Origin: an uncultured Clostridia bacterium
Lineage (GTDB): Bacteria > Bacillota > Clostridia > Christensenellales > CAG-138
Assembly (NCBI GenBank): GCA_947306125.1
Contig: CAMZFO010000004.1
Span: 1-44,704 of the forward strand
Length of the DNA: 44,704 nucleotides
Direction: 5' to 3'
Under the pieces are notes generated by a model, which worked only from the letters and a program-made list of their open reading frames with translations, did not search any database and was not told the DNA's origin. Every line of letters begins with the position of its first letter. The first letter of the stretch is position 1. This document shows, one piece after another, positions 1 through 44,704 of the stretch. Made by a program: the position numbers and the translations under genes.

Positions 1-1361
1 AGCAGCTTGGTGATGACGGTGCGCTTGGTCTTGAGGCTGCGGGCGGAGATATCCATCAGCTTATCGAGCCTCGCGTAGAAATCCTTTTCGTCCTTCGCCT
101 GATAAGCGATGCGGGGCATATTGATGGTGACGACGCCGACGGAGCCGGTGCTTTCGCCGGAGCCGAAGAAGCCGCCGGACTTCTTGCGCAGCTCGCGAAG
201 GTCGAGGCGCAGCCTGCAGCACATGGAGCGCACGTCGGAGGGCTCCATATCGGAATTGATGTAGTTGGAGAAATAGGGGGTGCCGTACTTGGCGCTCATC
301 TCAAAGAGGAGCTTGTTGTTCTCGGTCTCCGACCAGTCGAAATCGCGGGTGATGGAGTAGGTGGGGATGGGGTACTGGAAGCCGCGGCCGTTGGCGTCGC
401 CCTCGATCATTATCTCGATGAACGCCTTGTTGACCATGTCCATCTCCTTCTTGCAGTCGCCGTAGGTGAAGTCCATCTCGCGGCCGCCGACGATCGCGGG
501 CAGATTCTCCATGTCCTTGGGGCAGACCCAATCGAGGGTGATGTTGGAGAAGGGCGCCTGAGTGCCCCAGCGGCTGGGGGTGTTCACGCCGTAAACGAAG
601 CTCTGGATGCACTGCTTGACCTCCTTCTGGGTGAGGTTGTCGACCTTTACGAAGGGGGCGAGATAAGTGTCGAAGGAGGAGAACGCCTGCGCGCCCGCCC
701 ACTCGTTCTGCATTATGCCCAGGAAATTGACCATCTGGTTGCAGAGGGTGGAGAGATGGGAGGCGGGGGATGAGGTGATCTTGCCGGGAACGCCGCCGAG
801 GCCCTCCTGGATGAGCTGCTTGAGGCTCCAGCCCGCGCAGTAGCCGGTGAGCATGGAGAGGTCGTGCAGATGGATGGCGCAGGAGCGGTGAGCCTCCGCG
901 ATCTCCTTGTCGTAAACCTCGGAAAGCCAGTAATTGGCGGTGATGGCGCCGGAGTTGGAGAGTATGAGGCCGCCGACGGAATAGGTGACGGTGGAGTTCT
1001 CCTTAACGCGCCAGTCGTTGATCTTGAGGTAGTTGTCGACTATGTCCTTATAGTCCAGAAGGGTGGAGCCGACGTTGCGGATCTTCTCGCGCTGCTTGCG
1101 GTAGAGTATGTAGCTCTTGGCCACGTCCGCATAGCCCGCCTCGGAGAGCACCTTTTCGGCGCTGTCCTGAATGTCCTCAACGGCTATCTGCTCGTCCTTG
1201 ATCTTCTCCTCGAAATCGGCGCACACGCGCAGAGCGAGCATGTCTATGATGCTCGGATGATACTGCTTATTGCATGCTTCGAATGCCTTGGTCAGCGCCG
1301 CGCTGATCTTCCTGATATCGAACTCGGCGATCTTGCCGTCGCGTTTGACGACTCTGTACAT
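1..1361 (-). CDS. nrdD: Anaerobic ribonucleoside-triphosphate reductase, 3' end truncated by the window edge
   Basis: Reverse-strand translation begins MYRVVKRDGKIAEFDIRKISAALTKAFEA (ATP-cone) and includes GSGESTGSVGVVTINMPRIAYQA; adjacent to nrdG. Confidence 0.93.
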   Translation of the reverse strand, partial: MYRVVKRDGKIAEFDIRKISAALTKAFEACNKQYHPSIIDMLALRVCADFEEKIKDEQIAVEDIQDSAEKVLSEAGYADVAKSYILYRKQREKIRNVGSTLLDYKDIVDNYLKINDWRVKENSTVTYSVGGLILSNSGAITANYWLSEVYDKEIAEAHRSCAIHLHDLSMLTGYCAGWSLKQLIQEGLGGVPGKITSSPASHLSTLCNQMVNFLGIMQNEWAGAQAFSSFDTYLAPFVKVDNLTQKEVKQCIQSFVYGVNTPSRWGTQAPFSNITLDWVCPKDMENLPAIVGGREMDFTYGDCKKEMDMVNKAFIEIMIEGDANGRGFQYPIPTYSITRDFDWSETENNKLLFEMSAKYGTPYFSNYINSDMEPSDVRSMCCRLRLDLRELRKKSGGFFGSGESTGSVGVVTINMPRIAYQAKDEKDFYARLDKLMDISARSLKTKRTVITKL

Positions 1362-1437
1362 GATGAAATCCCCCTTGAATCGATCGATTGATTTATTCGC
1401 AAAACCGCAAACTAACGGATTTTAGCTTACATACTCC

Positions 1438-1466
1438 ATTATATCAAAGCCCGGCGTTCCTGTCAA
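1438..1466 (-). promoter_or_regulatory. Sigma-A-type promoter of nrdD
   Basis: Minus strand TTGACA-N17-TATAAT. Confidence 0.8.
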
Positions 1467-1473
1467 CAGGATT

Positions 1474-1521
1474 TTTCAATATGCTGTGCTGTATATTTTA
1501 TCCGGACACAAGATATAGTGT
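1474..1521. promoter_or_regulatory. Candidate paired NrdR boxes
   Basis: ACACAAGATATAGTGT at 1506-1521 plus a degenerate box TTTCAATATGCTGTGC at 1474-1489, 16 bp apart (centres 32 bp), upstream of the nrdD promoter. Confidence 0.7.
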
Positions 1522-1574
1522 TTTTTCCGCGCCGGGCCCGCGCCCGTTTCCGTGAAATCCCCGTCCGCTTCGGG

Positions 1575-1616
1575 AAAAAGAAAAATCCGCATACACAATA
1601 TCTTGTGGATGCGGAT
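1575..1616 (-). terminator. Rho-independent terminator of the nrdG-membrane protein unit, containing a NrdR-box-like core
   Basis: ATCCGCATaCACAA-TATC-TTGTGgATGCGGAT hairpin followed on the minus strand by TTTTTCTTTTT. Confidence 0.75.
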
Positions 1617-1662
1617 GAATTTACATACAACGCCGAATGGGTGAAAAGAATGATACGCCGCC

Positions 1663-2199
1663 TCAGTCCTTTTCCTCCCGGGGCAGATGCCGCCTCGCGT
1701 AAAGGAGCACGCTGCTGAACAGGCTGCATGCGCCAAGCGCCATGAACGCTCCTTCGTTGATACAGAGCAGTTTGTATTCGAGCTCGCTTAGGGTGCGTAT
1801 CACCTGATTGTGATCTAATGTGACGTATTTGCCGTCCACGATCTCCGGAGAGCCCCCGCTAATGAACGTGGTGAGGAGCGATGCGGCGAACAGCACCGCC
1901 GTGCATATGCTCACCGCGCGCAGTACGGAGTCGAAGCCCCCGCGGCGTGCATTGTCGGCTTTTGATTTTCTGAATGCGCCGAAGCCCGTTATCGCATAAA
2001 GAACAAATGCGGCGATTATGAACACGAAGGAATACGTCCTTGCCTGGCGGTTGAATATCATGCATAGCGGTATCGAAACAAGCGATACTATCCATGCAAA
2101 GAAGCATATCTCGTATATGGGGCGCGAAACGACGTATTCCGGCTCCGCGTCCTGCTTCTGCGGCAGCAGATCATGATACTCGTCTCCGAACATGCCCAT
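1663..2199 (-). CDS. Small multi-pass membrane protein of unknown function
   Basis: ORF from MGMFGDEYHDLLPQ with several hydrophobic segments; starts 2 nt after the nrdG stop. Confidence 0.7.
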   Translation of the reverse strand: MGMFGDEYHDLLPQKQDAEPEYVVSRPIYEICFFAWIVSLVSIPLCMIFNRQARTYSFVFIIAAFVLYAITGFGAFRKSKADNARRGGFDSVLRAVSICTAVLFAASLLTTFISGGSPEIVDGKYVTLDHNQVIRTLSELEYKLLCINEGAFMALGACSLFSSVLLYARRHLPREEKD

Positions 2200-2201
2200 T
2201 A

Positions 2202-2888
2202 TCACATCCCCCTTATCTCCGCGTGCTTGACGAAGGGCTTTACCGCCGCCAGATACCTCTGCATCTCCTCCGCCGTCGGCGCGGAGAAGCATTTGAAGGG
2301 CACCGTGTCGCGGTCGGCAAAGGCCTGCAGGAAATAGTTTTCCGCGCCCTCTATCATGCGGCCTATGTTTATAAAGGAGGTCTCGTCGTGCAGGGGGGAG
2401 ACGACAGTCGTGCGGAACTCGTAGCCGACCCGCCCCTCGAGCAGCAGCGCGATGCTCTCCTCGATCGGCGCGGTATCCATCTCCTCCAGCCCGCAGGTCA
2501 GCGCGTAGCGGGGTATGTCGTTCTTCACGTCCATTGCGGCGTAGTCTATGAGCCCGCGGTCTATGAGCGCGCGAAGCCGCTCCGGATGAGTGCCGTTGGT
2601 ATCGAGCTTCACGGCAAAGCCCAGCTCCTTTATGCGCGATATGAGTTCGGGAAGCTCGCTTCGCAGCAGTGCCTCGCCCCCCGTGAAAGCCACGCCGTCA
2701 AGCAGGCCCCGGCGGGTATTGAGAAACTCCATGAGCCCCGCGTCGTCCGTCACGGCGGGGGCGGCGCCCCAAAGCTCGCTGTTATGGCAGAAGGGGCAGC
2801 GCAGGTCGCACCCGGCCAAAAACACCGTGCAGGCGGATCTGCCCGGAAAATCGAGCAGCGTGAGCTTTTGCAGGCCGTTGATATCCAT
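2202..2888 (-). CDS. nrdG: Anaerobic ribonucleotide reductase activating protein, radical SAM
   Basis: MDINGLQKLTLLDFPGRSACTVFLAGCDLRCPFCHN with CxxxCxxC motif. Confidence 0.9.
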   Translation of the reverse strand: MDINGLQKLTLLDFPGRSACTVFLAGCDLRCPFCHNSELWGAAPAVTDDAGLMEFLNTRRGLLDGVAFTGGEALLRSELPELISRIKELGFAVKLDTNGTHPERLRALIDRGLIDYAAMDVKNDIPRYALTCGLEEMDTAPIEESIALLLEGRVGYEFRTTVVSPLHDETSFINIGRMIEGAENYFLQAFADRDTVPFKCFSAPTAEEMQRYLAAVKPFVKHAEIRGM

Positions 2889-2924
2889 CGTTCTGTCCTT
2901 TCGTTGCGTCTTTCGTCATGCTTG

Positions 2925-2952
2925 ATTTTATCATCTGACCGCAAATTGTCAA
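2925..2952 (-). promoter_or_regulatory. Promoter of nrdG
   Basis: Minus strand TTGACA-N16-TAAAAT. Confidence 0.6.
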
Positions 2953-2979
2953 GCCCGACTTTGTTTCTCAATAAAAGCC

Positions 2980-3008
2980 TTGACGAATATATTTTTTTCG
3001 GGTATAAT
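2980..3008 (+). promoter_or_regulatory. Distal promoter upstream of the AOS/SDR operon
   Basis: TTGACG-N17-TATAAT. Confidence 0.7.
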
Positions 3009-3059
3009 GAATTGTTGATGCAGCCGCAGCGGGTGAATGATCTTTTCATATTTTTTTAT

Positions 3060-3088
3060 TTGACGGCCGCGCCCGCCGGTGCTATAAT
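3060..3088 (+). promoter_or_regulatory. Proximal promoter of the AOS/SDR operon
   Basis: TTGACG-N17-TATAAT, exactly 80 bp downstream of the distal promoter. Confidence 0.8.
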
Positions 3089-3097
3089 ACTCATGAT

Positions 3098-3114
3098 GGT
3101 TAACGGTGTTAACC
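3098..3114. promoter_or_regulatory. Operator-like perfect palindrome GGTTAAC-GGT-GTTAACC
   Basis: 7+3+7 bp perfect inverted repeat just downstream of the predicted start site. Confidence 0.6.
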
Positions 3115-3137
3115 CGTAAACAGCGGAAAGGAATCAT

Positions 3138-4319
3138 ATGGATCTTTTTGACAAGTGTAAGAACAGCCTCGTCGAAAACGCGAGGGCTGCGGGGATCTAC
3201 CCCTATTTCCACATGCTCGAGTCCAGGCAGGACGTCGAAGTCATAATGGAGGGCAAGCGCCGCATAATGCTGGGCTCGAACAACTATCTGGGCCTCACCT
3301 CCAATCAGCGCGTGATCGACGCAGGCGTTGCCGCGCTCAAAAAATACGGCAGCGGCTGCTCCGGCTCCCGCTTTTTGAACGGCACTCTGGAGCTGCACGT
3401 TCAGCTCGAGGAGGAGTTGGCGAGGTTCCTCAATAAGGAGGCGGTGATGACCTTCTCCACCGGCTTCCAGTCGAACCTCGGCATTATCAGCGCCATAGTC
3501 GGCAGGCATGATTACATGATCTGCGATAAGGAGAACCACGCCTCCATCTACGACGGCTGCAGGCTGAGCTTCGGCAAGATGGTCAGGTACCGCCATTCCG
3601 ATATGGAGGATCTCGAAGCGCAGCTTAAGAATATCCCCGAGTCCGCGGGCAAGCTCATAATCACCGACGGCGTGTTCTCGATGGGCGGCGATATCGCAAA
3701 GCTCCCGGAGATAGTCGAGCTGGCTCAGAAGTACGGCGCAAGGGTGATGGTCGACGACGCGCACGGCCTCGGCGTGCTGGGCGAAAACGGCCGCGGCACG
3801 GCGGATTATTTCGGCCTCACGGATAAGGTCGATCTCATTATGGGCACCTTCTCCAAGAGCCTCGCCTCCATTGGCGGCTACGTCGCGGGCGATTACCGCG
3901 TTATTGATTACGTACGCCACGCCTCGCGCCCCTTCATATTCTGCGCCTCCATACCGCCTGCCTCCTGCGCGACCGCGCTCGAGGCGCTCCACATACTCGA
4001 GGAGAGCCCGGAGCTGCCCAAGCGGCTCATGGCGCTCGCCGCGCATATGCGCAAGGGCCTGAAGGACAGGGGCATCGCCATCCGCGACAGCATAACGCCC
4101 ATAATCCCCATTTATACCTACGAAAACGAGCGCACCTTCATAAAGGCGAAGGAGCTTTACGAGGAGGGAGTTTACGTCAATCCCGTGCTGCCCCCCGCGA
4201 CCCCGGAGGGCGAGTGCCTGCTCCGCACGAGCTATATGGCGACCCATACCGAGGCGCTCCTGGACGAGGCGCTCGACATCATAGAGAGGGTAATAGGGCC
4301 CTCGGAGAAGCATGAGTAA
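3138..4319 (+). CDS. Alpha-oxoamine synthase family PLP enzyme, serine palmitoyltransferase-like
   Basis: GSNNYLGLTSNQRVI, GSGCSGSRFLNGTLELHVQLE, DDAHGLGVLGENGRG, PLP-lysine motif GTFSKSLASIGGY; resembles Bacteroides-type SPT as recalled. Confidence 0.85.
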   Translation: MDLFDKCKNSLVENARAAGIYPYFHMLESRQDVEVIMEGKRRIMLGSNNYLGLTSNQRVIDAGVAALKKYGSGCSGSRFLNGTLELHVQLEEELARFLNKEAVMTFSTGFQSNLGIISAIVGRHDYMICDKENHASIYDGCRLSFGKMVRYRHSDMEDLEAQLKNIPESAGKLIITDGVFSMGGDIAKLPEIVELAQKYGARVMVDDAHGLGVLGENGRGTADYFGLTDKVDLIMGTFSKSLASIGGYVAGDYRVIDYVRHASRPFIFCASIPPASCATALEALHILEESPELPKRLMALAAHMRKGLKDRGIAIRDSITPIIPIYTYENERTFIKAKELYEEGVYVNPVLPPATPEGECLLRTSYMATHTEALLDEALDIIERVIGPSEKHE

Positions 4320-5103
4320 GCGCATAACCGTCATAACCGGAGCCACGAGCGGCATCGGCCTTGCCATGGCGCGGGAGTTTTCTGCCCGCGGGGATAAGGT
4401 ATACGCGCTTGCGCGCCGCGAAGCGGAGCTGCCCGAGGGCGTCAGCTTCATCGCCGCCGACGTCACGGACGAGGCGCAGGTGAAGGCCGCCGCCGAAGCC
4501 GTAATGGAAAGGGAGGGCAGGATAGACCTGCTCGTGAACAACGCGGGCTTCGGCATTTCGGGCGCCGTCGAGTTTACCAAGGCGGAGGACGCCAAGCGCC
4601 AGTTCGACGTCAATTTCTTCGGCATGGTCAATATGACCCGCGCCGTGCTGCCCCATATGCGCGCGCAGGGCGGCGGCATGGTGTTGAACGTGAGCTCCGT
4701 CGCGGCAGTCACGCCCATACCCTATCAAACCTATTATTCCGCATCCAAGGCGGCTATTAACGCCTACACCATGGCGCTTGCCAACGAGGTGCGCGGGCAT
4801 AATATAAGGGTCGCGGCGCTCATGCCGGGCGACGTAAAGACGGGCTTCACCGCCGCGAGGGCGAAGTCGCTCGAGGGGGCGGAGGTATACCCCGCGCTCG
4901 AGAAGTCGGTAAAGACAATGGAGCATGACGAGCAGAACGGCATGCCCCCCGAGGCGCTGGCAAAGAGGGCGTATTTCATATCCGGAAGGAAGCATCCCAA
5001 GCCCCTCTATTCCTGCGGCTTCCAGTACTGCCTCTTCTGCGTGCTCGCAAAGGTGCTGCCGAATCGGCTTGTGAATTGGATACTCTCAAAGCTTTACGGC
5101 TAA
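4312..5103 (+). CDS. Short-chain dehydrogenase/reductase (possible 3-ketosphinganine reductase)
   Basis: TGATSGIG, NNAGFG, YSASKAA motifs; overlaps the upstream gene by 8 bp. Confidence 0.85.
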   Translation: MSKRITVITGATSGIGLAMAREFSARGDKVYALARREAELPEGVSFIAADVTDEAQVKAAAEAVMEREGRIDLLVNNAGFGISGAVEFTKAEDAKRQFDVNFFGMVNMTRAVLPHMRAQGGGMVLNVSSVAAVTPIPYQTYYSASKAAINAYTMALANEVRGHNIRVAALMPGDVKTGFTAARAKSLEGAEVYPALEKSVKTMEHDEQNGMPPEALAKRAYFISGRKHPKPLYSCGFQYCLFCVLAKVLPNRLVNWILSKLYG

Positions 5104-5137
5104 GGGGAAAGATCCGGCGAAATATATTTATAAAATG

Positions 5138-5168
5138 AGGGAACCTCTCGGCAGGTTCCTTCGTTTTA
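5138..5168 (+). terminator. Rho-independent terminator of the AOS/SDR operon
   Basis: GGAACCT-ctcggc-AGGTTCC followed by TTCGTTTT. Confidence 0.75.
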
Positions 5169-5353
5169 TACTTGAAAGCACAGGGGACAGTGTCGAAGAA
5201 AACCGGAAACGCCGCCCTCGCCGCTTTCACCCCGAGTGAAGGCGGCATTAACAGCCGACGAAATAATCTCCCATTCCGCCGGCCCCAAAGTGAACACTCC
5301 GGCGTGCAAAGGAAAACCCCGCGCGCGCCGGTCACTATATAGCTGGATATAGA

Positions 5354-5384
5354 GCGGCGGCCCGCAGTTTAAGCGGGCCGCCGC
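5354..5384. repeat. GC-rich hairpin repeat, copy 1
   Basis: GCGGCGGCCCGC-AGTTTAA-GCGGGCCGCCGC, perfect 12-bp arms; near-identical copy at 6430-6460. Confidence 0.85.
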
Positions 5385-5403
5385 GTTGTTTTGATCTATA
5401 CCG

Positions 5404-6279
5404 TTACCAATCAAACTGATACTGTGTCGGGAAAGCGAATACTTCGAAAGAAGCTACACTCTCTTCGGTAATACTGTCAGGCATTGAAAGCGAGCTAAGC
5501 TCAAAGCCGACCTTATCACCTGCTGCGATGTCATTCGTGACAATAGTCATGAGCTGACCGATTCCATGATGATCTGCATCATATAGATTTGCAATAACAT
5601 AAACCAGCTTCTGAACTTCATCGCTTGTGTTCTTTACTCTGCCCTTGAGCTTGATTCCATAGTATTTATCCGTGAAGAGCTCTTCATCGGAAGTCTCGAG
5701 GCGAATACACTCAACGGTCGCTTTCTTGGCTTGAACATGAGGAAGAACGGTTAAGGTCTCTACACCGGGATCCTCATCAAGCGTGGTATCATCTGCAAGC
5801 AGCGCGGTTTCGCCGGGGAGAAGAACCTCGGGATAAGGAGAGACCAACTCGATTGTATCTACAAGGTGCTCATCAGCATCCTCAAGGTCAATAGTGCTGG
5901 TGCTGAGATATAAAGGATCCGATCCGGTATTTTCGATTTGAACAACAACATGCACCCAATATGTGCCGATGCTGTTTTTGTAGACAAGGGCATTTGTGTA
6001 CGATACTTCATATGCAGTACCGACGGGCTCTGCAGCCTCAGTAGGTTCGTTCTCAGAGGGTTCTGCCGTCGGCTCTTCCTCTGCAGTACCGACGGGCTCC
6101 GCAGCCTCAGTAGGTTCGTTCTCAGAGGGTTCTGCCGTCGGCTCTTCCTCGGCGGGGGCGGAAGTGTTCTCGGCGGGTTTTTGTGTGGGATCGGTTACAG
6201 AAGACGGCGTCGACGATGAACAACCGGCAGCAAGAACGACTAATACGATGACCAGAATTAAAGACAATAACTTTTTCAT
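5404..6279 (-). CDS. Secreted lipoprotein, FxLYD-domain-like, with Pro/Glu/Thr-rich linker
   Basis: MKKLLSLILVIVLVVLAAGCSSS lipobox; KLKGRVKNTSDEVQKLVYVIANLYDADHHGIG resembles FxLYD. Confidence 0.8.
   Translation of the reverse strand: MKKLLSLILVIVLVVLAAGCSSSTPSSVTDPTQKPAENTSAPAEEEPTAEPSENEPTEAAEPVGTAEEEPTAEPSENEPTEAAEPVGTAYEVSYTNALVYKNSIGTYWVHVVVQIENTGSDPLYLSTSTIDLEDADEHLVDTIELVSPYPEVLLPGETALLADDTTLDEDPGVETLTVLPHVQAKKATVECIRLETSDEELFTDKYYGIKLKGRVKNTSDEVQKLVYVIANLYDADHHGIGQLMTIVTNDIAAGDKVGFELSSLSMPDSITEESVASFEVFAFPTQYQFDW
6014..6150. repeat. 69-bp tandem duplication in the lipoprotein linker (2 copies)
   Basis: gcagtaccgacgggctc[t/c]gcagcctcagtaggttcgttctcagagggttctgccgtcggctcttcctc twice; encodes EEEPTAEPSENEPTEAAEPVGTA x2. 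Confidence 0.95.
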
Positions 6280-6429
6280 AGCATCCTCCTATTTAATAAG
6301 TTGCCAAAATTATAAATCAATCTTTCTGTCCTGTCAACAGTTCAATACGAAATATTTTTTATTGTTAATTTGATATAAAAGGATACGAAAGCAGCTTGGA
6401 GCGCAGCAAGGGTGAGGCTGTGAGCGTGA

Positions 6430-6460
6430 GCGGCGGCCCGCAGTTAAAGCGGGCCGCCGC
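6430..6460. repeat. GC-rich hairpin repeat, copy 2
   Basis: GCGGCGGCCCGC-AGTTAAA-GCGGGCCGCCGC; same arms as copy 1 and same gttgtt flank. Confidence 0.85.
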
Positions 6461-6467
6461 GTTGTTG

Positions 6468-6496
6468 TTGACAGGGATCACGGCTCCGCGTATAAT
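6468..6496 (+). promoter_or_regulatory. Consensus promoter abutting the start codon at 6503
   Basis: TTGACA-N17-TATAAT then CATCAT then ATG. Confidence 0.8.
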
Positions 6497-6502
6497 CATC
6501 AT

Positions 6503-6865
6503 ATGAATACAGACGGCTTGATCGAATACGCATACGAAGCATACGGGGTGCGGCCGGAATACCTTTGGAAGAGGTATCCCGATTACTGCGTGCTGCGCCA
6601 TCAGGGCAGCCGCAAATGGTTCGCCGTGCTTATGGAGGTCTCGAAGAGCTCGCTCGGGCTCCCCGGCGAAGGCATGGCGCAGATAATGAACGTCAAGTGC
6701 GAGCCCATACTTCTTGGCTCCCTGCTGCGGTCGCCGGGCTTCCTGCCCGCATGGCATATGAATAAGGAAAACTGGCTCTCCGTACTGCTTGGCGGCTCCG
6801 TGCCGGATAACGATGTAATATCCCTGCTCGAAATGAGCTATAACATGACCCTCGGGAAAAAGTGA
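6503..6865 (+). CDS. MmcQ/YjbR family protein
   Basis: MNTDGLIEYAYEAYGVRPEYLWKRYPDYCVLRH...KWFAVLMEV...MNKENWLSVLL pattern. Confidence 0.75.
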   Translation: MNTDGLIEYAYEAYGVRPEYLWKRYPDYCVLRHQGSRKWFAVLMEVSKSSLGLPGEGMAQIMNVKCEPILLGSLLRSPGFLPAWHMNKENWLSVLLGGSVPDNDVISLLEMSYNMTLGKK

Positions 6866-6882
6866 AGATATGCGCGCATACG

Positions 6883-6910
6883 AAAACCCCCGCCGCGGCG
6901 AGGGTTTTTT
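6883..6910 (+). terminator. Rho-independent terminator
   Basis: AAAACCC...GGGTTTTTT hairpin after the stop at 6865. Confidence 0.75.
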
Positions 6911-6970
6911 CATGCGTATTATCATATCGCGCTCCGGCTTGCTTTTGCGGCGCGGAGCTTTTTTTATGCT

Positions 6971-9355
6971 TTAGCTGTTCGCGATCAACTCGTATATCGC
7001 GGAGATATCGCGGATATCGACCGTCCCGTCGCCGTTCGCGTCGGCGTTGAGCATGCCCTGCGCGGCGATCTCGGGGGACTCGCCGTTCAAATACATCGCC
7101 AGTATCGTGACGTCGGCCATTGTCACCGTCCCGTCGCAGTCCACGTCGCCGGGAAGGTTCGTCGGCGCGGGAGTCGGCGTGGGAGTCGGCGTGGGAGTCG
7201 GAGTGGGAGTCGGGGTCGGCGTGGGAGTCGGGGTCGGCGTAGGTGTAGGCGTGGGCGTAGGCGTGGGAGTCGGCGTGGGAGTCGGGGTCGGCGTCGGCGT
7301 GGGTGTAGGCGTGGGCTCCGGCTGCTCGGCGTTCGTGAACAGGCGGAATACCGCGGCCTGAGCGATATCGTTGGTCGCCGTGAAGGAGCCGTTCGCGAAG
7401 GCTATGTAATACGTGCCGGAAGAGGAGGTGGAATAGGAGAGTATCCCGTCCGCGTAATCCACCTCGCGGCCTCGGGTGTAGGTCATTATGCCGTTGCTGC
7501 TGGTGGGGTAGAGATAGCCGCCCGCGTTTTGGAAGCAGCCGTCGTCCGTCCTCGTCCATACGACCGCGGAGCTGCTTGAAGCTATGCGGCCGTCCTCAAC
7601 GGTCAGAGCCGTGGAGGACACGGTGCTGCTGCCGTAGGTCATGGCGTTCACCGCGCTGCCCTCGCCGACGGCAAGAATATAGTCGTTGCCCGCGGTGAGC
7701 GCGTCCGTCTCATAATAGTATTCGTCGGCGGGCGCAGGCGTGGGCGTGGGAGTCTGGGCCGGATCGCCCGAGGTGGGCGTGGGAGTCGGATCCGTATTGC
7801 CGGGATTGTATTCATAGATCGTGAGCGAGGCGGCGGAGGAGCTCGAGCGGACGGTGAAGACGTTCACCGGGTTGGAGGAGCTGCCGCTGCCGTGAGCGAG
7901 GTACTTGTCCGAGCTTGAGCCGGAGGAGGCGTTGGAGCTCTTGAGCTTGCCGCCCGAGAGCGTCCATCCGTCGGGGACTTCGCCCATGGTCAGCTTGCCG
8001 TCATAGCCGCCGCTGCTGTTGGAGGTGTATGAGCCCGCGAGCAGCCTTCCGCTCTCGTCTAAAAGATACCAGCCGCTGTCGGAGCTTACGGCCGTCCAGA
8101 GCATATCCGTCGTGATAGCGGAGGCGGAGAATATGACGCCGTCAAGGCCGGTGTAGACGTACTGCTGGGAGCCGCTGCCGGCGTTTGAGAAGGTGGCGTC
8201 CGTATCGCGGCAGGTCAGCGCATAGCCGTCGTCCGCCACTATGACGTACTTCCTGCCGTTCACGAATCCGGATACCTGCACCGCGCTGCCGGGCTCGGCG
8301 GTGGGCGCGGGAGTGGGCGTGGGAGTGGGCTCGGGGGTCGGGCCGGGTATGAAGGGGGACTCCGTCACGTCGTTGCCGTTGGCGTCGTAATAGTGGAAGT
8401 CCATCTCGTCCCCGTCAAAGGTGACTATGAGCCCCTTGCCCTTGACGTACGCGCTGCCCGTGCCGTATTCGCTGTCGCTCATGCAGCCCGCGGAGGCGTA
8501 ATAGAAGCCTATGGTCTTGGTATCGCCCGAATAGGTGTAAGGTATGGAGGCGCCGGGGAGTATCACCTCGTCGTAATAGGGATCGGAAAGGGTGTGATTA
8601 TGCCCCCAGAGCAGTATTATCGTCTTGCCCGCGGCGGCGCCGGCGTTCAGTGCGTCAATGACCAGATCGGCGTTCACGGTCTGGCGCTTGGTGCTCCACC
8701 AATAACTGCCGTTCGAATAGCCGTGGAGCGGGAAATGGGTCAGCACGATAATGGGCTTTTCGGAGTCAACGGAGGACAAATAGGCGGAAAGCGAGTCGAC
8801 CTGCTCCTGCGTGTAATTATCCACGCTGTTATTGAAATTGGTTGTGCCGAGCGCGTATATGCGGCAGGCGGGGATATCGAGACATTCCTCGCCCACGACG
8901 TAATTTAATGCGACGGGGTTCTCGGTGGAGTCGAATTTGCCGTTGTAGAATTCGTGATTGCCCGTGGTGTAGAAGGCGGGTATGCCGTGGGAGGTGACGA
9001 CGTCTATGGCGTTCTGGGAATACTGCCAGAAGAGGTCCTCGCCCACGCCCGCGTCGCCCATGTCGCCGCAGAAGCCCATGTAATCTATTTTGCCGTAGCG
9101 GGCGAGCATATTGTCGAGCCATCCGAACATCCTGTTGGCGGATTGGTTGGCTTCCATATTATGCACGTCCGAGCTGAATGCGAGCACCGTCGCGTCCGGC
9201 GAGAGCTCGGCTGCAGCCGCCCCTGCCCGAGGTGCGGATCCGGCGGCGGGAACTGCGTCCGTCGAGACCGCGCGCGGCTGTGAGAAGGGTATGATTACGG
9301 CGAATGACGCCAGCATTACGAGCGCGATCGCGGCGGATAAAAGCTTTTTTTCCAT
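6971..9355 (-). CDS. Secreted calcineurin-like metallophosphoesterase with (PT)n linker and C-terminal type I dockerin
   Basis: Signal peptide; [35 protein letters not shown]; long TPTPTP linker; [14 protein letters not shown]...[20 protein letters not shown]. Confidence 0.88.
7160..7316. repeat. Hexanucleotide-based low-complexity repeat encoding the Thr-Pro linker
   Basis: Iterated gtcggcgtgggagtcggcgtgg... encoding (TP)n. Confidence 0.9.
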
Positions 9356-9441
9356 TTTTTGCCTCCGGGGGTATGGAATTTACGGATAGTTTATGGCATT
9401 TTTGCGTCATTGTCAATAAAAAACGCCGAGTTTATCAATAG

Positions 9442-9466
9442 AAAAGCCCCCGATCCGTTTCGGGGG
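9442..9466 (-). terminator. Terminator of the 9484-14076 gene
   Basis: Minus strand CCCCCGA-aacgga-TCGGGGG followed by CTTTTC. Confidence 0.65.
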
Positions 9467-9483
9467 TCTGTATTATTTGCCGA

Positions 9484-12400
9484 TCAGCTGTTTGCGATCA
9501 TGGCGTAGATCGCCGCGATATCGCGGATGTCGACCGTGCCGTCGCCGTTCGCGTCGGCGGCCTGCAGGCCGGAGGCGGAGATCTCGGGGTTTTCGCCGTT
9601 CAGGAACATCGAGAGCAGCGAAACGTCGCCGAGATCGACCACGCCGTTGCAGTCCACGTCCCCGGGCAGGGGCTCACCGACCGGGGGCAGCACGACCTCG
9701 ACGGTCTGCGTTTCAAAACCCTCCGAACCGAACTCGGCCGTGTACAGCGCGAGGCCGGGCTCTGTTGCGGTGGGGGGCACTATCACCTCGCAGGAGGCCG
9801 CCGCGGTCTCCGCCTCGGTATGGTTTTCGTCCCGCAGGCAGGTGTGCGCGGCGGTGCAGGAGCTGTGATCGGCCGACCACTCGTAGGTTGCCTCCCCCCA
9901 GATATGGCCGAGCGCTTCCTCCGTGACGGTATTCGTTCCGACGTATTCAACGCCGTTGAAGGTAACGGTTGCGGTATAGACCGTAACGCCCTCCGTTTCA
10001 CAGCCGGGCTCGGAAACGGCCTCGGAGGTGATCGCCTCCCCGCTCGCGGTGACGCGCGGCTTTACCGCCGGGTCGCTCAATGCTGTGAACACGGCCGCCG
10101 CCTCGGTGCAGTCCGCGTTCCACTCCCATTCGGGCTCGCCGTATTCGTACTGATCGAGCCGCGTGTTGGTGATCCGCGCGGTCAGCGTGGTTTCATCCAA
10201 ATAGCAGGAGGATACGACGTAGGTGCCCGTCCATTCGCCGCTGCTGTCGGGCAGGTGGACGTAGGTGAATATCGGCTTAAGGCCGGGGTAGGAAGCATTA
10301 TCCGCGTCGTCGGGGTCAAGGAGCAGCCTGCCGAGGCTGCCGGAGCCGTCAAGCTCCGTCATATCGGGATCGTCCGGGTCAATAACGAAGCCCGAGCCGT
10401 AAAAATCGTGATAGGCGGATATCGCCTCGCGTATGCGGTAGGAATCGAGGGGCGTCTCATCGGTCACGGGAACCGCTTCGAACACCTCGTCATAGGCGTG
10501 GTTTGCGGGCACGTAGACCGTCTGCAGGGTGGTCCACACCTCGTTCCCCTGCACGTCGTACGTCCTGTGCTGCAGCAGCGCGTACACGGAATAGATCAGC
10601 CCGCGGTCGGGCTCGAAATCCACGTGCACCATGAAGCGGGGGCCGAAGCGCTTCAGGGTAACGGCCGTGTGGCGGGTGGCCTCATCGTAGGAATAGGTTA
10701 TCACGAAATCGTAGTAGCGGGAGGCGCCGTCCTTCGTTACGGCAAATGTGCCCCTGTTCAGGCAGCCTTCGATCCCATCCGATCCGTCGTATACGACGGT
10801 GTAGCCGGAGTTGAGCTCCTGGAAGGAAACGCGGGCGTAATAATCCGCCTCATCCATCTGCGGCTCGAAAGCCTCGAACCAGCCGTTTTCGGCTTTCATC
10901 CTGACCATGGCGGCAGTACGGCTGCTTCCGCGGACGAGCAGCAGGCCCGTGACCATATCGGGCGTTTCATCCGCGGGAAGGGGAGCGCCGTACTCATCCT
11001 GCCATTCGCAGCTCATGGTGTAAACCGTGCCGCAGGAGTTGGTTATGACGGTCAGCCCGCCTTCCTGCTCGCTGTAGTCGACGGTGTAATCGATATCCAT
11101 CCCGCCGCCGGAGGAGAAGTCCACGTGAAGGGAGGCCGTCTGCGCGACCCCATAGGGATTATCGGAGTCGTTCGCCGCAAGCACGGCGTTCCCGTACTGA
11201 TCCAGCTCGCGCACGCGGTAGTAGAAATTGCCCTCCACGATGGGCGCAAAATCCGCCTGCCAGCCGTTCTCTTCGGATAGAACCACGGTATCGACGGTGG
11301 TCCAATCGGAGAAGTAACTGCGCTGCAGTACGGCCTGTATGCTTTCGGGCATGTAATTGCCGTAGTGATCAACGTTCCATTCCTTGCTTACGGAGAAGAG
11401 CGTCGAATGGCTGTTCGTCAGCTTTATGCGCGCTTCGCCCCTGTGGAGTATGTCGATCGCCTGCGAATAAGAGTAGGAGCTGAGGCCGGAATCCTGCTCG
11501 GAGCCGAGCCACAGGCGCCCGGAGGAGCGGAGGCCGAAGGGCAGTTCAACGGAACCGGAGGAGTCGGAAAGCACCCAGCTTTCCGGCGCATAGCCCTCCA
11601 CAGCCCCTTCCGAAAGGGTCAGGCTGCCCGTATCCGTAACGAATATCCCGGCAGCCCAGCCGTTCGCGGAGGAAAGGGTAACGGAGCCTGTCTCGACCCT
11701 TCCCGGGGCGTATTCGTTCACGTAATCCACCGTCACCGAGGCGGGGTGGGAGCTGTCGGGCCACTGCTTGGTGAGCGTCATGGGGTATTTTTTCAGCCAC
11801 AGAGCGTACAGCGTGAGCGAAAGCATGCTTACGGGGGTGCTGAAATCATACTCGGTCTGGAAGGAGGTATCCGTGTACCAGCCGCCGAAATACCAGCCCT
11901 CTGCCGAAGGCTCCTCCGGCTCGGTCACAGTCCCGCCCGATTCGACTGTCTGCTGTGCGGGCGCCATGCCGTGGCCCTGCATATCGAACGTTACGATGCA
12001 GGGGCCGGGAACTATTGCCGCAAAGGACTTGCTTCTGCATATGGAGGAAGCTTCGTTGCCGTAGCACACGCCGTCCTCCACCACGTTGCCGCTTGAATCA
12101 AGATGGCCGTAGGTGGTCTTGGCAATGTCGTAAACCCAAAGCGAGCCGCTGCCCCCGCCGCCATCGCCCTTGCCGATGGAGTGCGCGGAGTTCCTGCCCG
12201 CTGTGGCGATCACCGTGCCGCCGTTGATGACCACGGTTCCGCCGTAGCCGTCGTCGCCGCCGCCGATGCCCGCGCCGCCGTAGGTGCCGGAGAATATAAG
12301 GCCTGCGAGGAGATAATTGACTACCGAAGCGTAATTGAGAAATTCATTGAAGGAAGGAGCAAAATCGGCAAGGCCGGCCTTCCAGTAATTGTAATCGAGG

Positions 12401-14076
12401 TAGCCGCCCAATGCTGTGACGCTGCCGCCGTTTATCGTAACGGTGCCGCCGTCGCCGTCGTTGCCGCCGCCGATGCCCGCGCCCTTTGAGGTGGAAAGCG
12501 CAAGCACTATGCCGCCGTCTATGCGGACGTTGCCGCCGTCGCCGCCTCCGCCGCCTTCCCGGGCGCCGCCTCCGCCGATGCCCGCGCCGATGTTGCTCAC
12601 GGCAACCACGCAGCCGTCGGTGATGATGACGTCCTTGCCGTCATAGCCGCCGCCGTCGCCCGAATCGCATCCGCCGCCGCCAATGCCAGCGCCGCTCGCG
12701 GCATAGGCGTACACCTCGCCGCCGTTGATGGTTATGGCGCCGTTCTGGTGCGCGTGCTCGCCGGCGCCTATGCCGGCGCCTCCGCACAGTATGTCGGCCT
12801 CGCCGTAGTGGGCTTCCACCACGCCGCCGTTTATCGTTATGGGCCCGTTGGAGGAATCGTTGCCGGCTCCAATGCCCGCGCCGCCGTAGGAGCCGCCCTC
12901 GGCATAGATCTCGCCGCCGTTGATTATTATGGGGCCGTTGGGCGCGCCGTTGCCCCCGCCTATGCCGGCGGATTCCCTGCCGCCGTAAGCCTTTATAACG
13001 CCGCCGTTGATGGTGATGGGGCCGCTCGTGCCGTCGTCGCCGCCGCCTATCGCCGCGCCGCACTCAAGGCCGTACCATTCGCCGCCTATCTTGCAGGCGT
13101 CCGCGCGGGCCTCTATATAGGTGTGATTGCCGTTGATCGTTATGCTTCCGCTGTTCGTTCCGGAGCAGCTGCCTATCGCGGCGTCGTCGTAACCGCCGTA
13201 GATAAGGTAGCGCCCGCCGTTTATGGTCAGGCTCGCCCCCTCCGGCACGTCGATGCCCGGGCCGCAGATCTCGATAGTGCTGCCGTAGCGCTGCATTACG
13301 GTCACTCTGCCGTTGCCCTCCGTCTGGGGCCAGATGGTCAGGGAGCTGCCGGGAACTATGGTTATGCCGGTGCCGAAATAGACGGAGGAATCGTCGCAGA
13401 GCACAAGATGGCAGTCGCCGTAGGCCACAAGCGCCTCAAGGTTCCAATTCCCGCGCAGGGCGTACCAGCCGCCGGGGGTCTCCAGATCGAAGCCGCCGGT
13501 GAACAGCGTGTATTCCTCCTGCACGCAGGGGTTGCCGTCCCCATCGCAGTAATGCAGAGGGCCGTTCAGATCCTCAACGGAATAAAGGCAGAACGGTATC
13601 TCTTGGCCGGGGTTGTTGGCAAAGGAAACGCCCACCGCGGGCTCCCTGCTGCACCACTCGGGGAAGGGGGCCTCATACGTTAGCTGCTCGTACATGTAGC
13701 CGTCCACAAGCAGCATGTACATGCTCTCTATGCGTATGGTCGCGGGCTCGCCCTCGAAATTGGCGTAGAGCTTCTTCGCTTCCCACTGATCCACTTCGCC
13801 TATCGTCGCGGCGTCGTAATAGTAGATCGTGTTGCCCTCCGCGTCGAGCACGGAGAGCACCAGCGAATAGAAATCCGCGTAGTCCTTTCCCATGGGCTCT
13901 AAGCAGAATACGTAATCCGAAAGGAGCAGATCCTCCTCGTTGATCACGCGCCGCGCGGGCGCCTCATCATTGGGGGAGGGCGCCGGGGCCTCCTCAGCCC
14001 GCGCCGCAGGCCCCGCGGGCAGTACGGCAAGCGCCATTATCAGCGCAAGCAGCAGGGATAAAGCTTTTTTCAACAT
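9484..14076 (-). CDS. Large secreted protein: Gly-rich beta-helix-like repeats, InlB B-type repeat, Cna-B-like region, C-terminal dockerin
   Basis: Signal MLKKALSLLLALIMALAVLPAGPAARA; repeated GAGIGGG..G.ITINGG; VTFDMQGHGMAPAQQTVESGGTVTEP...GWYFGGWYTD; GDVDCNGVVDLGDVSLLSM...[20 protein letters not shown]. Confidence 0.85.
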   Translation of the reverse strand: MLKKALSLLLALIMALAVLPAGPAARAEEAPAPSPNDEAPARRVINEEDLLLSDYVFCLEPMGKDYADFYSLVLSVLDAEGNTIYYYDAATIGEVDQWEAKKLYANFEGEPATIRIESMYMLLVDGYMYEQLTYEAPFPEWCSREPAVGVSFANNPGQEIPFCLYSVEDLNGPLHYCDGDGNPCVQEEYTLFTGGFDLETPGGWYALRGNWNLEALVAYGDCHLVLCDDSSVYFGTGITIVPGSSLTIWPQTEGNGRVTVMQRYGSTIEICGPGIDVPEGASLTINGGRYLIYGGYDDAAIGSCSGTNSGSITINGNHTYIEARADACKIGGEWYGLECGAAIGGGDDGTSGPITINGGVIKAYGGRESAGIGGGNGAPNGPIIINGGEIYAEGGSYGGAGIGAGNDSSNGPITINGGVVEAHYGEADILCGGAGIGAGEHAHQNGAITINGGEVYAYAASGAGIGGGGCDSGDGGGYDGKDVIITDGCVVAVSNIGAGIGGGGAREGGGGGDGGNVRIDGGIVLALSTSKGAGIGGGNDGDGGTVTINGGSVTALGGYLDYNYWKAGLADFAPSFNEFLNYASVVNYLLAGLIFSGTYGGAGIGGGDDGYGGTVVINGGTVIATAGRNSAHSIGKGDGGGGSGSLWVYDIAKTTYGHLDSSGNVVEDGVCYGNEASSICRSKSFAAIVPGPCIVTFDMQGHGMAPAQQTVESGGTVTEPEEPSAEGWYFGGWYTDTSFQTEYDFSTPVSMLSLTLYALWLKKYPMTLTKQWPDSSHPASVTVDYVNEYAPGRVETGSVTLSSANGWAAGIFVTDTGSLTLSEGAVEGYAPESWVLSDSSGSVELPFGLRSSGRLWLGSEQDSGLSSYSYSQAIDILHRGEARIKLTNSHSTLFSVSKEWNVDHYGNYMPESIQAVLQRSYFSDWTTVDTVVLSEENGWQADFAPIVEGNFYYRVRELDQYGNAVLAANDSDNPYGVAQTASLHVDFSSGGGMDIDYTVDYSEQEGGLTVITNSCGTVYTMSCEWQDEYGAPLPADETPDMVTGLLLVRGSSRTAAMVRMKAENGWFEAFEPQMDEADYYARVSFQELNSGYTVVYDGSDGIEGCLNRGTFAVTKDGASRYYDFVITYSYDEATRHTAVTLKRFGPRFMVHVDFEPDRGLIYSVYALLQHRTYDVQGNEVWTTLQTVYVPANHAYDEVFEAVPVTDETPLDSYRIREAISAYHDFYGSGFVIDPDDPDMTELDGSGSLGRLLLDPDDADNASYPGLKPIFTYVHLPDSSGEWTGTYVVSSCYLDETTLTARITNTRLDQYEYGEPEWEWNADCTEAAAVFTALSDPAVKPRVTASGEAITSEAVSEPGCETEGVTVYTATVTFNGVEYVGTNTVTEEALGHIWGEATYEWSADHSSCTAAHTCLRDENHTEAETAAASCEVIVPPTATEPGLALYTAEFGSEGFETQTVEVVLPPVGEPLPGDVDCNGVVDLGDVSLLSMFLNGENPEISASGLQAADANGDGTVDIRDIAAIYAMIANS

Positions 14077-14189
14077 TTTTTTATACTCCTTCTCTGGCGG
14101 TCTGGTTTTAGATCGTTAATAGTATATTTTATCACGCCCGGAACGGCGGGTCAAGCATTTGGGGACGAACGGAGAGAAAAAACCGGTGG

Positions 14190-14360
14190 GAGCTGCCGAT
14201 CTTCCCCCCTGCGGGGAAGGCGTCACAAAGCGGCATAATACCGCGTGTGACGAACGGGGGCATTACCTTATTGATGATGCATTGGCGAATCCCTTTTTTA
14301 TAACCCCCACCACCGCCTGCGGCTTGCCGACAGCTCCCCTTAACTAGGGGAGCCGATTTT
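14190..14360. repeat. Dispersed palindromic intergenic repeat cluster
   Basis: cttcccccctgcggggaagg and gccgacagctccccttaactaggggagccg palindromes; related arms recur near 22.6-22.9 kb and 35.7 kb. Confidence 0.5.
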
Positions 14361-14380
14361 TGGAGCCCACACCCCCCGCG

Positions 14381-14412
14381 CAAAAAAGGCTCCCCGCGCA
14401 TAGCGGGGAGCC
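14381..14412 (-). terminator. Rho-independent terminator of the acd-etfB-etfA operon
   Basis: Minus strand GGCTCCCCGC-TATGC-GCGGGGAGCC-TTTTTT. Confidence 0.85.
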
Positions 14413-14428
14413 ACATATCACGAATCAC

Positions 14429-15445
14429 TTATTCCTGCTTTTCCTTCATCGCCCTGATCTTTTCGGTGAGCATGGGGACGACCTTATTGAGGTCGCCGAC
14501 CACGCCGTAATCGGCGATATTGAATATGGGGGCGGTCTCGTCGCGGTTAATGGCGATTATGAGATCGGATTCCTCCATGCCGGCGATATGCTGTATTGCG
14601 CCGGAGATGCCGACGGCGATATAGAGCTTGGGACGCACGGTCTTGCCGGTCTGGCCGACCTGCAGCTCCTTATCCGCCCAGCCCGCGTCGACCGCAGCGC
14701 GGGACGCGGAGACCCTGCCGCCGAGCACTTCGGCCAGATCGTAGAGCATTTGAAAATTCTCCTTGCTGCCCATGCCGCGGCCGCCGGAAACGAGTATATC
14801 CGCCTGAGAGATATCCACGGACTCGTTCATCTTCTTTATGACGTCGAGCACCTCGATATAGAGGTCGTTCTTCTCGAACTTGACGCCGAAGGGCAGCACC
14901 CTCGCGCGCCTTCCCTCCTCGCGCTCCGCCTTCTGCATTACGCCGGGGCGGACGGTGGCCATCTGGGGACGGAAATCGGGGCAGACTATGGTCGCCATAA
15001 GGTTTCCGCCGAAGGCGGGGCGGGTCATCAGCAGCCTGCCCGTCTCCGCGTCGATCTCGAGCTTCGTGCAGTCGGCGGTGAGGCCGGTGTGCACTCTGGC
15101 GGATACGCGGGGAGCAAGGTCGCGGCCGATGGTGGTCGCGCCGTAAAGGAATATCTCGGGCTTGAAGAACTCGATGGCGCTGTGGATGGCGTGCGCGTAG
15201 GGCTCGGTGGTGTATGTCGCGAGCGCGGGATCGTCGATAAGGACGACGGTATCCGCGCCGTATTCGCCGAGTTCATCGGCAAGCGCCTCGACCTTGTAGC
15301 CGCAGAGCACCGCGAAAACGGAGGTGTTAAGGGCCTTTGCCAGCTCCTTCGCCTTGCCAATGAGCTCAAAGCTCACGGGAGCGATAACGCCCTCCACCTG
15401 CTGAACGAAAACGTAAACGCCTTTGTATTCGGAAAATTCTTTCAT
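14429..15445 (-). CDS. etfA: Electron transfer flavoprotein alpha subunit
   Basis: ADILVSGGRGMGSKENFQMLYDLAEVLGG...VGQTGKTVRPKLYIAVGISGAIQHIAGM. Confidence 0.93.
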   Translation of the reverse strand: MKEFSEYKGVYVFVQQVEGVIAPVSFELIGKAKELAKALNTSVFAVLCGYKVEALADELGEYGADTVVLIDDPALATYTTEPYAHAIHSAIEFFKPEIFLYGATTIGRDLAPRVSARVHTGLTADCTKLEIDAETGRLLMTRPAFGGNLMATIVCPDFRPQMATVRPGVMQKAEREEGRRARVLPFGVKFEKNDLYIEVLDVIKKMNESVDISQADILVSGGRGMGSKENFQMLYDLAEVLGGRVSASRAAVDAGWADKELQVGQTGKTVRPKLYIAVGISGAIQHIAGMEESDLIIAINRDETAPIFNIADYGVVGDLNKVVPMLTEKIRAMKEKQE

Positions 15446-15453
15446 ATTTCACC

Positions 15454-16239
15454 TCAGATAACAAACTTCTCACGAAGCTTTGCGACCAGATAATCCGCTT
15501 CGGCCTCGGCGTCCATCGTGACCACCTCGCCCTTGCCCTTGAGGGGCTTGGGGAAGCTCTCCTTAACGCGGGTGGGCGAGCCCTTCAAGCCGATATTGGA
15601 GTCGTCCACGGGCACGTCGGGGCGGGTCCAGACCGTGACCTGCTTCTCACGGTAGGCGCTGAAAATTCCGCCCGGAGTCATGTAGCGGGGACGGTTGAGC
15701 TCCGTCAGAGCGGTGACGAGGCAGGGCATCTTGACGCGTACGACCTGATAGCTCGACTCAAACTGCCTCTTTACGATCAGGCTGTCGCCGACCACGCGGA
15801 TCTCCTCCGCGTAAGAGACGTTGGGTATGCCCAGATGCTCCGCCATCTGAGGCCCGACCTGCGCGGTGTCTCCGTCGATGGCCTGACGGCCGGTGAAGAC
15901 GATATCGTGGGGGAGCCTGGAGACCGCCGCCGCAAGAGTGGAGCTTGTCGCCCAGGTATCCGCGCCGCCGAACGCACGGTCGCTGATAAGATACGCTTCG
16001 TCCGCGCCCATTGCGAGCGCCTCGCGCAGCACGGCGTCCGCCTGCGCGGGGCCCATGGAGACCGCGCGGACAACGGCGCCCAGCTCGTCCTTGATGCGCA
16101 GAGCCGCCTCAAGGCCCGCCTTATCGTCGGGATTCATTATGGAGGGAACTCCCTCGCGGATCAGAGTGCCGGTCTTGGGATCGAGACGCACCTCGTTCGT
16201 ATCGGGCACCTGCTTTATACATACAACAATGTTCAGCAT
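15454..16239 (-). CDS. etfB: Electron transfer flavoprotein beta subunit
   Basis: MLNIVVCIKQVPDTNEVRLDPKTGTLIREGVPSIMNPDDKAGLEAALRIKDE; adjacent to etfA. Confidence 0.93.
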   Translation of the reverse strand: MLNIVVCIKQVPDTNEVRLDPKTGTLIREGVPSIMNPDDKAGLEAALRIKDELGAVVRAVSMGPAQADAVLREALAMGADEAYLISDRAFGGADTWATSSTLAAAVSRLPHDIVFTGRQAIDGDTAQVGPQMAEHLGIPNVSYAEEIRVVGDSLIVKRQFESSYQVVRVKMPCLVTALTELNRPRYMTPGGIFSAYREKQVTVWTRPDVPVDDSNIGLKGSPTRVKESFPKPLKGKGEVVTMDAEAEADYLVAKLREKFVI

Positions 16240-16255
16240 TCCTTTATACCTCCCG

Positions 16256-17395
16256 TCAGTTCAGCAGCGATCCCGCGATGACCATGCGCTGCACCTCGCT
16301 GGTGCCCTCGTAGATCTCAGTTATCTTCGCGTCGCGCATCATGCGCTCAACGGCGTATTCGCGGGTGTAGCCGTAGCCGCCGTGGAGCTGCACGCACTTG
16401 GTCGTGACCTCCATCGCGGTCTCAGCCGCGAAGAGCTTCGCCATAGCCGCCTCGACCGAATAGCGCTTCTGGGTGTCCTTGGCGTAAGCGGCCTTGTAAA
16501 CGAGGAGCTTTGCCGCCTCCACTTTAGCCGCAAGATCCGCCATCGTGAACTGGGTGTTCTGGAACTGCGCGATGGTCCTTCCGAACTGCTTCCTCTGCTT
16601 GACGTAAGCGACGGTCGCCTCAAGCGCGCCTTCCGCGATGCCCAGCGCCTGCGCGGCGATGCCTATGCGGCCGCCGTCCAGAGTGCCCATGGCGATCGAG
16701 AAGCCCTTGCCCTCGGCGCCCAGCATATTCTCTCTGGGTATGCGGCAGTCGCGGAATATGAGCTCGTAGGTGGAGGAGCCGCGGATGCCCATTTTCTTCT
16801 CCTTCGTGCCGAAGGTGAAGCCGGGAGCGCCCTTTTCCACTATGAACGCCGATATGCCCTTGGTGCCCTTGGAGGGGTCCGTCATGGCGAAAATGATGTA
16901 GATATCGGCTTCCTTGCCGTTTGTGATGAAAATTTTGGAGCCGTTCAGCACGTATTCCTCGCCCTCGAGCACGGCCTTGGTCGCGACTCCCGCCGCGTCG
17001 GTGCCCGCGCCGGGCTCGGTAAGAGCGAAAGCGCCGAGCTTCTCGCCCGAGGCAAGGGGCTTCAAAAACTCCTCCTTCTGCGCGGGGGTGCCGTATTTCA
17101 ATATCGGGTCGCAGCAGAGAGAGGTATGCGCCGAAACGATGACGCCCGTGGTGGCGCATCTCTTCGAGATCTCCTCCACGCACATGACGTAAGTCAAAGA
17201 ATCGCAGCCCTGACCGCCGAATTCACGCGGTATGGGGATGCCCATAAAGCCGTAATGCTGAAGCTTTTCGACCGTTCCCTTGGGGAACTCCTCCGTCTCA
17301 TCCACCTCCGCGGCGTAGGGCTTGATCTCATTCTCCGCAAACTCGGAGAAAAGCGTCCTTGCCATGAGGTGCTCGGAGCTGAGCTTAAAATCCAT
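16256..17395 (-). CDS. Acyl-CoA dehydrogenase (butyryl-CoA dehydrogenase-like)
   Basis: MDFKLSSEHLMARTLFSEFAENEIKPYA..., ALTEPGAGTDA, QLHGGYGYTREYAVERMMRDAKITEIYEGTSEVQR. Confidence 0.92.
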   Translation of the reverse strand: MDFKLSSEHLMARTLFSEFAENEIKPYAAEVDETEEFPKGTVEKLQHYGFMGIPIPREFGGQGCDSLTYVMCVEEISKRCATTGVIVSAHTSLCCDPILKYGTPAQKEEFLKPLASGEKLGAFALTEPGAGTDAAGVATKAVLEGEEYVLNGSKIFITNGKEADIYIIFAMTDPSKGTKGISAFIVEKGAPGFTFGTKEKKMGIRGSSTYELIFRDCRIPRENMLGAEGKGFSIAMGTLDGGRIGIAAQALGIAEGALEATVAYVKQRKQFGRTIAQFQNTQFTMADLAAKVEAAKLLVYKAAYAKDTQKRYSVEAAMAKLFAAETAMEVTTKCVQLHGGYGYTREYAVERMMRDAKITEIYEGTSEVQRMVIAGSLLN

Positions 17396-17424
17396 ATGAT
17401 CCTCCAATCAATGATGATCGTTCT

Positions 17425-17442
17425 CGCACGGATAACAGTGCG
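17425..17442. promoter_or_regulatory. Operator-like imperfect palindrome downstream of the acd promoter
   Basis: CGCACggataacaGTGCG; minus-strand promoter TTGAAA-N17-TATAAT has its -10 at 17452-17457. Confidence 0.4.
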
Positions 17443-17617
17443 TCAACTCTAATTATACCTTGAATTTCGCTTCTTTTCAAGGAGAAGACGGCGGATGCGA
17501 GTATATATTGCATGAATGCGGATTGCAAAGTATAAATGTGTTGTGCCGGGGACGTCGGTATGATAGAATAATACGCGAAAAAAACACCGGCCTTTACGAA
17601 AGGAGCGTGAGTAAAAA

Positions 17618-18634
17618 ATGGAAGAGGTCACTACAAAAGAGTACGCACTGGAAAACATAGTTTCAAGCGCGGTAAAGATCCCGGGTATCAAGGTGAACCG
17701 AGCGAAGTTTTTAGGCTCTGTTTTCGCTCAAAGAGCAGAAAGCGTTGATGAGATACTTGATAAAGGCTCGATAGAAGCGGGAGTCTCGCGGGAGGATCTA
17801 AGAGCAATAGCAAAGCGGCACATCCTCAAAAGGACGAGCGAGTCCTCTGCAGCCTCATTTTTAGCCGGCATCCCGGGCGGGCTCGCTATGGCAGCCACCA
17901 TTCCGGCTGATATCATGCAGTTCTTCGGTATGGCGATCAGGCTTGCGCAGGAGCTGTCATACCTCTATGGCGGGCAAGACCTTTGGGAGGACAATAAGCT
18001 CAGCGAGGAAAGGGTGCGCTCACAGTTGATACTGTACATTGGCGCGATGTTTGGCGTTTCGGGAGCAGTTTCGGGAGTCAGGGTGCTTACTACACAGATC
18101 GCAAAAACCACACTGAAAAAGCTTCCCCAAAAGGCGCTCACAAAAACCTTCTGGTATCCGATAATAAAACAGATCGGCAAAGCAATTGGAGTCCGCGTCA
18201 CAAAAACGACGGTGGCACATGGCGTTTCAAAGGCAATCCCGGTCATCGGAGGCGTGATCTCCGGAACTCTTAACTTTGCGACCATGAAGCCCATGGCCGA
18301 TCGTTTGCTTGAAGCAATAGACAAAGCTTCGTTTGATTACAGCGACGATGAGCTTGCCGCGGATATTGAAACGATAGAGGAAGCCCAGATAGAGCCCGAA
18401 GAGGAGGAAAAGCCCAAGCTCAAGGAGCAGCTTTCAAAAGGCATAAAGGTGGTCGGCGGCGGGGCTGCCGGAGCGATCAATAAGCTCAAGCTCGGGATCG
18501 GGTCAAAAAAGAAGACCGAGGATATGGACAAAACCTTAGAGACCATTGAGAAACTGGCAAAGCTGAAAGAAGAGGGAATACTTTCGGAAGAAGAGTTCAG
18601 CGCAAAAAAGAAAGAGCTTCTTGGGCTGAAATAA
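17618..18634 (+). CDS. EcsC-family protein with C-terminal SHOCT-like motif
   Basis: AASFLAGIPGGLAMAATIPADIMQFFGMAIRLAQELSYLYG (EcsC-like); C-term TLETIEKLAKLKEEGILSEEEFSAKKKELLGL (SHOCT-like). Confidence 0.75.
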   Translation: MEEVTTKEYALENIVSSAVKIPGIKVNRAKFLGSVFAQRAESVDEILDKGSIEAGVSREDLRAIAKRHILKRTSESSAASFLAGIPGGLAMAATIPADIMQFFGMAIRLAQELSYLYGGQDLWEDNKLSEERVRSQLILYIGAMFGVSGAVSGVRVLTTQIAKTTLKKLPQKALTKTFWYPIIKQIGKAIGVRVTKTTVAHGVSKAIPVIGGVISGTLNFATMKPMADRLLEAIDKASFDYSDDELAADIETIEEAQIEPEEEEKPKLKEQLSKGIKVVGGGAAGAINKLKLGIGSKKKTEDMDKTLETIEKLAKLKEEGILSEEEFSAKKKELLGLK

Positions 18635-18668
18635 ATCCGAATAAAAAAGAAGCAACAAACGAATCTGA

Positions 18669-18705
18669 AGGCTTGTTTCCTGCTAACGGCAGGGGACAAG
18701 CCTTT
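18669..18705 (+). terminator. Rho-independent terminator
   Basis: AGGCTTGTttCCTGC-taac-GGCAGGggACAAGCCT followed by TTT. Confidence 0.75.
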
Positions 18706-18820
18706 TCGGTTGCCGCCTGTCGATAACTGCCGCCGTTAAGCGGCTCAGACGCAAAAAGTTCGGTCGGCGTTTATCTAATTTAGCAGACAAGATAAATTTA
18801 TTTAACAAATCAGATTTCGC

Positions 18821-18849
18821 TTGCAATCGCCATGCGGCTGTGATAGAAT
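18821..18849 (+). promoter_or_regulatory. Promoter abutting the start codon at 18856
   Basis: TTGCAA-N17-TAGAAT, then ACCCGC then ATG. Confidence 0.65.
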
Positions 18850-18855
18850 ACCCGC

Positions 18856-20166
18856 ATGAAGCTCAAAACGGAAAAAAAGCGGCAGGGTGCGCAGTGGCTC
18901 CCGCTCGATAACGCGGCGAAGATATACCCCCCGGCGATGACGGAGGGGTGGAACGCGCTTTTCCGCGTGTCGGTAACGCTGGATGAGCCTATCGACCGGC
19001 AGATATTGAAGCGCGCGCTTTTAAAGACCACGGGCCGCTTCCCCAATTTTTCAATGAAGCTGCGCCGTGGGTTCTTCTGGTACTATCTTGAGAGGATAGG
19101 CGGCGCGCCGGAGATAAAGGACGACGTGCAGAATCCCTGCGCGCGCATGATGTTCCGCGAAAACGGCGGATTCGCCTTCCGCGTGCGCTGCTACAACAGG
19201 CGCATCGCCGTAGAGATATTCCACGTAATCACCGACGGCGGGGGAGGGCTCTCGTTTTTGAAGACGCTCACCGCGGAGTATCTCGAGATAAAGTACGGAG
19301 TCAGGATACCGCGCGGGGGGGATATACTCGACTGCGGCGAGCAGGCCTCGGCGGAGGAGCTTGAGGACGGCTACGTGAAGCACGCCGGGCCCAAGGCGGT
19401 GCCGGAGCCGGCATGCCGCGCTTATCACCTTTACGGCACTCCCGACCGGGATTTCCTGCACGTCACCACGGGCATAATCGACGCGGAGGAGATCGCGTCC
19501 CGCGCGAAGGCGCTGGGAGTGACGGTCACGGAGTATCTGACCACGGTGCTGCTCTTTGCCGCCATAGACTGGAAGAACGTAAAGGGCGGCTTCCTCCAGC
19601 GCAGCAGGCCCGTCAAGATCACCGTGCCGGTCAATTTAAGGAAGCTCTTCGGCTGCAGAACGCTCCGCAATTTCGCCAATTACGCCAACGTCGGCATAGA
19701 CACGCGCCTCGGCGAATACAGCTTCGAGGAGGCGGCGCGGACGGTGCATCATCAGCTGAAGCTCGGCACCGACCCCAAGGTGCTCGCGGCGAAGGTCGCA
19801 AGCAACGTGAATATCGAAAAGAGCCTTTTCATGCGGCTCGTCCCGCTGTTCATCAAGGATCCGGTCATGAGCATCGCCTACAGAGTCGAGGGCGACCGCA
19901 AGAGCACGACCTGCCTTTCGAATCTGGGGCTCGTGAAGCTCCCGGAGGAGATGGAGGCGCACGTCGAAAGATTCGATTTCATGCTGGGCTCGCTCGTTGA
20001 AAACCCCGTCGCGTGCGCGTGCGTGGGCTACGGCGGCAGGATCTATATCAATTTCACCCGTACCATAGAGGAAAGCTTCATCGAGCGCGCCTTCTTCACA
20101 AGGCTCGTGAAGATGGGCGTACACGTGCTGGTCGAGAGCAACGGCTCCGACTTGAAAAAGGAGTAA
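18856..20166 (+). CDS. Condensation-domain/alcohol acetyltransferase-like acyltransferase
   Basis: FHVITDGGGGLSFLKTL (HxxxDG-type active site); WLPLDNAAKIYPPAMTEGWNALFRVSVTL N-terminus. Confidence 0.7.
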   Translation: MKLKTEKKRQGAQWLPLDNAAKIYPPAMTEGWNALFRVSVTLDEPIDRQILKRALLKTTGRFPNFSMKLRRGFFWYYLERIGGAPEIKDDVQNPCARMMFRENGGFAFRVRCYNRRIAVEIFHVITDGGGGLSFLKTLTAEYLEIKYGVRIPRGGDILDCGEQASAEELEDGYVKHAGPKAVPEPACRAYHLYGTPDRDFLHVTTGIIDAEEIASRAKALGVTVTEYLTTVLLFAAIDWKNVKGGFLQRSRPVKITVPVNLRKLFGCRTLRNFANYANVGIDTRLGEYSFEEAARTVHHQLKLGTDPKVLAAKVASNVNIEKSLFMRLVPLFIKDPVMSIAYRVEGDRKSTTCLSNLGLVKLPEEMEAHVERFDFMLGSLVENPVACACVGYGGRIYINFTRTIEESFIERAFFTRLVKMGVHVLVESNGSDLKKE

Positions 20167-20169
20167 AGG

Positions 20170-20874
20170 ATGTCTTACTGTGTTAACTGCGGAGTGGAGC
20201 TCGGCGCTTCCGAAAAGCGCTGTCCTCTCTGCGGAGTGGAGGTTATAAATCCCGCCGCGAGGTTCGACCCCGAGGCGGAAACGCCCTATCCCGTCAAGGC
20301 GGAGAAGGTGCGCCACAGGGAGGTGCGCATGGCGGCGGCAAACGTGTTTTCGCTGCTGCTGGCGATACCGGTCATAAGCCTGCTCGTGGTCGATCTCGTC
20401 AAGGACGGGCGGCTCACATGGTCGCTCCTGCCCGTCGCCTCGATAGTGTTCTTCTTCCTCGCGGTGGTCGTGCCCTGTATGTTCCGCAAGCCGAGGGTGT
20501 GGCTCTTCATGCTCTTCGCCGTCGCCGAAACGGTGCTGTTCCTGTTCGTATTGAAGGTGCTGCTCGGCGGGAAATGGCTCTGGCTCTTCGCGCTGCCCAT
20601 AACGCTCCTCTCGGGCGCGGCGCTGATCGGGATATGGCTCATAATCTCCTCGAAGAAGGCGTCGCTCCCCTTGAAGATGATAGTCGTGCTGCTCATACTG
20701 ATGGTTTTCATAATAGTCCTGCAGATGCTTATAGAGATACACCTGCACGGCCGCATCCGCCTTGACTGGTCGCTCTACGCCGCCGTTTCCTGCGGGCTTT
20801 TGAGCCTCGTGGTGCTAATAGTAGGCCATCTTTACAGGAAGAACGAATCCTTCAGGAAAAAGCTGTTTTTCTGA
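20170..20874 (+). CDS. Zinc-ribbon multi-pass membrane protein (DUF6320-like)
   Basis: MSYCVNCGVELGASEKRCPLCGVEV (two CxxC) then hydrophobic helices; 3-nt gap to the upstream gene. Confidence 0.7.
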   Translation: MSYCVNCGVELGASEKRCPLCGVEVINPAARFDPEAETPYPVKAEKVRHREVRMAAANVFSLLLAIPVISLLVVDLVKDGRLTWSLLPVASIVFFFLAVVVPCMFRKPRVWLFMLFAVAETVLFLFVLKVLLGGKWLWLFALPITLLSGAALIGIWLIISSKKASLPLKMIVVLLILMVFIIVLQMLIEIHLHGRIRLDWSLYAAVSCGLLSLVVLIVGHLYRKNESFRKKLFF

Positions 20875-20882
20875 AGCTTGCG

Positions 20883-20905
20883 GGGGGCTTGCAAGGCCCC
20901 CTTTA
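20883..20905 (+). terminator. Terminator of the acyltransferase/zinc-ribbon operon
   Basis: GGGGGC-ttgcaag-GCCCCC-TTTATT. Confidence 0.75.
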
Positions 20906-20917
20906 TTATGGTATAAT
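20889..20917 (+). promoter_or_regulatory. Promoter of the ABC-F leader, overlapping the upstream terminator
   Basis: TTGCAA (in the terminator loop)-N17-TATAAT. Confidence 0.7.
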
Positions 20918-20923
20918 CCCTAT

Positions 20924-21036
20924 ATCAGTTACAGGAGGTACCCCGGCTTGAACATCCGCTGACACGTCTCTTTGGTCCTTTTTCCGCAGGCTCCGTGCCC
21001 GCGGGCTGGTTTGCGTGTTTTTGACGGGGGTGCCTT
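20924..21036 (+). promoter_or_regulatory. Candidate regulatory leader of the ABC-F gene
   Basis: AGGAGG plus TTG-AAC-ATC-CGC-TGA micro-ORF (20948-20962); GGTACCCC (20937-20944) complementary to GGGGTGCC (21027-21034) over the ABC-F RBS; ACACG/CGTGT-TTTT stem (20962-21022). Confidence 0.45.
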
Positions 21037-22560
21037 ATGATACAATTAAACGACGTTTCCATATTTGTGACCGCAAGCGGGCGCGCGCTCGTTCGCGGGC
21101 TTTCTTTTACTCTCAATCCCGGCGACCGCACGGTCGTCATAGGCGAGGAGGGCAACGGCAAGTCCACCCTCCTGAAGCTCATTTACGATCCCGCTCTCAT
21201 CGCGGGCCGCGCCGAATACACGGGCAGCGTGAACAGGGGGCGGCACAGGCTGGGCTATCTTGCGCAGGAATTGACGCCCGGGGAGGCGGCGGTCTCCGTG
21301 CGGGAGCATATAGGCCTCCCCGAGGAGGAGATCTGGCGCGCGGAGGCGCTTGCGGCGGAGATGGGTCTCGACCCCATGCTGGTGCATGAGCAGCGTCCGC
21401 TTTCCACCCTCTCCGGCGGCGAGCGCGTGAAGCTGCGGCTGGTCAGAGTGCTGCTCGACGAGCCCGATATGCTCCTGCTCGACGAGCCTACGAACGATAT
21501 CGACATAGAAACGCTCGAGTGGCTCGAGGATTTCATAAACGGCTTCGAGGGCGGAGTGCTGTTCGTTTCGCATGACGAAACGCTTATCGAAAACACCGCC
21601 TCGGCGGTGATCCATCTGGAGCACGTGCACCATAAAAAGGTGGCGAGGGTGACCGTTGCGAACGTCCCCTACCGCGAGTATATCGCCCGCCGCACTCGTG
21701 CGATGGAGCACCAGGCGCAGGTCTCCGCATTCGAGCACGCGGAGCAGAAAAAGAAGGAGGAGCGCTGGCGCGAGATCTATGAAAAGGTCGACCGCGCGCA
21801 GAGGTCGCTCACCCGGCAGGATCCCTCCACGGGCAGGCTGCTCAAAAAGAAGATGCACTCGGTGATGAGTCAGGGGCGCAGGCTCGAAAAGGAGCGCGAG
21901 GAGCTGACAGAGGCTCCCGTGAGCGAGTGGCAGATAGATATAAAGCTCCCGGAGGTCGGGCTCCCGCGGCGCAAGGAGCTCCTGCGCTGGTCGTGCGAGG
22001 GCCTCTTCGCGCCGGACGGCTCGCGCCTTACCGCGGGCTTTGAGCTGAACGTGGACGCGGCGGAGCATATCGCCATAATCGGCAGGAACGGCGTCGGCAA
22101 AACGACCCTTCTGCGGCTCATAGAAAAGGAGCTTCGCGGCAGGCGCGACATACGGCCCTTCTATATGCCGCAGGATTATCTCGAAATGATACCGGAGGAG
22201 GCCACCGCCGTGGATTTCCTCGCGCCGACGGGCGAAAAGGAGGCCGTCACGCGGGCCCGGACGTATCTTGGCAGCGTGCGCTTCACCGCGGAGGAGGCGG
22301 AGTCCCCCGCAAGGCGGCTCTCGGGCGGGCAGAAGGCGAAGCTCTTCTTCGTCAAGATGGCGCTCGAGGGCGTGAACGTGCTACTGCTCGACGAGCCCAC
22401 GCGCAATTTCTCGCCCCTCTCCAACCCCGTTATACGCGCCATGCTCGGGGATTTCGGCGGCTGCCTGATCGCCGTCTCCCATGACAGGAAGTTCATCTCC
22501 GAGGTCTGCCCCCGCGTCCTCCGCCTCACCGAGGAGGGGCTGGAGCAGGTAAAGCCGTAA
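21037..22560 (+). CDS. ABC-F family ATPase (ribosome-protection/translation factor type)
   Basis: Two ABC cassettes without TM segments: GEEGNGKST, LSGGERVKLRL, LLLDEPTNDID; GRNGVGKTT, LSGGQKAKLFF, LLLDEPTRNFSPLS. Confidence 0.88.
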   Translation: MIQLNDVSIFVTASGRALVRGLSFTLNPGDRTVVIGEEGNGKSTLLKLIYDPALIAGRAEYTGSVNRGRHRLGYLAQELTPGEAAVSVREHIGLPEEEIWRAEALAAEMGLDPMLVHEQRPLSTLSGGERVKLRLVRVLLDEPDMLLLDEPTNDIDIETLEWLEDFINGFEGGVLFVSHDETLIENTASAVIHLEHVHHKKVARVTVANVPYREYIARRTRAMEHQAQVSAFEHAEQKKKEERWREIYEKVDRAQRSLTRQDPSTGRLLKKKMHSVMSQGRRLEKEREELTEAPVSEWQIDIKLPEVGLPRRKELLRWSCEGLFAPDGSRLTAGFELNVDAAEHIAIIGRNGVGKTTLLRLIEKELRGRRDIRPFYMPQDYLEMIPEEATAVDFLAPTGEKEAVTRARTYLGSVRFTAEEAESPARRLSGGQKAKLFFVKMALEGVNVLLLDEPTRNFSPLSNPVIRAMLGDFGGCLIAVSHDRKFISEVCPRVLRLTEEGLEQVKP

Positions 22561-22572
22561 GAAGATGGCTCA

Positions 22573-22870
22573 AGCGTGCGGGGGGTGACCAAAGTCTTCC
22601 ATTGGGGGAAGGGGGACCACCGACCTTTAGGTCGGGGTGGATGAGGGATGCTTCCCTGCATTTGCTTTTCCCAAAGCCGTGGAAGGATAACCCTTTCTTC
22701 TTTTCGCCCTTGATGGGCGAAAATACACCTCCCCGGCGGCATTTCGCTCAGCGAAATTCCGCGGCACAGGGGAGGCTGTGTGCAGCGAGCGATCAAGGCC
22801 TTCCCCCTTGCGGGGAAGGGGGACCGCGAGGAACGAGCGGTGGATGAGGGTGACGCGGAGCGCCTTTGGC
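22573..22870. repeat. Cluster of stacked palindromic intergenic repeats
   Basis: cttccattgggggaag; accgacctttaggtcggggt; cctcccc..atttcgctcagcgaaat..ggggagg; cttcccccttgcggggaagggggaccgc..gcggtggatgaggg. Confidence 0.65.
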
Positions 22871-22999
22871 CGCCGGAGGTGTTGTTTCTAAAACTTTTTT
22901 AACAAAATCCCCGATCATTCATTGACAAATCAATATACACATTTATAATTGAATCAGTAATATTTTTACCCGCGGCCATGCCCGGGAGAGGGGGAGACC

Positions 23000-25900
23000 A
23001 TGAAAAAGCTTGTCGCTTTTTTCCTTGCAGTCCTGTTCGTTTTCGGCTCGTTTGGTAACACCTTTGCCGGAACGGTAATGGAGCACGAAGAATATCCTGA
23101 CCGCGTTTACGTTTCCGAGCCTGTTTGCACACCCAAACCGCAGGCAGAAGAAAACGTCGCCGTACCGGAGCGGCAGGAAACTCCTTCCGTCCCCACCCGC
23201 GAGGTGTATTCCGGCACCTGCGGGGCTGATCTCACGTGGACTCTTGACACCGAAACCGGCGTGCTCGAGATCACCGGCACAGGGGATATGACTAACTGGA
23301 CATATTCTTCTAGAGCACCATGGTCATCGTATCTTTTAGATATCTGCTCTGTTGAAGTATCAAACGGCGTAACAAGCATCGGTAACTATGCATTTTACTA
23401 TGGTAGTTCACTCAAATCTGTTATACTTGGAGATAGTATAAAGGCAATCGGGACTTCTGCTTTTGAATACTGCAGCTCGCTCACGTCACTTTTTATACCA
23501 GACAGTGTAACTCAAATTGGAAATTATGCGTTGCGCTACTGTGAATCGTTAACTATTGTGACCATAGGGAGTGGTCTGCTGAGTCTGGGAAAGTACGTGT
23601 TTCATGAGTGTAGTTCGCTAAAAACAATCTTGGTGGATCAAGCAAATAGGTATTTTTGCTCTGTGGACGGGATTTTGTATAATAAAGAAATCGACTCCCT
23701 GCTGTATTGTCCGGAAGGGAGGACGGAATCTTGCATCATACCTGATAATGTAGAGTATATTGCCGGATATGCATTCCAAAACTGTAGGTATATTCCTTCT
23801 ATAGCTATGGGAAACAACGTAAGAAGTATAGGAAGCAATGCGTTTTATAATTGCAGCTCGCTAGTTTCTGTTGCAATATCAGACTCAATAGTTTATATAG
23901 AAAACTACACGTTTTATGGATGCAGATCACTTGAAAATATAGCTTTGCCAGAAAACGTAGCATATATTGGAAACTCTGCGTTCTGTGACTGCTGCTCGCT
24001 CACGTCTTTTACAATACCATGCAAGGTTAATTATATTGGTGACTATGCTTTTGGAGGTTGCAGTTTGCTAGAATCCATAATTGTTGATTATGGGAATGAA
24101 GACTATTGCTCTGAAGATGGAATACTTTATAATAAACAGGTCACAGATCTGATTTGTTGCCCTGCTGGAAAAACCGGTACGTGCATTATACCTAATAGTG
24201 TAACAAGTATACGCGATCTTGCATTCAGTGGTTGCAAGATGCTTACAGATATAACACTAGGAGATGGTCTGTTGAATATTGGCAATTATGCATTTAGAGA
24301 CTGCAGCTCCATTGTGTCTATAATAATTCCTTGCAATGTAGCAGGAATAGGTAATTATGCTTTCTATAGCTGCAGCTCTTTAAGTGAAGCTATATTCCTT
24401 GGTATACCTCCTTACAGCTTCGGAGATAGCGTTTTTGAAAGCTGCGCTTCTGACTTTTGTATATACTATACTTCTGGAAACGCATCCGAATGGGCTCCAA
24501 ATGGAGAAACAATGTGGAATTGGTATCATATTGCCCTATTCGGGTATGTACAACCAACGCCTATCCCGGGTTACTATACAGGATCATGCGGAGATAACCT
24601 CATATGGACACTAAATCAATGGGATGGGACTATGGAAATAGATGGCACAGGAGAGATGACAAATTGGATCAATCCGGAATATGTACCATGGTATCCTTAT
24701 ATTGAATACATAAAAAGGGTTGATATAAAGGCTGAAATAACGTATATTAGTAATTTTGCCTTTGATCAATGCAATAAACTAATTGAAGTTAATATACCCA
24801 CTGGAGTAACTACAATAGGTAATTGTGCCTTCAGTGGGTGCAGTTCATTGAAAACGGTAAGCATACCGGAAGGAGTAAAGGAAATATGGGGTGGAGCATT
24901 TAGCGGTTGCAGCAACCTTGTTTCAGTTAATATCCCATATGGGGTAACAAGCATAGGAGCAGGCGCTTTCAGTGGTTGTACTTCGTTGATTTCTATTGTT
25001 ATCCCGGATAGTGTAACATATACAGGAAACTTCATTTCTGGTTACAATACATTCGAGGGTTGCAGCGCTCTTGAATCCGTAATAATTGGAAATGGTGTAA
25101 AGACTATTGGTGAAAAAACTTTCTATAATTGTACTTCGCTCGCCTCGGTTTCAATTGGAGATCATGTAACGAGTATAGGTGGTCGTGCTTTCGAGGGGTG
25201 TAATTCATTAGCTGGTATTACTGTACCTGAGAGTGTGACAAGCATTGGCGATCGAGCATTTAAGGATTGCAGTTCTTTAACATCCATGGTCATCCCTGAT
25301 AGCGTAACAGACATAGATTGGTATTATTTATTTAATGGCTGCCTATCGCTTCAAACGGTAAGTATTGGAAATGGTATAACAACCATAGGAGAAGATGCAT
25401 TCTGTGGCTGTGTAATGCTAACTTCGGTGATAATCCCTGACAGTATTACTAGTATTGGAGAGGACGCTTTCTCATATTGCAATTCTCTTTTATCTATAAA
25501 TATACCGGACAGTGTTACAAATATTGACTGGCCGGTGTTCAAGGGATGCAGTTCGCTGGAGGAAGTTAGAATAGGAAATGGTGTGCCAAATATAGGCAAT
25601 GAGGCTTTCAAGGATTGCGGTTTGCTCACCACAGTAATAATAGGTAACAGTGTTACAAGCATAGGATTCTCTGCTTTCGAAGGGTGTAGTTCGCTTCTGT
25701 CAATCTCTATACCTGATAGTGTTACGAGCATGGGATCTTCTGTGTTTGAACGTTGCACAAAGCTGCGATCTGTGTCTATAGGTATTGGCATAACAAGCAT
25801 AGAAAAAGATACTTTTAGGGAGTGTAGTTCTCTTCTTTCTGTTATTATTCCTGACAATATAACAGACATAGGCGATTCTGCTTTTTCTGGATGTGACTTG

Positions 25901-28900
25901 CTCAATTCTGTAACAATCGGAAAAGGGGTAGTTAATATTGGTGACGGCGCGTTTTGCAATTGCCGTTCGCTAGTTTCTTTAACGATTGGTAGCAATGTCG
26001 AGTGTATTAACAGCAGTGCATTTGTCGGATGTGAAATGCTTACAACAATAAGTATACCTTCCAGTGTAAATGTGATTCAATATAATGCGTTTAAAAACTG
26101 CATATCGCTAAATGAGGCAATATTTTATGGAGCACCGCCATCCTATGCTTCTTACTCAATCTTCGATAATTGTGCAGAAGATTTCTGCATATACTATACT
26201 TCCGCCCATGCTTCTGAATGGGCTCCCAATGGTGAAACAACATGGAATGGCTATCCAATAGCTCTACTCGCAGGAACAGACGAGCCCGACGCCACCATCG
26301 CTCCCGTTGTGACCCCGGAACCCACCGAGCTCACCAAGGCTGAGGATATGTTCTACGAGAACTGTTATATCGCCGATATCTGGCTGAACAACAATTATGA
26401 TGGATACGGCTCTCATAACGGATCAACAGCTGAGTATGGGTATTTCAACAGTATTCTCGATCAGGAATCATTATCGGAGATACTTGTCGACAAGCTTGAT
26501 AAAAACAATTCTTTTAAGAATAAGGTTGATGCATGGAACGGAATTCTGACTTTTTTTGATCCGGACAAGGGTTTATATGAGTGTGCCGATCAGTATCAAG
26601 TTTACGAAGCGGTCATTTTCGATTTCATAACACGCATTATTGAAGATGAGGAGAATACGGCAAATAATCTTATACAAGATGTTTTGGACTCGGTAGATGT
26701 ATTGAGTTCAGCAGAGGAGGACGTAACAAAAGTACATAAACTTATTAACAATATTGTCGAAGCATCCGGCTTAACTTCAGAAAGTGCATTGCTGGAGTTT
26801 TTGAAAACGGATTCAGCTAATCCTCGGTTCATAAATGAATTCGAAGCTTTGTGTAAGGATTTCGATTTCCTGCAAAAATGGAAAGATTCATCCATCATAG
26901 AAAGTATCGGAGTGATTGCCTCTGTTTCAAATGATATTTCCGATTTTATGGGCCGCATGTCTTCCTACTTCTATTTGGAGGATGTAAGCGATGAGCTTCT
27001 CTCATTGCTGAAAACCATTCGCGCCGAATCCGGTGATGACTGTCTGAGGACGGCGTTGCAGAGGATCATAACATGCATTGAGAATACTGAGCTGATCGAA
27101 TTTGTACTTCTGGATGATTTTACGGCAAACGTAATTAATAAAACCGTCATTTCAGAATTCACCAAGATGATTTGGACCGATCTGATCCCGACGGGAATCG
27201 GCGTTATCAAGCTTGGCTATGAGGGCGGCAGGTTGATGTCAAACCTTATGTACAATACAGAAGGCGTTATTGATAAGTATTATCTGATAAAGGCTTCGGC
27301 TGCTTTTACTTCTGCAAACAGAGCAGCTATAGACGCGCTTAAAGACAGATATCTGGAAAGTGGAACAGAAGATGACGCCGGCGCATATATTTATGCAATG
27401 AGAATGTATAAATATGCCCTTGAAAACGATTTGGACGCCGGAGCTCAATTTGCCGAAGCAGCGGAAAAGGATGGGCTAATCAACTTTATCGTAGATAAAA
27501 TGTGCAAGCTTTTGAAAATGCTGACGGGGGATGATTCCAAGAGCAATTACGAGTATCTTATTGAAAACAAGGATTCGGTGCTCAAAAGTTACGAATTCAT
27601 GTACGAACGTGCGGAGACCTGTTGGAAATACGACTATCTTAAGGAAGACCATCCAGAAGTATACCCGATTTATGCATCGGATATTTTTACGGATGAGCAC
27701 TATATCCCACAGATAACAGACATAACAATAAATACTAACGGAGAAATAGTAGTTACGTGCAATTACCCGCCAACTTATTATGGCTCTGACAACGAACTGG
27801 AGTTTATCGGAGCCAACATGATAGACGGGATAGAGGTTCTGGAGATCGTTAACGGAGAACACACGGTGCTGGATATGCAATTGGATGAAACCGCTGTGGC
27901 TTTCAGCAGTGCGAACAATCTAAATGCTTTCCCGAAGGATTACTACGCACGCACGTATACAGAATCCTCCGAGGGCAGGATATACTCGGAATACTGTCAC
28001 AAGTTATTTGATCCTTTAAAGCCCGCCAAACTTGAGGTCACGAAGATTTTGGAGAATACTGTGATCGGAATCCATGACAAGACCTTGGGTAAATACACAA
28101 ATGTGCGATACCACATCTACAGAATGAACGCTTCCGGAGATTACGTGCAAATAGATACGATCGACAGGAACAGCTTCTCAATCTTCGGCACCATTACGCC
28201 ATATTATGACGGTACAGCTTCAGTTGGGAGCAACCGCTACAAAGTTGTTTCGGAAATGTACTTTAATAACGGATCGTCACTGTTTGCCGAATCCGCAGAA
28301 ACGATTTATTCATCACGGGAAACGGAAGCGATCATTAACGATCTTATCATCAGGATAGTGGGAGGCGTTCTTGCCGGAAGCAAATCCGCTTATTCTCCTG
28401 CTGACGACGACCCCGGCATCACCGAATACGGCTACGAGATCACTTGGGAGCCCTACGAGAATGCGGAAGGCTACCAAATCTACCGCAAAGAGGCCTTTGG
28501 CGATAACTATAATCTTATCGCGGAGGTGGATGGTTCCGAAACAACATATCTGGATTCCACCGCAGACGTCCTCCTGGGTTATGGATTCATGGTAATTCCC
28601 TATACCATTGAAGACGGCGTAAAAACCGTTGACACCGGAAACTATGCCGCCGGCATTCTGACACACACCGTTACGTTTGTTGATTGGGACGGAACTGTTC
28701 TCTCCGAGCAGACCATAGAGCATAGCCACGGTGCGGAAGCCCCAGAGGTACCCGGGCGCGAGGGATATGCGTTTATCGGTTGGGATCACAACGTAGGCAA
28801 CATTCAGGATGATGTGACTATAACTGCTCTATATGGCCCTCGGTATGGCGATATCGACTGCAGCGGGCTGATCACCATGGCCGACGTGACGATACTTTCG

Positions 28901-29026
28901 ATGTACCTGAACGGCGAAAACCCGACCGTTTCCGAGCCCGGCATGCTGAACGCCGACGCGAACGCGGACGGCACGGTCGATATCCGCGATATCGCGGCGA
29001 TCTACGCCATCATAGCGGCAAGCTGA
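23000..29026 (+). CDS. Giant secreted BspA-type leucine-rich repeat protein with InlB-B-like repeat and C-terminal dockerin
   Basis: Signal peptide; many VTSIGxxAFxGCSSLxSVxIPDSV repeats; [67 protein letters not shown]...[20 protein letters not shown]. Confidence 0.9.
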   Translation: MKKLVAFFLAVLFVFGSFGNTFAGTVMEHEEYPDRVYVSEPVCTPKPQAEENVAVPERQETPSVPTREVYSGTCGADLTWTLDTETGVLEITGTGDMTNWTYSSRAPWSSYLLDICSVEVSNGVTSIGNYAFYYGSSLKSVILGDSIKAIGTSAFEYCSSLTSLFIPDSVTQIGNYALRYCESLTIVTIGSGLLSLGKYVFHECSSLKTILVDQANRYFCSVDGILYNKEIDSLLYCPEGRTESCIIPDNVEYIAGYAFQNCRYIPSIAMGNNVRSIGSNAFYNCSSLVSVAISDSIVYIENYTFYGCRSLENIALPENVAYIGNSAFCDCCSLTSFTIPCKVNYIGDYAFGGCSLLESIIVDYGNEDYCSEDGILYNKQVTDLICCPAGKTGTCIIPNSVTSIRDLAFSGCKMLTDITLGDGLLNIGNYAFRDCSSIVSIIIPCNVAGIGNYAFYSCSSLSEAIFLGIPPYSFGDSVFESCASDFCIYYTSGNASEWAPNGETMWNWYHIALFGYVQPTPIPGYYTGSCGDNLIWTLNQWDGTMEIDGTGEMTNWINPEYVPWYPYIEYIKRVDIKAEITYISNFAFDQCNKLIEVNIPTGVTTIGNCAFSGCSSLKTVSIPEGVKEIWGGAFSGCSNLVSVNIPYGVTSIGAGAFSGCTSLISIVIPDSVTYTGNFISGYNTFEGCSALESVIIGNGVKTIGEKTFYNCTSLASVSIGDHVTSIGGRAFEGCNSLAGITVPESVTSIGDRAFKDCSSLTSMVIPDSVTDIDWYYLFNGCLSLQTVSIGNGITTIGEDAFCGCVMLTSVIIPDSITSIGEDAFSYCNSLLSINIPDSVTNIDWPVFKGCSSLEEVRIGNGVPNIGNEAFKDCGLLTTVIIGNSVTSIGFSAFEGCSSLLSISIPDSVTSMGSSVFERCTKLRSVSIGIGITSIEKDTFRECSSLLSVIIPDNITDIGDSAFSGCDLLNSVTIGKGVVNIGDGAFCNCRSLVSLTIGSNVECINSSAFVGCEMLTTISIPSSVNVIQYNAFKNCISLNEAIFYGAPPSYASYSIFDNCAEDFCIYYTSAHASEWAPNGETTWNGYPIALLAGTDEPDATIAPVVTPEPTELTKAEDMFYENCYIADIWLNNNYDGYGSHNGSTAEYGYFNSILDQESLSEILVDKLDKNNSFKNKVDAWNGILTFFDPDKGLYECADQYQVYEAVIFDFITRIIEDEENTANNLIQDVLDSVDVLSSAEEDVTKVHKLINNIVEASGLTSESALLEFLKTDSANPRFINEFEALCKDFDFLQKWKDSSIIESIGVIASVSNDISDFMGRMSSYFYLEDVSDELLSLLKTIRAESGDDCLRTALQRIITCIENTELIEFVLLDDFTANVINKTVISEFTKMIWTDLIPTGIGVIKLGYEGGRLMSNLMYNTEGVIDKYYLIKASAAFTSANRAAIDALKDRYLESGTEDDAGAYIYAMRMYKYALENDLDAGAQFAEAAEKDGLINFIVDKMCKLLKMLTGDDSKSNYEYLIENKDSVLKSYEFMYERAETCWKYDYLKEDHPEVYPIYASDIFTDEHYIPQITDITINTNGEIVVTCNYPPTYYGSDNELEFIGANMIDGIEVLEIVNGEHTVLDMQLDETAVAFSSANNLNAFPKDYYARTYTESSEGRIYSEYCHKLFDPLKPAKLEVTKILENTVIGIHDKTLGKYTNVRYHIYRMNASGDYVQIDTIDRNSFSIFGTITPYYDGTASVGSNRYKVVSEMYFNNGSSLFAESAETIYSSRETEAIINDLIIRIVGGVLAGSKSAYSPADDDPGITEYGYEITWEPYENAEGYQIYRKEAFGDNYNLIAEVDGSETTYLDSTADVLLGYGFMVIPYTIEDGVKTVDTGNYAAGILTHTVTFVDWDGTVLSEQTIEHSHGAEAPEVPGREGYAFIGWDHNVGNIQDDVTITALYGPRYGDIDCSGLITMADVTILSMYLNGENPTVSEPGMLNADANADGTVDIRDIAAIYAIIAAS

Positions 29027-29109
29027 GAAAAAGGCTTGCGAAAATTCTTTCGGGATAATATAATATAATCAGGAAGAAAAAACCAAACCGAAAGAACGGA
29101 GGGAAGAAT

Positions 29110-32100
29110 ATGAAACGATTCAGGACTGCGGTCGGCATACTGCTGGCATTACTGATGCTCTTCGGCTGCATGCCCCTTGCGCTTGCCAAGGGGGCCGTCG
29201 GGGAAAAGGGCGAAAGGAGCCCCGAGGCGGGGACGAGATCGGTCGTGGAAAAGACCCTTGCGGAGGCCGCGGCGTTCCCCGATGAGGACGAGCCCTTTCC
29301 GCTCACCTGCAACAGCGCCTATACCTATGATTGGCGCGTAATGAACGCCACCGAGTACGGCGACTGCGTAAGGGGCGGCGGAAGCGCGTTCGGAAGCGCC
29401 GAATCAAAGACGATCACCATGTACGCGGACGTGGAGATGGATACGAGCCTCTATCCCTACCTCAGCTTTATGATGAGGCAGTATAAGAAGTGCACGCTTA
29501 CGATCACCTGCCGCGATCTTGACACGGGCGCCGACTTCACGCTCCTGACCGCGGAGCATACCGATGATATGAGCAGCGACTGGCAGGGGTATTACGTTGA
29601 GCTCAACGATCCCAACGGCGGCGTGGCCAGGCTGCACTTTGAGTTCAGTCTTACCCTTTACGTGCCCGGCTCCAACTGCTACTGCGATATTGCGGATCTG
29701 CGCTGCGGCCTTGCCAACAGCATAGACGACGTGCTGCAGGCGCCCGATTCCGAACTCGATTTCATCGTATCCGGCAATTCCGACGGGCGTTCCTACATCC
29801 ATAAATCCACGGATCCCCTCGGCAATTATCTGCTGATGGAATGCGGCGACGACCCGCAGGATCCCGATCCGGAGGAGGCGGTCATGGCGGATATATTCGC
29901 CGCGCAGGGCGACGTGCTCTCGTTCAAATACGCCTGCTCGCTGGATTACATGGACGGCGCGAACTTCTATTTCGGCACGCTCGACGACAGCGGCTTCCAC
30001 AAGATAACCGAGAACGAGGACGAGAACGGCGACGGCTATATCAACAACGACGGCGAAGTCGAGACCTGGGCTTCCTATTCCTATACGATACCCTCGACGG
30101 GCCTTTATACCTTCGTCTGGAAGCTCTGCGCATATTCGGACGCTTCCTGCCTCGCGCTCGACGATATAAGCATAACGCCCGCGATGAGCTTCTCCCGCGC
30201 GGTGAGCTACCCCAATTACAGCGCGGGCGAGCCGACCTTCTCCGGCAACGGGGATTGGGCGTTTACCTCGAAGAGCGGCCTGCTCTGTGTAAAGAGCGGC
30301 GCCATCACTCACAGCCAGAGCGCGTGCTTCACCACGCCCGGGCACATAATGGACAATGGCGCGGAGATAGCCTTCGATTACTTCACCAGCTCCGAAGCAA
30401 ATTGGGACAAGCTCAACGTCTATCTTGTGGATATGCTGAATAACGGCGCCGAAACGCAGATACTTACCGTAAGCGGCATAGATACCGCATGGCATAGTCT
30501 GATATACGAGGTCCCCGCAAGGAGCGAGTATTCGCTGCGCTTCGAGTATAAGAAGGACAGCTCCGTTTCAAAGGGCGACGACTGCGCATACGTTATGGAT
30601 CTGAAATTCGAGGATATGACCCTTGCCGCTTTCATACCGCAGGAGCTCAGGAACAGTATGTCGCTGCAGTCGGTTTACAGCAGCGGCGCGCTCTGCTTCG
30701 GGTTCAGCCCCGCGGTCTATGACGGCGAGATAGTGCTCGTTCCCGATAACCGCGGCTTCCACAGTACCTCCGCTGAGATCTGTCTCGTTTCCAACGTCGG
30801 CGCGGGTGAAAAGATAGCCTTCGATTACAAACTCAGCACCGAGGAGGAGTACGATACGTTCACGGTGATCGAGCAAAACAGTATCACGAACGCGAATGAA
30901 TACGTATTCGATAACAACGAGGATTGGATCTCAATGAAGCTCAGGGCGGTCGGCAGCGGCTACTCGCAGCTCAAGCTGAGCTACAATAAGGACGTTTCGA
31001 TGAGCGAAAACGACGACAGCGTCTACCTCAAAAACTTCCGCATAGAGCCCCTGCCGGAGCTCGACGACGCGGTGAACCCCGACGACGGCAGTTATTTCGA
31101 TGAATACGAGCATGCGGATTTCACGCCCGATTACTTTGACGTGGCGGAGCTGGACGGCCGTCTTGCCGCCTTCGTCTCCGGCAATGACATTGGCACCTTC
31201 GGCACGAAGAACGCGAGGACGATGGTTTACGGCGAATACGTCTTCTTCGATTACAAGATCGTGGGCGGCGGCGAGATCCGCGTTTCCGTCGATAACACCG
31301 GTACGGGCTGGGTCGCGGGCGATACCGGCGGCGAGTGGATCCCCGCGCAATTAAGGATCGATTACACGGGCGAGCATCTCTATTTCACCGGCGATCCGCG
31401 GGGCGGGACGGTGTATATCGACAACATCAGGGTCGGCTACAGCGAGATACCGCTTGACGAGGCGGTGAATAAGGCGGATACCCAGATCTGGTTCGAGCCG
31501 GACTCCGATGATTTCATAGGCGTGGACGATCCCTACTCCTCGGCTAACGTCAAGAAATACGCATTGGCGGCAAACACCACCCACGCGGAGATGAGCTGGA
31601 CTTTCAATGCGATCTCCGGCGATAATTTCTGGCTGGTGATGATGTTCCTCGATCCGGACGACGAGCCCTGCGGCGCATCTGTCACCTTCTCCATCAACGG
31701 CGAAGAATACTGCACTTATGAGGACTATGATATCTACACCTTTACGCAGTCGGTGCAGAGCTGGATCAAGGTAACCGGCTTCTCGTTCCTGTACGGCGGA
31801 CCGATCACGTTTACGGTCGAATACGATTCGCCCACGGCGGCGCCGGGTCAGGGCTTATGCATCGGCCACGTTTGCGCCGTTACCCCGGGTGCAACGCTCG
31901 ACGAGGCGCTTAACGTAACGGGAGGCGGGCTGCACTTCACCGTTCCGGAGAACAGCGACGGCATATTCTATCCCGTGAACGACGGCGAACGCATATATGC
32001 CTACCCGAATATTGAGTATGAGGAAGGCTCCGGGTTTGAGACCAACTATTCGTTCGAGGCAAACGAGGATCTTACCGATTTCATAATACTCGATAACGAC

Positions 32101-33378
32101 GGCGACGGAAGTGAATTCATACGTTCAGCCTACCATTGGCTCGGCATAGAAATGACAAACTACGGCCAATACGCTCTCTATTCCGCCTCCAACACCGATC
32201 CCAATGCTCCGTTCACCGATGATTGGGTTATCTTCCCCGGCTTTACGGTGCCTATGGGTGCGAAGGACGTCTATTTCACGTTCAGCTATATGGCCACCGG
32301 AAGCAACCCGGACGACCTTCTGGAGATAAGGGTGCTCACCGGAGGCAACACCGATCCGGAGCTGGAGGACGGAAATGAGTATTACAATACGATCAGGGAT
32401 AACCTGTGGTACAGCTCCGGCATAAACTTCGGGGACTACCGCGGGCAGTACGTAAGGGTAGCCGTACGCCACTTGTCGTATCGGCATGAAGGCGGCCTGC
32501 TGATCGAAAACGTGGCGATCGGTGCTTCGGATAACTGTTACAGCACCTTCTCGTTCACCGCCTCGGTCAACGAAGACGACCTGATCGGCTTCGATCTCAT
32601 GGCGGAGAATTTCGGCGACGGTGATATCGGATACGGCACGACGCTCTACGTTTATGAGGACGGAGTTCGCTGCTTCGCTACGAATATCCACAACGTTTAC
32701 GGCCAATACGGTGAGGATTGGGGTACCTACTCTTTCCGTGCGAAGAGCACCGGAAGGCACGTTTACCGGTTCCTGCTCACGGTGGATCCGGATGAATACA
32801 ACGGGCTCATCTGCGTCGATAACGTCGACGTGCAGAGCACCTACGTGCCGCCCGTATTAATAGAAGAAGTGGAGCTTTTGGGCTACACGCGGCCGGATTC
32901 CCTGACTCAGCTCCCCTATGACGCCGGGCTCTATCCCGCGGAGGAGGGGTATCATATCGTATCCGTGACATGGTATCTCGGCACCGCCACGGCGCTCATC
33001 CCCGCCGAGGAGTTCGTTGCGGGTCAGACGTATTTCGCCGATATAGTCATAGCGCCCGACGCGGGCTGCGAGTTCTGGAACAGGCTGGAGGCCGCCGTTG
33101 AGAACGATCCCGACGCATGGGTGGTCAGCGCGGAGGCAAACAGCGCCAGGATCCGCACCGGCAGCTTCGTCTGCGCCGAAGGCCAGACGGCCCTGTTCGG
33201 CGACGTGGACGGCGACGGGCTCGTCACAATGGCGGATGTCACGCTGCTTTCGATGTACTTAAACGGCGAGAATCCCCAGATTACCGCCGCGGGTATGGCC
33301 AACGCCGACGCGAACGCGGACGGCACGGTCGATATCCGCGATATCGCCGCGATCTACGCCATCATAGCGGTAAGTTAA
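29110..33378 (+). CDS. Large secreted multi-domain protein (choice-of-anchor/MAM-like beta-sandwich segments) with C-terminal dockerin
   Basis: Signal peptide; FTDDWVIFPGFTVPMGAKDVYFTFSYMATGSNPDDLLEIRVLTGG; GDVDGDGLVTMADVTLLSMYLNGENP...[20 protein letters not shown]. Confidence 0.82.
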   Translation: MKRFRTAVGILLALLMLFGCMPLALAKGAVGEKGERSPEAGTRSVVEKTLAEAAAFPDEDEPFPLTCNSAYTYDWRVMNATEYGDCVRGGGSAFGSAESKTITMYADVEMDTSLYPYLSFMMRQYKKCTLTITCRDLDTGADFTLLTAEHTDDMSSDWQGYYVELNDPNGGVARLHFEFSLTLYVPGSNCYCDIADLRCGLANSIDDVLQAPDSELDFIVSGNSDGRSYIHKSTDPLGNYLLMECGDDPQDPDPEEAVMADIFAAQGDVLSFKYACSLDYMDGANFYFGTLDDSGFHKITENEDENGDGYINNDGEVETWASYSYTIPSTGLYTFVWKLCAYSDASCLALDDISITPAMSFSRAVSYPNYSAGEPTFSGNGDWAFTSKSGLLCVKSGAITHSQSACFTTPGHIMDNGAEIAFDYFTSSEANWDKLNVYLVDMLNNGAETQILTVSGIDTAWHSLIYEVPARSEYSLRFEYKKDSSVSKGDDCAYVMDLKFEDMTLAAFIPQELRNSMSLQSVYSSGALCFGFSPAVYDGEIVLVPDNRGFHSTSAEICLVSNVGAGEKIAFDYKLSTEEEYDTFTVIEQNSITNANEYVFDNNEDWISMKLRAVGSGYSQLKLSYNKDVSMSENDDSVYLKNFRIEPLPELDDAVNPDDGSYFDEYEHADFTPDYFDVAELDGRLAAFVSGNDIGTFGTKNARTMVYGEYVFFDYKIVGGGEIRVSVDNTGTGWVAGDTGGEWIPAQLRIDYTGEHLYFTGDPRGGTVYIDNIRVGYSEIPLDEAVNKADTQIWFEPDSDDFIGVDDPYSSANVKKYALAANTTHAEMSWTFNAISGDNFWLVMMFLDPDDEPCGASVTFSINGEEYCTYEDYDIYTFTQSVQSWIKVTGFSFLYGGPITFTVEYDSPTAAPGQGLCIGHVCAVTPGATLDEALNVTGGGLHFTVPENSDGIFYPVNDGERIYAYPNIEYEEGSGFETNYSFEANEDLTDFIILDNDGDGSEFIRSAYHWLGIEMTNYGQYALYSASNTDPNAPFTDDWVIFPGFTVPMGAKDVYFTFSYMATGSNPDDLLEIRVLTGGNTDPELEDGNEYYNTIRDNLWYSSGINFGDYRGQYVRVAVRHLSYRHEGGLLIENVAIGASDNCYSTFSFTASVNEDDLIGFDLMAENFGDGDIGYGTTLYVYEDGVRCFATNIHNVYGQYGEDWGTYSFRAKSTGRHVYRFLLTVDPDEYNGLICVDNVDVQSTYVPPVLIEEVELLGYTRPDSLTQLPYDAGLYPAEEGYHIVSVTWYLGTATALIPAEEFVAGQTYFADIVIAPDAGCEFWNRLEAAVENDPDAWVVSAEANSARIRTGSFVCAEGQTALFGDVDGDGLVTMADVTLLSMYLNGENPQITAAGMANADANADGTVDIRDIAAIYAIIAVS

Positions 33379-33395
33379 ACTTCACAGGCAATATT

Positions 33396-33430
33396 AAAGC
33401 CGCCTCACAGACCCGTGGGGCGGCTTTGCT
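33396..33430. terminator. Bidirectional terminator between convergent genes
   Basis: AAAGCCGCC...GGGCGGCTTT hairpin. Confidence 0.65.
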
Positions 33431-33440
33431 TTTGCTTGGG

Positions 33441-34328
33441 TCAGCTGCGGGCGTTCAGCTCGCGGGCGAAATCGCGCACGAAATCCATGAAGGCCTTTGC
33501 GGCGGGGGAGACGAGGCGGTTGGGCCTTGAAACGATGCCTATGGTGCGGCGGAAGGCGGGGGAGAGCTCCATGACGGCGACGTCGTCCGCTATGCCGCCC
33601 AGAATGAGCTCGGGAAGGATAGTGATGCCAAGGCCCCTCTGCACCATTGAAAGGGCGGCGTGGTCGTCGGAAAGGGCGTATTTGACCCTCGGCGTGACCC
33701 GGCAGGAGCGGAATATGCCGCCTATGTCATAGCCCGTGCCCTCGCCGGGGATTATGAAATCCTCCTTTTCTATGAGCTCCACGGGCAGGCTCGGGAGCGA
33801 GGCCAACGGATGCCCCTTGGGCAGCACGGCGAGCAGGCGGTCGCGAGTGAGCTCGGAAAAATTCAGATCCCGCTTGGTCTGCTTGGTCAAAAAGCCGCAG
33901 TCCAATTCCTCGGAAAGCACCTTCTCCTCGATCTCGTGATAGAAGCCGGAGAAGAACTCGAGCTCTATGTTTGGGTGAAGGGCGGTGAAGCGCTCGGCGA
34001 TCTCGGGCGCCCAATGCACGGCCACGCTCGAGAACATCCCGACCCGCACCCTGCCGGAGCGGAGCCCGTTCACCTCGTCTATGGCCCCCTCAAGCTGCTC
34101 CTGCGCGCGTATGAGGCCGCGGATGGGCTCGATGAGCTTTTCGCCGTCGCGCGTCAGCGAGGAGCCGGACTTGCTGCGCAGCACGAGCGGGAAGCCGCAC
34201 TCCGCCTCCAGATCGGCTATTATGTGGCTGACGCCGGACTGGGTGTAGCCCAGCTTTTCGGCGGCGAGGGTGAGCGAGCCCGCCTCCGATATGGCGAGCA
34301 GCACGGCGTATTTCGACGGATTTATCAT
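33441..34328 (-). CDS. LysR family transcriptional regulator
   Basis: N-terminal HTH KYAVLLAISEAGSLTLAAEKLGYTQSGVSHIIADLEAECGFPLVLRSKSG; substrate-binding-like C-terminus. Confidence 0.88.
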   Translation of the reverse strand: MINPSKYAVLLAISEAGSLTLAAEKLGYTQSGVSHIIADLEAECGFPLVLRSKSGSSLTRDGEKLIEPIRGLIRAQEQLEGAIDEVNGLRSGRVRVGMFSSVAVHWAPEIAERFTALHPNIELEFFSGFYHEIEEKVLSEELDCGFLTKQTKRDLNFSELTRDRLLAVLPKGHPLASLPSLPVELIEKEDFIIPGEGTGYDIGGIFRSCRVTPRVKYALSDDHAALSMVQRGLGITILPELILGGIADDVAVMELSPAFRRTIGIVSRPNRLVSPAAKAFMDFVRDFARELNARS

Positions 34329-34352
34329 TGACTTCACGGGGCGGCCTCCAAA

Positions 34353-34369
34353 CATGAGAAATTCTCATG
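34353..34369. promoter_or_regulatory. LysR-type operator
   Basis: CATGAGAA-A-TTCTCATG perfect palindrome containing T-N11-A; overlaps the start site predicted from TTGAAA-N17-TATAAT (minus strand, 34373-34401). Confidence 0.65.
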
Positions 34370-34513
34370 GACATTATAACAAATATGAGCTTTTATTTCA
34401 AGACGCTTTGGAGTATTATATGCAAGGCCGTGCCGAAAGCAAGCGGTTCATGTCGGCGCGCCCTAAAAAAGCTGTCGGGGGATCTGTCCTTGCGTTCCGT
34501 GAATTTGGAAAAA

Positions 34514-35686
34514 ATGAAGATCGACAGGCGCAAAAAAATACTGCCCTGGTGGGTCTCCGCAATCATCTGTCTGCTCATCGTTTTCGGCGTTTTCACTCTC
34601 TTCGCCGTGCCGATGGGGCTTTCGAATATGTTCAGCACTCTGATGAACACCGCGTTCGAGATACTCGTCAACACATGCCTTTACATAATGGCAATAGCGG
34701 TGCTGATGGGCGCTCTTTCGGCGATATTCACGGAGTTCGGCGTAGTCCGCCTGTTAAATAAGATACTTTCCCCGCTGATGAAGCCCGTTTACGAGCTTCC
34801 CGGAGCCGCCGCGCTGGGCATAGTCACGACTTATCTTTCGGATAACCCCGCAATTCTTTCGCTTGCCGACGACAGGGGCTTCAGGTCCTTCTTCAAGAGG
34901 TATCAGCTCCCCGCGCTCACCAACATAGGCACCTCGTTCGGCATGGGCCTTATAGTCACCACCTATATGTTGGGTCAGGAGGGCGCCGCGGGCACAAATC
35001 TCATGCCGGCCATACTCGTCGGCAACTTCTCCGCGATAATCGGAAGCATAGTCAGCACGAGGATAATGCTCTCCTTCACCAAGAAGATATTCGGCAAGGA
35101 CGCTCCCTCCGTGGACGAGGAGGAGAACGTGCCCAAGAAGGTCGTTCACGAGTCCGAGCATACGCTGGGCATGAGGATAATGAACGCTCTGCTCGACGGC
35201 GGCAAGGGCGGCGTGCAGCTGGGCCTTGGCATAATCCCCGGCGTCGTCATAATCTGCACTCTCGTAATGATGCTGACCAACTCCGCTCCCGAGGGCGGCT
35301 ACACCGGCGCGGCTTACGAGGGCATAGGGCTGCTCCCCGTGATAGCGGACAAGATCAATTTCGTATTGAAGCCCCTCTTCGGCTTCGCGTCCGCGGGCGG
35401 CATCTCCGTTCCCATAACCGCCCTTGGCTCCGCGGGCGCCGCAATGGGTCTCGTGCCCAATCTGCTTACGACCGGCCTTGCCAACGCCCATGACGTCGCT
35501 GTATTCACGGCAATGTGCATGTGCTGGAGCGGCTATCTTTCCACTCACGTTTCCATGATGGACAGCCTCGGTTATAAATATCTCACCGGCAAGGCGATCC
35601 TTTCGCATACCGTCGGCGGGCTTGCGGCGGGCGTCGCGGCAAACTGGATCTACAGGCTCGTCGCGCTCATATTCGCTCTGGCATGA
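34514..35686 (+). CDS. Nucleoside-recognition (gate) domain membrane protein, CD0519/CD1768-like
   Basis: Multi-pass protein with GAAALGIVTTYLSDNPAILSLADDRGF and ALTNIGTSFGMGLIVTTYMLG; start MKIDRRKK preferred over the upstream ATG at 34367. Confidence 0.65.
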   Translation: MKIDRRKKILPWWVSAIICLLIVFGVFTLFAVPMGLSNMFSTLMNTAFEILVNTCLYIMAIAVLMGALSAIFTEFGVVRLLNKILSPLMKPVYELPGAAALGIVTTYLSDNPAILSLADDRGFRSFFKRYQLPALTNIGTSFGMGLIVTTYMLGQEGAAGTNLMPAILVGNFSAIIGSIVSTRIMLSFTKKIFGKDAPSVDEEENVPKKVVHESEHTLGMRIMNALLDGGKGGVQLGLGIIPGVVIICTLVMMLTNSAPEGGYTGAAYEGIGLLPVIADKINFVLKPLFGFASAGGISVPITALGSAGAAMGLVPNLLTTGLANAHDVAVFTAMCMCWSGYLSTHVSMMDSLGYKYLTGKAILSHTVGGLAAGVAANWIYRLVALIFALA

Positions 35687-35693
35687 TAAGGAT

Positions 35694-35785
35694 GGAATTC
35701 CTCAAGGGAATTCCGGAGAAACTATATACCCCTCATCCGTCGCCGGTTGGCGACACCTTCCCCGCCCGGGGGAAGGCTGAATGGG
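35694..35785. repeat. Palindromic intergenic repeats
   Basis: GGAATTCC-TCAAG-GGAATTCC (35694-35714); ctcatccGTCGCCggttGGCGACaccttccccgcccgggggaagg. Confidence 0.6.
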
Positions 35786-35801
35786 GAGCTGCATCTAACG
35801 A

Positions 35802-37187
35802 ATGATACTCTCAAGCGCCGAACAGCATAAGCGAATGACGGAAAAGGCGATCCCGGGGCTCGTGACCTCGCTCGCCGTTCCGACTACTTTAAGTCAGCTC
35901 ATAACCATCATCTATAACACGGCGGATACCTATTTCGTTTCGCATATCGGCACCAGCGCTTCCGGTGCGGTCGGCGTTTCTTTTGCGCTCCAATCCATAA
36001 TACAGGCGGTGGGCTTCGGCGTCAGCATGGGCTGCGCGAGCCTCGTTTCAAGGCGCCTCGGTGAAAAGAAGGACCGGGAGGCGGAGACCTACGCGAACAG
36101 CGCTGTTTTCGCGGCGATAGTGCTGGGGCTCCTGCTCACCGTATCCGGCCTTTCGTGCCTCTCGCCCCTCATGCGCCTGCTCGGCGCGACGGACACCATA
36201 CTGCCCTTCTCCTGCGCCTATTCCCGCATAATACTCATGAACGCTCCGGTCATGTGCACCTCGTTCGTGCTTAACAACATACTGAAATCCGAGGGCGAGG
36301 CAAGGCTCTCCATGATCGGCCTCTGCGCGGGCGGCCTCATCAATATCGGGCTCGATCCGCTCTTCATATTCACCTTCAAAATGGGCATTTCCGGCGCCGC
36401 GCTCGCGACCGTCGTAAGCCAGATAGTCAGCCTCACGATACTCGTGTTCATGTTCCGCTCGGGCAGGAGCATAATTAAGCTCCGCGTCTCGGCGGTATCG
36501 AAGGAGTTCTCGACCTATTGGCAGCTCGTCAAGATAGGCTTCCCCACCATCTGCCGTCAGGGCATGGGCAGCGTCGCCTCGGCGCTTTTAAACCGCGGAG
36601 CCGCGCTTTACGGCGGCGAGTTCGCGGACGCATCGGTCGCGGCGGTCACCATTTCGAATAAGATCTATATGCTCGTCAGGTCCATGATGATCGGCATAGG
36701 GCAGGGCTTCCAGCCCATTGCGGGCTATAATTACGGTGCGAAGCTCTATTCAAGGGTCAAAAAGGCCTTCTGGTTCTCCGTGCTCGCAGGCACCTGCATA
36801 TGCACCGCGGCTTCGGTCGCGATAGGTCTCAATACGGGCGCCATAATCCGCTGGTTCCGCGACGACCCGAAGGTTGTCGAAATAGGCGCGCTCGCGCTCA
36901 CCTTCGCCGCCGCCGTGATGCCGCTTATGGCGTATTCCACCTTCGTAAATCAGCTCTATCAATGCCTGGGGTTCAGCCTCTGGGCTTCGGTGCTGGCCTC
37001 CTGCCGTCAGGGCATATTCTTCATACCCATAATACTCCTGCTGCCGCGCGCGATAGGGCTCATGGGCGTGCAGATGGCGCAGCCCGCCGCCGACCTCATG
37101 ACCTTCCTCGTCTCCGTGCCGTTCCAGATAGTGTTCTTCAAAACGGTGCTGAATAAGCAGGATGCGGGGCTTCCCCGGCCTGAGTGA
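35802..37187 (+). CDS. MATE family efflux transporter
   Basis: PTTLSQLITIIYNTADTYFVSHIGTSASGAVGVSFALQSIIQAVGFGVSMGCASLVSRRLGEKK; 12-TM MATE layout. Confidence 0.9.
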   Translation: MILSSAEQHKRMTEKAIPGLVTSLAVPTTLSQLITIIYNTADTYFVSHIGTSASGAVGVSFALQSIIQAVGFGVSMGCASLVSRRLGEKKDREAETYANSAVFAAIVLGLLLTVSGLSCLSPLMRLLGATDTILPFSCAYSRIILMNAPVMCTSFVLNNILKSEGEARLSMIGLCAGGLINIGLDPLFIFTFKMGISGAALATVVSQIVSLTILVFMFRSGRSIIKLRVSAVSKEFSTYWQLVKIGFPTICRQGMGSVASALLNRGAALYGGEFADASVAAVTISNKIYMLVRSMMIGIGQGFQPIAGYNYGAKLYSRVKKAFWFSVLAGTCICTAASVAIGLNTGAIIRWFRDDPKVVEIGALALTFAAAVMPLMAYSTFVNQLYQCLGFSLWASVLASCRQGIFFIPIILLLPRAIGLMGVQMAQPAADLMTFLVSVPFQIVFFKTVLNKQDAGLPRPE

Positions 37188-37198
37188 TAAGCAATAAT

Positions 37199-37225
37199 GA
37201 ACGGGACCGGAAACCGGTCCCGTTC
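37199..37225 (+). terminator. Strong hairpin after the MATE gene
   Basis: GAACGGGACCGG-AAA-CCGGTCCCGTTC; T-run further downstream. Confidence 0.6.
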
Positions 37226-37296
37226 ACTAATAGGAGTTTTTTCCCGCGCCGCGCGGGGAAGGCTGGCGGTCGTCATATCAATAACGCCGCTCCTAA

Positions 37297-38355
37297 TTAT
37301 TCAGCGTCTCTGCTTATGAACCTCCACGTGCTGCCGCCGTCAGACGTTTCGAATAAGAGGGTCTCTCTTCTATAGTCATCGTAATAAAGGCATACAGCAA
37401 GCGCGCCCCTTTCCCCTTTGAACACGGGAGCATATGCAAAAGAGCATCCATAGCCCGAATACTCTTGGGGGACTTCAAGCTCAAGCGCTTTCCAGCTTTC
37501 CCCTCCGTCGTCGGTGGCGAAGACACGAAATCCTCGGCCTTCCTCAAAATCCCAGCCTGTCAAGCAGAGATAGCCGACCTTATCTGAAAGGATCACGGCG
37601 TCGGTCAACTCACCGCGCTCTCCGTTTTTTGCTCCGAACTCATAATAATTCTCGCCGTCGTCCGTGCGCCATATCGTGATCACCTGACGATTCATGCAGA
37701 CTTCCCAGTCGGGAAGAATAAACCAATCTTCACCGCAATAACCCTGCATCGGCGAGCTTCCGAAGTTTTCCGTTTCGAATTGAGTGCGTATTGAATCCAT
37801 TCCCCAATACTGTTTCCTGTATTCGATTATTTTTTCTATCGCCTCCTTATACGTTTCAAGCGGCAGCTCCGAAACGCAGTCTACGCATAGGTAATGATCC
37901 ATTGCGTCTTCTTCGTTCGATAGCTGCAGATAGGATGAGAACGCCCCTATACTGCCGCCCTCGAACCTTCCGGGGTTATCAAACCAGCAAGCCGGGTTCG
38001 CCGAAGGCAAACTTGAAAGCAGCGCATCGTCTATTTCTCCGGATGAAAGGTAGTCCTCGATCATTGCGGCGTATTCGCCTTTTATGCTCTTATACTCCTT
38101 CACGTCCCAACTGCAGGCTTCGGTTTCCTGTCGGTCTGAAGCTTCCGTCGATGCCGGAGCAGGCTCTTCGGTCAAAACCGGAGTATTCCCGGCCAGCGGA
38201 TCCAGAGATAAAATCGGCGCAGCGGTAAGGTGATCAGTTACGGAAGGCGTATGATCGGCATTCCCCGATTTGCTCTTATTGCAGCATACCAGCGACAAAA
38301 GCATTCCTGCCGCCAACAAAAGCATCAAAGCGGTTTTCAATAGTTTCTTTCTCAT
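37297..38355 (-). CDS. Lipoprotein with BNR/sialidase-like beta-propeller motifs
   Basis: Signal MRKKLLKTALMLLLAAGMLLSLVCCNKS; FATDDGGESWKAL and FETSDGGSTWRF Asp-box-like motifs. Confidence 0.7.
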   Translation of the reverse strand: MRKKLLKTALMLLLAAGMLLSLVCCNKSKSGNADHTPSVTDHLTAAPILSLDPLAGNTPVLTEEPAPASTEASDRQETEACSWDVKEYKSIKGEYAAMIEDYLSSGEIDDALLSSLPSANPACWFDNPGRFEGGSIGAFSSYLQLSNEEDAMDHYLCVDCVSELPLETYKEAIEKIIEYRKQYWGMDSIRTQFETENFGSSPMQGYCGEDWFILPDWEVCMNRQVITIWRTDDGENYYEFGAKNGERGELTDAVILSDKVGYLCLTGWDFEEGRGFRVFATDDGGESWKALELEVPQEYSGYGCSFAYAPVFKGERGALAVCLYYDDYRRETLLFETSDGGSTWRFISRDAE

Positions 38356-38367
38356 AACAATCCTCTT

Positions 38368-38412
38368 TCATTTAAGCAATACAACTAAAACTAATGCAAA
38401 AAGCTTTCTCAT
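38368..38412 (-). CDS. Possible 14-aa hydrophobic micro-ORF MRKLFALVLVVLLK
   Basis: Preceded by GGGGGGA; lies between the anti-sigma-like gene and the lipoprotein gene. Confidence 0.3.
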   Translation of the reverse strand: MRKLFALVLVVLLK

Positions 38413-38430
38413 GTCAGTCCCCCCTGTTTC

Positions 38431-39300
38431 TCAGTTGTTTCCTATTTCGCTGAAAAAAGATTCTATCTGCTCAAGCGAATAAACGTGGAAGTATCGCGTA
38501 TCTGATGGATCGGACGTCCTGTAATATCCCTGCAGTTCGGAGTAAATTGCATTATCATATGAGTTGATATAATCAAGAAGCTCATTTACGAGCTTTTCGT
38601 CAGAGGCATAATTGGTAAAAGGATGATCCTTGATATTCTGCTCTGTTTCCATGCTCATTACTCCTCTGTGGTCAATGAGATAAACACCGCCTTCATCGGA
38701 TGCTGCGGCATACAGCATGGCTATGTCCGTTCCGACAATGTCATAGGCTCCGGGATAGATCGAATGTTTCCACGGGATCAATCCGACAAGGAGTTTATCA
38801 CCGTACGTATACAGAGGCGAGTCTTCCATGTGATATTCCGAGTTGCCCATCTGGAATATAACAATGGTTTCCGGCAATTCGCCCTTGTATACGCGCTCGA
38901 CCTCTGCTTCAAAATAAGTGCCGACTTTGGTTTCACTGAGCCAGTTGCGAATCGTCACCATGCATACCGCATCGGCCGCCTCATACATCTGGGCAAGATC
39001 GTAGTTTTTCAGGTAGCGTGCATCGCTCGAGCCGCCTCCCACCTGCACCGGCGGCAGCACCGCGTCCTTCGGCACGGAGGTATCCGCCATGAACGCATAC
39101 TGCGCGGGAAGCTTTGCCCCGTTATTTGAAGAGGCGGCATTCACTATCCCGAACGCGGCTCCCGCAGCGACGATCAGCGCAGCAGCTGCGGCTGCAAATC
39201 GGAAAGCCTTTCTCGGGCGGGAAGCTTTCGCCTCAAACTCACAGCTCAGCGCCTCGTCGTCAAGGTCTCCTATCAGCCTGTTTATAGTTTCAGTTTTCAT
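38431..39300 (-). CDS. Anti-sigma-factor-like single-pass membrane protein (paralogue B)
   Basis: Cytoplasmic N-terminus, one TM (FAAAAAALIVAAGAAFGIV), extracellular domain; ATGA overlap with the upstream sigma gene. Confidence 0.65.
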   Translation of the reverse strand: MKTETINRLIGDLDDEALSCEFEAKASRPRKAFRFAAAAAALIVAAGAAFGIVNAASSNNGAKLPAQYAFMADTSVPKDAVLPPVQVGGGSSDARYLKNYDLAQMYEAADAVCMVTIRNWLSETKVGTYFEAEVERVYKGELPETIVIFQMGNSEYHMEDSPLYTYGDKLLVGLIPWKHSIYPGAYDIVGTDIAMLYAAASDEGGVYLIDHRGVMSMETEQNIKDHPFTNYASDEKLVNELLDYINSYDNAIYSELQGYYRTSDPSDTRYFHVYSLEQIESFFSEIGNN

Positions 39301-39857
39301 ATTATAAAGCTCCTTTCGGTCAAATAATTTTTCAGGTCCGTTCGGATCCTGAACAGCTCCGTTTTTACGGAGCCGGGTGATACGGCGTTCTCCTTTGCTA
39401 TCCGGACTATGCTTTCATAGCGGAAATATCTTGCAATGAAGATCCGCCTCTTCCTTTCGGGCAGCGTCATTAAAAACGCGCTTATCGCCTCCCGAAGATC
39501 GCGCTCCATGGCCGCCTCTTCCGGATCCTCTCTTCCCGAGACCAGTTCCGAAAGCTCGGACAGCACTGCATCCGCTTCGGGCAGCTTTCGCTTGTAGCTC
39601 GCGTTATGCTTTCTTCTGTCGAGAGCGGTGTTTCTGGTAACGCGCGCAAGGAATGCGCCGAAGTGCATGGGGCTCGCGGGAGGTATCGCGTTCCATACCT
39701 TGTACAGCGCATCGTTCACGCACTCCTCCGCGTCCTCTTTGTTTCCGAGCACGTTCATCGCAAGCTTCATGCAATAGCGCCCGTAGGCTTTCTGCGCCTC
39801 CAACAGCGCGGATGGATCCCTGCTCAGAAAAAGCTCTGTTATCTTTCCGTCCTGCAC
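39297..39857 (-). CDS. ECF RNA polymerase sigma factor (paralogue B)
   Basis: Sigma2-like GNKEDAEECVNDALYKVWNAIPP, sigma4-like LPERKRRIFIARYFRYESIVRIAKENAVSPGSVKTELFRIRTDLK. Confidence 0.88.
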   Translation of the reverse strand: MQDGKITELFLSRDPSALLEAQKAYGRYCMKLAMNVLGNKEDAEECVNDALYKVWNAIPPASPMHFGAFLARVTRNTALDRRKHNASYKRKLPEADAVLSELSELVSGREDPEEAAMERDLREAISAFLMTLPERKRRIFIARYFRYESIVRIAKENAVSPGSVKTELFRIRTDLKNYLTERSFII

Positions 39858-39886
39858 ATGAACCTCCTTTTGCGTCGATTGAAAGA

Positions 39887-39928
39887 CCTTTCACTTGTAA
39901 AGACGACGTTTGAATGAGAAAGGTTACA
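39887..39928 (-). promoter_or_regulatory. ECF-type promoter upstream of sigma paralogue B
   Basis: Minus strand TGTAAC-N17-CGTC, followed by GTCTTTACAAGTGAAAGG. Confidence 0.55.
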
Positions 39929-40025
39929 CAAAAACACATCCGGCAAGAATGTGCTTTCCCGATACGATCATAAAGCTGTTTCGTTCCTAAGCCGAAATGC
40001 GCTGGCAGCGGTAAAACACAGCGCT

Positions 40026-40877
40026 TCACTCAAGTCCTTTTATGTAATCGATTATTTCCTCCACGCGGTAAATCCGAAGAGGAGCATATGAGTTCGCGGA
40101 ATGCACTGCATTGGTTGCTATGATCTCCGCGGCAGCGGCGTCATGCTCCCCTATGGCGTCTATGACGGCGTCCAGTATCGCCTTATCCCCGGCAAGATCC
40201 TCAAAATCCGCGCCTTCGTCATTTTGCTCTATTAAATAGGTGAAGGTGCAGTTGTGATTTACGGCATAGCGGCCTCCGTCCGGCGTCTCGGCAATATAGA
40301 AGAAGGAATGATCGACTCCTACCGGAGCATAGCAGTTCTCATACTGCATGCCGCCCCAATTGACGTCCTTAAGGAACACGAGCAGCTTGTCGCCGTAAGT
40401 GAAGAGGGGCGAGCCGCTCAGCGTCCATTCCGAATCGCCGAACTGGCAGAGCACTATGTGCTCGGGCACGCTGCCGCTTATGACCTCATCGACCTTGGCT
40501 TCAAAATAGGTGGAAGTGGTCTCGTGATCCTCCGAGAGCCAGCTGCCGATGGTGATTATGCAGGCGGCCTTTGAGTTTGCAAGGGCGGAGGTCAGGGAGT
40601 AGGCCCGCGACTTTGTGCTCGTATAGCCTTTCTTACCCACCTGGGATGGCGGCAGCACGATCTCCTTGGGGGCGGAGGGCGTTTCCCCGGGATAATTCGC
40701 TCCCGCGGCCTGCGCTATCCCGAACGCGGCGCCGGCAATTATGAGCAGCGCGGCGGCCGCGGCGGCGATCATTTTAATGGCTCTGCGCGAGCGGGAACGG
40801 GAGGCGGCCCTTTCGCTCCTTTCGACGAGCGATTCGTCTATCTCGCCGAAGCTTGAAAACAGATCCTTGTTATTCAT
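40026..40877 (-). CDS. Anti-sigma-factor-like single-pass membrane protein (paralogue A)
   Basis: One TM (MIAAAAAALLIIAGAAFGIA); shares WLSE...TYFEAKVDEV..GSVPEHIVLCQFGDSEWTLSGSPLFTYGDKLLVFL with paralogue B. Confidence 0.65.
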   Translation of the reverse strand: MNNKDLFSSFGEIDESLVERSERAASRSRSRRAIKMIAAAAAALLIIAGAAFGIAQAAGANYPGETPSAPKEIVLPPSQVGKKGYTSTKSRAYSLTSALANSKAACIITIGSWLSEDHETTSTYFEAKVDEVISGSVPEHIVLCQFGDSEWTLSGSPLFTYGDKLLVFLKDVNWGGMQYENCYAPVGVDHSFFYIAETPDGGRYAVNHNCTFTYLIEQNDEGADFEDLAGDKAILDAVIDAIGEHDAAAAEIIATNAVHSANSYAPLRIYRVEEIIDYIKGLE

Positions 40878-41427
40878 CTATAAAACCCTCCTTTATGAGA
40901 TAAGCTCTGAGTTTTTTGCGCGTGCGGCCGAGAATGACCGCCGCGTGCTTTTCGTTGAGCCCGTATGAACGGGCGATCTGCTTGACGGGCTCCGAGTAAA
41001 AGCAGCGGCGGATGAGGATATTCGCTTCCCTTTCGGGCAGACCGCGGATGAATCCGTTCACCGCGCGGCCGAGCTCCCGCGTCTCCGCCTCGCCCGCGGT
41101 GTCGGCGGAGGAGGGGAGCACCTCTGCAAGCTCGTCGAGCACGGTTTGGGCCTCGCCCCGCTTCTGCCTGCCCGCCCGCTCGAGCCTTTCAAGCGCGAGC
41201 CTGCGGGTGATCTTTGCAAGGTAGGCGCGGAGCCGGATCGGCTTTTCCGGGGGTATGGCGTTCCACGCGCGCGAGAGCGTGTCGAGCACGCATTCCTCCG
41301 CGTCGAGCCTGTCTTCAAGCAGCGCGAATGCGACCTTAAAGCAATAGGCGCCGTAGCTTTCTTTCGTCGCCTCTATCGCGCGCTCGTCCCTGTTAAAATA
41401 AAGCTCGATAAGCTCCGTATCCTTCAT
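40870..41427 (-). CDS. ECF RNA polymerase sigma factor (paralogue A)
   Basis: LEDRLDAEECVLDTLSRAWNAIPPEKPIRLRAYLAKITRRLALERL; LPEREANILIRRCFYSEPVKQIARSYGLNEKHAAVILGRTRKKLR. Confidence 0.88.
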   Translation of the reverse strand: MKDTELIELYFNRDERAIEATKESYGAYCFKVAFALLEDRLDAEECVLDTLSRAWNAIPPEKPIRLRAYLAKITRRLALERLERAGRQKRGEAQTVLDELAEVLPSSADTAGEAETRELGRAVNGFIRGLPEREANILIRRCFYSEPVKQIARSYGLNEKHAAVILGRTRKKLRAYLIKEGFIDE

Positions 41428-41626
41428 TTCTTCCTCCGAAGCGCTTTTTTTAGCCCTTCACCCATAAAGACAGTTTTTTAGGCCGTATACAACCGCACGG
41501 CAAAAATATATTTTATGAGGCGATTATAATTCTTTTTCGCTGCCGTGTCAATAAACGCGCATTTTCGGTTGAAAAACGGGCCGGGATGATGTAGAATAAA
41601 ATAAATATATACCCCGGGAGGGAACC

Positions 41627-43534
41627 ATGCGCAATATCAACGATATGTCGGTCAACGACCGGTACAGGGTGCCGAAGCCCGAAAGCATCGGAGGAGTGCC
41701 TAAGTACCTGAAGGAGCTTATCTCAAGCTTTTTCTCCCGCCTCTTCTATATTTTCCGCCTCGTGTGGGAAACGAAGCGCTCCCTGCTCTTCATAATGATA
41801 TTCATGTCGGTATTCAACGGCGTGATGCCCGTCATTGGCTCCATAATCGGCGCGAAGATAATGAACAAGCTTGCCGAGGCGTATTCGGGGGTGCAGATGG
41901 CGTTCGGCGTCATCGGCGTGCTGCTCGTGCTGCAGTTCTTCTATACCTTCGTCAATCAGGCGGTAACGAGGCTTTACGCCACAGTCACCTCCATCTCGGG
42001 CGAGCAGGTCTCAAATCACGTCAAGATGCTCATTATGGATAAGGCGCGCGAGGTGGATATGGTGAGCTACGATTCGCCCGATTTCTACGCCCGCATGGAG
42101 AACGCCAACCGCGAGGCGGGAATGCGCCCGATACAGATAATGAGCTCCACCTTCTCCGTTTTGAGCACGGTCATCAGCATTATAAGCTATATCGTCGTGC
42201 TCTTCGCCGTGAGCTGGTGGTCCCCCTGGCTCATAATACTCGTTTCGATACCGACCACGATAGTCAATTTCGTCTACCGCAAGAAGAACGTGAACTATAT
42301 GTTCTTCCGCTCCAAGAACCGCCGTCAGATGGATTATTACGCCTCCACCGTGATAGACAAGGATCTGGTGAAGGAGATAAGGATGTTCAATCTCAACTCC
42401 ACTTTCACCGGCAAATACAAGGAGGCCTTCGACGAATACTATAAGGGCCTGCGCAAGCTGAGGCTCGAGGAGTGCCTTTACGGGCTCGCGGCGGCTATGG
42501 TCACGAGCGCCGTATACTGCCTGCTCTACATATTCCTCGCAAAGGGCGTTTACCGCGGCGAATTCCCCGTCGGCGATTACGCGCTCTATACCGGCGCGAT
42601 AACGGCGATAGGCGCGGGCGTGACGAGCTTTATTGCAAGCACGGCGAGCATCTACGAGGGCACGCTCTTCATCGAAAACCTCATAAGCTTCCTCGGCGAG
42701 AAGCCGACCATAGTCCCGAGCATACCCGAGCCCCGCAAGCCCGAAAGGGGAGTGGCGCACACCATCGAATTCCGCGACGTGCGTTTCCGCTATCAGGGCC
42801 TCGATCACGACGTGTTGAAGGGCATAAATCTGACCATAAACGGCGGCGAAACGGTCGTCATAGTGGGTCTGAACGGAGCGGGCAAGACCACGCTCGTAAA
42901 GCTCCTGACAAGGCTCTACGATCCCTCCTCCGGCACGGTGCTGCTTGACGGGCACGATATAAAGGAGTACGATGTGGACGCGCTCTACGATATGTTCGGC
43001 ATCATATTCCAGGATTTCGGCAAGTACGCGGTCACCGCCGGCGAAAACATCGTGTTCGGCGATATCGAGCGCGAGGCGGGCGAGGAGGAGATGCGCGACG
43101 CCGCAAAGCGGAGCGGCGCGGACGTTTTCATAGAGAAGATGAAGAACGGCTACGATACCCCGCTCATGCGCTATTTCGAGGCGAACGGCGCGGAGCTCTC
43201 TATCGGCCAGTGGCAGAAGCTCTCCATCGCGAGGGCGTTCTACTCCGATTCGGATATACTCATACTCGACGAGCCCACCGCCTCGCTCGACCCCATGGCG
43301 GAGCAGGAGATATTCAACCGCTTCAACGAGCTCAGGGCGAACAAGACCAGCATATTCATTTCGCACCGCCTCTCCAGCGCGACTATTGCGGATAAGATAC
43401 TCGTCATGGAGGACGGGCAGATAGTCGAATGCGGCAGCCACGCGGAGCTGATGCGCGCCAAGGGCAAGTATTACACCCTCTTCTCCACTCAGGCGGCAAG
43501 GTACGTATCCGAGGCCGAACAAAAAACAGAATAA
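41627..43534 (+). CDS. ABC exporter (fused transmembrane and ATPase domains)
   Basis: N-terminal TM region; Walker A GLNGAGKTT; signature LSIGQWQKLSIARAF; Walker B ILILDEPTASLD; promoter TTGAAA-N17-TAGAAT upstream. Confidence 0.92.
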   Translation: MRNINDMSVNDRYRVPKPESIGGVPKYLKELISSFFSRLFYIFRLVWETKRSLLFIMIFMSVFNGVMPVIGSIIGAKIMNKLAEAYSGVQMAFGVIGVLLVLQFFYTFVNQAVTRLYATVTSISGEQVSNHVKMLIMDKAREVDMVSYDSPDFYARMENANREAGMRPIQIMSSTFSVLSTVISIISYIVVLFAVSWWSPWLIILVSIPTTIVNFVYRKKNVNYMFFRSKNRRQMDYYASTVIDKDLVKEIRMFNLNSTFTGKYKEAFDEYYKGLRKLRLEECLYGLAAAMVTSAVYCLLYIFLAKGVYRGEFPVGDYALYTGAITAIGAGVTSFIASTASIYEGTLFIENLISFLGEKPTIVPSIPEPRKPERGVAHTIEFRDVRFRYQGLDHDVLKGINLTINGGETVVIVGLNGAGKTTLVKLLTRLYDPSSGTVLLDGHDIKEYDVDALYDMFGIIFQDFGKYAVTAGENIVFGDIEREAGEEEMRDAAKRSGADVFIEKMKNGYDTPLMRYFEANGAELSIGQWQKLSIARAFYSDSDILILDEPTASLDPMAEQEIFNRFNELRANKTSIFISHRLSSATIADKILVMEDGQIVECGSHAELMRAKGKYYTLFSTQAARYVSEAEQKTE

Positions 43535-43609
43535 TAACGCATCACCCGCTTTTCCCCGCGGGCAAGGTTCGAATGGCGGGGCGGGGCGGGCAGATACAGG
43601 AGGAACAGC

Positions 43610-44704
43610 ATGGAAAGCATAAAGAAATTCGAACCCCTTTTCGGCGAATGGTACGCCGAGTCGAAGATCGGCTCCGGAGGCTACGGGACGGTCTATAAGG
43701 TTTACCGCGATACCGCCGCCGGCAGGGAGTATGCCGCCGTGAAATACATATCCGTTCCGGAGGAGGAGCGGAAGGCCGCGCTCAGGAGCCAGGGCATTGA
43801 TGAAAAAAGCCTCGCCGCGCTGAGCGACGAGCGCCTTATGGACGTCAACCGCGAGCTGGCCATTGCGGAAAGGCTCCGCGGCTACCCCGATATACTCGGC
43901 TACGACGAAACGCTGACCCTTCCCAAGCCCGACGGAGTTGGCTACGACGTGTTCATACGCATGGAGTATGCGGAGAGCCTTGCGGAAAGGATGAAGCGCC
44001 TGCCCATAACCCGCGAGGAGGCCGGGCGTCTCGGCTCGCAGATCGCCACGGCGATAGAGACCTGCTCCGTTGAGGGCGTGGTCCACAGGAACGTAAAGCC
44101 CGAAAACATATTCGTCACCCCCAACGGGGATTTCAAGCTCGGCGACATGGGCAACGCGAGGATAAAGGGCGGCGACGCCTTCTACACGAGGGGCTCCGAT
44201 AACGAGAAATATCTCGCCCCTGAGGTGCTGAAGGGCGGAGCGCCGGACGAGACCTCGGACGTCTATTCGCTGGGACTCGTGCTCTACCGCGCCATGAACA
44301 AGGGGCGCATGCCCTTCATGCCCCCCGCGCCGATGCCCGTGACCGCCGCCGACAGCGAGAAGGCGAATTTCCGCCGCATTGCGGGCGCCGCGCTCCCCGC
44401 TCCCGCGGACGCGGACGAGAAGCTTTCCCGCATAATACTCAAGGCCTGCGCCTACGAGGTAAAGGACAGATACATCACCGCCAGGGAGCTGCGCCGCGCC
44501 TTTGCCGCGGAAGAGGAGCCCGAAGAGCCCACGGTCAACGCTTACATGCCCTTTGAGGAGTCGGTATCCGAGGTAAGGACGAGCCCCGAGGCGGCTCCGG
44601 AAGCGGAGCTCGCCGCGCCCGTTCCCGTGCGGGAGGAGAAGCGCGCAAAGAAGGAGAAGCCCGCAAAGAAGGAGAAGCCCGCAAAGAAGGAGAAGCCCGC
44701 AAAG
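43610..44704 (+). CDS. Ser/Thr protein kinase-like protein with substituted catalytic Asp, truncated at the window edge
   Basis: GSGGYGTVYK, AAVKYI, VVHRNVKPENIF, LGDMGNARI, YLAPEV, SDVYSLGLVLY; RBS AGGAGG upstream. Confidence 0.88.
   Translation, partial: MESIKKFEPLFGEWYAESKIGSGGYGTVYKVYRDTAAGREYAAVKYISVPEEERKAALRSQGIDEKSLAALSDERLMDVNRELAIAERLRGYPDILGYDETLTLPKPDGVGYDVFIRMEYAESLAERMKRLPITREEAGRLGSQIATAIETCSVEGVVHRNVKPENIFVTPNGDFKLGDMGNARIKGGDAFYTRGSDNEKYLAPEVLKGGAPDETSDVYSLGLVLYRAMNKGRMPFMPPAPMPVTAADSEKANFRRIAGAALPAPADADEKLSRIILKACAYEVKDRYITARELRRAFAAEEEPEEPTVNAYMPFEESVSEVRTSPEAAPEAELAAPVPVREEKRAKKEKPAKKEKPAKKEKPAK
44645..44704. repeat. 18-bp tandem repeat encoding (KKEKPA)n, continuing off the window
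   Basis: gcaaagaaggagaagccc three times plus a partial unit. Confidence 0.9.

Follow-up and report, generated by a model that had tools for sequence, protein, structure and literature searches.

A probable Bacteroidota-type sphingoid-base operon in an uncultured Clostridia bacterium, most likely leading to dihydroceramide

Gut sphingolipids are currently treated as a trademark of Bacteroidota that acts on the ceramide levels and the immunity of the host, and a review of the gut describes their detection as largely limited to Bacteroidota and some Alphaproteobacteria (PMC10191378). The window analyzed here, a stretch of 44,704 nucleotides from an uncultured rumen/gut Clostridia bacterium, carries an alpha-oxoamine synthase gene that runs into a gene for a short-chain dehydrogenase/reductase (SDR). 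The initial annotation took this pair for a possible sphingoid-base module in a Firmicute-like genome. Could a member of the Clostridia make sphingoid bases with these two enzymes, and how far would the pathway run? As we read the sequences, the pair is best explained as a sphingoid-base module of Bacteroidota type in a member of the Bacillota, with dihydroceramide as its most likely end point. We put the probability that the product of the operon is a sphingoid long-chain base, which in most related Clostridia would then become dihydroceramide, at a little over three in four. The features of the locus are as follows.

2202-2888, minus strand: divergent nrdG2-type gene, upstream (anaerobic ribonucleotide-reductase activase NrdG2, NCBIfam above cut-off)
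2980-3008, plus strand: distal promoter-like site, TTGACG-17-TATAAT (consensus scan, 11/12 matches; a sequence match alone)
3060-3088, plus strand: proximal promoter-like site, TTGACG-17-TATAAT, with TG before the -10 (consensus scan, 11/12)
3127-3132, plus strand: ribosome-binding site AAAGGA, ATG 5 nt further on (read from the sequence)
3138-4319, plus strand: SPT-like alpha-oxoamine synthase gene, ATG start, 393 aa
4304-4307, plus strand: ribosome-binding site GGAG of the SDR gene, within the 3' end of the SPT-like gene (from the sequence)
4312-5103, plus strand: KdsR-like SDR gene, ATG start, 263 aa
5129-5170, plus strand: intrinsic terminator-like hairpin, 18-bp stem, 3' of the operon (RNA fold)
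5404-6279, minus strand: convergent putative lipoprotein gene, downstream (no Pfam match)

The SPT-like and SDR reading frames overlap by 8 nt. Both frames, this overlap and the three motifs that had been pointed out in the first protein (at residues 236, 134 and 71) were confirmed. The operon had also been credited with its own promoters and terminator, and this holds up: two sigma-70-like sites with 11/12 matches precede it, and the hairpin that follows it is strong (-23.4 kcal/mol, z = -8.3; 0 shuffles as good). The consensus scan counted 9 sigma-70-like sites in this region, where shuffled sequences gave 1.5 +/- 1.3. Coordinate 2889, where the annotated region began, is merely where the divergent nrdG2-type gene ends.

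The same window encodes a cellulosome-like set of very large secreted proteins with C-terminal type I dockerin domains (6971-9355 and 9484-14076 on the minus strand, 23000-29026 and 29110-33378 on the plus strand). One of them has a long Pro-Thr repeat and one has BspA-type leucine-rich repeats.

The first protein is a strong member of its superfamily (best NCBIfam E value 1.6e-164). Its best NCBIfam model is SerpalmtaseCFB, the Bacteroidota SPT, at 547 bits. This model leads the next best by 127 bits, and the other SPT, KBL and BioF models lie approximately 125-160 bits lower (KBL 401, BioF 386). The curated SPT cut-off of 640 bits is missed by the first enzyme and reached by 0/245 Clostridia genomes; the protein is therefore filed as a member of an SPT-like sister clade and not as an equivalog. 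A maximum-likelihood tree was calculated from 60 proteins (clostridial enzymes, Bacteroidota and Sphingomonas SPT, KBL, BioF and HemA). Thirty clostridial sequences, including the window enzyme, form a single clade (support 100/99), which is sister to four Bacteroidota SPTs, the solved Sphingobacterium enzyme among them (99/95). KBL/BioF/HemA are split with support of 96/86 from the SPT side, onto which the Sphingomonas SPT falls. The enzyme thus lies outside the KBL and BioF clades, and the tree and the model scores bear out the earlier impression that it is closer to a Bacteroides-type SPT than to KBL or BioF. The call of the genome as Firmicute-like was also right, the relatives being Clostridia and Bacilli MAGs.

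The nearest solved structures are those of Sphingobacterium multivorum SPT (3a2b/8guh), with approximately 52% identity and no gaps over 378 residues. An AlphaFold (AF2) model of the first enzyme (pLDDT 89.5) has SPT as its best match, with a TM of 0.93-0.94 to 8guh/3a2b. This match discriminates little, since all alpha-oxoamine synthase relatives share the fold (TM ~0.9). A separate, true KBL is encoded on another contig of the same genome (654 bits against a cut-off of 460); threonine breakdown therefore does not depend on the window gene. KBL, BioF and HemA identities were rejected by the tree, identity and residues, as was the identity of a cysteate transferase.

The residues of Sphingobacterium SPT that contact PLP-serine, together with an "SPT-characteristic" GTFSKS motif, have been defined from its structures (PMC10196870). 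The PLP lysine of the window enzyme is K240, in the motif GTFSKSLASIGGY, and the PLP-stacking histidine is H134. GTFSKS and, in the numbering of the solved enzyme, Y27, F28, N52, G80, S81, N85, H138, S185, D210, A212, H213, T241, S243, K244 and R367 are kept in the window enzyme and in 29/29 relatives compared. KBL differs at 7 of those 15 positions (Y27, F28, G80, S81, N85, A212 and S243). Every SPT residue checked that is catalytic or differs in KBL is kept; with the roles assigned in PMC10196870, the PLP lysine, the stacking histidine and the residues of the serine and water network are all retained. Position 271 is changed from Met to Ile. The Bacteroidota SPTs of the tree have Ile there too, and Met271 of Sphingobacterium SPT makes its contact via the backbone (PMC10196870). 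The sequence evidence supports the first enzyme as a Bacteroidota-type SPT-like protein, most closely sister to the enzyme with which Bacteroides begins to make sphingolipids.

The second protein is a strong SDR superfamily member (Pfam E value 6e-53) with intact motifs: TGATSGIG at 9, NNAG at 76 and a Ser129-Tyr142-Lys146 triad that is invariant across 29 aligned SDRs. Both Gly-X-X-X-Gly-X-Gly and Ser/Tyr-X-X-X-Lys are present. Its best NCBIfam model, first of 231, is the 3-ketodihydrosphingosine reductase NF049977, at 240 bits against a curated cut-off of 400 bits. This model is a shaky yardstick, as at the threshold used it matched a Lactococcus control and missed a Bacteroides control. The nearest SDR of Prevotella is a PRK06182 protein, 36-38% identical to the window SDR. 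For these reasons, the substrate of the SDR is argued mainly from linkage.

An SDR gene adjoins the first gene in approximately 59/80 relatives' loci, mostly downstream with an overlap of a few bases and divergently in three; 21/80 close relatives have no SDR homologue near the SPT-like gene. For the class-wide count, 245 Clostridia genomes were sampled evenly. Of these, 30 (~12%) carry the SPT-like gene, a gap in the scores separating the clade from what lies beneath it, and 215 do not. A KdsR-like SDR occurs in 26/30 of the former and 9/215 of the latter (Fisher 2e-23), counts that are not independent of phylogeny. Counted by family, it occurs in 10/12 with the SPT-like gene and 4 of at least 59 without (hand count on the genomes listed). 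The two genes are immediate neighbors in 20 of the 26 genomes that have both, in co-directional and in divergent order. The link between them has been re-formed repeatedly in different arrangements, which argues for a joint function. The SDR proposed as the partner of the first enzyme is thus intact, co-occurs with the SPT-like gene and is physically linked to it across Clostridia. We argue from this genetic linkage that the second enzyme would act as a KdsR-like SDR.

No longer conserved cluster beyond the SDR was found among the relatives' neighbor genes, only local synteny (a MarR-type regulator, TetR/ABC in Bacilli, cyclophilin). The MarR-type regulator gene lies directly 5' of the pair in loci L071, L075, L076, L077, L036, L024 and L015. 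In Bacilli MAGs (L053, L056, L062, L070), genes for a TetR regulator and an ABC transporter, its ATP-binding domain fused to the permease, come before the pair and are possibly an export or regulation unit.

Several other loci were observed. A second, distinct Clostridia clade (456-467 bits, family f44) lies on the SPT side of the tree, with L103 (G098:C39) and L106 (G212:C120); both genomes also carry a KdsR-like SDR and a ceramide synthase homologue. On G132:C44, a lower-scoring alpha-oxoamine synthase at 8368-9417 (387 bits, SPT model) adjoins a KdsR-like SDR at 7512-8327. A plasmid of Priestia megaterium, one of the Bacilli (NZ_CP137804, 3628-8229; L120), has an SPT-like gene of 52% identity without an SDR; its neighbors are an SMR transporter and divergently oriented genes for an acyltransferase and a methyltransferase. 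This is possibly a locus of another amino-lipid pathway. The alpha-oxoamine synthase reading frame of L110 (G185:C8) is ~700 aa long with the domain starting at about residue 260, possibly a fusion protein or an open-frame artefact.

The initial annotation saw no ceramide synthase in the window. This is correct, and homologues do occur in the genomes of relatives. A GNAT-type protein of 373-385 aa is encoded close to the SPT genes of Rubrobacter, Aureispira and Klebsiella, and in Rubrobacter and Klebsiella an epimerase-type reductase is found there as well. The Caulobacter ceramide cluster is a similar gene set (PMC11324152). The three GNAT proteins are homologous over their whole length, and a ceramide synthase profile (A1) was built from them, with the function assigned by gene neighborhood. 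As positive controls, the Prevotella and Sphingomonas copies are detected. PF04339 (FemAB-like), tried as a stand-in, gave no matches and was dropped since the proteins beside the reference SPTs are GNAT-type.

Profile A1 matches in 19/22 near-complete Clostridia genomes chosen for the SPT-like gene. Across the sample of 245, matches are found in 24/30 genomes with the SPT-like gene and 27/215 without (p 6e-14), counts that again depend on phylogeny; at 160 bits or more, the numbers are 22/30 and 20/215. By family, they are 8/12 and 7 of at least 59 (p 2e-4; hand count, listed genomes, at least 71 families). The profile search found no ceramide synthase in the window's own genome, a 168-contig, 77.5%-complete MAG. 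The closest relative, whose first enzyme is 87% identical, carries a homologue at G245:C8:631214-632323, and we infer that the window organism would have one as well.

In seven relatives' genomes, including that of the closest relative, the ceramide synthase homologue lies directly 3' of the FakA and FakB (DegV) genes (L172, G245:C8, 5866-10996; L185, G259:C9, 4683-9790; also L164, L165, L167, L168 and L171). PlsX, as a second genomic copy, is adjacent in two genomes and ACP in one. The window genome has one PlsX, whose best match (82%) is not the copy adjacent to cerS in the relative but the other one. The position of cerS beside FakA-FakB, PlsX and ACP suggests acyl-ACP or acyl-phosphate, not acyl-CoA, as the donor. 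The neighborhood also suggests the fatty-acid-kinase route as the acyl supplier for N-acylation.

The pathway that we propose would begin with the condensation of an amino acid (most likely L-serine) and a long-chain acyl thioester to 3-ketosphinganine, catalyzed by the first protein as a soluble, PLP-dependent enzyme. The second protein, as an NAD(P)H-dependent SDR, would reduce the ketone to sphinganine (dihydrosphingosine) or a branched or odd-chain equivalent. In most related Clostridia, a GNAT-type ceramide synthase encoded elsewhere would then convert sphinganine into dihydroceramide, drawing on acyl-ACP or acyl-phosphate if the gene context seen in some rumen relatives is a guide. As with Bacteroides BT_0972 (PMC9278070), the pairing of SPT with an SDR suggests that reduction would precede acylation; Caulobacter may acylate before reduction (PMC11324152). 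We also put forward, tentatively and at somewhat less than even odds, a wider proposal. Dihydroceramide-type sphingolipids would be made by a large clostridial lineage of the gut and rumen (~12% of the sampled genomes) through an SPT-reductase operon and a cerS tied to fatty-acid kinase, PlsX and ACP. Scavenged fatty acids would enter as acyl-phosphate or acyl-ACP, not acyl-CoA, an organization unlike known routes.

The choice of amino acid is the least certain step, because Ala79 of the solved SPT is Ser (Ser75) in the first enzyme. Ala79 sits at the substrate side chain (PMC10196870), and the position is Ser (Thr in 2) in 29/29 relatives compared. A further pocket change, Phe368 to Thr364, lies beside the conserved arginine; 28 of the relatives have Thr immediately after Arg367. 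Such an SPT-fold enzyme could use mainly alanine or glycine and yield 1-deoxy(methyl)sphinganine-type amino alcohols, and 1-deoxysphingolipids have been reported from anaerobic bacteria (PMC11334938). We consider this unlikely: the L-serine-binding residues of Sphingobacterium SPT (N52, G80, S81, H138, T241 and S243) are kept, and position 79 itself varies (A, N) among the Bacteroidota and Sphingomonas SPTs.

The fold is common to all these enzymes, and an alpha-oxoamine synthase for a short or specialized acyl chain, in the service of biotin synthesis, threonine breakdown or a secondary metabolite, would fit it too; the SDR would then act on the aminoketone. The tree, the residues, the separate KBL and the co-occurrence with a ceramide synthase homologue speak against such a role, no biotin or PKS genes adjoin the operon, and we hold it to be quite improbable. 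We would hardly expect a sulfonolipid (capnine) pathway, in which cysteate replaces serine and a 3-ketocapnine reductase follows. The fold is shared by the cysteate acyl-ACP transferase of Alistipes, and kcr-like SDRs are reported from 12-14% of Firmicutes genomes (PMC11211663), but the first enzyme is 33% identical to the cysteate enzyme against 51-52% to SPT, and the tree groups it with SPT.

In the open-access literature, we found no paper in which a sphingolipid pathway is shown or proposed in Clostridia. A Gram-positive (actinobacterial) ceramide producer has reportedly been described. Sphingolipid capacity beyond Bacteroidota is already accepted, with SPT-like genes in 38 phyla in the Black Sea; the main text of that study names none of Firmicutes, Bacillota and Clostridia (PMC11334938), and the earlier work it cites had 9 phyla. 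The kinds of gene are already known from many phyla, and their organization in Clostridia is possibly new. The ability to make sphingolipids may, judging from these genes, be widespread in gut Clostridia. If this is true, the sources of microbial sphingolipids in gut and rumen need recounting, and sphingolipid function could be studied in anaerobic Gram-positive bacteria, which lack an outer membrane.

The window enzyme resembles the Bacteroidota SPTs (Sphingobacterium multivorum, Bacteroides, Parabacteroides, Prevotella) in identity, sister-clade position, PLP and serine contacts and fold. It differs from them in its distinct Bacillota clade, the Ser at 79 and the Thr that follows the conserved Arg. 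The window gene forms an operon with an SDR gene, whereas none adjoins the SPT genes examined from Bacteroides and Parabacteroides. The window SDR is like the 3-ketosphinganine reductase (BT_0972 of Bacteroides thetaiotaomicron, PMC9278070; NF049977) in its NAD(P) glycine motif, its Ser-Tyr-Lys triad and its best model, KdsR; the likeness comes from model and motifs, and its score is below the NF049977 cut-off. As in the Caulobacter-type ceramide pathway (aasR, cerR, acpR, spt, cerS; PMC11324152), the Clostridia relatives have a GNAT-type ceramide synthase homologue, in one case beside an ACP gene. However, no clustered cerR/aasR was seen beside clostridial SPT, the SDR pairs with SPT instead, and in some relatives FakA-FakB genes precede cerS. 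The sphingolipid producers proposed outside Bacteroidota (PMC11334938) have the same kinds of gene as those found here in Clostridia.
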